Positions 1 to 64,000 of a DNA stretch of 64,000 bases are shown in pieces. The stretch covers positions 22,012,001 to 22,076,000 of the forward strand of contig OU612072.1 of the NCBI GenBank assembly GCA_914767715.1, given 5' to 3'. The stretch is from Membranipora membranacea (Eukaryota; Bryozoa; Gymnolaemata; Cheilostomatida; Membraniporidae). The position numbers and the translations under genes are program-made. Under the pieces are notes generated by a model that had not been told where the DNA came from, ran no database searches, and was given only the letters and a program-made list of their open reading frames with translations. Each line of letters opens with the position of its first letter. Position 1 is the first letter of the stretch.

Positions 1-506
1 CTCGAAACAAAATTAATTATGATTTTCCCTTAGAGTACACTTCAAATGCCATACCTATTAATTTTCAACAAATTAGCTTGCATATTGCGAAAACAGTAGA
101 CTCTCGAATACAGCTAATATTTTTTGCAACTTTTGCATAACATCAAGTGTGCTGTCCAAATGACCATTATTGTGGCTAAACAAAGTTTTTTTGAAAGTTC
201 TCACATACGAAGCCGCTTTCATTAGCCATGGTGCACACAGGAAATTCCAAAAGATTTTTTCCCTGCATCTTCGTTTTTCTTGAATTTCACGCAAAAGAAT
301 GCCAAAAAACAGCTATTTTTTGGGACTTTTGAGGTGTTTTTGGCCATTCTTTCGCGGTAAATTCAAGAAAAACGAAGATGCAGTGAAAAAATCTGTTGGC
401 ATTTCCTGCGTGCACCATGGGTAATAAAAGCGGCTTCGTATGTGAGAACTTTCAAAAAAACTTGAAGTGTACTCTAAGGGAAAATCATAATTAATTTTGT
501 TTCGAG
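1..506. repeat. Long hairpin (foldback) element with 45-bp perfect terminal inverted repeats
   Basis: The first 45 bases (CTCGAAACAAAATTAATTAT...) return as an exact reverse complement at 462-506. A second arm, about 183-316, pairs imperfectly with about 334-460. The left arm holds an extra stretch of about 135 bases (46-182) with no partner. This is the structure of a hairpin MITE. The window edge coincides with the left end, so the true outer border and any target-site duplication cannot be checked. The short ORF within it is not a gene. Confidence 0.8.
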
Positions 507-3235
507 CCTATGATCTGTTCTGAATTAATGATTGAAATTTCACATATTTTCACGGCTTCACCAAAAAAAATGCGTTGTATGGCGTGACGTAAAAAGTCAG
601 TTTAGACTAGTCGTATATCAAAGAAAATCAAATTTTACTATGAACTCAATCTCTAAGTATACATTCCACCTGTTTTGAAATTTCTTGCAATTATTTTGAC
701 TCCTCCATCTGCTTTGACAAAAACAGCGTTTTCTGCCTCATTTCCTCCCTTTAATGACACAACGCCATCGAATCAAGTTTTTGTTCAGGTATTCATTCTC
801 AGTAGCTCGGCAGCTTTCCAACGGTATATGATATGTTGATATTCGGATCGGTCTTTGACATTACCTTAATATGTTTATAAATGATTTATAATGATGATGA
901 ATGATGAATTCATAAATTCAGGTTACAGTTTTTTGATCTTGTATACTTTTGGGCCTTGCTCAAGTCATGTTCTATGATGGTTGGAGCCTTTCAATGATTA
1001 TAGGTTCATGATATTATTTCCCCACCCCGCCAATGTTACATATTCTCGTCTGGAAGTGGATCTTGTTGAATCGAGCCGCCTAAATGCTGGCAACATTTGG
1101 TAATCAGGTTCCTTTGTTTTGTATCAATGTGAGTCTGGATCAGGGGTTCATCTCCTTGCATATTACTCGGTGTAACCATAATGGTTTTATTGGTTTGATT
1201 GGTTTGGGATACTCTGTGGAGCAATTTGAATACTACCTCATGGGGATCATTACACATTGGCCTCCATATCTTTGCTAACCATTGATAGCAGGATTGTACC
1301 TTTGATGAGGTACCACTGTTCACCTTGACCTTGATAGTCTTATAGTCTTTGCTGTTATTTACACCCAGCATGATATGCCATGTATGGTCACCGGTATGGT
1401 TGTAATATTTATCTGACCATTCCGGTGAACATCTGCGGCAAACTGGTTCAGCAGCCCAGCAAAGCTCATAGGCTGTGATATTGGTCTAATTTTGACGCTG
1501 GCCTTTGTCCAGTTTCAATAAACCACCAGTAATGCTCATAGTTTGTTTACTACTCTTGGTGACAACTATACAGCTTATTTTATTGGATCAGGTCGAGAGC
1601 AGAACCAAACCGAACAAAGCTTTTCATGACAGGCTAGTGTTAGCCCAACCTCATGTACCCTGCCTGACATGATATATCATCATGTGATATACTATCAGGT
1701 GATATACCACATATGGTCACTGATCTGATTGTTATAAATATATGAATATTTGAGTGCGGATAAATTACCCAGAAAAGTCAAGCCACACTACTTACCAGAA
1801 TTCCATACTGCTTCTCATCTTCGTTCTTAGTAACAGGAGTTGCCCTCTTTTGAAAATTATTTTCTTTTTTACCAGTGAAGCCAGCACAGCACTGCATACT
1901 CATAGGCTGATTATATGAATGTGCAGCCTTAACGGAAGGCATGTTATCCAAATGATTCAATTCAGATTAATTGAAGATGATTTGTTTGTTTTTTCAGTAT
2001 TTTGTCAAGATCCAGTAAATCTTGGAATTATTTATGATACTGGATTACCAATATCACCTCACCAGTTTATGTGATGAACTAGACAAGTTCAGATCAAAGA
2101 TAAATTATCATAGTCAAGCCTGCTATATCAAGCTTCATGTAGGGGAATTTGTTGACAACCAGCTCTGAGGGCTACAACCCAAAGCAAAATATATTCATAA
2201 ATATGGTCGGATGGTTTTTAGTATCTTGGTTGAAACATGCATGTGCCTAGATCAACAACAGAAAACTCTCTGCCTCAAGGTTGTTAGTTATCGGAGGTGA
2301 TCAGGGAGGAATTTTAGAGAATTCCCATAATAATGAGTTTAGATACTTTGGCAGAGCTCCAACAAATCCAACAAATTGAAAAAATTATTTGTGGATAAGT
2401 GAGAATTTAGGAGATCAATTTATTGGTTTCTATTGCTGACTGCGTCAAGTCCTGCAATTAGACTGGTGATTTTAATTGAGGATTTTGAAAGTTAAAGTGA
2501 GTTTCAAAAAATTACTTCAAAGTTCGAGAGGACAAAGTCATCTACAGTTTATTTATAAACGCTAATATCTGTTATAATAAGTAGTAATCTATGACAATCA
2601 AACACATTTCTAAAAAAGTTATGCAGTACAAGCACAAGTCCAGTTGAAGGATTGTCAAATGATGCATTTGGATAAAAGGACTATCATAAAACAACAGGGG
2701 TAATGCCTTTGTCTTATACAGAATAACAGGATACCTATTAGGTGTTTTTCCTGTTACCATAGAAATGCTAAGAGTTCACACACGCATACACATATGAAGT
2801 CTCAATTCTGAACTACAGGTAAGCAGTAGAAATATTGGGAAATCAGTCAATCAAATTGCAGGATAATTAATAATGATGATAATAAAAATAATAATAAAAA
2901 TGATAAAGTTAAGCAATAAACTCAATCAGTGTGCTTGCTTGTACCTAGTATTTGCATCGCAGAGCCAAAGAGTGATTTGAAGATGATTCCACTGGAACTG
3001 GAACTGGAAATCTTAGCAGTACGATATCATCATACAGCTAATATTCATTTCATCTATTGGTTTTGATTTCTCTGAGACGTGCAAGAAAAGCTGAGGTTAA
3101 TCATCCTGATAATAGCCTCAGTGTGCTTGTAGTTAGCAGGTAGCAGTTAGCAGGTAATCAATCATCCAGTGTATTATTTAGTGGGGATCTGAAATCATCG
3201 TTGGTTGGCAGTCGGCAGCTTCTTCACATAAAATG
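507..3235. other. Gene-free stretch downstream of the Roco-caspase gene
   Basis: No coding exon can be supported. An open frame at 1036-1371 (minus) overlaps another on the plus strand and resembles no family I know. Around 1365-1460 and 1660-1745 two diverged copies of a short motif (ATGATAT...CCA..TATGGTCAC) occur. The region presumably holds the 3' untranslated part and downstream flank of the minus-strand gene, but no polyadenylation site was identified. Confidence 0.5.
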
Positions 3236-3461
3236 TCAGCAGGCTGACCCGTTCAACTCCCTCTGTGAAAGAAAAGCACAACATACTGATAATGTAAGAT
3301 AAGATAATTCTCTTCTAAAGAATAACTTCCATTGACATTTCATTAAACTTGATATTCTGAGCCCCCTGTGTACCGAGAGTTGCAGAAAAATGTAAAGATG
3401 GTTCAGTAAGCAAAACATGTTTACCCATATTCCAGAGTCCTGGCTTTGGGTTCCATGATAG
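3236..3461 (-). CDS. Possible terminal exons of the Roco-caspase gene
   Basis: Two small segments are phase-compatible with the donor at 3574: 3461-3425 (acceptor TTGCAG, reads IMEPKARTLEYG, donor GTAAAC) and 3365-3236 (acceptor GTACACAG, 42 residues then a stop). The second has no recognisable domain and a hydrophobic, Cys-rich composition, so it may be chance. A transcript is needed to choose between this and a stop at 3516. Confidence 0.3.
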
Positions 3462-3574
3462 CTGCAATCAAGTATGTATGGAAAATTATAGTTCTCTCAC
3501 ATATATTTTGCATATCTATGGAAAAATAGAGCTCATAGCGATTGCGAGAGTCGAATAAAAAGTTGTATTCATAC

Positions 3575-3761
3575 CGCTATAAACTAGTTCAGTCACAGCA
3601 GGATTTGGAGATACGGGATGAGTGAGTTCATGAGGATGTTCTGTTCTCATATTAACTCCTGGTGACAGATAGAGCCTCCTCTCATTAGTGAATGTACTGA
3701 TTGTAACAGGAAGCTGTCCTACGCCTTCCTTAGGAGCCTCCTCTCTCACTATGGTTTGAAT
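3575..3761 (-). CDS. Caspase p10 C-terminal exon
   Basis: Phase 0 after acceptor TTGTAG. It reads IQTIVREEAPKEGVGQLP, then STFTNERRLYLSPG, matching the last caspase strand (stL.k.lYF.PG). It goes on about 20 residues to a possible donor GTATGA at 3574. If that donor is skipped, the frame runs to a stop at 3516. The end of the protein is therefore ambiguous. Confidence 0.75.
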
Positions 3762-6700
3762 CTACAACCAAACAGGATGTTTTAATATGTCAGGTAATAC
3801 TTTGAGGCGGTGGATAAATAATTTTAATCAAGAGGACAATACCCTGAACCTAGTAGCAGTCTCCAATGTATTGAAAGCTGGTGGTATCTTAAACACTTGA
3901 TTGGAGGTAATCTTATCTGATGAAAGAAGATTTTAAACAAGACAAAAATATCACAAATCACAAACTATTCCCCAAAAAACAAATTTATATTGACAATGCA
4001 AAAATGTAAAAATAAATTTGGATTTTTTTCACATAATTATTTCTCGAACTGGTATATACTGTGCCCAAGCTTAATCAGACAGCAAGTGTAAAACCAGTAT
4101 CAGGTATGTGCAATAAGGAAAACAGTCTTACCCTTTGTGGAAAAGAAACATTTAAAACCAACAAACATACCATTTTACTGAGTTCTTCAGCGTGTTTTGA
4201 TCCTGCTTGCTTGTAGAAGGTTGCGACTAAAGCACGAATGAACAAAGATCCTTTGGTCCTGAATCTCCATGAAACATAATCTGTCAAAATTTATCATGGG
4301 ATGTACAATTGAACATAGTACATGGGTTCACTGTGGAAAACGTTGGTTGTGTTGTGCAACTTTGACATTTCATATGTTTGCCTCTAGCCTTTGAAATATG
4401 ATGAAGTTGATAGGTTTTCCCTAAGTGTTGGCTCATTTGCTATGATATGATATATCGATATTCGTGAAACTTCAAAAATCTCATACTGTGTGGGATAGAA
4501 ACTATGGAAGAGTGACAAGGAATCAAATCAAGGGATTGCATTGAGTTGCGGGAGAATCCATTCTTATCGGGTAATTTTCTATGGTTAATCCATTGTTAAC
4601 AACTTTTTATTTGGCTTAAAAATGAAGCAGTCACATTTATAGTTACCTGGAAAGCTTGGGTGGAATACGATAAGATCATCCATACACTGATGGCTATCAT
4701 CTGGAGGTCTTTCTGTGTCTTGTTGTTGCTGCTGTGGTTGCTGTTGTTGTTGTTGTTGTGACGGTTGTTGTTGCTGTTGATGTTGTGGTAGCTGTTGATA
4801 CTGTCGTTGCCGTGGCTCTTGTGGTCGTTGTGGGGAGGCTATTCGTGGCACTGTTTTGACTGAACTTGGTATCCGTATATCTTCTTCTGGACCGGAAGCT
4901 GTTTTGAGAAAACAAAAGTAATAAAATCCAGCCCCAAAATCTGATTTGTCTTTGTTACCTATGTAATATTGTCATTGAAAAATAATCAGCCTAAAGCTGT
5001 AGCTCCACGTAACGATTTTTACATCGATTTGGGGTCACGAGTGGTTAATCGGTGGATCTGCACGAGTGATTACTCGTGTTAAGTGGACATCGAACCTGTT
5101 GGTCTTTTGCCCGAGTGATCTAGACGATCCTCTATGCTGATTGGTTGTTGATTGCTTGCTTAAATAATTACGCGGTTAAACACGTCATCTATCAAATCGT
5201 GACAGGCTATCAAAAATGGAGGAGTTGATAATATCTGTAGTTAAATCACATCCTCCTATTTATGATAAAAAAGACCATAACTACAAAGATAGGAGTGGTG
5301 CTGTAGTGAAAATATGGAAGGTAATAGCTGTATCACTTGGAAATGGAAGTTGTCCTGACATGACATCCATAGTATAGCATAGGAAAATCAATTTTACAGA
5401 AGAATGAAATTTTATTTGGTGAAGATTCTAAGTGTCAAAGACCCGGATTTAATATGACATCACTATATCCGGTCATTTGTTAACACGCCCATTAAATATC
5501 ATTGGTCAATCGATTGAACTGAGGGAGTTAATTGGTCAATCTAGGCACCTGATTTATTACCCCACTATGACTCACTAAACCATCGAGTACTAATTCATAG
5601 GCCTGTGTAGCAGTGTGAGATCGGCCTAGCATGTCTAGACATGCCATCGGCCTGTGATTACATCGTTACGTGGAGCTACAGCTTAAGACTGGTCCCTGTC
5701 CAGACTGCACAAATAATGTTATTAGGGAACAGAATGAACATGAAATACTATTTACCAGTTGTCTTTGTTTCCACCTCGTCTTGTACACATCTCTGCTGTG
5801 ATTCAGGAGATGCAGTGGATCCTTCATTCTTCATTTTTCTCACTTAAAAAACAAATTCTTTTTTTACTATCTTGCTTGTGCAATTAGGATTATGCTTCCA
5901 TAAAATGATTAATAATTAATGCACTGCGAGATTTCAAATATTCAACATTGCAATTACAGAAATCATAGCATACTTTAATTGCAAATCTCAATAATCTATT
6001 ATGGAAGATCAATCAACAGATCTTCACACAAAAAAGATGCCAATGTTAAAAGTGCCACACCAAAGCTTACACACCTCCTGAGCAGGCCTGAAGGATCACC
6101 ATCTTGGGTTTTCCCCTCATTGCAGGAAAGTTTTGTGATGAGAGCAGTCTGTATGTGTCCACTAGTTTGAGGGTTCCATCTTTGGTTGAGATTGTACCAT
6201 AACCACCGTGACTCATCAACACCAGTGCAAACATTCCCAGGTTAGCATGTACAGATGTACCAGTGTCTCTATCCACATACTGTGTCTCTTTGTGTATCGC
6301 CTCAACCACTTCCTATATCAAGAACAAATGGAGATGAAATATTGCATTACCATCAGTAGATGTCCCGTTTTGGTTGATTCGGTTGATTTGGTTGACTTTT
6401 TGCATAGTCTAGATTCGAATACTTTATTATGATAATTCATGAAAGAGTCAGTAGATATTTTTAAAGTTATTTTCTTCATTTACTGTATGCAAAAAAATTG
6501 ATTGTCAAGCATTGAAGGGAGTAACCTTCAAAGGGAGGGGTCCAGTTTGGGGATGAGATGTAGTCACGTTTTAGTTTTGATTAAGTTGTGAGGTCATATA
6601 TTTTAATATCGCTCTTTCAAAGAAAGATTGCCGGCTGCAATGTTGTAAGACACCAAAATGTGGAGATAAGCCCTTGCTACAGGGTACATAAATTTACATC

Positions 6701-9643
6701 TCATTAGTTGTTGGATGATATGATTACCTTGGCACTCCATTCTCTATTATCGCTCAGCTTGCTTACAATGAATCCAAACTGTTCGAACATTTCACGTATG
6801 TTTTCGTAGTCATACTGAGATCCTTCTCTGTCCTGTTCCTTCTTGGGGAATCTGATATTGATTATGAGAGCTCTTCCTCGAGAAGCAGTCATAGTATAAA
6901 CCTTAAAACGGACAAAAAATTTCAATTGTTTTATTAATTCAATGTCCACTGATGTGGAACCATTCGCCTCAGACCGACTTGATCAAGGTGCTAATCGCTT
7001 AAGAATGTCAGTCAGCATTTTCAATCCTTACACAGACAAAAGCTTATGTCTCTGAATTCATTATGGTAGGTTATAGCATCAATCTTCAGTAGATAAGAAG
7101 ACATACTATTAGGCCTAATTAGTTTGTCTTAACATCACAATTACCTTATCTTTGTGAGGTGTAGAATACAAGGTGGTCTGGAAGTTTGGCAGCATGCTGA
7201 TGCGTGCTTGAGTTTCATCATTCATGATTCTTCTGATTTCATCAGTTGATGGGTCCAACTTCTTCACATATTGAACTAGTGCTTCATGAGCAGAGTCAGA
7301 GAGTTTGAGGCCTTTTATGGAGTGAGAAAAAATATTCGTATTAATGACGATCAAGTTATGGACTTCATACTGAATATGAGCAGTGAGAATTTCATCAAAT
7401 TCTATGAGTGAAATATATTCACAACTTGTTGGATAGTAGCACAAGGGGATAAGTCATAAAGAAGATCAACCAGAAACATCATTTCACACAATTCCACCAA
7501 TCTGTGATATTTCAATCAAAAACTATTGGACTCGCAAACTATAATGTGACTCAGCTAGCAGTAAATATAATGAACACCGTGGAGAAAATAATTCAACAAT
7601 TTAATCTTACATGGTGTCTTGAGTACAGCTGGAACATCATGTTCTGATCCACATGATACAGTGTCTGCTGTCGGCTGTTGATTGCTTGATGGATCGCATA
7701 TCGCCTGGAAGTCTAACAATGCAGGGTTAGGCTTTTCACGAATGAGGCAATGGGGACAAGGAATGTCATAACCTATCTTTGTAGCTGGCCAGGCAAGTCG
7801 AGCTTCCGCTGAAAGCTTTTCGAGTAGGTTGGAGAAGGTCTTCCAACATTTCAAAATCGTTGAGATAGACCCTTCAACTCTGATGGTGACTTTTTGTGCC
7901 TCTTTCTCGTTGATAAGGTGAGTATCGAACTCAGCTGCGTCAGACCGCTTACTACTTTTCGTTTTAGCTGAGGCACCGTTTCCATAGGGGAAGACTTGAT
8001 AGCTACTAGCCATGACTTGAAGAAATTTCACAGTTAGCTGATGGAAAGCGTAGTTAGGTACTTTCAACCCAACAAAGTTCAAACAGGCACGGAGCTGAAT
8101 CTGAGCTGTGTGAAGAGAAAATGTATGTTCGGGCATGAAATATGGCATCAAGTAGCAACCATCCTGATTGTTGACAACAGTCGGGCCATGCAGGAGCTTG
8201 AATTTCTTCATAAGTGCAACTGCAATTTCAAAGGGTATCTTCACAGAGTTGGACAGACACATTTCCAGATCTCTCTTGCTAATCATACCATTTCTCAGAT
8301 AGCTGCTTCCTGTAGACACATTGACAGCAGAGGGCTGTACGACTAAATCACTGATCATGGTATGATCATAGAGTGATCCTATGAGCTCTGACACAGCTTC
8401 TATTTTGTGAAATATTTTATCAGCTAACTCACAGTCATTTGGTGACTCCTCACCAACATCATCTTCATCCGAATCAGACTCATCATCTTCATCTGAATCA
8501 GACTCATCATCTTCATCTGAATCAGGGAAATAAACCTCATCTTCATCATGTGAATCAGACTCAGGATACCACAATATTTGACCTGATCGCTTCATGAAGT
8601 CGAGAACAGTCTCAGGGTGCGTCAGAGAAGAATAAATCTGGTCATATGTGAGAAAGCTGTCAGTATCTCCAGTAAAAGGCTCTAGCCACACAGACGGGAT
8701 GAAGCACATAGAGTTCTTCACTCGCCTGATAAGACACTCTTCTAAACGCTTGAGGTCTTCTGAATAGTCTCCTGCATCAACAGAAAATCCTAGTGAGAAT
8801 ACGTTATTTGCACTGAACATAGACAGAGTTTTGCTGCCATCAGAGGATACAGCCAGGTCGCAGAATTCATTTCCATCATCAAGAAGTTCACTTGTTAACT
8901 GTTTAACAGTATTTCTAAAATCCCTGCACAGTTCCTCATAAAGCTCTTTCTTGTCCACATATTTGTCAAGGTGAGTGAATATGAGGATAGGCTCTTGTAT
9001 TCTATCAGTTATCTTGATCAGGTGCGAAAGCCAATCAAAGGCCACCCTTCTGGTGGCCTCCCGCAGTCCCCTTTCTTCTCTTAGGGTCTGGAACTCCGGC
9101 ATATTCACAACAATCACTGGTACGCAATCCTTTCGCACTGTCAGGTGATACCCGTAATGGTAGACTTCGTCGCCACCAAAGTCGATCACCTTGACGCTTA
9201 TTGCTTCTGATTCAGGACCTTTCAGCTGGACTTCCTGAAAACCGAAAACTTTGGTTTTTTGAACTTTAGGATCATCTGATGTTAGAGGCTTGAAGTTCTG
9301 CTGCATGGCACAGAGAAGAGACGACTTTCCTGCCTCCTTTCTACCAACGAGGGCGATTGACGAAAGTGTTATTTGGACTTTACCTCTCTCCAAGTCATTG
9401 TAGTAGTCTTTAATGGCACCCAAACCTCCTTCACACACAACATAGGGAGGCTCGATAAGGCTGTTGCAGTTAACGCATTTGAGCTGTGTTACGTTCAGCA
9501 CAAATGGATGAAGACGGCAGAGAGAAGAGTTATAACTGAGGTTCAGGTCCCTCATGGAGACTAGTTCACCGATCCATTCAGGTAGTTGTTTGATGCTGTT
9601 GCTCTGCAATTCAAGCGATGTTAGCTTTCTCATGTTTCTCATA
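3575..9643 (-). CDS. Core of LRR-Roc-COR-caspase fusion gene (8 exons)
   Basis: Eight exons join in frame: 9643-7611, 7311-7145, 6901-6728, 6312-6075, 5842-5756, 4898-4647, 4280-4171, 3761-3575. Phases at the borders are 2/1/0/0/1/1/1/0/1, and every join keeps an open frame. The product reads LRRs, Roc GTPase, COR, acidic stretch, linker, caspase p20, glutamine-rich linker, caspase p10. Roc/COR pairing defines Roco proteins (LRRK, DAPK1, MFHAS1 families); caspases are cysteine proteases cutting after Asp. A caspase fused to a Roco is not an arrangement I can assign to a named family. Phase agreement with LRR exons further upstream (23.8-46.2 kb) suggests a product of roughly 1,390 residues. 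Inferred role: ligand or damage sensing through LRRs, a GTPase/dimerisation switch, and direct protease output. The exact C-terminus is uncertain. Confidence 0.88.
4171..4280 (-). CDS. Caspase p10 core exon
   Basis: It joins the preceding exon at phase 1 (codon GAT) and reads DYVSWRFRTKGSLFIRALVA: the p10 signature (YvSWR..kGS.FI.AL), which forms the S1 pocket and dimer interface. It continues YKQAGSKHAEELSKM to donor GTATGT at phase 0. Nothing essential appears to be missing. Confidence 0.92.
4647..4898 (-). CDS. Glutamine-rich intersubunit linker and start of caspase p10
   Basis: Eighty-four codons between acceptor CAAAACAG and donor GTAACT, phase 1 at both ends. It begins SGPEEDIRIPSSVKT, then holds a Gln/Pro tract (runs of up to seven glutamines, mostly CAA codons, about 4700-4820). 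It ends MDDLIVFHPSFPG, matching the p10 opening (D.L....T.PG/DYVSWR). Polyglutamine in the activation linker of a caspase is unusual. The opposite-frame reading (Thr-rich) is an artefact of the same repeat. Confidence 0.85.
4995..5683. mobile_element. PIF/Harbinger-like element in a caspase intron
   Basis: Perfect terminal inverted repeats AGCTGTAGCTCCACGTAACG at 4995 and its complement ending at 5683 are flanked by a TAA duplication (4992-4994, 5684-5686). A 3-bp TWA target site is the Harbinger hallmark. The 689-bp body holds a MADF-type ORF but no transposase, so it is non-autonomous. It lies in the intron between the two linker exons of the caspase. Confidence 0.85.
5216..5377 (+). CDS. 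MADF (Myb/SANT-like) ORF remnant of Harbinger element
   Basis: A 53-codon ORF starts MEELIISVVKSHPPIYDKKD and continues YKDRSGAVVKIWKVIAVSLG. This is the start of a MADF DNA-binding domain (LI..V..hP.LYD....yKD......W..IA..LG), the second protein of many PIF/Harbinger elements. It stops at TAG within the domain, so it is truncated. It lies on the strand opposite to the host gene. Confidence 0.7.
   Translation: MEELIISVVKSHPPIYDKKDHNYKDRSGAVVKIWKVIAVSLGNGSCPDMTSIV
5756..5842 (-). CDS. Intersubunit linker exon 1
   Basis: Acceptor TTTTTTAAG, donor GTAAAT. It reads in phase 1 as VRKMKNEGSTASPESQQRC and on to the donor with no stop: a charged, Ser/Gln-containing linker. In caspases the segment after QACxG is the p20/p10 linker, usually cut during activation. 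Asp residues here (VQDEVE) are possible sites, but that is inference. Confidence 0.65.
6075..6312 (-). CDS. Caspase p20 catalytic exon (SHG and QACSG)
   Basis: Seventy-nine codons plus one base, from acceptor TGATATAG. It carries both catalytic residues: the histidine in LMSHGGYGTI and the cysteine in KPKMVILQACSG (family consensus QACxG, most often QACRG). Spacing between them matches caspases. Donor choice: GTGTGT at 6074 leaves phase 1 and keeps the next exon open; the better-looking GTAAGC four bases on would leave phase 2 and bring a stop. The first is therefore preferred. Confidence 0.92.
6728..6901 (-). CDS. Caspase p20 first exon
   Basis: Fifty-eight residues in phase 0 at both ends (acceptor TTTTAAG, donor GTAATC). 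It starts YTMTASRGRALIINIRFP, the first beta strand of the caspase fold (RG.ALIIN), then carries REGSQYDYENIREMF, the family's R.G...D...L..MF helix, and the strand FGFIVSKLSDN. The length and order match the amino-terminal half of a caspase large subunit. Confidence 0.9.
7145..7311 (-). CDS. Linker exon between COR and caspase
   Basis: It joins the Roc-COR exon at phase 1 (codon TGC) and the caspase exon at phase 0, giving 56 residues starting CLKLSDSAHEALVQYVKKLD. Acceptor is ...CATAAAAG and donor is GTAATT. It is predicted largely helical. I see no death-domain signature. It leads into the caspase large subunit and may act as a prodomain-like or cleavable linker. Confidence 0.75.
7611..9643 (-). 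CDS. Roco exon: C-terminal LRRs, Roc GTPase, COR domain
   Basis: One 677-codon open exon follows acceptor TTTTTTTCAG and ends at donor GTAAGA. Residues are numbered from the Met at 9642. LRRs at 1-60 (LTSLELQSNSIKQLP, then MRDLNLSYNS). The PPYVVCEGG segment at 65-73 precedes a Roc domain: P-loop GRKEAGKSS at 100-108, the DxGG motif as DFGG at 154-157, and the guanine-specificity motif as THLD at 223-226. A COR-like region follows from about residue 300, interrupted by an acidic stretch, and ends with a CPHC motif typical of Roco C-terminal regions. In known Roco proteins Roc binds GTP and COR mediates dimerisation. The exon is intact, arguing against a pseudogene. The next exon joins through a split codon (T|GC). 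Confidence 0.92.
8461..8526 (-). repeat. 24-bp tandem repeat coding an acidic tract inside COR region
   Basis: Two full 24-bp units (8461-8484 and 8485-8508, one base different) and a partial third encode DESDSDED-type acidic repeats on the minus strand. The length keeps the frame. It sits in what should be the COR domain, so it is probably a surface loop that expands and contracts. Confidence 0.85.
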
Positions 9644-12410
9644 CTGAAAAAAAGGTAAACAGGATGCTACAATTGACCTGCTTCAGATCTAATATCTTGC
9701 TATTAATAGATTCACGACACACTTTCTTTCAGCTTGCCAACAGCTGTTTTGAGAGTGGTAGACATCATGACATGTTCAAACTAGTAATGCGGCTTAGACA
9801 ATGTATGAAGTTCACTTTCTATCCTGGCATCACAGTGCTGACAAAAAAACATAGGATAATTCAACAAAGTGCCAATCAAACCTTCACCTGCTTTATGTGT
9901 TGCAATAGATAGAATATCGATAGGATAATATAAACTTGATGTGGCCCACTGACACAAAGCTATTCTATCTTTGCATAAGGATACGCCCACAAAAAAGGAT
10001 GAATGATAATTGAAACATATCCTGTTTATCTAATTTGACTGATTAGCTTCTAAATCTTGTGACCTGGTCTTCATAACCAGTTTAATAACTGCTATTCATT
10101 CAATGGTTCTGACTATACAATGCATAAGCCAAACTTCCTTTGTTTAAAATGGTTGTATAAAGCAGTTTTTTATATTTTGGGAGCTTATCCACAGCTCAAT
10201 TTTTTCATCAGTCAACCCCTCCCTCATTTCACTCTCCTGTATGTAACTCTTACTATTCTAACTAGTGCTTTGCAGAGGATGTGTACCCATTAATGCAAAA
10301 TTTTGCATTCTGTTAGTCATATGAGTTCATTTTTACTCTCTGATTGAATCAACGGCACCACTTTAAATAACTTGCTGCCTGTCGCTCTAACTAATATGTC
10401 GCACACTCAGTCGGTTCATTTTATCTGTTCAGTTCCAGCTACTGATTTGTGATAACATGGGGTACAAGTAGCCCGTGGAAAAGCGATTGGAGGTGAAAAG
10501 TTTGCTGCTTGCCTTTATCGTCTTTAGATTTTTTAGCAATATCTTAGTAAAACTTTTCATGTCACACTATTAGATGACTTGCAAGTGATTTCTTTAGCAG
10601 TCAGGGGACAAAAATGATTTGTGTTATCCCCTTAAAACACTAAAAATCCCAACCACCAACACATCATCAGGATAAAATCCGAATTACCTGGCTAACCGGT
10701 TTTTGCCCCTACCACTTGCCTGCCAGTTTAACTGTGTCCTTTCTCTCTAACTAAAATGTTACACACTCAGTGATTTCATTTTATCTGTCTAGTATTGTAA
10801 CTTCATATTATACAATGCGTATAAGTAACCTGTGGTTCAAAAATTTTGAGCTAAAAGATCTCGGTTTTGGTTTGGCTATGTCATTTATAGCTCTAAATTC
10901 CTTCTCCAGGGTAGCCACTCGTGTTTGTATTGCTGAAACTATTCAAGCCAACACAGCAGTTTAAATCAATAAATACATAAACGCTTCTGCTGAGTCACTG
11001 AATATCAAGAAAACGTCAAATGGAAAACTCAAGATTCATACTTGTCCAGATTGACCCTAGATTTTCTTAAATTCCCTATCTCAGTCTGGAAAATTGTATG
11101 AAAATTGCAGTAAGTTATCAGTTGCAACACATTATGTAGTAAACACCATAATATTGCGTCTTTGCAACTCCAATCTTCAGTTGAGAAGAGTACAGAGGGC
11201 GTAATGTAATTTATTTCATCTTTAGACCACATATAATAGTATACAATGTGAATTAAAATCTTTCAACCCAATTTATATATATCATTGGATCAAATCTTTC
11301 TATTCGCACTCACCCTCTGCGTTCTACCAACTTTCAGAAAATTCCACCCACACGACTGATATTAACATGGTTATATGAGTGCTGAGAAAGCCAATATAAT
11401 TTCGCATTCTCACCGATGTGACATTTTTAAGTTTACAGATATTTCAGATTTCTCACCATACTCAAAAAAAGAGATCATATGGCTCAGGGGGGGGGGGGAG
11501 GGGGTGTGATGCAATGTTCTCTGATGGTTGTTTATTTGTAAATGTAAACATCAACATCATATACTATACTTTTACACCTTCGCATCCGATCATTCCTACA
11601 CAGTCTGCTTGTACTTCATTAAATCAAAAATAAAATAAGCCCCCTGAGTGTGTTACGTGTAAGTACGAGAGACAGGAGACAGCTAATATTGCTGGCAAGT
11701 GGCAGGGAAAAAATTAAGCTAGCCCAGTAAGTTCTATTTCATCACAATTATGTGTTTGCGGTTGAGATTTTGGCTTATTTTAATGGGAAAACATAGAAAT
11801 ATTTTCCAATGGCTGCGAGTGAAAATACCTGCAAGTGATCCACATAGTATCACATAAAAATCTTTCCAAAAAAATGGGATTAGCAATCTAAAAATCTAAT
11901 ATTTCCATACCCATACGTATCTTCTCAAGCTACTAGAAGTGCATATCATGCTAGGGAAACCATGACGTGAATGGTTATTATTATTATTATAATCTCATAT
12001 GGCACATAGCTCCACAATATACCAACTCTATGGACTCGGAAAGATCTTCCTTGTGATTTTGTGATGGTTTATTTAGTCAACGCAAACAGGTATGCATCTT
12101 TTAATTTAGAAATTGTGGCTAAAATGGAATATATTTTATCTGCTTCGATTATTAAATGCAGAAAGCTAACAAGAAAAGATGGATTTGAGAGTTGGTGGCA
12201 TAAGTTAAGAGTGTCAGTCGCTCATAGTGCATGCGTTGGAGGTTATGAGATTGGTTGACCCCAAAGGCTTGTCAATCGTCAGACATGGGTTACTTTGATT
12301 ACAGATTTTAGCAAGAAACTGATCTATGAATACTGAATTGCAATCCACCTATTATGATAAAGGGAAGGTAACCAAAATATGTGCAGCTCTTCATTCATAG
12401 CTCTAGATCA
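9644..12410. other. Intron sequence with diverged direct repeat
   Basis: This is part of the large intron upstream of the Roc-COR exon. No exon is supported. Segments near 10370-10500 and 10720-10850 are diverged copies of one sequence (TCTCTAACTAA.ATGT.ACACTCAGT..TTCATTTTATCTGT). A run of 12 G lies at 11487-11498 followed by a G-rich stretch. Confidence 0.5.
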
Positions 12411-12510
12411 ATTTTGATCCAATTTGCTTGCATTTAGAGTTTGAGCCACTGGCAAAAGGAATCAGGATATTTTTCCCTAGTTTTTGGAGTTGTCCTAGGC
12501 CATGTGGATG
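12411..12510. repeat. Dispersed repeat, copy 1
   Basis: The segment (TGATCCAATTTGCTTGCATT...GGAGTTGTCCTAGGCCATGTGGA) recurs at about 43450-43550 with moderate divergence. There is no coding content or terminal structure that allows classification. Confidence 0.6.
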
Positions 12511-12777
12511 GTAAGAGTTAATAGTTGGATTTATTGGGATTGAGAACCTAAAATCATAAACTTGATTTGAAAATTTTGCCATGATGACCTGAGAAATGTT
12601 TTAAAATTAAATAGAAGATGCGAGTAACATGCTTTGATAGTACAGCATGTTTTGAGTGTGTTGACATCAGTCGAAGAGGATGACCTTGCAGGCTTAGTCA
12701 AGTTTGTCAACCAGATTAAAATATGCTACTCCAGATTAGGTGATGTTGGACAGCTAAATTACAGCTAAATTACATCA

Positions 12778-13915
12778 CTATGCTCCAAATTGATGACCTA
12801 AATGACCTACTTCCTCCCATGTTCCGGTAGGAATGGATTGAGAAACACAGACTAGCCAGTACTGAGGATCAACTTTATCCTTTCCTGCCTTGATGTCCTT
12901 CCTAGAAAGGAAGCGGGAAGTGGGAATGAGGTTCGCTGCGAGAACTGGTGAGGCTATATCAGTAACAAGAACAGATACAAGGTCAAAAAATGTAAACTCA
13001 GATGCAGGTAGTAACGCAATTACCGAGTCAGTCAATAAGTCAGTCACATGTTGCATTCACCCCGAAACAAAACATTCATTGATTGACTGCAAGCGATTCT
13101 CTAGTCTCTCTATAGATGAGAAGTACAAAGCTTTGAAAGTGTGTCATTTCTGCTTTAGGTGCTTGAGTAAACACCCCAGGAATAAATGGAAAGCTATTTC
13201 AAAGCCTGTCTCTAAATGGCTGCTTTAGACTTGACGCCTACATCAACAATATACCTGGAGCCATACTGAGATGGCGGGAACAGCAAGTTGCTTTAGTAGG
13301 AGACATCTGCTAGATGTACAACTCCATCCATATAGAGATGCTGGTACAGCAATGCCATAGACTCTTGCGGCGTGACCTAGATTCCCGCTGGCCAGATGTA
13401 TACTCTATAACCAGAGTTAACACGGGAGACCGCCCAGCAGCCGTCATAAGTGCATAAGCCGTTTACATGACTGCAGAGATGAATGCATCCTACTTTCCAA
13501 AAGTAGCACTACTACTAAAGCTCTCCACCTATGTGGACGACATGGTTTACTCTGCCCCTGAGAATCTGGTAAACCCCTCTTCAGATTCAAACCCTAAATA
13601 TAGGACCTAAATGCTCTGTGTTTAATAGGAACCAGTCTCAGAAATGATAGTGACAGAGGTCAAGCTTAACTTTTCTCCAAAGAAGAGAGGAGTTGATCAA
13701 GGACAGAACTTGACACAGGATCAACTACCATCAGCCATACCAAATGTCCTAACTAGACGCATAGTTTTAGAGCAGACAATGAAGACTTATGATCCATTAT
13801 GAGTATACTGTGCTTTTACACTGACAGCCAAGACTCTGCTCAGAGCAACTTGGTCACCGAAACTGGGATAAGATGAACCTTTGCCTGAGCAACTCAGGAC
13901 ACAGTGGATGACTGT
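12778..13915 (+). mobile_element. Decayed BEL/Pao retrotransposon fragment
   Basis: At 12890-13228 a gag-like frame shows CCIHPETKHSLIDCKRF and CHFCFRCLSKH, the BEL/Pao zinc-knuckle region. Around 13345-13575 the frame RRDLDSRWPDVY...TRVNTGDRPAAVIS...LSTYVDDMVYSAPENL is BEL reverse transcriptase with the YVDD active site; an in-frame stop interrupts it. Around 13640-13910, KLNFSPKKRGV...PNVLTRRIVLEQTMKTYDPL and LPEQLRTQWM match the BEL RT/RNase H junction. Stops and deletions make it dead. No LTRs were found. Confidence 0.75.
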
Positions 13916-13919
13916 TGCG

Positions 13920-15040
13920 ATTTAAACAAGTATGCAATATAGGAAACAAGGTTCCTAAGCTTTCTCTAGACACTGAACAAATCATTCCACAAAACTATAT
14001 TACCAAAAGCACCAAGTGTGATAGTGTGATAGATTCTGAGGGCGTTCACATGACATTTCCCACAAATATGTTCTCAGTTGGTGCTGCTGTGGCAACTTCA
14101 TATAGGCTGGTAAGACTAGGTTCAATCTCACACATGATATGAACTTGTACTATCTCTAAACAAAAGGTAGGCCTACAACAGCATATACCACTAAGTCCCT
14201 CAAACAGTGGCACATCGATTTAGGTCACAATATGAATTATGAAGATATAGTCAAACTAGCCGACTAGCCGGCATGACTATCAGTAAGTCGTCCCAACCAG
14301 GTTCCTGCATAGTGTTTCAAGAGAATAAGATGACCAAACAGTCGAAAAGTCAGGCTGACAAACCAATCCTGACTGCTGCAACTCTGCTGCGTGTCCACAG
14401 TGACATACGAGGCCCTTTAGGTCCCCCATCCAAACAAGGCCACCGCTGTTGTATCAATTTTGTTGATGAATACTCTTCTATGTTTCTTTATTTATTGTCT
14501 AATGTCCAACGATGAGTCACATGTAACTTTTAAACAGGTCCTTGGTGATATAGCTCCTATAGGGCAGGTAAAACAGTTACACACGGACAACGGCGGTGAG
14601 TACACAAGTAAGGACTTTCTGTCAGTATTACTCGCAAGAGGTATAAAACATATTACAACAGCTCCACACTCACCATATCAAAATGGTAAGACAGAACGCT
14701 TCTAGCGTAGTCTGATGGAACTGACAAGTGCTAATACTCCAAAACAGCTATTGCCAGTACGCAGTCTATCTCTGAAATAGAGGACTCCAGCGAAGCACTG
14801 GTAAAACTGCATCTATGAGCTATTTTCAAAATACTAGCCTGCCATGCGAAATATCCATACATTCGATGCTAGGTGCACATACAACATCAAACCGTATAAA
14901 CACCAACTAGACTCACAAGGTAAACGTGGCATCTACATCTGCATCTCCTTGTTTAGTCTAAAGAAATCTAATGACAACCTGACATGGCCACATAGCTCAT
15001 TCAACCAGTGGCAGGGTCCAAAACCAGGAATATTGTAAAA
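13920..15040 (+). mobile_element. Decayed Ty1/copia retrotransposon fragment
   Basis: Near 14020-14080 the frame VIDSEGVHMTFPTNMF resembles the copia protease start (DSGA..HMT..; here DSE). At 14390-14515, HSDIRGPLGPPSKQG and FVDEYSSMFLYLL are integrase core. At 14560-14700, LHTDNGGEYTSKDF and HITTAPHSPYQNGKTERF hold integrase catalytic motifs. Near 14890-14930, YKHQLDSQGKRGIYIC is downstream copia sequence. Frameshifts separate the pieces. It abuts the BEL/Pao fragment at about 13920. Confidence 0.75.
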
Positions 15041-16090
15041 ACTGCTCTTGTCACCTGGTTATTTTGAAAGGTCGGGGTGACCAAGTAAATTTTCATTATC
15101 AGAATTACAGTATTGTCGAAATGTTGTAATGTATAGTAATGTGTAATAGAGCAACACAGAGTAAGACTCGTTTGACCTCTTCAAAAAGTAAGGGCATGTT
15201 GAGTAATCTGACTAACTAAATAAGGGCACTGCTCAATATTATCCGAAGTTATACCCGCTTCCAGATTCCTCTCAGTGTGCATACAGCAGCCTCAGCTAAC
15301 CCTCAGAGATTCGATAATCAGTTGCAACCTCAGAGTGCAGATGGTTTGCATGGTGTCACATTAATAACATATATGCCTGAGCTGATCCTCGGAGGATTAA
15401 TGTGTATATACAAACTCTTTATACGATTCTCTGAGGTTGCAACCTCTGTCAGTTTGTTTAAACCATAGCATCATCGATAATACGCCGTCGCTTTCTGTGA
15501 AGGACAACTTTGGTTATATCCTTTATGTGTAAAGCAGCAATTATAGTTATTACTTAGATTTTATCGAACTGATGCTGCCCAGGAAATTTTGAAAGGCTGA
15601 AATAAGTTGCTAGTGCAGTCTTGTCAACAAAAATAAATCAATAATGATTGATTAGAAATAAGTATGTGATTTTTGAGGTTTTTTTAGAAACTTGCTTGAT
15701 ATATCAACACAAAACTCAAGGCCAAGTAGTGTTTTGCTGTTCAGGCGATGTCAGCTCACTGGTTCAACCATTTAATTAACCAGAGACAGTAAATTTTGTA
15801 TAGCTTTTGTAGATTTCACCGCAGAATAATGCAAAAACTTGTTGCATATTAGTGTGCATTGCCAAAGACTTAATGAGTAGCAACAAAAGCCCAAATTTTT
15901 CACAGAAACCTAGGAATGACTTTTCAATTGTGAGGCATGAACTGTTGTCAAAATAGGAGAGCGGAATAGAATTATTTGACGATTTCAGACAACTCCCATT
16001 CTATTTAACATTTTTACATACATTTCCTGTTGCCAAATGTGGGATTTTGTGTTTCTATAAAGACTATCTTTCATGCCATGATCTCAATAC
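15041..16090. other. Intron sequence related to LRR-cassette introns
   Basis: No exon is supported. From about 15600 on, the sequence is a diverged relative of intron segments seen again at 16.3-16.8, 38.5-38.8 and 41.2-41.6 kb (for example ACTTTTCAATTGT.AGGC and AACCAGAGACAG), marking an old copy of the LRR-cassette unit. Confidence 0.45.
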
Positions 16091-16094
16091 TGAC

Positions 16095-16157
16095 AAATCT
16101 CTACTTAGATTGTTACCATGTAAGTATAGCTTCCTCAGAGATGTCATTTCAGCAATG
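16095..16157 (-). pseudogene. Truncated LRR exon
   Basis: After acceptor TCTGTAG the minus strand reads SIAEMTSLRKLYLHGNNLSR (S completed by the upstream split codon), the same opening as the intact 147-bp LRR exons. The LRR then breaks off, with no second repeat or donor. This is a relic of a duplicated cassette and is unlikely to be spliced productively. Confidence 0.65.
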
Positions 16158-16255
16158 CTACAGACACAGAAATATGATTTCCACATTATTCCTTGTTTTA
16201 TACCATTTTTTTTTCAGATAGCCCAAAGATTTCTTTGCCTTTGACAGATCTAAAT

Positions 16256-16580
16256 AAGGGGCCTAGGTTGTCTCGACAACAAAAATAGATGAAATAATTC
16301 TTTAGAAATAAATTTGATCTTTTTGCAAATTTAGATGATGCATCAATACAACAAGCAATGTTTAGTAATTTTTTGCTGAGCAGGTGCTGTCCGTACACTG
16401 GTCTCATCATCTTATCAACACTAAGGGGCCTAGGTGAAATAAATCTTTAGAAATAAATTAAGGCTGTGATGTTTTGATCTTTTTGCAAATTTAGATGATG
16501 CATCAACACAACAAGCAATGTTTAGTAATTTTTTGCTGAGCAGGTGCTGTCCGTACACTGGTCTCATCATCTTATCAACC
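16256..16580. repeat. Tandem duplication of LRR-intron segment
   Basis: The block starting AAGGGGCCTAGG at 16256 recurs directly at 16423. The ends (GGTGCTGTCCGTACACTGGT...CTTATCAAC) are nearly identical, while the second copy has an extra AGGCTGTGATGTTTT. High similarity implies a recent event. Confidence 0.85.
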
Positions 16581-17001
16581 AGAGACAGAATGTGTTTAGC
16601 TATTGATGATTTTTCCTCTGAGCAATGCATAAAAACTGTTGCTTAGTAGCATTCATTGCCCAACACTGAAGGAGTGACTACAAAAAAAAATCTCACGAGG
16701 TATATGATGATTTTCTTCAGCCAGGGATAAAAAGGATCACTTTTCAATTGTCAGGCAATTAGGCGCATGACTAATTCTCAAAATAAGAGAACTGTGTGGC
16801 ATCGTTGACAGTTTCAAGTGATGAAAGAACTCCTAATCAATTCAATTCTGATACTCGTTTTTTGCTACATGAGGGTTTTAGTGCATTTAGAAAGATACCC
16901 TTCATGTGCTTTGACCTGAATGATGACAACAGTAGGATAAAGATGAATAAACTGATGCATCGGCAAATTGGTGTCATTACCTTTCACAATCTCTCACTGT
17001 T

Positions 17002-17182
17002 GGCAATCATCAAAATCACATCGTCAAATTCAATTGCTATTCTACGCCATCACTATCTGCTACACACTACTATGGCTAGTAAACCTACTTCATAATCATT
17101 TGCACCTATCATAATAGTGTGTAGCAGCTAGTGATGGCGTATAATGACAATTGAATTTGACGGATATGATTTTGATGAAATT
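17002..17182. repeat. Hairpin element, about 180 bp
   Basis: The left arm at 17008-17075 (ATCAAAATCACATCGTCAAA...) pairs with 17112-17176 with a few mismatches, leaving a loop of about 36 bases. It is consistent with a MITE, or with an inverted duplication. No clear target-site duplication was seen. Confidence 0.75.
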
Positions 17183-17409
17183 GTCTCCAACTTATCAATT
17201 GAGAAAAGATGAACAGAGGTGTACAAAGCTGTTGTGAGCCTTTCAAGTTTTTCAACTGTGTTTCCGAAAACTTATAAAATTATTATACACTTGACCACCA
17301 AGAACCCAGTTGTTTAAAAATAAATAAAACAGTTGATTGAAATCAGTTGTCATATCACACGCCACATCCCGAAGCATGGGCGGCAAAATACTATTATATT
17401 ATATGCCAC

Positions 17410-17540
17410 AATATCTGCACCAGATTGCTCTCTGTTTGCGGGCAGGTCGGAGCAAACCCGGGGGCCAACCCGAGTAGTCGATGGACTGAGGTAGGATTTT
17501 AACCGCTAAAGGTCTTATCCAGCTGAGCCGCCTCATACTC
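17410..17540 (-). repeat. Possible tRNA-derived SINE head
   Basis: The minus strand reads GAGGCGGCTCAGCTGGATAA, resembling a tRNA A box, and about 60 bases on has GGGTTTGCTCCGACC, a weak B-box relative. The stems do not fold into a proper tRNA, so a SINE relic is more likely than a tRNA gene. Confidence 0.35.
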
Positions 17541-18584
17541 CGTAGTTGAAACCTTACACAATTTATCACATGTGATGAATTACACTCTGAAATCAGTTTA
17601 TGGGTACCAATGACTTTATCACAGGGGAATTTCATATCCATTTACCAACAGTCGATGACTCCACAATTGCACATTCCCCCATTACACAAATAACTCTTTT
17701 ACCAAATTAAAAAAATGGTGAACTTTTATTTCTAATTCTATGGACAAATCTCTGTTTACCTCACTGGTTATTGATATTCAAGGCTGGCTGAGAGTAGGGT
17801 ATTGCATTTGCATTTCAATCATGGAATGTATCACTTGCTAATGTACAACTACATGATAGGATTAAATTTCTTCCATTATTCCCAGGCATTAACAGAACAC
17901 TGAAACGCAAAGGAACATAACTCCTAATATATGAATTTAGTAGTGTAGACATGCAATACAAAATGCGGTGTGAGTAATCACGTAATTGATGCTATTGGAC
18001 TAGTCCTGTGGCAGCCCCTCCCCCCCTATCTTCCGCTTCAATTTATAAATATGCAATGTAATGGTTATAATGTACTTTGCATCTTGTTGCATGTAATAAG
18101 CGGCTAGTTGCTCAAGATGGTTCAAACAAGGGAAATTGATAAAATAATGAAATAGTTTCAGAACTTTTCAAAGCAAAAAATGAAGCAATATTAAGGTTCC
18201 CTAAGAAACAAAATAACTCCTAGCTGTTAGCTGATTTTAGCAAATAAATGTTGTTGCTATAAGACGCGTATGCCCTCTCTCGATGAATTATTCAGTTTAG
18301 TTCAGTTAGGTTATATAACTCACCAATCGTCCCTAGTTAGTATTTACACAATCCTTAATTTCTGACATTGCATAATTTGTTGGTTTAGATGATCAATGTT
18401 TGACACATTATCATTGATAGGGCCATTAGCAAGACACTATCTGAATCGGCAATAAGTTTGTTGGCATTATCTCATTCAGTTTCAAGTCTCGTCTTTTCCC
18501 ATATAAACTCACTATGACGTCATTTGCTGATATTATGTAGGCCAAAAAGGGTACTTCTATGCTGTGAACACTACATCAATCAAT

Positions 18585-18640
18585 ACCCCCGGCCCAAGCA
18601 CTCCATAGCCAATTCTGACTAATGAGAACCTACATTGTGA
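18585..18640 (+). repeat. Dispersed repeat shared with 55140-55195
   Basis: The segment CCCAAGCACTCCATAGCCAA, followed by TCTGACTAATGAGAACCT, occurs again at 55150-55190 next to an AT-rich GTTTATTTATATACCACTTG segment. This looks like a short interspersed element; the copy here is truncated. Confidence 0.55.
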
Positions 18641-21600
18641 TTTTGTTTCATGTCCTTTAAAGACAGCCGTAGAGCTGCTAATGAACATGAAATTTAAATT
18701 TTACATTTACATATTATGCCTAATAAAATGTTTACAAAAAGAAGGAGGAATCAGAAAATCAAAGAAATAGCTAAATACCAGCCTTTCTTCAAGTATGCTT
18801 TCAGAAAACATAGTTGAAGGTGAGGTGATTATCCTATTCAATTTTCTATCCCCTGGAAAGCTTAAATTGAATTGGGAATGTAATGAAACCGAGAAGATCG
18901 GGAAATCAATTAACTCTTTTTTGACTCGTTAATCTCAATATTTTTCTATTATTAATCATTGTGTCTTTTTGCAAACTGTAGAGGAGTCTACCCTTAGCGC
19001 ATAACAATAAGAAAATGAGAGCATTGATATCAGGTGACACAGAAGCAGAGTAGCTGAGAGATCTTTGACGCGAGAGGCTAAGTTGATGTAAAAGTATTAA
19101 ACATTGGTTTATTCATCAAAAAAATGAATCATCTATTGTACCTTCAACTGTGCAGGTTTAGCATAACCAATTCACCCCTTAATTTCTAAGTATCATTGTT
19201 TTTTGCAGGTAAACAAAGGTGTAACTCCTTTGTTTTTGGCCATGGATGGTTAATATGTGGTCTTACTAATTTGAAATAATTGATTTCTGAAAGCTAAATA
19301 AAAATATGGCCGCATCATCTAGCAATCCCATTGTTCAGAGAATTATCCAGGGATGGGCAAATCAAGTTGACCCCTTAAGTTAGGGATTATGGTCAAAAAT
19401 AATTTACCAAGCCCAAGGGTAGAGTAAAAACAGCAATTACACTGATTAGAGTAGAGTGAAAAAGAGTGACACAGGTCTCAGAGTCAAGTATGTCCTGCAA
19501 ATCTGGGGTCTGTAGCTCCATAATTGCTTATGGCTGCAACAGAAGAAGCTTTCTCTAAAGCATTACAAATCAGTAAAATCATCTTCTTTGGAGTAGCCGC
19601 ATGGCTTCAAAAGGTCTGACAGCACAATATTATATCATTAGATTGCTCATCTCCTGAGGAACATAGTGGTTAATTTTTTTAGTAAACGAGGAAAATATCT
19701 GCCAACATATCGAAAGCTTTACCAAAAACAGTTAAAAAATGATATAAATTGCTGCCTTGCTGCGCTGCTGCCGGCTTATGTATGCAATTATTTCACTTTT
19801 ACGGGGGGGGGGGGGGCAAAGAAATACACATTTTTTGAGTATGTCCTGAAAATCTGAGGTCTGTAGCTCGATAACTCACAACACAACTCAACCACAAAAG
19901 AAGATTTCTCTTTACAATTAGTTGATTGGTTTTTTTGTCTTTTCTTCTTTTGTGGGGATAACTTGGGTTCACACAATTTCCTTATTGCTCTGAAAAGGTT
20001 CAAGGTTAAAACTACTTGTAATGGCAATTGTGCAATCTATTGACTCTAAGAATAGGTCAGAACACTGCGCAATGAATCACAAGATATTTGCTAAAGCTAA
20101 CCGTATAGGACATTAACCATTCTATTTCCCAACCAGTAAAGGAATCAGATAGTCATAGCTAGCGGCCCCCACAGGCAACCAGCATAAAAGGTTCATTGGA
20201 CACCCCCTGTTGCAATAACCGCATCAGTTACAGTTTCAACTGATAACCCAGCTATCCGGTGGCGAGAACATAGGCCATACATTATGACACTTCACCAAAT
20301 CATCAGCATCAGCCAAATAAAGAGGACATCAATATCGACTAGCCTGAGGACCCACACCAGCCTATTCCGCTTTGACCAAGCTTCTAAGCCCCCAGTAACG
20401 ACTTGAAATCAATGTTCACTCCTTCATTGGGAACTCAACCAGAAACATTAGTGGTACAATAGTCATGGTGCTCTTATATGTCAATGGAGAACTATGGCAG
20501 TGAAGATGAATATCAAACAGCAGAGGGCAACAGATAGCAGAAATTGATGCAGAAGAAGCAGAGATAGACCGGCGGTCAGTCAAGGATTACATGTCAAAAC
20601 ACTGACAATTATGCTGAAATTTCAACTCACTATCACCAGTTAATCAGTAAAAGCTCCACTTCCAATTATAACACTTCTGGGTAATCAGATTTACTACTTA
20701 CTATCGTCAAGCAACATAATGACTCAATTAGCTTTACATTATTCCTTTTATCGAATGCTAACATCTCAAAGGGGGCTTTGATATGAACAGGAGATACGTC
20801 CACCCCTTTTTACATAGCGATCACTATAGTACCTTGAAACTTTAAGCTATCGAAGATTTCCCTCTTCTTCAAACAATAAATTGATTGATGGATGGGTCAA
20901 AGCAGAAATGACAGATGTAATTATTTCGAACCATTGGAATGCTCAAAATACTGTGAGTGGCAATATAGGGACCTTATGGGCATCATACTGGCCATAAAGG
21001 ATTTCAACTCTGAGCTTAAAAATACCCGGTGCCCTGAAAAGAGCTTCCCAAGTTTATCTCCTCTGCTGAAACCAGAAGCAAAAGAGTAAATGAGATGATG
21101 GCCATGACAAATGCGCAACAAAAATGAACTGACATGAATGCCTTATAATACTAGATCACTTGGGATTGGATATAACTTCCAATCTGCCTCTACTGCCGTC
21201 TTGGAGCCTACGGTTGAGGTTCAAAAATCAAAAGTCATGTTTTCATAAGATTCCTAAACTTTCTGAGAATTTGTGCGCATCTTGAGAACCTACAAGTGTG
21301 TATAACTTTTTGAGCTGGTGACCCTGCACCCTGTCATTTATAGCAGTATGGTTCAAAGATTGAAAAGTGATGAAATTATCTCTCATGAAAATTTTACATA
21401 ATTTTACATGATTTTTTTACTTTAAACTTTTGAAAGGTGTGTACGCTATTTTATTAGCGTACCTGTTTTATTAGCCTAACGTTTTATTAGCATACCTGTT
21501 TTATATTCGTAATTTTCACAGAACTGTAGAAACATAAATAAAGAAAGCACATAACTAAAACCTGTATGCCCATATTCACTGGGCAAAGTACAGGTTTGGA

Positions 21601-23834
21601 TAGTTGTTGCTCAGGATAATCTAAACTGATGATGATGACCAATATGCCTTCCTAAAATTCATAAATGTGTATGGCCGCTCACTACCTACCAACAAGCTTG
21701 CCACTTGATAGGTGTTATGCTGGAGTCAAAAAAGTTGCCGATAACAAACTATGGCAGACCTTATCTTATTGTTTTATACAACATTAATACAACTTAAATA
21801 GCTACACAGAATATGTACCATTGTTAGTTTATATTGTTTGTTTGTTTAATTTATGACTTCTCATCCGAGAATGCTTACATAATAAAAGTAGTGTGCTTTC
21901 AAAAGCCCCTCTAAAAATATATGAACAAAAATAAAATAAATCATTTCAAATGGCATAAAACTCAGACCTTATCAGTATTGAGGACTGCCAAATTTACATT
22001 CAGCAGATTCAGCTCTCAAATATGCAATCACTATCCTGCAGCAGTTTGATGAAATCAATCTCATTCACAACAAGTGAAATAGTAGCCATACCTTTTTTGA
22101 TTTTCCTAAAGGCTGTCAAGTACTATTGCCAAAATTCACTTTTATTATTCGTTGAGTGATTATAATTTGTTTAGTGGTGTTGGCATTTGCAGCGTAACAG
22201 TTGATAATCACTGAAAACCTATAGTAGTTGTAGTGGGACCTAATCCATGTTTATGCACAATAATTATCATAGGCAATGGATCTAAGTGATAATTAATTCC
22301 TATAATTACAGCTACAACAATTAATTACTGGCAAGAATCCAGTCAGACAGCCCAAATTTGAGTCCTTTGTGTCAAAATAAAAAAAATCTCAATATAAAAC
22401 ATTGTTGATAGCTAAAGACAAAACAGCCAGCTTTTACTGCGTGAATAGCATAAATTTTCCCAGGAAATAGGTTTCATTTAACTCTGGCAAAATTAATGTC
22501 AATACACAGCATTGAGTTTTGAATTTCGTTCGTACACACAATGGAGTTAGGGCTGATATCTTCCACAAGATACCATGCCGGTTACATGTTGAGTTATCAT
22601 CTAATTTTTTCAACTCCCAACACAAATTGCGATATTCTTGCTTAGCATCTTGTACACAACATTTACATTGATACTAAGTTTTTGACTCCTTATGCGGTCA
22701 AAATATCATCGATCCATATTGATATAGGTCGGAATTGTATTGACAAACTGTATGACAATGGACAATGTTTCTACAGTTCTTGAGTTCAATTTCATCAATG
22801 ACTTAGGTCAACGGCGATAAATTTGGATTCCAGGAGGAAGGCAAACAGCACAACCATAATTATAATGTTTAATGCAGCTTTGTTTGAGTGAATTAAAAAC
22901 AGGAATCCATCATCCCGAGTTAAACTCGAGATCACATTTTAAAGGATAATGATTTCAATGCTTGCTGCTCATGTGTTAATCTTACACCTGTCAAACTTTG
23001 CAAACTTTGATGATTATACTATGTGATCAAGTCAACCCAGGGATTAAATTTTGATCTCTTGGTGTGAAAGGTTTGATCCTACTGTTCCATCCATTCTGTT
23101 GTCACCGAAGTCTAAATATATTTTGACAAATCCTTGATTTTGTTTGCAGTGCGAAGATACTCATGTTAGTATCGCCTGAGCCTGATTTTCTGACAATATT
23201 TACAACTTTTTGATGGGGTCGTAATTTATAATTTGTAATTTTACTTTGCTGGACAATACTATAGTATAGCTTCTGAACGGAGGCAATTTTCATTGATTTA
23301 ATATCAGCAATTCTACTGCCAGCCAGTTATGATATTACAAAACTGAATGGCAGCTGCCCTACTCATTGGGGATAAATTTACTTTTACGATGGTAAACACT
23401 CTGATATCTATTATTTCGACTCCACATTATGGCGATGGCGATTGGGCATTTTCAAATTCCAAGAAAATTTTGAAGGTAATATAGTTTAAAAAAATTAAAC
23501 ACATTCAATCGATCTGTGGAAGTGATGTAACCATTTTCTTGACAGTTGGCTAAACATTGAGTTTGCCAAATTGAGATTGATTCCTAATAAAATGTAACAG
23601 AGATTGATGTGAAATGGTTCTTGAAAACAATTTCCATTGAGAACTAAAAGGCATTCAGATTGCATTACATTGTGGTAGCCAGTGTTTACCTTTCGGATTG
23701 ATTCTGACACTTCTCACTTGTGGGTGAGCACAATTCCAAAAAATTTTAAAATCAAGACACATACATACATACATGCGATATAGTTTTCGATGTGTTATTT
23801 CAATAGCATAATCCAAAAAACAAACTGAACATAC
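18641..23834. other. Intron sequence without recognised genes
   Basis: I see no exon. There is a run of 14 G at 19803-19816, a short tandem repeat of TGTTTTATTAGC-type units at about 21447-21505, and at 21770-21840 a segment related to 44565-44640 (ACACAGAATATGTACCAT). Around 20160-20640 the sequence has a less AT-rich, degenerate-retrotransposon look, but no domain could be confirmed. Confidence 0.45.
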
Positions 23835-23981
23835 CCTGAAGGTAACTCGGACAGATGACAATAACTCATATCCAGTTTCTCTAGTCTTGTAAGTCCTGAT
23901 AGCGTATCACTCAACTGATCATCTGTACTCAGATTGTTTTCACTGACATTCAGCTCCTTCAGTGATACCATCTTTGAAATG
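23835..23981 (-). CDS. LRR cassette exon (intact, 147 bp)
   Basis: Between acceptor ACCTTGCAG and donor GTATGT, phase 2 at both ends. It encodes two leucine-rich repeats: ISKMVSLKELNVSENNLST, then LSGLTRLEKLDMSYCHLSEL, ending LPSG through a split codon that joins in frame to the Roc-COR exon at 9643 or to another cassette. It is nearly identical in design to 30914-31060. That it belongs to the Roco-caspase gene is inference from strand, phase and the absence of any other gene between. Confidence 0.8.
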
Positions 23982-24070
23982 CTGCAAGGTACCAACAAAA
24001 CATTGAAATTTGTTCATAACAGAGAGTGGTGAAATCTGAATTCGACATTGATAATAAGATGTTGAAGGTT

Positions 24071-25110
24071 GCAGTCAATTGCATGCCTCTGAAAAATTCA
24101 AGGCGCCACATTTACATTATGGTTGTCAAGCTCTGATGTGAAATCATCAAGCAGTTTGACCGAGGCGTCAACTGTACCAATGTGCGTCTTGTAAGCAAAC
24201 TGTGATGGCTCTATTACCTCTGTCAATTTGGATCTCATTTATTTTATTATAACCTCCTCAGTAAGCTTGTCAAGGTGAAACATTATTGACACTGACTAAT
24301 GGTCTATGTGTTTGGGAGGGCTACGTTGGAGCTGAGTGGGCGCTCGGAGTGACAGGCTGAACTCTCACAGCTATCTACAATATTGTTGTCTGTTTGCCAG
24401 TTTAACCATTGAGTACAGTATTAAAACCTATACTAAAATGCAGCAACCAGCTCACAGATCGCTGTCGTTTATGACTCATTGAATAATACGCTATAGCAGA
24501 GAGGAGTTTAGAAACTCAAAATCTCAGGACGTTGCCTCTACCATCTGTCCTAATACTGGAGTCTGATATGCATTTGGAGCCTCATAATCTGGTAGAAATC
24601 CCACCTCATGTATAAGTTGGATGTTGAGAAGTCAACATCATCTGAAGGCTTCCAGACATGGATCTCAGTGGAGGGTGAAGAAGATGTTTGCTTGCCTCTA
24701 AATGTCATATTGAATTTGATGCAATCTGCATCGGAAATTCAAGTTAAATGCAAGAGAGCCCAAATCCGACCAATCCATAGGGTTGCTTGCCCCTCCAAAC
24801 ACAAAGACTATCAGCCAGGGTCAATATTGTTTCACCTTGGATTCTCTCTACCTGGGATTCTCTCCTGGGTAGGAGATCGGGCGAGCTAGCCGGATATCCA
24901 GTGAAGGGAAAGGGGAAAACTTCTCAAGACGGGCAAACTGCATAAAACTCAATCTAGTTACAAATTTAATCATAGTTACGGACTGGGGTCAGTTTGGGAG
25001 CATCCAATGAGAAAGTTATAAAGCATGATAAATTATCTACCAGAGGAAATCAACTTAAGTAATCAGTGACTATGCTAAATGAGTGAAACAAATTAGCACC
25101 AAGTAACAAC
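24071..25110. mobile_element. LINE-derived chimeric repeat, copy A
   Basis: This is about 1 kb, matching 33835-34882 closely over its length. The plus frame at 24608-24889 holds reverse-transcriptase-like KRAQIRPIHRVACPSKHKDY and SILFHLG. The left part (24100-24300) on the minus strand holds RT sequence (KLTEVIEPSQFAYKTHIGTV). So pieces of one RT lie on opposite strands in one repeat. Both are degenerate. Confidence 0.65.
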
Positions 25111-27390
25111 ACCTGACAATAAGATGTTGGTCTTGTACCATTGCCTGAACAATTGTTCAATACCAGTGAGTGGATGGTATAATTCAGATCTAATTTTTCA
25201 AAATTTCACACTAATGACATTTTTGGTTTCAGGAGTTCCGACCAGATTTGCAGTTAATTTTCTGATAAACTAGTTGAGCACACCATAAATTGTGGAATTT
25301 GAGTGAAAAAAGGTAAACTCAAACACCACCCAAGGTAATATCACAACCCCACAAGCCTGTTGCTCATTACATAGATTCAACGATCAATGTTGCATTTCTA
25401 ATTATTACACAATGTAAAGTTTTATCTCTGCAGGTGAGAACCCATGCCGCGCTGACAGTGGTCAACAAGACAAAGTCACTGTTTATGAATCACACTACCG
25501 TAACGATATATGACACATATACAGAGGCGATATTGCAGCAATTTATGCTGCATTTCATATCAAATTGCGATGGCCTGAAATCCTTCTATGTAGCCAACAT
25601 CAAGTCTGTAATCGCCTACGCCTGCACTGCATGTATAATCTGCTATGAGAAACCAATAAAAAAGACTAGAGAGGCCTCATTCACTTCAATTTCTTTAATC
25701 ATAATTAATCTGTGATTATCTCTTTTCCTAAGAGAGATACAGTTATATAGTTTTTTTCATCATAAAATTCAGCTATGTCTTGATTGTACTAGGAGATAGA
25801 TCATATCAAACAATTTCCTGAAGGTTTTTTATCCTAGCTGTTTTAAAAGTGGTCTTCATTCCTGATCCTTGCTGATTTCTTTTAAATAATCCAGTTAATC
25901 AAATGGGACTTCGAGCATTATTCAGGAAGTTTATGTTTTTGTGTGTATATTGAAAAAAACAGAAACGAAATCGAATAACTGGATGCCAAGATATTCACCT
26001 GTAAAGGCCATTTTTGGAAAAGTGCACAAGATCGCGAATGTGTATGTAATCGTGCCCAACACAATTGATGTTTTTTTTGGACTTTATTGGCATAAATTTC
26101 ATTCAATGAGAATCTTGAAGGTTTTAAATGTTTGAAGGTTTTAAAAAGTTAATATCACACAGTTTCTTCATGCATAATCCAACTTTGAAATAGGTATGAT
26201 ATAGATGCTTCCACTTAATTTAAATGACCAAGCTGTCAGGTTTACCATTTTCGTTGCTAATCAGGAAGTTCAATTGTGTTTTGGGTTATGGTTGTAATTT
26301 GTTGGTTTGTGGATTGATTTATGAAAATTTTGATTAAATAATTATAATTATTCGATTTATTTTCAGAATAAAATAATGGTCCTGGATCCTATGGTTCTGT
26401 GGTCAGTTAATGGTACTTGCTCAATTAGACTCAGTGGCTGAAAATATTAAACTTGGGATATGAGACTATAGATGATTCTAACAATTAATCAACAAGACCT
26501 CAGCGGTAAGCAGCATGACTAGTGTACAATGTGCAAAAGTAACACTGCTGAGCACTGGTTTCAATTTGGTTTGGTTGTCAAGTATTTTAACTAGTTTCTA
26601 TTTTGATTCATAAAATTGTACAGAATTTTGGTTTCAGAAAATTGGTGAAACAGTCCCAAGCTGTGTTTCGCTATAAGGTGGTATTTAAAAACTAATTTGT
26701 CTTATTTCATGTCCAATGATATGGAGACAAATACCTCAATACTAATTTATAGTGTTTTGCCTTAAGATTGGCTCAAATATTCAAATAATGGGATGTCATT
26801 AGTATCCCTCAACCTAAATCTGGATACCTGTCAGAGTAGGGTTAATGTCACTGTGGTTCTGTGTGTTGATGTCCTGAACTATATTGCTGTGGTAATATTG
26901 GCTATCATCTGCTCTGTGAATATGTCAACTTAGTGCTGTTGCCCAGTGCAGCTTAAAGTGGCAGACAACCACAAAACTTATATTTTGATATTTGATGCAT
27001 AATAATGTACTCCTTCTAAATTTGGATACTATAAATAAATTTCAAATTTGAAAATTCTTCTCAATATTGTCTAGCACTGAATAATCGTTAATTTCCTCAT
27101 TACTCATTGGTACTGACATCTAACTACTTGTTTACAAAACTCTCGTACCATTTCCACGTAACATTTTTGCACTAACAGCCCAGTTGGTAATGAAATAAAA
27201 TATATCCACATACGATCAAACGTTTGTGTATTTTAAATTTAAATTGACAAATGCAAAACAGCCGCCTGTCGAAGCTGTCCTGTTTTTCATTTTATGATCC
27301 TTGATTATGTGAGGAGACAACTTGCGTCACAGGAATTATCAGATGAAGCTTTCATAGTAATATTGTGTACTGCATTCCGACTCCCCAGTA
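25111..27390. other. Intron sequence without recognised genes
   Basis: Nothing coding can be supported. The open frame at 25434-25715 (plus) has no recognisable domain. Confidence 0.4.
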
Positions 27391-27399
27391 AATGACCGC

Positions 27400-30300
27400 G
27401 TGAGACATTATTATATTGTAAGCAGCAGTATCGAATGTTGCCACCAGCACGGAGACATCACTACAAGCTTCACAACCATGGTAAATGTGCCAACTAACAC
27501 CATCAGATACTCTAGAAATGAGCTGCTGAATCTCAGATCAATGAGCTTCCTCCTGAGGAAGTTCATTGCTCAGATACTCTTCTGGGAATGGCATCCATTT
27601 TGACTGGACATATATTGACACCATTACATCACATCACCGACGCCCGATCCACAAACATAAATACCAAGGAATAGAGGCAATTATAAGCTCCAGGCTTCTA
27701 CAACATAGGCAACAAAAGAACTATAGAAATCTGATCACTAATACTACCACTAATTGATCAGAATGGAGAGGTATACACCTGAGAGTGCTGGGGGCTGGAA
27801 CAATCAACAATGAAAGCTCCCCCAGTGGGACTCGAACCCACAACACCTGAGGCACTAATCGCCTGGCAGTGAACCGATTGCGCCATCTCACCATCCCCAA
27901 AAAAAAAAGGGTTGATGGCGCTATTCACCACTCGGAGTTGTGTTCTCTCATCCCACAGCACATTCCAATCCACCATTGCCACCCTATGAAACACAGCGTA
28001 CGTGTTAAGGTTATTGGCCTTACATGGCCCATTGCTGGGACCCCTTGTAGTAGGTTAAGCTGTCTCTCCAGCTTGTCAGCATGTCTTTCCATGCTGTCAC
28101 ATGTCTTTCCATGAGTCAGTCAGTAGACAAGTACACAGGAGAGGTATACACCCGAGGGTGCTGGGGGCTGGAACAATCAACAATGAAAGCTCCCCCAGTG
28201 GGACTCGAATTCACAACTCCTGCGGCACTAATCGCCTGGCAGTGAATAGCAAGCGCGTTAACCGATTGCGCCATCTCACCATCCCCAAAAAAGAATGGGT
28301 CAATGGCGCTAATTAGATAGCCCGCTATTCACTACTCGGAGTTGTGTTCTCTCATCCCAATTAGATAATGAAACCTTCAGCCTAGCACCAAGGACCGGAT
28401 CCAGCGGTGTGAATGGGGAAGCAGGGGTGCATCATCATGTCGACATCATTGGTCGACCTCCCACCATGGCTAAGGTCCAACATTTTTGACAGGCGCACAA
28501 TGTCTGAATTCTGGTATTAGGGAAGAAGAAGATGTCTGGCAGCACGAGTCCGGCAACAGCCGTCGACAGTCTACCAAATCAGCATAAAAACGACCAAACC
28601 TGAAACGAGTACACTGAACGAGAATCACCCAAACCAACTCCACCAGAACGACAACTGCCTGGAGTGCTTGCCACTAACATGAGATCCATCACTGCCGACA
28701 ATAACGAACTGCTACAATTGACACCGGGAAATGATATTATAATGCTCGCCGAAACTTGGCACACTAGCGCGAAAGAAAACATCACCACCTTACCAGACTA
28801 CAATCTCTACACATCAAATCGTGTCAGCAACCGAACTGGAGGAGGAGTAGACATCTACTGCAAATCCAGTTTGACCACCAAACTCTCACAAATACACAAG
28901 CTCCACTGTCTCATCTCTATGGATAAAATTGGAGCGAGAGGATAAATTACCAGCCATTATCTATGGAGTAATGTACTATCCAGGAGGATTCAATAAACAC
29001 CAGAAGGCAGATCTTAGAGACCACATCCACGACTGCATTACAAAATGCCTCACAAAAATTCCAAACGCTGAACTGCTGATACATGGGGATTTTAACGACC
29101 TAAATGCAACACCAATCTGCCAAACCTTTGATCTAGATCAGCTGATCACTTTTGCTACGAGAGGTAATGCTACACTCGATTTTGTTATGACCAATGTGAA
29201 TGAGTACAGAAATTCCAACACCAGAAAGCTTGCCCCCATTGGATCTAATGACCACTGTGTAATACAAATAGATGCACCCAAACAATTGCGATCTAAATAT
29301 GTCACCAAAACAAAACACATGGTCACAGAGAACTCAATGAGCAATCATGGTCCGTCATATATAATACAGATGATGTGAGTACAAAAGTAGAGCGCTTTCA
29401 ACAAACAACTCATTTAATATTCACTAAACACTGTCCGAAAAGGAATGTTAAGGTGAAATCTGGGAAACCCCTCTTAGAGAATCCCAAAACAATCAATAAT
29501 TGAGACGATTAAAGGAGAAACTCCATCGGAACTAATCAAGAGCTTCCTAACAGACAGAGCAGCCTCATTGGTGATAAGACAAACAGACATCAAATCTAAT
29601 GAGCGTCCTGTGAACATCGGAGTGCCGCAAGGAAGCCTTCCGGGTCCTGTCCTATGGAACATCTTTGTTGATGACATGCCAGCAGAGTCAGGTAGTGTAA
29701 TGAAGTATGCAGTTGACAGCACAGCATACTGCGATATAACAGCCAACAACACCTCAACGCTACAAGCCGCAGCTAATGACATCTCAACTTGGAGTGGGAG
29801 TAATCTCCTCTCCATGAATACAAAGAAGACCAAAACCATGACTCTGAATCTCAGAAGTGCTCCACCTGTTAACACAATTACGATCAGAGATGAGATGAGA
29901 ATATCGAAAATATCTCCACCTTCATACTGCTCGGTGTAATTGTAGACTCCCATCTATCCTTCTTTCACCATGTTGACAACCTTGTGCAGAATTACAGATC
30001 TAAGTGCCACCGTCTGACCAAACTAAAGCGTTATGGAGTATCAAAATCTAGTTTACTGCATGCCTACAAAGCCAACATACTATCTGTAGCGACATACGCA
30101 GCTCCTCCATGGTTCCCTTATGTTACCAGTCATAGCGTGGAACAACTGGAGACAATAAAGTCACTCGCACTCAAAATCATCTACCCATGCTGTGAAAGCT
30201 ATGACCCAAGATCTAAAACTGCAGACATTGAAAAAATATGCGACCAACACCAGGTGATATGTGTCATATACTGCCAGAAGAAATTGGGACATGCATAAAC

Positions 30301-30595
30301 ACCTGCTTCCTGAGCCATGCAGACCTCGCAGAACAAGACTGAGCTGGAATAACAGCCGAACCATACCCCGTAACACTGCACTAGCCAGCAGATGTCTCTT
30401 CATCAAATATGGGAATATGATGTGAAATGTCGCCCTATGCTGACAGTGATGATCTCCTCTTTTTGAATTTTTATTAAATACTTATTATGCTGTACTGTTA
30501 TATTTCATTTTTTATTGTAAATCAGATCAGTAGTATACATTTTTCAATGTATTTAGATCGATAATAATGTATTCATCAATCAATCAATCATTAGG
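27400..30595 (+). mobile_element. Degenerate CR1/L2-like LINE, SINE inside
   Basis: The 5' piece at 27500-27760 (NTIRYSRNELLNLRSM, then RRPIHKHKYQGIEAIISSRL) is separated by SINE copies from the endonuclease part at 28664-29378. There, NMRSITADNNELLQL, NDIIMLAETWH, LLIHGDFND and SNDHCVIQI are apurinic-endonuclease motifs; a frameshift lies near 28930. The RT resumes at 29530-29940 (NIGVPQGSLPGPVLWNIFVD; the active-site region reads MKYAVDSTAY in place of FADD) and the C-terminal part runs 29984-30298. The first RT motifs are deleted near 29400-29520. It ends in (ATCA)n at about 30570-30590, a tail typical of this clade. Confidence 0.75.
27765..28375 (-). mobile_element. Two tandem copies of a tRNA-derived SINE
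   Basis: Copies start at 27765 and 28138 (both GAGAGGTATACACC.GAG.GTGCTGG). On the minus strand each has a tRNA-like head: GATGGCGCAATCGGTTAACG (A box) and GAGTTGTGAATTCGAGTCCC (B box), with TGCCAGGCGATTAGTGCC between. Copy 1 lacks 14 bases (TAGCAAGCGCGTTA in copy 2). The stem ends do not pair as a real tRNA, so these are SINE heads, not tRNA genes. They interrupt the LINE. A fragment recurs near 49450-49480. Confidence 0.75.
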
Positions 30596-30697
30596 ATGAA
30601 TGTATGGTTGGAGAAATCCTTTTGCGTGTATGATTCCCTTAAATAATTAGTGGCATAGTTGAGGTTAATCCCGGACAATCCACAGAAAAAACTACCT

Positions 30698-30711
30698 CCC
30701 CCCCCCCCCCC
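30698..30711. repeat. Run of 14 C
   Basis: Homopolymer at the 3' flank of the LINE. Similar runs are at 51436-51453 (18 C), 11487-11498 (G) and 19803-19816 (G). Assembly length errors are likely at such sites. Confidence 0.9.
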
Positions 30712-30913
30712 GCATAGCTTAGTTAATCTGTGTAGTAGGTATTACTGAGTGAATATTGCTGGTTTGTACAGCCAAAATGTGATTAAGACCTATGTCTTCG
30801 GATGACGGAGGACAACTGTTAAATTGGACCTGAATGTTTTACCAGCAAAATGGATTCTAGATTGAAAGCTGAGGGTCTTAGTATAGTATCCTGATCAATA
30901 AAACTGAACCTAC

Positions 30914-31060
30914 CCTGAAGGTAACTTGACCAGATGACATTTAATCAAATCCAGTTTCTCTAGTCTTGTAAGTCCTGATAGTTTATCACCCAACTGATCA
31001 TCTGTACTCAGATTGTTACCTCCGACATCCAGCACCTTCAGTAAGACCATCTTTGATATG
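30914..31060 (-). CDS. LRR cassette exon (intact, 147 bp)
   Basis: Acceptor AATTGCAG, donor GTAGGT, phase 2 at both ends. It encodes two LRRs: ISKMVLLKVLDVGGNNLST, then LSGLTRLEKLDLIKCHLVKL, ending LPSG. It is the closest relative of 23835-23981; the second halves are almost identical, so this is a fairly recent cassette duplication. It splices in frame to either neighbour. Confidence 0.8.
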
Positions 31061-32720
31061 CTGCAATTATTTTGTTCAGTCATCATCAATGATGATGGGT
31101 TTGAATGCAATGCGATAGTGTAGCATGGTTAGTGAAAACGTTTAAAATAAGCAAATAATTAATTATTTCTTGTAGATCAGTCTGGTTGTCATAGTAACTC
31201 ATGAAAAAGTAAAAAGAGCTCTTACACTGCTTTTCGATACAACATTCTTGGGTCAATCTCAAGCTTACTAAAAAAAGGGTGAGACTAATTTGGCCTTTCA
31301 CAGTTGTGATCTCCTGAAAGAAAGTACTGGGCTCGAGCGGCGTAGCCAAGTATTGACCTGATGTTAGTAAAATAAAAGGTCAGTAATCCACGTTTGTCTA
31401 TACGATAGTCTAAAAATTCCTGACTAGAGTCTATTGCTACATTTTGTTTCTATAAACTCTTCAAGTTTGTCGGATGATAGCTTATTATGAATAAAAAATT
31501 AGAGGAATTTCGTGTAGGCACTAGGGGACAATAAAAATCATAAATCACTACACCCTGTTATTAATTTAAGCTGTAATAGCTCAAGGTGGGTGTTCATGAC
31601 TCATTCTTTACAAAAATCAGCTGCATGTCATTATCAGCAGCCCATCACTGCCTCCTAAATACTGAGGTGGCTACTGGTGATGTGTGACTGAGGTCAACCA
31701 CCGAGATGTAAAACATTGTATCGTCTGCATATTTTATGTGGTTAAACAACTAGGTGGATCAATTTTATTCATGTATCAAATTATTCTCTAATCCTTCAGC
31801 TCCGTAATGATGTGCTTCTTTAGAAAATTGGTCCACTCTTAGTGCATTTCATATCTATCGCAGTAGACGCCTTCCCGAAAACGCTCACATCAAGCCAGGC
31901 TAATATTTTGTGACGTCAGAGAGCTGTTTGAGTGATCAGCCTATTGTAAAATCAAAACAAACAGTGCTATCTTGTATTCAATACAGCAGAAAATGGGAAA
32001 ATCCATGGTGCTGATTTTCATTTTCCACTATGAGCCTATGCACCCACATCTCAATCGCAACCTCATGGAAGGGCACTGGCATCCCCATCCCCAAATTTGA
32101 GATATGATGGTCTAAAAAGTCAGCTTTTTTGTGTGATTTCTACAAATGTAGGTCAACACAGAGCACCAAACTAAGGCTATATTGTGTAGTAAGATATTCT
32201 ATGAAAGGCCCCCATTGAATACAATACACCACTGAAATCTACTGGCTAAGTAAACAAACTTTGAATTTTATATTACAACAAGCACGGCGGTGTGTGTGTG
32301 TGTGTGTGCGCTCGCGCATGTCCGATTGAGAATAAATGACACATACTATAAACTGAGGTAAGACGCAGGTCAGATAATAAAATAATCCAGCGATAGCTGA
32401 GTCATCGGCTGCACGAAGATTGTGAAAATAAGGCGAAGGGAAAGGAGATCAAGAATTTTTAGACATTAGCATTCCAATTTATTATAGTTTTAGACTTTAG
32501 ATAAGATAAAGCTTTAGACATTAACTGTGTTACTGTTCTCATATTCTTGAAACTGATAAGCTTATAGTATGCCTTATGTATAATTATGTGGACTTTACTG
32601 AGGACCTGCTGCTTTTGCCATCCATTGTATATTTATAATTGGAGATTTTTAATTGATCAAACTTTATCAGCAGACAAAAATTCTATGTGATGATAAAATT
32701 CTAAATAATGTGCTGGGTAG

Positions 32721-32783
32721 ATGGCGAGCCGAGGTAAATCCAAAAAATACTGTGCTGCGGCTAACTGTGACAAAGATTCTTGA
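32721..32783 (+). pseudogene. THAP-domain N-terminal remnant
   Basis: The frame MASRGKSKKYCAAANCDKDS then meets TGA. KYCAAANC matches the start of a THAP zinc finger (M...C...NC), with the first two zinc-binding cysteines present. The rest of the finger (second C..H pair) cannot be followed in any frame. It lies centrally in the TIR element. Confidence 0.4.
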
Positions 32784-33233
32784 TATTTTGTAAAAAATGG
32801 CCAGAACACAAAACATCAACCAAGACACAATTTTTTGCTGGTTATGTAAATCAAAATCTATTTGTCATCAATTATTGTACTGTCCATTGAAATATTATTG
32901 TCATTCCGCTTGAGAAACAAGCCTACCTCTGCATGCATATCCTCCACGGTCAGTTCTTGTGAAGAAACATATTCCTTCACCATCAGTTGCCTGCCCCATT
33001 CCTCTAGAATGGCCCCAGAAGCTTCATTTTCTGAATCAACAGATTCGTCACTTCGATAACATCGGTTATCTGACGACATTATTGCCAACGAAATATTTTG
33101 CCCAAAACCAAGGATCGTAACTTTAATAACGGCTGTTGAATAATGTTAGACAAATTGATCATCGCTAATAAACTAACTCTGGCTTTGTGAATTGGGGCTC
33201 GTATCATTCTATGGTCATGTATGTTTATACGAT

Positions 33234-33278
33234 GAGCATATCACAGAGTAAGGATATATCCTTACTCTGTGAGCATAT
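33234..33278. mobile_element. Minimal palindromic insertion with target duplication
   Basis: A perfect 30-bp palindrome (CACAGAGTAAGGATA plus its complement, 33242-33271) sits between two copies of GAGCATAT or AGCATAT (33234-33241; 33271-33278). It looks like two terminal repeats with nothing between. The same end, CCTTACTCTGTG, occurs at about 52326. A 7-8 bp duplication suits a hAT-like element. It is nested inside the THAP element. Confidence 0.65.
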
Positions 33279-33834
33279 TTTGCAGTCATCGATGAGGTAA
33301 TTTATTATGAGCCGCAATAATGTTAGATTTGACAGCAATGTGATATTTTATGTGGGAGAGCCTTGTCAAAGATTATAAAACATAGGCCATGTAGACATAA
33401 CCGCATCCACTAGGATACTGTGTGTAGTCAACAAAGATGTTGATGAGTGACCTATTTAGCTAAAGTTGTTGAGGAATTTCTATCAACACAGCGCACTAAC
33501 AGCTCTGTGACGTCAAATATCACACCCTTTTCAGGGTTAATTTTATGCAGCGTTATTAGGAAGGCTTCTACTGCGATAGATATAAAATGCACTTAGAGTG
33601 GACCAATTTTTTAAAGAAGCATATCATAACTGAGGTGAAGTATCAGAGAATAATGTGATGCATAAGTAATATTGAGCCACCTAGTGGTTTAAAGCCATCC
33701 CAAGCCAGGTCGTTGGAATACAAGAACCATATTACCATTTTTTACACATTGTCTCGGTTATCCAAAAATTTAGATATAAGTTGGGGGATATGAGGGTTGA
33801 AATTGTAACCCTCTAACTTCTGGAAAAGTACAGC

Positions 33835-34882
33835 AGTCAATGGAATGCCTCCGAAAGGTCCAAGGCGGCACTTTGAATGTACTTTAAATTTGGGTTGTCA
33901 AGCTCTGATATGAAATCATTGAGCAGTTTGATAAATGCGTCGACTGTCCCAATGTGCGTCTTGTAAGCAAACTGCGATGGCTCTATTACCTCTGTCAATT
34001 TGGATCTCATTTACTTTATTATAACCTCATCAGTAAGCTTGTCAAGGTGAAACAATATTGACACTGACCAATGGTCTTTGTGTTTGGGAGGGCTACCTTG
34101 GAGCTGAGTGGGCGCTCGGAGTGACAGGCTGAACTCACACAGCTATCTACACTTGTTGTCTGTTTGCCAATTTAACCATTGAGTACAGTATTTCAACCTA
34201 CACTAAATTGTAGCAACCAGCCCATAGATCGCTGTTGTTTATGACTCATTGAATAATACGCTATAGCAGAGAGGAGTTTAGAAACTCAAAATCTCAGGAC
34301 GTTGCCTCTACCATCTGTTCAAATACTGGAGTCTGATATGCATTTGGAGCCTCATAATCTGGGAGAAATCCCATCTCATGTATAAGTTGGATGGTGAGAA
34401 GTCAACATCATCTGAAGACTTCCAGGCATGGATCTCAGTGGAGGGTGAAGAAAATGTTTGCTTGCCTCTCAATGACATATTGAATTTCATGCAATCTACA
34501 TCGGAAATTCCAGTTAAATGCAAGAGAGCCCAAATCCGACCAATCCATAGGGTTGCTTGCCCAACCAAAGACAAAGACTATCAGCTAGTGTCAATATTAT
34601 TTTACCTTGGAACCTCTCTACCTGGGATTCTCTCCTGGGTAGGAGATCGGGCGAGGTAGCCGGCTATCAAGTGAAGGGAAAAGGGCAAACTTCTCAAGAC
34701 CGGCAAACTGCATAAAACTCAATCTAGGTACAAATTTAATCATAGTCATTGATTGGGGTAAGTTTGGGAGCATCCAATGAAAAAGTCATAAAGCATGATA
34801 AAATATCTACCAGAGGAAATCAACTTAAGTCATCAGTGGCTATGCTAAATGAGTGAAACAAATTAGCACCAAGTAACAACAC
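33835..34882. mobile_element. LINE-derived chimeric repeat, copy B
   Basis: The minus strand 34085-33840 reads WSVSILFHLDKLTDEVIIK, a stop, then KLTEVIEPSQFAYKTHIGTV and SAALDLSEAFH: LINE reverse transcriptase with motif A decayed (FD to FH). The plus strand 34378-34659 reads LNDILNFMQSTSEIPVKCK, RAQIRPIHRV and KDYQLVSILFYLG, the piece of RT just before. The two overlap by about 45 bases of the same sequence in opposite directions. The second LINE (34887 on) follows immediately. Confidence 0.7.
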
Positions 34883-34886
34883 CAAA

Positions 34887-37690
34887 ATGTTTTGTAGATC
34901 TCGATTTCATGGCGCTGGCGGTGGAATTGCTATGTATGTATCAGAAGAGTTTGTCCGGTTGTCTGGAGCGGAGGCTATGGTGGTTCGTATGATTTGTTCT
35001 GGCCGCCCAGTCTGCTCTGTGCTGGCAGTCTATCGCACCCCTTCGGTGGGGCCGGCGGCTTTCCTGGTGGACTGGGAGGCTCTGCTACCTTCGCTCCCTA
35101 TCAACTCTATAGTTGTTGGTGATCTTAATTTTTACTTAAATCCTTCGAATGAAACTGATAACTTTACCCTAGACTATATGGGAATTATGAGCATGAATGG
35201 CTTCTTTAATATTATCGAGTCGCCAACACAGTGCGGCCGCACGAAAGACAGCATTTTAGATCATATTCTGGTCAAAAACACCAGTAATGAAATTTTGTCA
35301 TGTACAGTTGAAACTGACATGATCGCTGACCATTTTCCAGTTATTAGCTCCATTGCTTTTCCAAACACATGGAAGCCAAACCAAGCTAACCAAATTTTAA
35401 TTACTAAGCTTGATCCAAACACACTTTACAAGAAAGTTAATGACCCCGAAGTATGACAGGGAGTGCTCAATAGCAGTAATCCAAATGACACCTTTGAAAT
35501 TTTTACAAATACTCATACAAATGCTTATATAAATTAGTAGCTGAGTCATTCACAACTAAAACTAAAAAGCTAAGCAAAAAATTTACTTTAAAAAAGCCTC
35601 GGATGACGCTCAAAATCATCAAATTGATTCAACAGCGAGAAAAACTTGCCCAAAAATTTAGGGATGAGCCTTTCAACAGTAAACTTCTTCAAATATATTC
35701 TAAGATAAAAAATCTGACATGTAATACCATCAAAGATGCAAAAGTAGAATTTTTACAAAACTGAATTTGAAAATGTAAAATCGAAACAAAATGAGAAATG
35801 GGCTTTTAAACAGAAAAGCGGACAAGTCTTCATCACCAAGCTGTATTGAAACAAATGGACAAAGGTACACATTGGGATTGCTGAGTGTTTTAACAAATTT
35901 TTCACGAGTGTAGGTCCTGGCTTGGCAGCTAAATTACCTGAATGTGGAGCTGACCCGTTATCATACCTATCAAAATACGACAGAATTAACAATTTTGACT
36001 TCTTAGAAATTACAAACGACATTACAGAGACTGTCATAAATAATTCCTCTGCAAAATTAGCAGTTGGGTACGATGGGATTTCCATGAAAACCATTAAAGA
36101 AAATAAAAATGCTATCAGCCCAATCTTGACCCACATGATCAATCTTATTGTTCCAACATCAGAATTTCCAGATAGCCAGAAAATTGCCAGAGAACGACCA
36201 TTGCATAAAAAAGGTTATAAATTTGACTGTAACAAATATCGGCCGATATCAATATCAACTGCAATATCCAAAGCTGCAGAAAAAGTATTAGCTATCCAAC
36301 TTCGATTCTATTTGGAAAATTCTAATATTTCAATTGACAACCAGTTTGGATTCCGTGAAAAATGGAACACAACTTCTGCTTTATCTAGACTAATGGAACA
36401 CCTGTACGACAGTTTCAATAACAGTAAAATTACACAGGGAATACTTTCAGACTTCAGCAAGGCTTTTGATACCATCAACCATGATATTTTAATCAGAAAA
36501 TTGCCTTTTTATAATTCTACAAATGATGCATGTGACTTGTTGAAATTTTATTTAGAAAACAGAAAATAATTTGTCAAAATCAACGATCATTCCAGTACAA
36601 TGAAAAAGGTCGATATAGGAGTTCCTCAGGGATGTGTATTAGGTCCAACTTTATTTTTAATATTAATCAATGATTTGGTAATATCTGCGCCAATGTTTAA
36701 ATATATTCTCTTTGCCGACGACACAAAATATATTTTCCAATGATCCTGAAATTTTAAAATCAAATGTTCAAAAAATTGAACAATGATGCTTGAGTAATAT
36801 ATTGATTTTAAACTATACAAAAACAATTCAGGTAATTTTTAAATTCCAAAATAAGCAAATTTTAGACCCCGAACAGTACCAAATTAAACTTGGTAATCAG
36901 GCTTTAGAGACAAAAAATAGCACCAAATTTCTCGGCATTCACCTGGATGAGAGCATTATTTTTAAAACCCATATTTTAGAAGTTTGTCGGAAATTGAACT
37001 ACGTCCTATTTTTAATGCGTAGTGTACGACCATATTTCAATATTCCTACGATGATCAATTTGTGTTGCACATTCTTTTTTCCACATTTAATCTATGGTAT
37101 TGAGTTTCATGGTCATGCAGCAAATTTTAATCTTAATCACATCTATTTACTTCAAAAGTCAGCTCTCCGTGTCATACTCAAAATCCGCCCACGTGGTCAT
37201 GTGACCTCTTTCTTCTCTTAGTATCAAATTATGCCCATTGAAATGCTTTTTAAATAACGCTATTTGTTACATTTTAATAATATTCGCCTTCATGGGGAGT
37301 TAGAAATTCGAGCCCCTGCTATTACAGCCACTAGGTTGAAGGAAAAATTTGCTCCTAAGAGAGCCAACAACTGTAGAGGGGAGAGGTCACTGTTAACCAC
37401 AGGTGTCAACCTGTGGAATTCACACCTACTGGGGGAGGAGGGGGGCGGCTCCTGCTTTGCGTGGGAGGTTGGCCTCCTCGCTGTGGGGGTGTGGATCGCT
37501 TCTTGTCGTGTAGGCTGCGTGTCTGGGCTCGCCCTGGGGACAGTAGCCTTTGTTTTCCGGCTAATCGGATGGTCGCCATACTAGTCCTGGACTAATCTGA
37601 CCATGCCGTTGCCTTATTCTATTTCACTATTTTAGTCCTTTGATTTTAAATACAATAAATTGTTGCAGAAACCAAAAGAAAAAAAAATTG
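34887..37690 (+). mobile_element. Degenerate non-LTR retrotransposon (Jockey/CR1-like)
   Basis: 34887-35456 is the C-terminal half of an endonuclease (GGGIAMYVSEEF, SIVVGDLNFYL, DSILDHILVKN, MIADHFPVIS). 35922-36569 is reverse transcriptase (AVGYDGISMKTIK, CNKYRPISISTAISKAAEKV, NQFGFREKWNTTSAL, LSDFSKAFDTINH). After a stop at 36567, the frame continues KVDIGVPQGCVLGPTLFLIL and ILFADDTKY. 36790-37221 is the thumb region (TKFLGIHLDESIIFKTHI). It differs from the first LINE and is 5'-truncated. An A-rich end lies near 37680. Confidence 0.8.
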
Positions 37691-38480
37691 CAAATAGTGA
37701 TTTACTGCGATAAATTGAAAACAGAACAGCAATTTTCAGGCGACCATCAGGTATTAAGAGGATGGCAGCAACCTCAATGTCATTTAGTACAATTATAATC
37801 GAATATCAACAATTTGATAACTATTTTACATAGGCCCTAGTTTATTTTTATTAGGATGACACTGAGACTCATAGAAAAACCATTTCATTGCTTTTAACCT
37901 CGTTCACAACATGGAAGTTGTCAAACTACGTTTAGAGATGGGGTAACTCCCATTTTATTTGACGTTTCGAAGTCATCATGTGTAATTTAGTAAAAACTGT
38001 GCCTAACATCACATTCTTCTATCTATTAGTATGCCTCAGGGTACTTTTGCCTAAAAATTTCAGTCTGTTTATCAAAGATCCTAACCATATCTCCAAAGCC
38101 GATATACAGAGGATGTTCAACTGCTTACTCTTGGCGCAGTCACACAATATCTAGATGCTTAACCCAACGGATGTTTAAAACCCTTCCCGATTGATTTTAA
38201 AGCAACGTTGTTACGATATCCTCAACAGTACTCAAAAACAAACTAATAAAGACCAATCAAGTGGATGTAGGCTACAGCTATCTGACACAACGCCAACAAC
38301 CAGTAATATCATCAGGAAAGAAGTCAGATTCTATCATAACATCTACAGTTAGCCCGCGGGTGGGCTTAGCAGTACATCACAGAATATACATAATATTATA
38401 TAATATGCTGACAATACCCTCATCTTGGAGTTATCTTAGCTTTAGCTGTTTCGACAACAAAAATACAAGAAACAGTGGTT
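37691..38480. repeat. Duplicated segment, copy 1 (partner 40070-40800)
   Basis: The sequence from GTGATTTACTGCG through CAGCAATTT.CA.GCGACCATC, ATCTCCAAAGCCGAT and AGTAATATCATCA matches 40078 on with scattered differences. No coding content is recognisable. Confidence 0.8.
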
Positions 38481-38817
38481 TACAAAAAATTTAATGCGGT
38501 AATGTTTTGATTTTCTTAAAATTTGGAATGATGTAACAACACGACAACCAAAGTCAAATAAGTAATGTATTTGCTTTACGGTTTCTCAACAGAGCAATGC
38601 AAAAACTATTGCATATTAGCACTCACTACCCAACAATAAAACAAGGACAACAAAAACCTAAATATTCCTTTGCGTTTATGATGACTGTTTTCGATCAAAG
38701 TTTAGAAACAATTTATGTTTGTCAGGCAATTAAACGCATGACTAGTTCACTAAATTAGAGAACCCTTGAAAATGTTTGACAAGTTTAAGTGATGAGACAA
38801 CTCCCAGTGCAGGTGCA

Positions 38818-38924
38818 GTGTCTCCAGATTAGTGAGTGCTGACAATGTCTGACCAAGCTGATCATCACTACTTAGATTGTTATTGTCTAAGTTCAGCTGC
38901 TTCAGCGATGTCATCTTAGCAATG
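38818..38924 (-). pseudogene. LRR exon lacking its 3' end
   Basis: After acceptor GTCTGCAG the minus strand reads IAKMTSLKQLNLDNNNLSS, then LSALTNLETLHLH, closely matching 41812-41958. After WEL it runs straight into intron-type sequence (TCTCATCACTTAAACTT) without a donor. A deletion fused exon to intron. The copy is probably dead. Confidence 0.7.
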
Positions 38925-39324
38925 CTGCAGACAAAGAAAATATGATTTCCACATTATTCCCTGTTTTATACAAATTTTTTTCCTTTAGCCCAGAGTCACT
39001 CTGAATTCTTCGCCTCACAGGGTCTTCCTAAAATGCAGTGAATTCTTAAATCAAGTTTGATCCATTTTTTCCTTGTATTCAGTTTGCACCCATAATATTT
39101 CACAAGGCATGATGATTTTCTATTAAGATTACTTTTCAATTGTCAGACGATTAGGCACATGACTAGTTCTCAAAATAAGAGAACATGTAGAATCTTTTGA
39201 CAGTTTTAAGTGAAGAGACAACTCCCAATCCATTTGAGGCCGACATACATTTCAACTTGCTGCATGTGGGGTTTTGTATATTTATGAAGATAATATTCCA
39301 CATGCCATGACATAAATGATGAAA

Positions 39325-39388
39325 AGTTTTGGATATAAGATATAGATCACTGTCTAAGTAAAGCTGTTTCAGTGATGTCATATAAGAT
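39325..39388 (-). pseudogene. LRR exon fragment
   Basis: The minus strand reads YMTSLKQLYLDSD with flanks unlike a splice site. Cassette intron sequence (TTTTCAATTGTCAGACGATTAGG at about 39135) lies close by. A short relic. Confidence 0.55.
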
Positions 39389-39399
39389 AAGATATATAT

Positions 39400-40066
39400 C
39401 GGAGTACAGTATTGAAACCTATACTTAACTGTAGCTACCAGCACACAGATCGCTGTCAAATATGACTCATGGACTAATAGGCTATAGCAGGGAGGTTGTT
39501 CTGGATTTCAAAAATTCAAATTCTCAGTATGTTGCCTACTATAATCTGTTCAAGCCTGGAGTCAGATATGCATTTAGAGCCTCTCAGTCTGGGGGAAATC
39601 CCATCTCATGAATAAGTTGGATGTTGGGAAGTCAACATCATCTGAAGACTTCCAGACATAGGTATCAGTGAAGGGTGAAGAAGATGCTTGCTTGCCTTTC
39701 AATGACATATTAAATCTGATGGGATCTACATTGGAAATTCCAGATAAATGCAAGAGAGCGCAAATCCGACCAATCCCAAGGGTTGCTTGCTCCTCCAAAC
39801 ACAAAGGCTATCAGCCAGTGTCAATATTGTTTCACCTTGGAACCTCTCTAACTGAGATTCTCTCCTGGGTAGGAGATCGGGCGAGCTAGTCGGCTATCCA
39901 GTGAAGGGAAAGGGGGGAACTTCTCAAGACAGGCAAACTGCATAAAACTCAATCTAGGTGCAGTTTGGGAGCATCCAATAAAAAATTCATAAAGTATGAT
40001 AAGTCATCTACCAGCGGAAATCAACTTTAGTAATCAGTGACTATGCTAAACGAGTGAAACAAATTA
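39400..40066. mobile_element. LINE-derived chimeric repeat, copy C (truncated)
   Basis: It begins at GAGTACAGTATTGAAACC, so the minus-strand RT part of copies A and B is absent. The plus frame at 39668-39889 keeps KRAQIRPIPRVACSSKHKGY and PVSILFHLGTSL. A stretch of about 35 bases is missing near 39960 relative to copy B. Confidence 0.65.
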
Positions 40067-40069
40067 ATT

Positions 40070-40800
40070 GTTGATAGTGATTTACTGCGGACAGTTGAAA
40101 ACAGAACAGCAATTTCCAAGCGACCATCAGGTATTAAGAGGATGGCAGCAACTTCAATGTCATTTAGTACAATTATATTCGAATATCCACAATTTAACTA
40201 TTTTACATTGGGCCTAGATTCTTTTTATTAGGATCACACTGAGACTCATAAAAAATCCTTTTCATTGCTTTTAATCTGGTTCGTAACATTGAAGTTGTCA
40301 AACTGCGTTTAGAGATGGGGCAACTCACATTTTATTTGACGTTTCGAAGTCATCATGTGTAATTTAGTAAAAACTGTGCCTAACATGACTTTCTTATATC
40401 TATTAGTATGCCCTCTGCCTAAACATTTCAGTGTGTTTAATAAAGATCCTAACCATATCTCCAAAGCCGATCTACAGAGGATGTTCAACTGCTTACTCTC
40501 GATACAGTCACACAATATCTAGATGCTAAACCCTAGGACTGTTTAAAATCGCTATCCATTGATTTTAAAGCACCGTTAATACGATATCCCCAACAAAACT
40601 CAAAAACAAACTAATAAAGACCAACCTTCACCCAAACATCATCGATTGGATATAGGCTACAGCTATCTAACACAAAGCCAACAACCAGTAATATCATCAC
40701 AAAAGAAGTCAGATTTTTCATAACAACCAAGGTTAGCCCGCAGGTGGGCTTAGCAGTACATCACAAAATATATATAATAATATTGAATATGCCGACAGCT
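40070..40800. repeat. Duplicated segment, copy 2 (partner 37691-38480)
   Basis: See the partner; differences are substitutions and small indels (for example CTCAGGGTACTTTTGCC in copy 1 versus a shorter CCCTCTGCC here). Confidence 0.8.
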
Positions 40801-41149
40801 GCTGCAGAGAAAACAATAATATGGTTTTCACATTATTCCTAGTTTTATACAATTACTTTGCCGTTAGCTCAGAGTCACTTTGAATTCTTCTCCACGCAGA
40901 ATCTTCCTAAATGGAGTGTATTTCAAGTTTGATCCATTTCTCCCTTGTATTCAGTTTGAACCCGTTGAGATCATGCCTGGCAAGGATTCCTTGGTATAAG
41001 CCACTGGTTGTTCCGGACGGTAAGTAAGAGGAGGAATACGATGGCAAACTGATGTGGGTACAAAGTGCATCAAAGCGGTTGCAAGGCCGAAACAAGAAAT
41101 GATATACAAACTGATTCCTTCACCTGGTTATTTTGAAATTTCATGTTAA

Positions 41150-41811
41150 ATTTTGTCAAAATGTCGCAATGGAACAATTCTGAATGCAGGAAAATGCACA
41201 AAACTTGGTAGTTGTTCTTACAGAGTTAATTAAGGGGCCTTGGCTGTCTTGACAACAAAAATACATAAAATAATTGTTTAGAAACAAATTGAGGCTGTGA
41301 TCTTTTAATGTTTCTGCAAATTTCGATGATGTATCAACACAACATGCAATGTCAAATAACTTTTTGCGTTGCAGGTGATATCCGTAGAGTTGTTTAACCA
41401 GTTTTTCAACCATAGACAGAAATTTTGTTTAGCTATTGTAGATTTCTCGGCAGTGCAATGCATAAATACTGTCGCAGATTATCGTTCATTGCCATACACT
41501 GAGAGAGTGACAACAAGAAATAAAGATTTCACAACGTATATGATGATTGCCTTCGACGAAGATATTGAGATCACTTTCCAATCCTCAGGCAAATGATTAG
41601 TACTCAAAATAAGAGAACTGTGAGGAATCTTTTGACAGTTCTAAGTGGTGAAACAACTCATAATCCATTTGATACTGACATAGATTTTAACTTGAAGCAT
41701 GTGGGTTTTTGTATCTTTATGAAGATTATCTTTCACATGGCATAAACCTCAACGATGACAACAGTAGGATAAGGATAATATACTAAGGTTTCGGTCAATG
41801 GGGGTCATTAC
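41150..41811. repeat. LRR-cassette intron unit
   Basis: The intron sequence flanking the intact LRR exon at 41812 recurs around 16.3-16.8, 38.5-38.8 and 39.1-39.2 kb, with shared blocks AAAATAAGAGAACTGTG, TTTTGACAGTT..AAGTG and ACAACTC...ATCCATTTGA. Exon and intron were therefore duplicated together. Confidence 0.65.
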
Positions 41812-41958
41812 CTGTCAGGTATCTTAGTCAGCTCACAGTGGCACAGGATCAGTCTCTCCAGATTAGTGAGTGCTGACAATGTCTGACCAAGCTGATCATC
41901 TCTACTTAGATTGTCATTGTATAGGTTTAGGTACTTCAGTGATGTCATCTTAGCGATG
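41812..41958 (-). CDS. LRR cassette exon (intact, 147 bp)
   Basis: Acceptor TTCTGCAG, donor GTAATG, phase 2 at both ends. It encodes two LRRs: IAKMTSLKYLNLYNDNLSR, then LSALTNLERLILCHCELTKI, ending PD plus a split Ser codon (AG|C) shared with the next cassette. It has the same length as the cassettes at 23.8 and 30.9 kb but is a different subgroup, closest to the relic at 38.8 kb. Confidence 0.8.
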
Positions 41959-42419
41959 CTGCAGAAAAGAAAATATGATTTCCATATTATTCCCTGTTTT
42001 ATACAATTTCTTTCAATCAGTCCAGAATCACTCTGATTTTTCTGCATCATGGGATTTTCCTAAAATGCAGTGTATTCTTAGATCAAGTTCGATCCATTAT
42101 TCTCTTTTATTAAGTTTGCGCTCATAGGAGAGCAACTCTGAATGCAGGAAAATGGACCACACTTGGTAATTCGTCTTACAGAGTAAAATAAGTGGCCTTG
42201 GCTGCCTAAACAACAAAAATACATAAATAATGATTGTCTAGAAAATAATTAAGGCTTTGATGTTTTGATGAGTTGCAAACTTCGATGATGTACAAAAACA
42301 AACAAAGTTTGTATAGCTATCAAAGATTACCCAGCAGCGCAATGCATAAAAACTTTCGCATATTACCGTTCAGTCTGGGTATATCCATTTGTCAAGAGAG
42401 AACAACTCGAAAATAAATT

Positions 42420-44735
42420 GTTACAGAAGTGAGTTCGGATTAAAAAAGAAGAGTTGCTCGATTTGGTTATATGGGTCAGCTTATTTAATTTGCAACACAC
42501 TGGCTTATTTTTGTCAAAATTTTAAACATGCTGGAATTCAATGTATTTAGGTTTGTAAGGGTTTTCAAGCATGGTGAGCAAGAATATGAAGGTTTTTTAT
42601 GGAATCAATTGCCTGCTTCCGAGCTATGGCAGCATTTGGCATGAGATCAAGAGAAGGTCAAATGCTTAGCAAACAGGCGAAAACACAAGTCATGGGGTAA
42701 TAAACCCTCAAGAAACTGAGTAATGCGATGCAAATTGTCTTAATTGATCCGCTGACTACTGACGGCAGCATTTGACGTGACATCATGAGAAACTCAAATA
42801 CTTCACAAACAGACAAATACCCCGGTAATGAGGTGAAGACCTCCCAGGGAACAGAATACAGTGTTGAAATTCATCGTAACTGATAGCATGGAATAAATGG
42901 AGTACATTTTGTTATATTTATTGTTTTATTTCATTCATATTTACCTTTTTCAAATACGCAAATTAAGAAATTAATTGTCTCATATCAACCATTCACCATC
43001 TGTTCCTCACATAAACTTAATAATACACCTAGACAGGTCACTATATACAGCTGAAGTGAGGCACTTAATTGTGGGGCTACGTAACGCCATTGGAATGTGT
43101 AGAAGCAATGATGCTATCATTGATTTACTGTCCATAATCCAGGTTTTTTGCTGATAACTCTCGGATTTTGAATTTGAAAATTGCTAATTAGGCTACTCCT
43201 ATTGATGATTGTATCACATACCCATTCATGTATGCAAAAGAATGATCAAGTACATAAACTGACTCTTCATTCAATAAAAATTCTAACAATGACACTGTAA
43301 AAATAAAAATGGGAATTTAAGACTTTGGTAAAGTTAAAAAATAGTAATATCGTCAGGGTGACCGGCCAAATAGGCAAATGTAACTGTAAGAAGATTCTGG
43401 TTGGTTGATTTGCAAATATATCAGCACCACTGTACGAATCTCTAGAGCAAGCATGATCCAATTTGCCTGCATTTAGGTTTTGAGCTGCAGGCAAAAGGGA
43501 TCATGAACTTTCGTCCTATTCGTTGGAGTTGTCCTTTGCTATGTGGACAGTTGGTAGACACTTGAATTTGTTTGGCATTGCAGCATTTGAAGGGCATCTT
43601 TTGTATGGAACCAAGTATGAGGACTTCAAATCTGGAATTTGTTTAGCAAGGAGCTGAGAAATTTTAGAAAATGTCCATATTTAGACCAAACTATAACTAT
43701 ATAGAGTTCAGAGTACAAAGATCACATGCAGGATTAAAAAATCAGTGATGTGCAGCCGGATGCGTTTGAAAACATAGGCAATTGAATATGGATTTATACC
43801 ACTAAGAAAACGCCACAAATAAATCGAGACAAATTTATTTGTTGAATTTTAACGTTTTTCATTTTCCATTGCACCTGGAGTTGTCCAACTACCATTTTTA
43901 AAAAGGCAATTTCTTGTTCTTTTTTTATCTAAATTATCAAATAACTTAATCTTTGGTAACAGATTCTTACATGTATACTTTCAAATACAACTGTGAACAT
44001 CCTGAATTAAAACCAGTGCATATATGGTGTGTACTGAGCGAATATTTTCTATGCATATGATATAAACCTAAAATAAGTGATCACGATAAGATCGCACAGA
44101 AAGTCTGTTTGCTTATAAATTAAACTTCTCTTGTTAATGTGAGTCAGGTGCAGAAGGCTCAAACTATGGAACAGCAATGCATCAATACTGCTTCTACCTG
44201 ATGTACATGGTGATGTTAGTGAGCTGTAATGACAGGAGTTATCACCGTTTTAAAAATCAATCTATGATCATTTTTTAATATCTCACTATTTATTATAGAT
44301 CAATTTCACATAATAATCAGCTTGAATACAAATACATAATCACCCTAACATACCTCATTATATGTGATGGTACAATGTAAATTTTGAATAATTATCAAAA
44401 CACAAAACACAGGACTATCACTTACCTTACTGAGGCCTGACTGGCGTATAGTAATACAATTAAGTTGGCCAATAATCTATACCATTCAGATTATCTTAAA
44501 TTGTCATAATTATTGTAGCAAGTTATGCCATTAGCTTTATAGGCTCAGTTTATAATTTTACTGATATTGTTATATACAACATTAAGACAACGTAAATGGC
44601 CCACACAGAATATGTACCATCGTTGGTTTAATAGGAGGTTACAGATGGTCTGTGTTATATAATATTTATAGTAATTAGTATATAATATGCCGACATGGTA
44701 ATCTTACATCCTGCTTATATTGATGATATATTTAC
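42420..44735. other. Intron sequence with dispersed repeats only
   Basis: No exon is supported. Copies of the repeats at 12411 (43450-43550 here) and 21770 (44565-44640 here) are present. Confidence 0.45.
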
Positions 44736-44876
44736 CTGTCGGGCATCTTAGTCAGATTACAGGCAAACAGAGTCAGAGATACCAGATCTGCAGTTAGTGC
44801 GGATAGACACTGATTCAGCTCATCACTTCCACTTATGTGAACCGACAGATGCCTCAGTGATGTCATCTCTGATAAT
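44736..44876 (-). CDS. LRR exon (variant, 141 bp)
   Basis: Phase 2 at both ends, donor GTAAAT, weak acceptor GTTATAG. It encodes LSEMTSLRHLSVHISGSDEL, then LSALTADLVSLTLFACNLTK and MPD. It shares the E/K-MTSL start and the TKMPD end with the 147-bp cassettes but is six bases shorter and more diverged. It joins the exon at 45125 through AG|A (Arg). Confidence 0.75.
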
Positions 44877-45124
44877 CTATAACATCCCAATACGGGTATA
44901 CATACTTCAAGTATGTCAATCGCATTAGAGCCTACACTATAACCTCACATCAATTTTTCTACCCTTGGAGAATGGTGACTAACATGGTTTGATCAAGCTC
45001 TGCATGCAAACTTGGTACTGATATTAACAGTAAAGTCAGCATTATTCTGAAGGGGGAATATGTGAGAAATTATTTTGGATCTATAAAATTAAAACCAGTT
45101 TGATAAAAATCTGAGCTCACTAAC

Positions 45125-45380
45125 CTCAGGCTTTTGAGGCTATTTTCTTGCATCTCATGCAGCAACAGATATTTCACTGATTTAGATAGCCTCTCTGATA
45201 ACTCTGCAGGTGCGTCATCTATAAATAATAAAGCTATCTGACCAGCTGAAGCTGTCTCTCTCTCCAGCTCTACTAGAGTCAGCTTTCTATCGCTGATCAT
45301 TAATCGCCCCCAGGTTTGTCCCCGTACATCAGGATCATCCCAGTTACTGTCACCCTGCTCCTCCCAATCTACCATGTATC
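45125..45380 (-). CDS. Exon upstream of the LRR cassettes
   Basis: Phase 1 in (acceptor TATTACAG), phase 2 out (donor GTTAGT), 85 residues: MVDWEEQGDSNWDDPDVRGQ, then TWGRLMISDRKLTLVELERE, FIDDAPAELSERLSKSVKYL and ENSLKSL. The end flows into LRR sequence, so it looks like an LRR cap or the end of an upstream domain. I recognise no family. The open frame and clean borders support a real exon. Confidence 0.65.
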
Positions 45381-46123
45381 CTGTAATAATCAGAAGCAAA
45401 ATAATAAAATGGTCATGAATGAACCTTTGAAATAAAGGGAATATTATTATTATGTTTTAAGTGAAGATTCTCAACATTCATTATCTAAATGTTGTAAAAA
45501 ATTTTAAATCTGGAACAAATACTACATGCATTATACACACATGGCATCAGCTAATGATTCCATCCCACAAAGTATAGTTATATAATTTGCTGAAGAGATT
45601 ATTCTTATGAAAATAGTTTGCAATGAGCAACGCAATTTACTACCAAAATTGATGTTCAATTTGGAGTTGTATGCTCTTGTTGTATCAATAGTCAACCGCA
45701 AACTCCCTCTTAAAAAAAGGATTTTGACTGTTAGCCTATTTTTGCAATAAGCAGGAGTGAAGGTTGAAATTAAGACCAAGACTGTGTGCACTGTATTTTG
45801 CCGATATCTTCCCAGTATCATCTCATATCAATAATATGATGGTTCATAGCATCACAGTGAAGCTCTTCATAGTGTGGTTGAAGGGAATTACTTGTTGGAT
45901 CATAATGTTGCTGATGCAGTCACACATCCTCGAGATTCTAGTTGTTGTGGAACTGGTATACAGTAGATGAAACCTCAGTCCGTAGACTGTCAAAAAAACT
46001 AGGTCAGTACCCTAAACTTTTTTGGACTTCGAACCAACTAATCAGCGAAAGCAATGAACATTACGGACACCTTATGAGGCCATGTACACAATTTGATATG
46101 CTGTATTCACCCTCAGAACTCAC

Positions 46124-46215
46124 TTTTGTCTGTGCTAAGATTTTCCTCTTCTCTGCCTTGCTCCATGATTGAAAGCTGCAAGTTGTGGGATTCACAGGAC
46201 AGCTTTGGCAGCAAT
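46124..46215 (-). CDS. Short exon preceding 45125-45380
   Basis: Acceptor TAACTTCAG, donor GTGAGT. In the frame that splices to the next exon (phase 1) it reads LLPKLSCESHNLQLSIMEQG, then REEENLSTDK. An alternative Cys-containing frame (CCQSCPVNPTTC) is open but does not match the phase of the next exon. A Met lies in the chosen frame, but a start here cannot be proven. A degenerate copy sits at 49685-49764. Confidence 0.5.
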
Positions 46216-47054
46216 CTGAAGTTAAAGAAACAATTATTATGAATGCCATCAAAAAATTATCAAAAAAATCAAAAAATGTTTAGTGTCTTGGTGTGTACGT
46301 TACCAGGAAGGAATGGAGTGATGTGAGCTGATGTAGATACAATTATAATTAGTGGATAAGTGATAACAAATCTGAGAACAAAGGTATTACTTTGTTCTTT
46401 GGTCATTATTAGCGAAAAAACTTTATCTAGCAATATTCAACGGTTGAAGGATAAATGGACCCCATAGTATTGGTGTTGAAAGTTGAGGAAATGTACATGA
46501 TTGTTGGCTTTCTTAGCTCTCTAATAGTCATCTCCTACACCTTTAATACAGATAATTTTATTTAAAAGTCTATAAAACCTTCATGTTACATCAATTCAAA
46601 TAAGAGAACCATGGATATATATCTGTATTTTATTTTGCAGCCGATCTCCATGCCGTAATTATGTGTGGCCTTGAAGAGATAGCCTACTGTTCATTGTTGA
46701 ACGTTTGGTGATATCAGGTTGTCTCAGCTAAGTGATGGCACTGCTTCCAACAGTGACTTATGCGGATGAATACGGCCACCGAAACGCATACCCTTGTAAG
46801 AGATACTGAAAGTTTACATTTTCTAGCGTTTCGAAAGGTTGTAGATGCAAGATGATTTCAAGAGTTGATTTACAGTTTCAACTAATTATTGACTAGAGTT
46901 TTGGATATGGATGGTCACGCTTGCAATGTCAATATTCAGATGAGGAAACTTTCTGGATTCAAATAAAGGGAAGTGATCAGATTTTAATTTAGATTTTAGC
47001 GCAGTTCAGTCATCTGTTGTATAAATCTCTCTATATTAGTTTATAGTCTCTTAC

Positions 47055-47130
47055 CGAATTAGATATTTTACGGTTGACTAACTTCAGATAGTCGACCTCC
47101 AGAAATTCTGCTGCATCTGCTGTATTAGTG
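47055..47130 (-). CDS. Possible small exon
   Basis: Between acceptor TTCTTTCAG and donor GTAAGA the minus strand has one open frame, TNTADAAEFLEVDYLKLVNR then KISNS (phase 2 in, 0 out). The out-phase does not fit the exon at 46124-46215 directly, so either another exon lies between or this one is alternative or spurious. Confidence 0.35.
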
Positions 47131-47623
47131 CTGAAAGAATAAATGAGAGCTTTTTACACAGATTAAGAGTCATACTGATCACTACAATTATACAGAGAAA
47201 ACACCATATTAAAACCTTTCTGTAGGGTGCGAGGGAACAGTTTTCAGATCACTTCATTTGGAAATCTAGGGGATGCAATGCCTCCCTGCCTTCTCAGAAC
47301 TATGCGCCTGTAATCGAATACAGTTTCAGTCTGATGTTTTGGAATTTGATTCTGAATTTTTGGGAAACACCAGTTATTTCTAAGATTACAGTCTGATAGG
47401 ATTGGCTCTGATATAGCTTGAGCTCCAAACCACTGAATTCACTTCTCCCTACAGCATTGCAGCAGGAACATGCACTGCTTTATGTGAATTAATTAGCGTA
47501 ATTGGATTTCAATAGGATGATTTATTGTTCATACTGATGATTGTATAGGATCTTTTTGATGTCAGCACTGAAATTATCACACTATTTCTTTGTAGATCGA
47601 TGAGGAAGTAGCTCATCTTGTGA

Positions 47624-48061
47624 ATGAAGGAGCACACACCCATAATGATGATGTATGTAAGCATTAAAGCCGAAAAGGTCACTTTGTTTGGCCAGTTACA
47701 CTCTCACCACAGAGAAAAGTTAAAACGCACTTTCTCGCATTGTTCTAAATTTTGGTTTACAATAATATTCACTATGGTCGCATCTGAAATTCAGGAAATT
47801 TCTAGTTGTTGCTCTATTGCAGCAGATGGGAATTCCCCACTACATGTAACGTTCATGGAAAAGACAGGTCAAAAAAAGGGTTGCATAAAAATTGTTGCGG
47901 CTAATTGGTATACTCCCAAAAAAAGTAGCCAATCTCGAGAAAAAAGTTTGGTGATGCATGCCCTAATCCTCCATATGTCCGCCATACATGGACGACAATG
48001 TGCGACAACCAAAAGGACTAGCCCTAAACCTAATGACCTTTTTCAGGACCACCAACTATAA
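47624..48061 (+). CDS. Unrecognised 145-codon ORF
   Basis: One of the longer open frames outside known genes. It has a basic, Ser/Thr- and His-rich composition and no recognisable motif. It lies on the strand opposite the surrounding gene, has no visible splice partner, and could be a transposon relic or chance. Confidence 0.2.
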   Translation: MKEHTPIMMMYVSIKAEKVTLFGQLHSHHREKLKRTFSHCSKFWFTIIFTMVASEIQEISSCCSIAADGNSPLHVTFMEKTGQKKGCIKIVAANWYTPKKSSQSREKSLVMHALILHMSAIHGRQCATTKRTSPKPNDLFQDHQL

Positions 48062-49448
48062 ATGAAGTGATTGTTTATTTATGTCACATCATGAAAAACA
48101 TTAGTAATAATGTTTTGTTCACGATAATAAACACTAATACATGACATCATCATACTCGTGTTTACTCGAATCCTTTATACTTTATCATACTAATCTCTTA
48201 GATGAGATACATTGAGTTTTGGTCATTACAACCCTCACAAACTCCCAAATTGATCGATAAGAATAATGTTTATTTGTGGCCGCTTGTTGGCTGAATGTTT
48301 CATCAATTAATTTAGTTAAATGAATTAAATTGAGCATGCATGGCATCATCAACTAGAAAGAATAACTTGTTGAAATCAGACATGTACTGTTAAGTTGAGT
48401 TGAATTGCGTTTGATTTTAAACTTGATAAGAATTAAAAGGCATGCTCTTGAGTCAAGTGTTTAATCTTGCATCAAATGTGATCACATCTAAATAAGTCAG
48501 TGTCACATAGTGAGAATCATCATGCCGAGCTCATGAGCACAGATCTCAGTAGCGGAGAGTTAATGTGGTGCCCCCATAACCCGGAATCCTACAGCTGGAT
48601 CAAACTTGATTGTACTCAACTCCTACATCCTTTTGAGATCATATACCTTAATTAATCTGACAATGCAGAAGATAACTGTACTCAGTTACGAATCTTAATT
48701 CTTGAGAATCATGAATAAATAATAAATTATGTAAGAGCTCAGCTTCTTTTCAGATTGCCAAGAAGCACATGGATTAATCATTTTTAGGGGCCATGAATCG
48801 CCATTGCCTTGATAAAAAAAAATTTAGAAAGATGCCTTGTAATGTTTAGGAAACATTTCTGTTATGAGTGGTTGGTATCGTAATATCCTCCTTATCATAC
48901 CGGTCTATACTTTATTATTCTATTCTATTCTAATAATGATAGTACCACTTGAGAAAAGGGTTGGTTTGTGTTACCACACTACCCACATTTAAGTTCATGT
49001 ATACTCACCCTAATTGTTCCTTAGTTTTGTGTAGCCAGGCCTTGCAACATAAGTAAGCTCCATTTGTTATCATACATATCTAGTAAGTTATTCTCTCAAA
49101 TCCTCCGGTAGAATACTGTGAACATAAAAACAATAGTTGAACACCCCAATAGCAAAATCAATTATAAAAAAATTCGTCTTTGGTAGGTTAAGAACGTGTT
49201 GGGAAACCTTTTATAGCCACTTTCATAAATTACCTTTAACCATTACATACTATTCAATACGTAACTAGTACAATGTATTTATACTCTGTGTTATTGCATG
49301 TTTCTCTCATCAGTGATTGGAATGGATTTTTTCAGTTCAGACACTAACTATCTTTGCGAACTAGTCCCATGCTGGATGTGACATGGCAAGACATGACCTT
49401 GAAAAAGCTTGCCAAGTGAAAAGTGAAACATGGGTATGCTAATAAACG

Positions 49449-49482
49449 CCATCAATCGGATTTGGGGATGGTGAGATAGAAT
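49449..49482 (+). repeat. SINE fragment
   Basis: TTTGGGGATGGTGAGATAG with the preceding GCCATCAAT matches the head of the SINE at 27.8-28.3 kb in opposite orientation. It is truncated after the A-box start. Confidence 0.5.
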
Positions 49483-49684
49483 AGACAAATTTCAAATTTG
49501 ATTGTATTAGCCCCAGCATTATCAGCTTTGTTAATCTCCAGATATTCCAGACGAGTCTCACTATGTCTCAATAGTATCGTAAGGATTTTGTATCTATAAT
49601 TTAGGCAGCAGAGAATACTTGAATCTCGATAAGAAATTGTTGTGTTAATCGCTCATTTCTCTCTAGCTTTGTTTCAGAACTCAC

Positions 49685-49764
49685 TTTTTTAGTTGCTCTC
49701 ACTTTCTTTTTCTCTGACTTGCTACATGATACTAGGAGCTACGTAGATAAGCAGGGTCAGCAAG
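49685..49764 (-). pseudogene. Degenerate copy of exon 46124-46215
   Basis: Between acceptor CTATTTCAG and donor GTGAGTTCTGA the sequence parallels the 46-kb exon (LLTLLIYVAPSIM against LLPKLSCESHNLQLSIM), then hits TAG. Shared donor context and order show duplication of the N-terminal exon. The stop makes it non-coding in this frame. Confidence 0.5.
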
Positions 49765-51232
49765 CTGAAATAGAAAAATAAAAGATGATGATAAGCAAAC
49801 TACTAGGGGTAGAAGGGTAGCTGGGATTATGTCTTGAATACTCAGATCAAAGCAGTTCAATCTCAGAAGGGTAAAAATCAAAGTGAGTCTAGTAAGATCA
49901 AAGTTATTACAAACATAGCCTAAAAGTTTGGCCCTCACATAAAAGGAAGGCAGATCGAGATGGGAGGTCACAGTCAGCCCACTGGCTGTAGCACAAACAA
50001 GTGAATTTGAGTAGTGGACTCTGGCACGAGGGGCGGGTGCCATGACGATCGAGATTTTGTGCCAATGAGTTGAAACCTCCCTACACTGAGAGATTGAAGA
50101 GTTGGCAGTCTCCCTGGTTGCCAACAGCGTAAACACACAGATCATGTAAAATTACCGAAACGGACAATATGCACTGAGGGCTGCAAGACATGGATCGATA
50201 CGCTCATCAACCCACAAGGGTGGCTAAATGCTGCTGGGGCCGGCCATGGAAGGTCGTACTAAAATAGGCCTCGAAAAATCCCTTGTCATATTGTTTCTAG
50301 CTGAAGACCTGTGTGTTGCGCAGTGGTTGCGCACCACTGTATTTTGTTTCTAACCATTCAAAACGGACTATGTAAAATAATACGGACAATGTAAAAAAGC
50401 AAAGATGAGAGTCTGTCTTGGAAGGGTTGTCACATACACTGTATGTGACACGCCTAGGTGCATGACTCTACATGAAGTTAGGCATTGTATATTGCACTGT
50501 CATGGTTGCCATGGTCCTAATCTGATTAATTGTTATACTCTTCCGCATTTACTTCCATTTTTTGCACATTTAATTACCATCTAAATGCAGAGGTTGGCCA
50601 TCAAAATGATGACGTATCATCCCACCTGTTTCTATTTTTACGACCTATTTATACAGGTCGGTATAAAGAACAGTGGTTTTTGCTCTGAAGATTCAGTTAC
50701 AACTTGGCGTTGCAATTTATCAGTTGCCTGGGGCATTTGCCCCAGGGTGTAGTTCAGTAATAAAATCATCAAACTGCCGAAAAACTGCATTCAGTATTAT
50801 AAAGTAATCTGATATGAACTCTACCAGCAGTGAACTGTCGTGATCTTTCTCGATCCGACAGGGTCACCAGGAGGAAATGGACTGGGCCAAGCTGATGTAT
50901 GCTCCTTAGAGCTATACAAAATTTAAGAGAGATATAAACAAAAACTGAGAAGAAGTCAGGAAGCGAATGTAAACTTTGAGAGTAGGACATTTATTGGACC
51001 ACAATTAATTTCATTCCAATCATTTTGTCTTCTTTTACATGAAGATTACATCATATCACTATTTAATCAGCCTCATTCATGGTATTAAGTTATGAGGACA
51101 AGCACAGCTTGTGATTATGATTCATACCTTGATAGCCTCTCTGCTTAGGGCACTATGACAAAACGCTGTTAAATGACCAAATCGTATGAAACATATAATC
51201 AAACCATATATATAGCAACTTACCTTTACAAG

Positions 51233-51340
51233 ACTGAACTACACTAGCGGAAGTCCCAATCTGCTAGCATGATAGCGAGTGACTTCAGGTTATGAAATGC
51301 CGTACAGTAAGTTGTGATCTATAGCTATGAACCTGTACGT
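51233..51340 (-). other. Possible exon relic with good donor
   Basis: The minus strand reads HNLKSLAIMLADWDFR, then a stop, upstream of donor AAAG|GTAAGTT, with a candidate acceptor ACGTACAG at the far side. The LKSLAI.. pattern resembles an LRR start, and the stop argues for a relic or untranslated exon. Low support. Confidence 0.25.
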
Positions 51341-51435
51341 GAATAATACATCAGTTAGGAGCAACAAGATCAATAAAACATTAATGTTATTAAAAGGGCT
51401 TTATAAATTCTATAACTCATATAGTCTTTGTTAAA

Positions 51436-51453
51436 CCCCCCCCCCCCCCCCCC
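51436..51453. repeat. Run of 18 C
   Basis: Homopolymer in non-coding sequence; its length may be unreliable. Confidence 0.9.
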
Positions 51454-53800
51454 GATAGTGTGTTTGTTTTAGCTTCTTTATAAAAATTTCAACAACAATA
51501 GATACAAAAGGCTACAAACTGCCTACTAGACATACTTGCATTAGGTCATATTGCCTTTTATGCCTGCTCATATAACTGGATTGAAGTTTTTGATTCTAGC
51601 GCTAACCATAACTATACTCACTATGATTGTCACACAACATAATTGTTATTTTGGAATATAGCACTTAGCACATACCCTGCGTTTATTGTCCCAATATTTA
51701 GACTGTGCGCTTGATTATGGCTGACAAGAGCTAGTTTTCATGGAGATATTGTAAGCAATTGTTATTCAATTAAAAGTAAATTTGTAACGGTCAATGCTAA
51801 AGCGACACCACAGTATTCTCCAAATTTTAATATTCTAGCTGTAAGAGGAATGGGGCAAAATTCTGACTGATTACTAAAATGAGAAATTCATGAAAACCGA
51901 ATAGCTGCAAATACACCTAAAAGTTTGAGCACGGTCTGGGACGATTTCTGGGTTAGCTGTACTCAGTCCTGCTTCATGATATGATAGTGGATTAGTACGA
52001 TCACGGCCAAACAGATACCTTAAAATAAATTTCTTTCAATGGGAAGGATTTTGTTTTATGATTATCTGAATTGTGTTTCTAATTCAAGATGAAACAGGCA
52101 GATAAATATAGGCGTATTTTGAAAAAGTAAATCGGCAAATGAAGGAATTACAAAGGTTATAGGATCTCATTTGAGATAGTTTCTCCAATTATGAGGCTGA
52201 ATCAGAAGAAAACCACAAGTTTAATTAAAGCTTTCTACTAAATTAATGTGGCAAACCATAGACACCCAAGGTTGGTGAAGTTCACTTCAGAAAATTTCTT
52301 GAAATATGAGGACAATTTATATGTCCTTACTCTGTGATATTTACCTATTATTTGGGGTATAATTTAGTGAGAAAAGTTACATTGTCTCAACACTTTAATG
52401 TTGTGCTTGGTTGCAATCAATCAATCAAAGCTAACGTACATTGCCAATGCTATGCAATGCTATATTGTAAGAATCACCATACCAATAAATAATATTGGGG
52501 GATAAAATTTAGTGGGCACAAACACCAATTATGCTAACCAATTGTGCTAACCGAAAAGAAGTGACATCGTAGGCGCCGATGAGTCTGTGTTTTATCAAGC
52601 GTGATAAAAAATCAGTATATATAAGTCAATACTACACTGGGTCTAGTTGCCTGTATTCGGGTTTGCTCTCCTTCCGCTGACAAGCCTTTGCTGGTTAGCA
52701 GGAGAGAGGTGGGGGGGGGGGATATTCCGAACGCAAGAGAACTGGATCTAACATGATCTAATGCTATACAGACTCCACCATGCTCACCTAATTTTAATAC
52801 GTTAGCTATTGGAGGTAAAGGATTGAATGGCAACAGATGATATCTGACACAGCACTAGACTGAATAGAGCGGAATAGTCTTCAATTATCTCCACTCACTT
52901 TTCCTCATAATTATTAAATATTTGAGCGCAGATAAATATAATCAAAATTTTATTTGACAGTGTTTTGCTCAGTTTATGATCAAAGCTAATGTGCAAGTCA
53001 TAATTGTTGTGTCTAAATTAAATTGAGTTTTAAGAAAATGAATGAGAAGAGAAAGGCTGATTGTTATTGGGTATGTACATCGAGGTCTACATAAATGTTG
53101 CACAGTAACTATAGAGGTATATGACAATGAGTTAAATGAAAAAAAGGATGAAAAATTTAACAGTTAATACGGTTGAAAACTGGTCATATGGATAAGATTC
53201 GGTCCGTGGGTAGAAAAAAATTCATTTGCTCGTTATTTATCAAATATGTCTCACAAAAAAAGTAGATCCCAAAAAGATAAAAAACACCTGCCGTCTGTTT
53301 TGTGGACTCAACAGCAGCATCAATCGTTACAAAAACGCATTATTATATGAAAATAGAATGGAGGCGAGTCAGTGCTGATTGGATTGAAGTCTGATGCCAC
53401 AAAATGCCGAGTAGACTGATTCTGAATTGTCAGTATTGAGTTTGATCAAGCGTTCATGGAGAACAAAACGAGTATGGTTCAACCTATACATAAAAAATCG
53501 CACTTTGAAATCACAGATTTAGCCAAAAACACTAAATGGAACCATAATTGCAGGCCAAGGGAGTCAGCCAAGTATCAACTGTAATGTAAAGAAAATTTTA
53601 ATTGAAGCGCAGAGCCTCATTGTCTTCAGTAAGTCATAAATATATAACATGTATGTACAGAGGATACAGAGGAAACATATCAGGTTTGTAAAATACCAAT
53701 TGGAGATACAGAATAAGAGCATAAATAATAAGAGCTCTATATATACACCAGGATTTCAATCCATAATAACTTATCGTAGCTCAGAATAGAGTTTGTTTAT
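51454..53800. other. Intergenic stretch
   Basis: No exon is supported. A copy of the CCTTACTCTGTG end seen in the 33.2-kb palindrome is at about 52326. This lies between the RAPGEF1-like stop and the first supported Roco exons, so a promoter for the latter may lie here or further left, but none is identifiable. Confidence 0.4.
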
Positions 53801-53879
53801 AATCTGACATTACCCGATCTGACATTGTCAGATTAGCGAGTGCTGATCAGGTTTACCAAATCAGCGATAACCTGTTCAG

Positions 53880-53951
53880 CGATTATCCGATCAGGATTAC
53901 CCGATCAGCGGTTACCCGATCAGGATTACCCGTTCAGCGGTTACCCGATGG
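53880..53951. repeat. Tandem repeat overlapping the RAPGEF1-like stop
   Basis: About five units of 14-15 bp (GATTA.CCGATCAG alternating with CGGTTACCCGATCAG) run into the last exon; diverged units extend back to about 53810. The final residues SGNR and the TGA (53934-53936) are made of repeat units, so repeat changes would alter the C-terminus. Confidence 0.8.
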
Positions 53952-56900
53952 TTTATTCTCTTTGGATCTTTCCCACATTTCATCATCGCTGGAGTTGTGA
54001 TCACTAAAGTTATCCAAAAACTGCAGAATCTTCGGATCTTTCTTGAACGGATAAACTCTACAATATACAGCGATATAAGCAAGTGAGAAATAGATATTTC
54101 TAATGATAGAAACAACTTACACATTTACAGAGAAAACGGCTCATAAGAATAATTCAGTCTTTTGCAGTATTATTTTAGATATTTCGTCTTCCTCCCATTA
54201 TGTCTATAAGCCCCCCTTATATGACACAAACTGGGAGGCTGCAATATAACATGCATATTTGATGCTAACATGTACAGTGCCTTTTCCCCGCACAGTTTTT
54301 GCAGCAAACGAGGGAATCTGCATGTTTACTGAAATGATGTGGCTGGAATTTTCTCTCATGATACACTGCTGTGCAGTCATTAACACAAATAAGGGAAGGG
54401 GTGGTGAAATTGGAATATTATTGGAAATGGTCTATTCTTGACAAACTTTGTACGTTGGAATGAGGGGAGGGGACAGACCTTGCCAATATTCCTTTGAATT
54501 GTCAGGTGGTGATTTGGCACCCCCTCCCCCCTATTTAGCCGTTATGGTGATTCTAAGATCATATTACGTTAGTGTTACCACAACTGTGACTAAATTTTGC
54601 GACTTTTGAAAGTAATTGCAAGTGAAAGTTTGTTTCACCCTCGAGGTGTCCCTCCATTTCCGGAGGGGGAAACCCAAAGCAAATGACGACTAGTTGTGTC
54701 TCCCAAAACAAAGCTGATGAAGAAAGGCTTAATCTGGACCTCCTTCACTTATATCAGTACCTGCTGATGTGTTTGAAGAATTTTATTTTTATATGTAAAT
54801 TTGCACATCATATAAGTAGCCTACATTTATATATAAGTACACCAATATGTATATATATATATATAAGAACACATATTATATGTAGGTACAGATCCAGTTC
54901 TATAAGATATCTACTTACGGTTTACGGAATCTCCTCAGACATTCGAGTACATTGAACAGATGCCACCTCATCTGAAAGTTTATATTCCCGTCAGCGAGAT
55001 TAGACGTGTTACCCACGCGTATAATATCGTTCAATATCAGACCACTGTAAGAAAAAATGTTCTTATGTTAATAATAATGATAATGGGTTTATTTATATAC
55101 CACTTGATCTAAGCCACAATGGGTTGCAGTTTACTGCACGGTCACCGGGTCCAAGCACTCCATAGCCAACCCTGACTAATGAGAACCTTCATCTCATAAA
55201 GCGTTGGTACTCCTTGTTATTATAAAACCACAAAATAAATGCAAATGTGACTGACTACTGTATGAGCAACACAACCAGGACCAACTACATTAGAATCAGA
55301 CTAGCATAGGCCGAGCAAGCTTTGAGAAACGGCAGAGTACAAGTGGCTCATAAATTATCAGAAGCCTGGAGAGTTGTGAGCCATTTTCTGAGACAGGTAT
55401 ACTTATAATGTAAAGGTTTGTTTCACAGAATTAAACCCTTCTCATAGAATGGAGATATTAGCATAACCCTATCCAATTAAAACACTCAACACAGGGGCTG
55501 ATCTGACGATGATCTCATTGGCTGTCCCTACTAGCTTGCAGAATGTAGCCTGGGAAATAGTCTTGAAATTCTACTAGGGACTGGCTATTTTTGCAAGCCC
55601 TTTGTTTGGCTCATTATGCAACTCCAGATATGGATTTCGGTGGTTTGTTTGTTTCCTTAATTTTACCTCACCAAATTATAAGCCACCCGACACTTAGTTT
55701 TAAGTGATTATGACACACAGCTTTTTACATTAACTATTTTTGTTACCCGAGTATGCTTCTACTGGTGAACAACAATAATAGATTGATTGTGAGAGGGACA
55801 GGTTTCTTGGTGTAAATCTGAAGTTCTCCACCTTGTTTAGAATACTGCTCATGGTGGCCCAGTTTTCAAAGGTACTCAAAAGGTACTCTTTTTTCCAAAT
55901 ATTGAAATTAGAACCATTTTAGGAACTTCTCATTACAACTATGATAGAAAATCAGTTGAAACTGGGCCAGAGGCTGTTTATGAGCTAAGGCTAGTATTCT
56001 GAAATAAACTGAGAACTCTAGAAAGATACCAAAGCACCTGTTTCACTGATAATTAAGCTTTTATTGTTGTGTACCACTAGCCTTGTCACGCGGCCACTGG
56101 TTTTGGATTTTTTGGTTCTTTGGGTGGCCTTGTATTTCTCGGTATAGTATCGGCAGTTGTCTTCTGCTGTTTTAGCTCTAACCTTCACCACTTTGAGCTT
56201 TGACTCTTTCTCTGTTCCATAGGCAAATTAATTAACTTTGTCGTTTATCATATTCAAAATATATATAAATAAGTTGATTACACTACATATTGCAGTAATG
56301 ATGTTAAAACATCGCTAAGTTGCAGAAAATTTAAAACACCGATGAGTATGACCATGACCTTGACCTTGATCTTACTCATGGGTGTTTTAAATTTTTTTCA
56401 ACTTAGCCATGTTTTCACATTATTACTGCAATGTTTAGTGCAATCAACTTATTTATATTTATTTTGAATATGACATATGACAAAGTTAATTAATTTGCCT
56501 ATGGAACAGAGAAAAAGTCAAAGCTCAAAGTGGTGAAGATTAGACCTAAAAAAGCAGAAGACAACTACCGACACTATACCGAGAAATACATGGCCACCCA
56601 AAGAACCAAAAAATCCAAAACCAGTGGCCGCGTGACAAGGCTAGTGTATCACTACTAGCATACTTTTGTAACGGCGGTGAGCGTTACTGCTGTACAATAC
56701 ATATTATTCACACTTTTTCAAGGCTTGATCCAATTCATTAAATATGGTAGTACGGAGTTGCATCCTATCATTCACACACTTCTACTAGGGACATATAACT
56801 TACATATAAGGTATACAGGGAGGCTCTGCTTCACTGAGCGCTGTACGGTATGATTTAAAGCTGCTTGTACAATCTATCAGATGGAAGTACTCTGATATCA

Positions 56901-59900
56901 TATCCTTCTCCTGTCTCGGCCAGTCGAGTCGACTAACCGGAGCCGAGTCCAGAGCGCTCAGTAACGCCAGCAGTGAGTTAAAGTTGTTGTGTTTCCGTAA
57001 ATGCTGAATAAGATTAAAATTTAATTACGCAAGGCACAGTCACTTGGTTTAAGTTGGATACTTGGACATAACAGGCAATTATTACAAAGAGAATTGGCAA
57101 AGCATAAAACGTTAGTGAGTCTATGCAAACATGGTTGTTATCATTTTACAACAGTGATCTTGTTCAAATTTTGAAAGAGTAGATACTGAGCGTATTTGCC
57201 AGCCACACAATGGTTTTTCATCTAATGCAACCAAAGATTAAAAAAAATACTAGTCGTTGATGCAACTGTTTCGCTTTGAAGGTTTGCTTCGTAATAATCG
57301 CCAGTGTGTTTCTACCTTTTGTCACAGAGATCACTAAATGTGACACTCTCATAAAAACATAATGGGCAGGCGTATCTCACTACATGATGAGCACTCTATT
57401 GGAGCATCTTGTTTTTGAATCACCCTACCCTAGAGGAAAAGTTCGCGTTTAGCAATAGCTTTGATAGCTAACCCTAAATCTAGCTAACATTGACTCACCC
57501 TCTTTACTTTATATCGAATCCCACCTCAAGTAGCCAAAATTATTGCTAGCCAAAATTAAGTCACTCTAAATCTAGCTAAACTAAACTCTAGCTAACATTC
57601 CCCCCCCCTCCCTCCCTCCATTTGTTGATTCTCTACACATGCTCCAAGCTCACAACCTGCTGTGTTTAACTGTTCCATATTTTAAGGCTAATGGACAAGG
57701 AATGGACTGAGAGACTAGTGGATGCCAGATTTGGAATCTCCATGCCTCATTACTTTACTGTGCTGCTATCCAGTGTTGAGATATAGGTAGCGATGCCTGG
57801 TGCATGTAAAAACGCAATGTAATGAAGCGTAGAGATTCTACATCTGGTATCCATGTGTTTCTCAACCCTTTCATTGTCCATTAGCCTGGGTCATCTAAGC
57901 CATAAAAAATAGAATATATAATTGATTCCTATTCGCAAATCTGCGCTGATAAAATGATAAAATCTCTCCCTACACACTCACCTTGAGTATATGTACAAAT
58001 TTGATGAAGTATTTCTCTCTGATTGCCTGATCGTCTGGTTTGAGTATTACATTCCTACACCACCATGACATCTTATTAAAGTGCTCCGTAAACTGTACCA
58101 GATTGGGGCACCTGTAGAGAGCAAGAAAACAGAACTTTACTGATGACTGATACTCCTTACACAGCTGACTGAGTGTAGGTAACTTGTACTGGCCATATTT
58201 TTTGAATCGTAGTCAGATAATTGATCTACTGTTAGCCTGCCTGCTTGAAAAGATTCTATGAAAGCCATCTCAAAATGGACAGACAACCATGATTTGATAT
58301 CACCTGGGGTATCTGCCTATTGCTGCCTGCTGATGGCACTACATTGACGGTTGATGGTGGGGTGGGGGTGGGAAAGTCAACAATGCCCTGTTTAAAACGC
58401 TTAAAACCGCTTCTATCTTGATGAAATTTGGCCTCACTGAACTACATAAAGCTCAGAGAAGACACCTCGATATATGAACTGTCAACTAATGGGCATATTA
58501 TTTTTAGATAAAGATAGTTGAAATCAGAATTCGGAATCAAGGAACTTAGTAATGACAGGAGTATGACCTACCATTCTGAGAGTGAAGTCTCAATTAGTAT
58601 TAATATTTTAGATAAACAAAACTCAATGAGCACAAATTTAACTGACTAGCAGCAGCACCTGTGACTTGCGAATATAATCTACACCTTACTGTACAATCTA
58701 TCATATCGAGTCCACCTGTACCACAGGCTAGGTCAAATGGAGCACTGCTCGGGTCTTGTAATCAGACGGTGTAACTGATCAAAACCTCCTCAGTTACCAT
58801 CAGAAGCTCACCAAAGATGGGTTCATCAAATATATCTATGCTTAGTATTTATACCCCATAAGAAATGTCCAAGTGTCCTAGTAGAGTGTTGTATATATAT
58901 ATATAGGTTTTTTTCCCGAAAACAACGTGGCATCAGAAGGATCGGAGGGTATACCACCCCGCCCAGTAGCTTTGTTGCTCATTGGTCCTTAGTCTAATAT
59001 AAGTGAGTGTATAACTTACTTTTCTTCGTTCTGTTCTCTAGACCAGGTGAGAAGCTCAGGTAATTCTAACCTCTGATAGAAGTCTGTCTCTATAAGTGTG
59101 AGATGCTCGGCAATCTCATGTGACTTGAAATCCACCAGCGTTAAAACTCGCCTGGGAAATACAAACAGAACATGTGTTATAGTGCTTGTGAGAGAATCAG
59201 ATCTTTGGGAGCATGCTGAGTTCTTAGACTAATATTTGTAATAGTGCTCTAGGCTCATAAACAGCCTGCGGCTCAGTTTCTACATTATATTGAGCTAGTT
59301 TTTCTGCAGGTAATTATGTGTCTGGCACTTCGGATATGGGCTTAGAGTATATATTATTTGAGAGAAAATGAACTGCAGAAAAAAACATACTGATCTTTGA
59401 TCCGGTAGCATTAGCCTTGTTCACGGCGGCCACGGGTTTGGTTTTTGTGGTGTCCTGCGTGAACAAGGTTAGCTAGCATCAATTGCTTATTACAAGATCA
59501 ATTCCGGGAGTGATTAAAATCACATGAATCGTTGACAATTTGCGCCCAGTCATGTGCTATCAAGCATTGACTGAATATTTGACCACAGCACGATTACGAA
59601 TTTCCTAGAGGGGTAAAGAATTCGCGAGAGAAAAGGTTCTTCATTACCAAGAAGTTTGAAGTAGCATAATTCAAGGCTGGCTAAAACTCTATATATTAAA
59701 AAGAGTGAGTAAAACTCCAGCCTAAATTAGCCAGAACCTAGTGCCTTTACATTAAGTCGGCATAGGTAGAATGAAAGGGGCTGACTTAATTCAGCTCCTT
59801 TCATTCTACCTAGTCAGCTAAACCTGAAGCTGAACTTAACTCAGCTGATATTTACTCCTCATGCGTATATCAGTCTACTTTTACTTACGATGGAGATTTG

Positions 59901-62900
59901 GGGCCGGACGAGGGAGCTACAATCTGCAGTTCCTGAACAGGCCTCTGATTTGGGTCACATTTCTCAAGCACTTGACGTCTCATGATCTTAGCGAGCGTCA
60001 GTTCTCCCTCCCTTACCAACTCTGTGACTAGCTTCAATAATCTCAGGCTAATAGCCTCTTTTAGTTCGCTGGATCTGTATAATGGTAGATGACATAATTA
60101 GCGTTGTGTGAAATTAGCATTGAAGTTATTTCCGATCTTTGTTTTTCAGAGAAATCTTGCCCAGGTTGGTGTCAAATGATCTGGGATGCTGACCCAAATG
60201 GTCCCAGAAAGAGTATGTCTTTTGTTTACATTGCAAAACTGATCCCAGATAGTCCCAGATCATCCCAATGTTGTATTCACATAGTACCAAGATGAGAAAT
60301 GCGTCTGTGTCATTAACGGGAAAGTTCCTAAGCGTCAAACTTTTCCGTTGCTGACCCAGACTCATTTCGATCGTGTCTTATTTATATTCACATAGTCTGG
60401 GTTGGCTGCAATGGACAATGTGAACTAGGCTTAACAGCCTGCTCAACTACAGGCAAATGCTACTTTAACTCCGGTTTTAAGCACCGCAATGACTAAATAA
60501 GGAATCAACGTTCTAATCAACTTTTATGAGAGAAGAGAATAACGAAATAATGAGACTTACGTCAGCTCATCCAGAACTCTGACAAGGAGGGAGAAGGCTT
60601 TTCTGGACAATCTCTTCTTAGAGACATCTTTAGAGTGAGCAAACTTGTTATATCTGTATAGCAGTTTATCTATGAGATCTTCTGGTGTGATGAATGTCCT
60701 GTAGGTCGTCAGAAAAGCCTCCTGATACATGAAATCTAAATTAGAGACAGCAGGTAAAATATATATCGGGGCAACTATATTGTCATTACCTGCTTGGCTG
60801 GTTTTATTTTAGGTCTAATTATGCAGTAATTTTGGGCATATGGACTTGAAGGTAAGGTCAATATTATGTTAGCATGTATTGTAGTTCTGTTCAGCCCAAA
60901 TCAGTAACCAACAGGTCCTCAGTTTCAAGAGTTAAATTCAAAATCTAAAAATGGAGCAAATTGTGTCATATATGGAACAAATTGTGGTAAATGCCGATAA
61001 AAGCAATTTTCCTCTACAAATTTGTGGCTTTCTAAGATATAAGTAAAAAGAATCATTTCTATATAGGTCAAGTCTTAAATAATGGCTAGCCTATGTTTGG
61101 AGACCGAAATAGTGTAAGCAAAGATTGTAAAATTGAACTCCCAAGCCTCCTCAAAGATACCAGTGAAGTCCTTACATAAATATTCTATTTGTGATCATAA
61201 GTTTACCCATAAGCGCAATGAAAAGAAGAAACCTAATGTATATCTACGAAGCCCAGTGGGGTGTAAAGCCAAACCAGACAATTATTGCTGCCCATATAGT
61301 AATCAATTCATACTTTTGCAGCTTATTGTTCCAACTTAGAAAGACAGGATCTATGATTTTCAATAAGATTAGTCCTAATAGATTAGTACTAATAGAGTAG
61401 ATGATCCAAAAAAGATTTGTATTGAAAGTCTGCTTTGTAAATTAATCGCAAATAGTAAGGCTTTTTCCTGTTCAACAATCAATTAAATGTCCTATAAAGT
61501 TGGGAACACGTAAATAAAACGGGTAAAATACATAAGTAAGAGGATCTGAGTTGACCCAGAACTAAATAAAGACATAAATATACAAGCAGCGCTGACGCAT
61601 TAAACATAAGCTGAGCAGAGCCAGATCACCATGCCTCAGACAGATCACCATGCCTCGGACAAATATCAGCTAACCTCGCAGGAAACCAAGAGAAATACTA
61701 CCTAACTTGATCATGGTGAAGTGAGATGGATCAGATTTTATACTGAAATGCAATATTTGAGCTTTCCCCTCCCTCTCTCTCACCAAATGTGAACCCAATT
61801 AAATAAGGAGGCTTTATTCCGAAGCTGACCTGTTTGATAACTTTAGAGTCAAGGAAAATCTCAGAATCCCGCATGAGAACAGGAAGGTTTTTGATGGATA
61901 TTTTTGCATTCGGATTGCTCAAGCGCCATCTTAACATTTCTAATCAGTTGGCATATCCAGTTATCATAGCCTGGTCACGCTGCTACTTTTTGGGTTTAGG
62001 GAAACCAAAAATGTAGCGGGCTTGTAGCGGCTTTAGTTATTTTACAAGTGGTTATAAGTGAGGTTTGTATTATTTACTCTAAATCAACAAATCAACTCAA
62101 CTGTAGTGAAATGGAAGGTCAGATTACAATGGCTGTCAAAACAAGCTGTGCAGCATGTTATTGAAGAGAGGCTATTCCAGCAATATTCCCATAATGCAAT
62201 TCATCACATTCTGGGCCTATCGACAACTACTCGCCTCTGCTGAGCATGCAAAAGGAGACTCACTGCAAATTAACATGCCAGAGCTAAACGGACTGAACTG
62301 ATGCTCAAGGACAGATTCTAAGCAGAAATGTTTGCAAGATGAGCAGCACATTGGTGCACAACCATAACGTCAATCAGCAGAGCAGAGATAAATAATATGA
62401 GGGATTAACGTAGCACTGCATTCGTAAGTGAGAAAATTGCAAAGTTTCACATTCAGTGATGGGATAGCTGCTAGGAGTCATAAGGATACCGAAATGAATA
62501 TATAAAATTCTTCATTATAATATCTGGGCTGGTTTGTCTTGTGAAGCTTGTTCTGGTGAAATAATTTGTGAAAAACAAAAATTTAATAGGATAGACTAAA
62601 CAAGGTAAAGCCTTGGACCACATAAAAGTAGTTTCACTACATGTGCCGCCTCAGCTCCGTTCAAACAACAAGTTTAGGTGAAACCTCTCAAACTACAAAT
62701 TCTATAGACCTCACCCTATGGGCGTTCAACGCCAAGAAAAATAACATTTAAGTGCAAGTGATCCAAGATTTGCCCTCTAAATTCAGCCACATCATAGAAA
62801 AGAAACCCTGTTATAAGTAATACCAATATCCCACTATATATGTGAATGTGTTAGACTTTTGCCTGAGTGCCCTGTCTGCTTTAATAAGGGATTGATTGAG

Positions 62901-63766
62901 ATCACTTGGGCACACAGGCTAGTTAGATATAGAAACATGATCTAAATGGCGTAAAATGCGTAATTGAGTCCAACACACTGCTTTTCTCAGGGATGGTAGA
63001 ATTCACAATGATAAAAGAGAAGAAGGCTGGATCTCGGCTGAAAGGAGGGCAGAATGTAGAATTACCTGAATCTGCGTCGACGTTTACCAGTGACATAAAA
63101 CTGTCGGCTGGCCCTAAATCTGCACACAAAACACAGCTAAAGTTAGAGGATGAATTATACACAAAGTAAGCTTTCATGTTTATACCCCTCTAAATCTAAT
63201 ACCCACACATTTAGTATTTACTGAGGCATGGACTCGGACCTGGTACATTTTAATGGTGAACTTCTATGGTACATTTATGGTTCTATAACCGGCAGCACAG
63301 TAGCGTGAAAAGCTAGTTATTGGCGACAGCGGACGGTGTATGATGCTCATGACATATGAGTTTATACATGGATGAATGGTCTGTCTGTCTACAGAGAAGG
63401 CTTTTCGACTCTAAAACTAAGTCTGAGAACCGCCCATTCATAGAACATCCCTATGTAAACTCACATATGCCTACTGCACGAAATTTGAGCGGCCGTTTCA
63501 AGCAGCGAGTTGGCTGGTAGCAGAAAATAATATTAACAGTACTATCAGCAAAAAAAACGCTGAAATCTAGCAGCGGGTCTATCATTATAGCAACTTAAAC
63601 TGCAATGCGATGACATAAAGTTACATTTGCCACCAGCTCAAATGCCAATTAAATGAGATGAGATATAATTGTTTATCATACCGTGTTTTCCTACGTGTGT
63701 AGTGTACACTCCGAGGGCGTCTACACTACCACCCTTCAGCCCTGACATGATCTTTGACGAGCCACC
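53934..63766 (-). CDS. RAPGEF1: RAPGEF1/C3G-like Rap guanine exchange factor, C-terminal part
   Basis: Nine exons: 63766-63682, 63119-63066, 60735-60561, 60074-59889, 59151-59020, 58111-57982, 57003-56804, 55044-54919, 54057-53934. All junction phases agree, giving 403 residues and a stop. RasGEF_N (about 17-150): GGSVDALGVYTTHVGKH, then FMYQEAFLTTYRTFITPEDL. RasGEF/CDC25 (about 167-365): SHEIAEHLTLIETDFYQRL, SREQNEEKCPNLVQFTEHFN, HLRKHNNFNSLLALLSALDS, YRTALSEAEPPCIPY. The tail FLDNFSDH resembles the C3G C-terminus. EQNEEK..NL.QFTEHFN and ALSE.EPPCIPY are characteristic of C3G rather than SOS or RALGDS. C3G activates Rap1 downstream of Crk adaptors; the Crk-binding proline-rich half lies beyond the window. 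No broken residues were seen. Confidence 0.92.
54056..54918. other. RAPGEF1-like intron
   Basis: The open frames at 54259 and 54683 (plus) have no recognisable content. A TA microsatellite lies at about 54845-54865. Confidence 0.5.
55081..55195 (+). repeat. SINE-like dispersed repeat
   Basis: GGGTTTATTTATATACCACT, then CAATGGGTTGCAGTTTACTG and CAAGCACTCCATAGCCAACC. The end is shared with 18585-18640. It is preceded by a TAATAATGATAATG stretch of the kind seen in SINE or LINE tails. Confidence 0.5.
56075..56646. repeat. Long hairpin element, about 570 bp
   Basis: Arms of about 270 bases pair almost completely: 56075 CACTAGCCTTGTCACGCGGC against the complement ending at 56646. The centre (56340-56375) is a short GACCTTGA-type repeat. 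It lies in a RAPGEF1-like intron. The termini resemble those of 59413-59476. Confidence 0.85.
57460..57600. repeat. Dispersed repeat shared with 63910-64000
   Basis: TAGCTAACATTGACTCACC...ATCGAATCCCACCTCAAGTAGCCAAAAT here and TAGCTAACATTTACTCACC...ATAGACTCCCACCTCAGGCAGCAAAAAT at 63921 on. Internal CTCTAAATCTAGCTAA units are repeated. A poly-C/T tract follows. Confidence 0.6.
57686..57886. repeat. Hairpin element, about 200 bp
   Basis: The left end GGCTAATGGACAAGGAATGG pairs with a right end ...TTTCATTGTCCATTAGCC; arms are about 75 bases with moderate mismatches. It is a MITE-like structure in an intron. Confidence 0.75.
59413..59476. repeat. Short palindromic element related to 56.1-kb hairpin
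   Basis: The left end AGCCTTGTTCACGGCGGCCA matches the 56.1-kb terminus (AGCCTTGTCACGCGGCCA) and pairs with GCGTGAACAAGGTTA on the right. It appears to be a deletion derivative of the same family. Confidence 0.55.
59765..59810. repeat. 46-bp near-perfect palindrome
   Basis: GGTAGAATGAAAGG..CTGA, a 7-base centre, then the complement. One mismatch in the arms. Confidence 0.85.
60736..63065. other. RAPGEF1-like intron, 2.3 kb
   Basis: No exon is supported. At about 61970-62035 there is a short segment (AGCCTGGTCACGCTGCTAC...) faintly like the 56.1-kb hairpin ends. The open frames at 61133-62243 look like chance. Confidence 0.45.
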
Positions 63767-64000
63767 CTAAAAGCAAAACATTGGTAAGTGAATGAAATAT
63801 ACAGGCATTGATACGAGCATCGGCAACTTACATCCAAATATTACATTAGAGGAGTTATGTATTTGCATGAGGAGAAGCTAGCCATTTCCTATACTATCAA
63901 ACTACCTGACATTCAACCTTAGCTAACATTTACTCACCTGCTTTGCTCCATATAGACTCCCACCTCAGGCAGCAAAAATATAGTGCAAGCTAACATTAAG
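63767..64000. other. RAPGEF1-like intron running off the window
   Basis: It ends in a copy of the repeat at 57460-57600. The next upstream exon of the gene is outside. Confidence 0.5.

Follow-up and report, generated by a model that had tools for sequence, protein, structure and literature searches.

A probable LRR-Roc-COR-caspase gene and its expanded family in the bryozoan Membranipora membranacea

In the usual view, other proteins assemble into the platforms that fire caspases. In the apoptosome, in the inflammasome and with CARD or DED caspases, the protease is recruited in trans via death-fold domains, and the NTPases involved are of the NACHT or NB-ARC type. A stretch of 64,000 nucleotides of the Membranipora membranacea genome, referred to here as the window, raises the question of whether sensor, GTPase switch and caspase can be parts of a single protein. 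An earlier note on this DNA had proposed such a gene and confined it to 3575..9643. The exons named there are present, whereas the extent has to be revised, since in-phase LRR exons probably stretch the gene upstream to about 45.4 kb. Joined at predicted splice sites, the exons on the minus strand (Table 1), all of them open, probably encode LRR, Roc-COR and caspase parts in one predicted polypeptide, an architecture read from the sequence alone.

Table 1. Predicted exons and exon remnants of the gene, in window coordinates.
Feature	Position	Strand	Remarks
Candidate first coding exon (MVDWEEQGDSNW...)	45125..45375	-	Ends in phase 2; open frame 45456-45070
LRR exon	44736..44876	-	141 nt, phase 2-2; LRR pattern; splice sites by eye; LRR hmm seed
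LRR exon	41812..41958	-	147 nt, phase 2-2; LRR pattern; splice sites by eye; LRR hmm seed
LRR exon remnant without usable donor	38790..38924 (end approximate)	-	LRR pattern; LRR hmm seed
LRR exon	30914..31060	-	147 nt, phase 2-2; LRR hmm seed
LRR exon	23835..23981	-	147 nt, phase 2-2; LRR hmm seed
Truncated LRR exon remnant	16095..16157 (end approximate)	-	LRR hmm 9.5e-9, not a seed
Exon of the final LRRs, Roc GTPase and COR	7611..9643	-	677 codons
Linker exon	7145..7311	-	55 codons; phase 1 in, phase 0 out; counterpart in C8 paralogues
Caspase p20 exon 1 (VYTMTASRGRALIIN...)	6728..6901	-	S1 Arg in DREGS
Caspase p20 exon 2	6075..6312	-	Catalytic MSHGG and QACSG
Possible in-phase linker exon (doubtful)	5756..5842	-	Phase fits; codon score 0.18 on 28 codons
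Poly-Gln intersubunit linker exon	4647..4898	-	Asp-rich end (DTERPPDDSHQCMDD)
Caspase p10 exon	4171..4280	-	YVSWR
Caspase p10 end (QLPVTISTFTNERRLYLSPG) and tail	3575..3761	-	Caspase match
Likely last coding exon	3425..3461	-	Stop reached with or without a further splice

The LRRs precede Roc, as in the LRR-bearing Roco groups. When joined at the predicted splice sites, the LRR chain matches the Pfam model LRR_8 at 2.8e-23 in four stretches, and the repeat register of the exon at 23835..23981 runs on into the Roc-COR exon. For the five seeds in Table 1, E-values in the LRR hmm search are given by construction, because these exons themselves built the hmm. The candidate first exon has a donor (GAG/GTTAGT) and an acceptor (TTACAG, before 45380), both read by eye, and searched alone against Pfam it has no match; its phase and position suggest that it belongs to the gene.

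The Roc-COR exon is bounded by the acceptor TTTTTTTCAG and the donor CCAT/GTAAGA, and its open frame contains the Roc motifs GRKEAGKSS, DFGG and THLD, as the earlier note had read them. It also carries an acidic insert near 8450-8560. A Pfam search of the joined protein, which the same note had suggested as a check, recovers the caspase domain clearly, while Roc in the window alone scores 22.4-23.6 bits, below the cut-off of 27, and COR-B is weak (0.015-0.033). Roc is nevertheless matched in all 14 aligned paralogues at E<=0.01, with the columns AGK, D.GG and TH.D invariant across them, and a profile of the 14 finds solved Roco proteins in PDB at 7.9e-19 to 6.3e-14, LRRK1 and LRRK2 among them. 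As a 14-paralogue profile, the predicted Roc identity is firm. The COR assignment is weaker: of the 14 paralogues, 3 show a Pfam match to COR-A and 4 one to COR-B, and the PDB matches cover LRR and Roc and hardly reach COR, ending near position 183-234 of 642. The position and length of the region after Roc fit COR. Folded alone from its single sequence, the exon gave an uninformative model (pLDDT 33.7), and beyond its own genome tblastn found no relatives of it in two contig sets, one of genomes (50 pattern matches) and one of viruses (3).

The match of the predicted caspase part is beyond chance. The joined exons score 118 bits with Peptidase_C14 (cut-off 21.4) over profile positions 1-229 of 233, so that both p20 and p10 are covered. 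A candidate exon at 3911-3843 (codon score -0.14) was rejected, since leaving it out raised the match from 110.8 bits and positions 1-206 to these values; nor does the match depend on the doubtful exon at 5756..5842. The best caspase match in PDB is at 2.8e-13. SHG, QAC and the Arg residues of DREGS and VSWR, presumably those of the Asp pocket (S1), align with the PDB caspases 3sir and 6nry, the latter chain itself being without the catalytic Cys. A missed CARD or DED prodomain was considered: with E values of up to 1 allowed, Pfam showed no death-fold domain in the front, the linker or the caspase, and no NACHT or NB-ARC NTPase. The proposed trigger, caspase proximity, is that of the apoptosome, the inflammasome and CARD/DED caspases, whereas their death-fold and NACHT/NB-ARC domains are unmatched in the window gene.

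Whether this arrangement is peculiar to one locus was examined across the window's own genome (339 Mb, 18 contigs). A caspase match lies downstream on the same strand in 82 of 105 Roc-COR loci, at 0.7-3.4 kb (median 2.0 kb), and in no other placement within 8 kb in any of the 105; a shift control gave a mean of 5.9 and a maximum of 16 pairs. Caspase-like exons were seen at every Roc-COR locus read together with its downstream side (L054 by eye), most of the 105 being only located. Distances among Roc-COR sequences correlate with those among the caspases (Mantel r 0.82, 19 loci, 0/5000 permutations). All 26 loci checked have a phase-1 GT donor at the COR end, even those whose identity to the window is as low as about 24-27%. 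The pairing and the shared donor point to a family of many genes for probable LRR-Roc-COR-caspase proteins, of which the window gene is probably one member in a large animal expansion; together with the correlation, they support the earlier claim of one gene. The family copies cluster on several contigs, and L028/L035 is a mosaic copy.

The best-fitting explanation, to which we assign a probability of roughly 60%, is that the window gene belongs to an expanded family of fusion proteins and encodes an intracellular receptor that acts in cell death or inflammation, with a caspase activated by proximity. A ligand would be sensed by the LRRs, which vary as in-phase exons are gained and lost; the LRR/Roc-COR fold would then open, with a change in nucleotide state and in monomer-dimer state. 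The caspase domains would meet, cleave themselves within the Asp-rich linker and go on to cut substrates at Asp residues, on the C-terminal side. With the protease already part of the chain, an adaptor bearing CARD, DED or a death domain would not be required. Roc-COR dimerisation may be the activator, as the earlier note suggested. Simple GTP-driven dimerisation fits poorly, since the Chlorobium Roco protein, the analogue studied, is described as dimeric without nucleotide and monomeric with GTP bound (PMC11052575), and the switch might work in either direction. More tentatively, and with somewhat less than even odds, the genome may hold about 100 or more self-armed receptors, in effect single-chain 'inflammasomes', diversified as LRR exons turn over and as copies swap their front and back halves.

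The junction between COR and caspase is where a rival account would apply. LRR-Roc-COR and caspase might be two neighbouring genes, a conserved tandem duplicated together and not spliced into a single message; co-duplication alone would also yield the pairing and the distance correlation. The unspliced Roc-COR frame stops at 7555, there are ATTAAA/AATAAA hexamers at 7605 and 6935, and an ATG three codons into the caspase exon (VYT-M) would permit a separate start. The linker exon taken alone is only modestly unlikely by chance: the best exon called by script at its site is 173 nt (7311-7139, 6 nt longer than 7311-7145), and that length was reached or exceeded in 30 of 2000 shuffles and, across 9700-23000, in 22 of 630 overlapping windows. 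Its in-frame codon score (0.15) exceeds that of all 72 open stretches from 17000-30000 (maximum 0.124), a region containing one LRR exon and a LINE. By tblastn the linker exon was not found in L043/L049, L046, L047 and L050. The linker and caspase exons splice in frame onto the Roc-COR exon, as the earlier note had claimed. Against two genes stands the phase-1 donor at every locus checked; moreover, the C8 paralogues have a coding linker exon in common, and in L014 the frame is unbroken from COR through the linker. In addition, the VY ahead of the caspase Met is kept in C8 paralogues (VYVMT, VYRMT). Two separate genes are considered very unlikely.

Two further alternatives concern function. 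The window copy, or much of the family, might be decaying or catalytically silent, with the caspase acting as a regulator or decoy. The LRR exons at 38924 and 16157 are decayed, and against the near copies L022, L023 and L035 the window E3 differs by 9.5-10.5 non-synonymous and 0.5-1.5 synonymous changes. At close range dN/dS is higher or unreadable (against L022 and L023, Roc 0.50 and 0.78, E3 1.55 and 1.56; for L009/L014, linker 0.77, on four changes). One locus (L012) is without the G1 pattern, and another (L013) has Gln changed to Glu before the active-site Ala-Cys. Against decay, the window exons are open, and the catalytic dyad pattern is present in all 21 loci that combine Roc-COR, or its COR part, with the second p20 exon in full. 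Between the window and the diverged C8 paralogues L009, L011 and L014, dN/dS is low, at 0.21-0.25 for LRR-end plus Roc, 0.16-0.25 for COR, 0.11 for caspase E3 (two of three computable) and 0.13-0.16 for E4, values that are rough because dS exceeds 1. Decay or silence is judged unlikely. About as improbable is the view that the family is no receptor repertoire and works as a GTPase-caspase system in development or housekeeping: copy number, contig clustering, LRR exon turnover and the mosaic copy form a pattern that would rather suggest an immune receptor family.

Several known systems come close to the window gene. For bacterial LRR-AP-GTPase-COR proteins, Kaur et al. (2021, eLife 10:e70394, PMC8195603) name at least 24 effectors, with caspase as one of them. 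As described there, fast-evolving N-terminal LRRs are followed in these conflict systems by a Roc-type GTPase, by COR and by an effector at the C terminus, with several paralogues per genome, and the window gene has the same predicted order. The bacterial proteins are prokaryotic with mixed effectors, whereas here the caspase-like exons are intron-split and present in dozens of copies. The domain order is already in print for bacteria, while no animal LRR-Roc-COR-caspase was found among the literature matches listed.

The earlier note's description of known Roco proteins, as bearing either a kinase or a death domain, was too narrow, given these bacterial caspase effectors and the TIR domains reported in animals. 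Sea anemones have an LRR-Roc-COR-TIR gene, 'NG1' (PMC5094078), which like the window gene is an animal LRR-Roc-COR chain with an effector-type domain, TIR in place of caspase. TIR-ROCO proteins are reported in Aplysia (PMC9334734), and Trichoplax ROCO proteins with CARD and death domains, with TIR in a figure legend (PMC4104024). MFHAS1/MASL1 and LRRK1/2 share the LRR-Roc-COR core with the window gene; for these proteins and DAPK1, a kinase or a death domain is described, or else the lack of any effector at the C terminus (PMC6337361, PMC4104024). In amphioxus, LRRs-caspase and TNFR-caspase hybrids were proposed to lead from recognition to apoptosis by a shortcut (Zhang et al. 2008, PMC2575513). 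There too a sensor is directly fused to a caspase; the main text mentions neither Roc nor COR, and an unrecognised Roc-COR may be present. Brown algal ROCO receptors share LRR-ROC-COR, shuffling phase-2 LRR exons and expanded families, without mention of a caspase in the passages cited (Teng et al. 2024, PMC11378527). NLRs of the sponge Dysidea avara are another expanded LRR receptor family, NACHT-based unlike the window gene; CASc and COR appear among the domains of a figure legend (PMC12909245).

The fusion would show that animals reached, or retained, the sensor-GTPase-caspase design described in bacteria. The apparent repertoire of many cell-death receptors, armed in advance, in one genome would, if true, be an animal counterpart of plant NLRs, in which a GTPase and a protease replace NB-ARC and TIR or CC. 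With sensor, switch and caspase in one molecule and dozens of paralogues, it would also offer a simple system for studying how Roc-COR controls an output, a question central to LRRK2 too.

Roc-COR and caspase sequences also occur apart, which weighs against the fusion reading: of the 105 Roc-COR loci 23 have no partner, and of the 181 caspase clusters 99. Among 12 unpaired caspase loci inspected, 5 were without Roc-COR, within 1.5-kb flanks only, and one (L018) carries LRRs but no Roc-COR. Four caspase loci (L001, L002, L007 and L008) have no Roc-COR within the same flanks; L001 is without the catalytic Cys context, L002 has an altered IDCNN, and L007 (QACRG) and L008 resemble ordinary caspases.

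The predicted minus-strand gene runs from leucine-rich repeat (LRR) exons through a Roc-COR exon and a short linker exon into the caspase exons (see table). The Roc-COR exon, an open frame of 677 codons, has good splice sites and starts within the last LRRs; it contains the P-loop, DFGG and THLD motifs that the earlier note had read there. The caspase identity claimed in that note was borne out by comparison with PDB structures, where the S1 arginines, SHG, QAC and SWR align with known caspases; the alignment reaches the p10 end of caspase-4. In Pfam, Peptidase_C14 scores 118 bits over profile positions 1-229 of 233 (exons joined without 3911-3843); the Roc of the window, at 22.4-23.6 bits, lies under the cut-off of 27. 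The candidate exon 3911-3843 was left out, as with it Peptidase_C14 falls to 110.8 bits (positions 1-206).

The Roc of the window alone matches a Roc-COR structure from Methanosarcina at 2.1e-5 (PDB). A profile built from 14 paralogues matches the same structure at 7.9e-19 and a Roc-COR fragment of Chlorobium Roco at 6.3e-14, and both of these matches begin beyond most LRRs. Its matches to the Chlorobium Roco protein itself (2.4e-18), to LRRK1 (2.7e-15) and to LRRK2 (1.4e-14) cover LRR and Roc jointly, so that part of the score is due to the LRRs; the top matches go to LRR proteins, SHOC-2 (4.4e-32) among them. None of the Roco structure matches of the profile reaches far into COR. In Pfam, Roc was matched in all 14 aligned paralogues (E<=0.01), COR-A in three and COR-B in four. 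The putative COR is labelled by position and partly by profile.

Features of the predicted gene and of its introns (window positions; LRR exon boundaries drawn by eye, caspase exons by predicted splicing)
Feature	Position	Strand	Remark
Candidate first coding exon	ATG at 45375, end at 45125		ends in phase 2
LRR exon	44876-44736	-	phase 2-2
LRR exon	41958-41812	-	phase 2-2
LRR exon	31060-30914	-	phase 2-2
LRR exon	23981-23835	-	phase 2-2
LRR remnant	38924-38790	-	donor lost or truncated
LRR remnant	16157-16095	-	donor lost or truncated
Roc-COR exon	9643-7611	-	
Linker exon	7311-7145	-	
Caspase p20 exon 1 (E3)	6901-6728	-	
Second p20 exon	6312-6075	-	
Caspase exon	4898-4647	-	
Caspase exon	4280-4171	-	
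Caspase exon	3761-3575	-	
LINE reverse transcriptase and integrase fragments	29478-29939, 35850-36569, 14421-14705	+	in long introns
Open frame	33145-32858	-	possible phase-0 donor

Three of the four LRR exons are exactly 147 nt long, and the joined LRR chain scores 2.8e-23 (Pfam). The Roc-COR exon is also entered in phase 2, matching the LRR exons upstream, and the LRR register is unbroken over the 23835/9643 junction. From phase and register we infer that the LRR exons belong to the same gene as Roc-COR; an exon further upstream may be the first coding one. The presence of decayed LRR exons amid intact ones suggests repeat gain and loss. The long introns also hold LINE fragments, and an open frame with MSSDNRCYRSDESVDS has a possible donor mismatched in phase to the LRR exons.

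The window (C8:22012001-22076000) is one part of a genome of 339,339,785 bases in 18 contigs, which was searched for relatives. The Roc-COR exon gave at least 128 matches, collapsing to 66 loci (66 of 299 candidates scored); the Pfam profile PF08477 gave at least 148 (150 of 372 scored), of which 67 contained an open frame of 350 aa or more; 39 of the 67 were new, bringing the Roc-COR loci to at least 105. Peptidase_C14 gave at least 145 matches, with 140 of 515 candidates scored; the split caspase of the window was not one of them. With two caspase lists combined, 82 of the 105 Roc-COR loci have, among the matches listed, a same-strand caspase match 0.7-3.4 kb past the Roc match (median 2.0 kb), while no upstream or antisense match lies within 8 kb of any of the 105. 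Shifting each locus by 20-100 kb in 500 rounds left 5.9 paired on average and never more than 16. With C14 matches alone, 57 of 105 were paired among those listed, and reading the sequence added seven; here the shift control averaged 4.1, reaching 9 at most, and random placement averaged 0.2. The combined caspase lists form no fewer than 181 caspase-like clusters, an unusually large number for a single genome, not all of them in the fusion family.

Twelve stretches around C14 matches were read individually. The set was not random: seven lay close to the window on C8, and five were picked as representatives. A Roc-COR exon lies just upstream of the caspase in 11; the twelfth, L018 (C10:12.12-12.13 Mb), has LRRs and a pre-Roc segment and then the caspase, Roc-COR being missing from the space between; the masked part of this locus sits further upstream. 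All three additional stretches on C1 carry Roc-COR upstream of the caspase. Among 12 inspected caspase loci without a partner (L001, L002, L004-L008, L017, L018, L051-L053), six have Roc-COR or a COR part; no Roc-COR was seen in L018 or in five viewed with 1.5-kb flanks only, four of which, on re-examination, seem to be other caspases. There are 23 unpaired Roc-COR loci, and the downstream side was read in one, L054 (C3:19.206-19.212 Mb), where tblastn at 1e-2 found no caspase and the frames carry IMSHG and VQACQ by eye. This Roc-COR cluster on C3 is followed by frames resembling, by eye, a very divergent caspase. L055, unpaired in the C14-alone count, has a clear caspase on reading. L012 (C8:22.746 Mb) yielded no G1 motif pattern and is possibly a GTPase-dead member. 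In L001 (C4:18.27 Mb) a caspase-like frame in a single exon lacks the sequence context of the active-site Cys (DSSTGS); this may be a pseudo-caspase that does not belong to the fusion family.

It is possible that the caspase is a separate gene with its own start, which an ATG three codons into the caspase exon would allow. Roc-COR and caspase p20 distances are correlated (r 0.82, 19 loci; none of 5000 permutations as high), a result that co-duplication alone would equally yield. Pointing to one spliced gene, a phase-1 GT stands at one constant position after the translated COR tail in all 26 distinct loci checked, a count that excludes L030 (collapsed as a duplicate), L050 and the partial loci L004 and L006. 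The donors are GTGAGT, GTAAGT, GTAAGA, GTAGGT, GTCAGT and GTTAGT, and the codon they split usually encodes the Cys of P-C (Q-C or Q-R in L011, L012, L013 and L015; P-S in L019; P-G in L046 and L047). In L014 the frame is stop-free from COR through the linker.

For the single spliced gene, the in-frame route proposed in the earlier note could be traced: the linker exon has an incoming phase of 1 and an outgoing phase of 0, the phase in which the caspase starts at 6901. If only open frame and splice sites are considered, the chance occurrence of this exon is only modestly unlikely, one at least as long being found in 30 of 2000 shuffles and in 22 of 630 overlapping windows of 9700-23000 (the exon tested was the longest permitted by the script, 7311-7139, of 173 nt, versus 167 nt in the adopted model). 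With the Roc-COR exon as training set, its codon score is 0.15 in the coding frame versus -0.12 and -0.29 in the other frames, higher than in any of 72 open stretches taken from 17000-30000. A counterpart recurs among the C8 paralogues with shared residues and an identical donor position; its tblastn match is weak in L024 and L048, and none was found in L043/L049, L046, L047 and L050.

Bacterial LRR-AP-GTPase-COR proteins have C-terminal effectors that include a caspase (Kaur et al. 2021, PMC8195603). These have the same domain order as the window gene, and this kind of protein is thus already known. Animal and algal neighbours are an LRR-Roc-COR-TIR gene in a sea anemone (PMC5094078), LRRs-caspase hybrids in amphioxus (PMC2575513), TIR-ROCO proteins in Aplysia (PMC9334734), ROCO proteins with CARD and death domains in Trichoplax (PMC4104024), and phase-2 LRR exon shuffling in algal ROCO proteins (PMC11378527). 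A literature search that fell mostly short of full texts and subscription journals found no animal LRR-Roc-COR-caspase. Within that literature, the new element appears to be the animal version, the domain order itself being already described in bacteria.

The order of the parts and the catalytic residues are established by sequence, and Pfam scans of the predicted protein gave no match to a death-fold domain. The LRRs would act as the sensor and Roc-COR as the switch; the caspase domains would meet, and then cut themselves within the linker that is rich in Asp and poly-Gln. The known analogue, Chlorobium Roco, is described as forming a closed dimer when it lacks nucleotide and as opening into a monomer once GTP is bound (PMC11052575). 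If this behaviour applies here, either the dimer would be the locked form and some larger assembly would be required for activation, or the dimer lacking nucleotide would be the active form.

Against the more distant copies L009, L011 and L014, dN/dS is 0.21-0.25 for the LRR end and Roc, 0.16-0.25 for COR, and 0.13-0.16 for E4 (a further caspase exon); for E3, two comparisons were computable, both at 0.11. These ratios are rough since dS exceeds 1. The linker gave 0.23 against L011 over only 31 codons, and 0.77 (L009/L014) and 0.32 (L011/L012) in close pairs with few changes. Against L024 and L049, values are mostly saturated. The close copies L022 and L023 gave, from few changes, 0.50 and 0.78 for Roc, 0.09 in both for COR, 0.2 and 0.3 for E4, and 1.55 and 1.56 for E3. 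Because ratios are low against distant copies and close pairs have few changes, conservation is clear at distance only. In E3, 9.5-10.5 non-synonymous and 0.5-1.5 synonymous changes separate the window from L022, L023 and L035, too few to call selection. Two near copies lie at C8:22267190 (98%) and C8:22831928 (97%). L028/L035 (C8:22419.7-22423.2 kb) is a mosaic relative to the window (Roc 56%, COR 68%, linker 95%, E3 84%, second p20 exon 97%), which suggests that fronts and backs may have been exchanged between copies.
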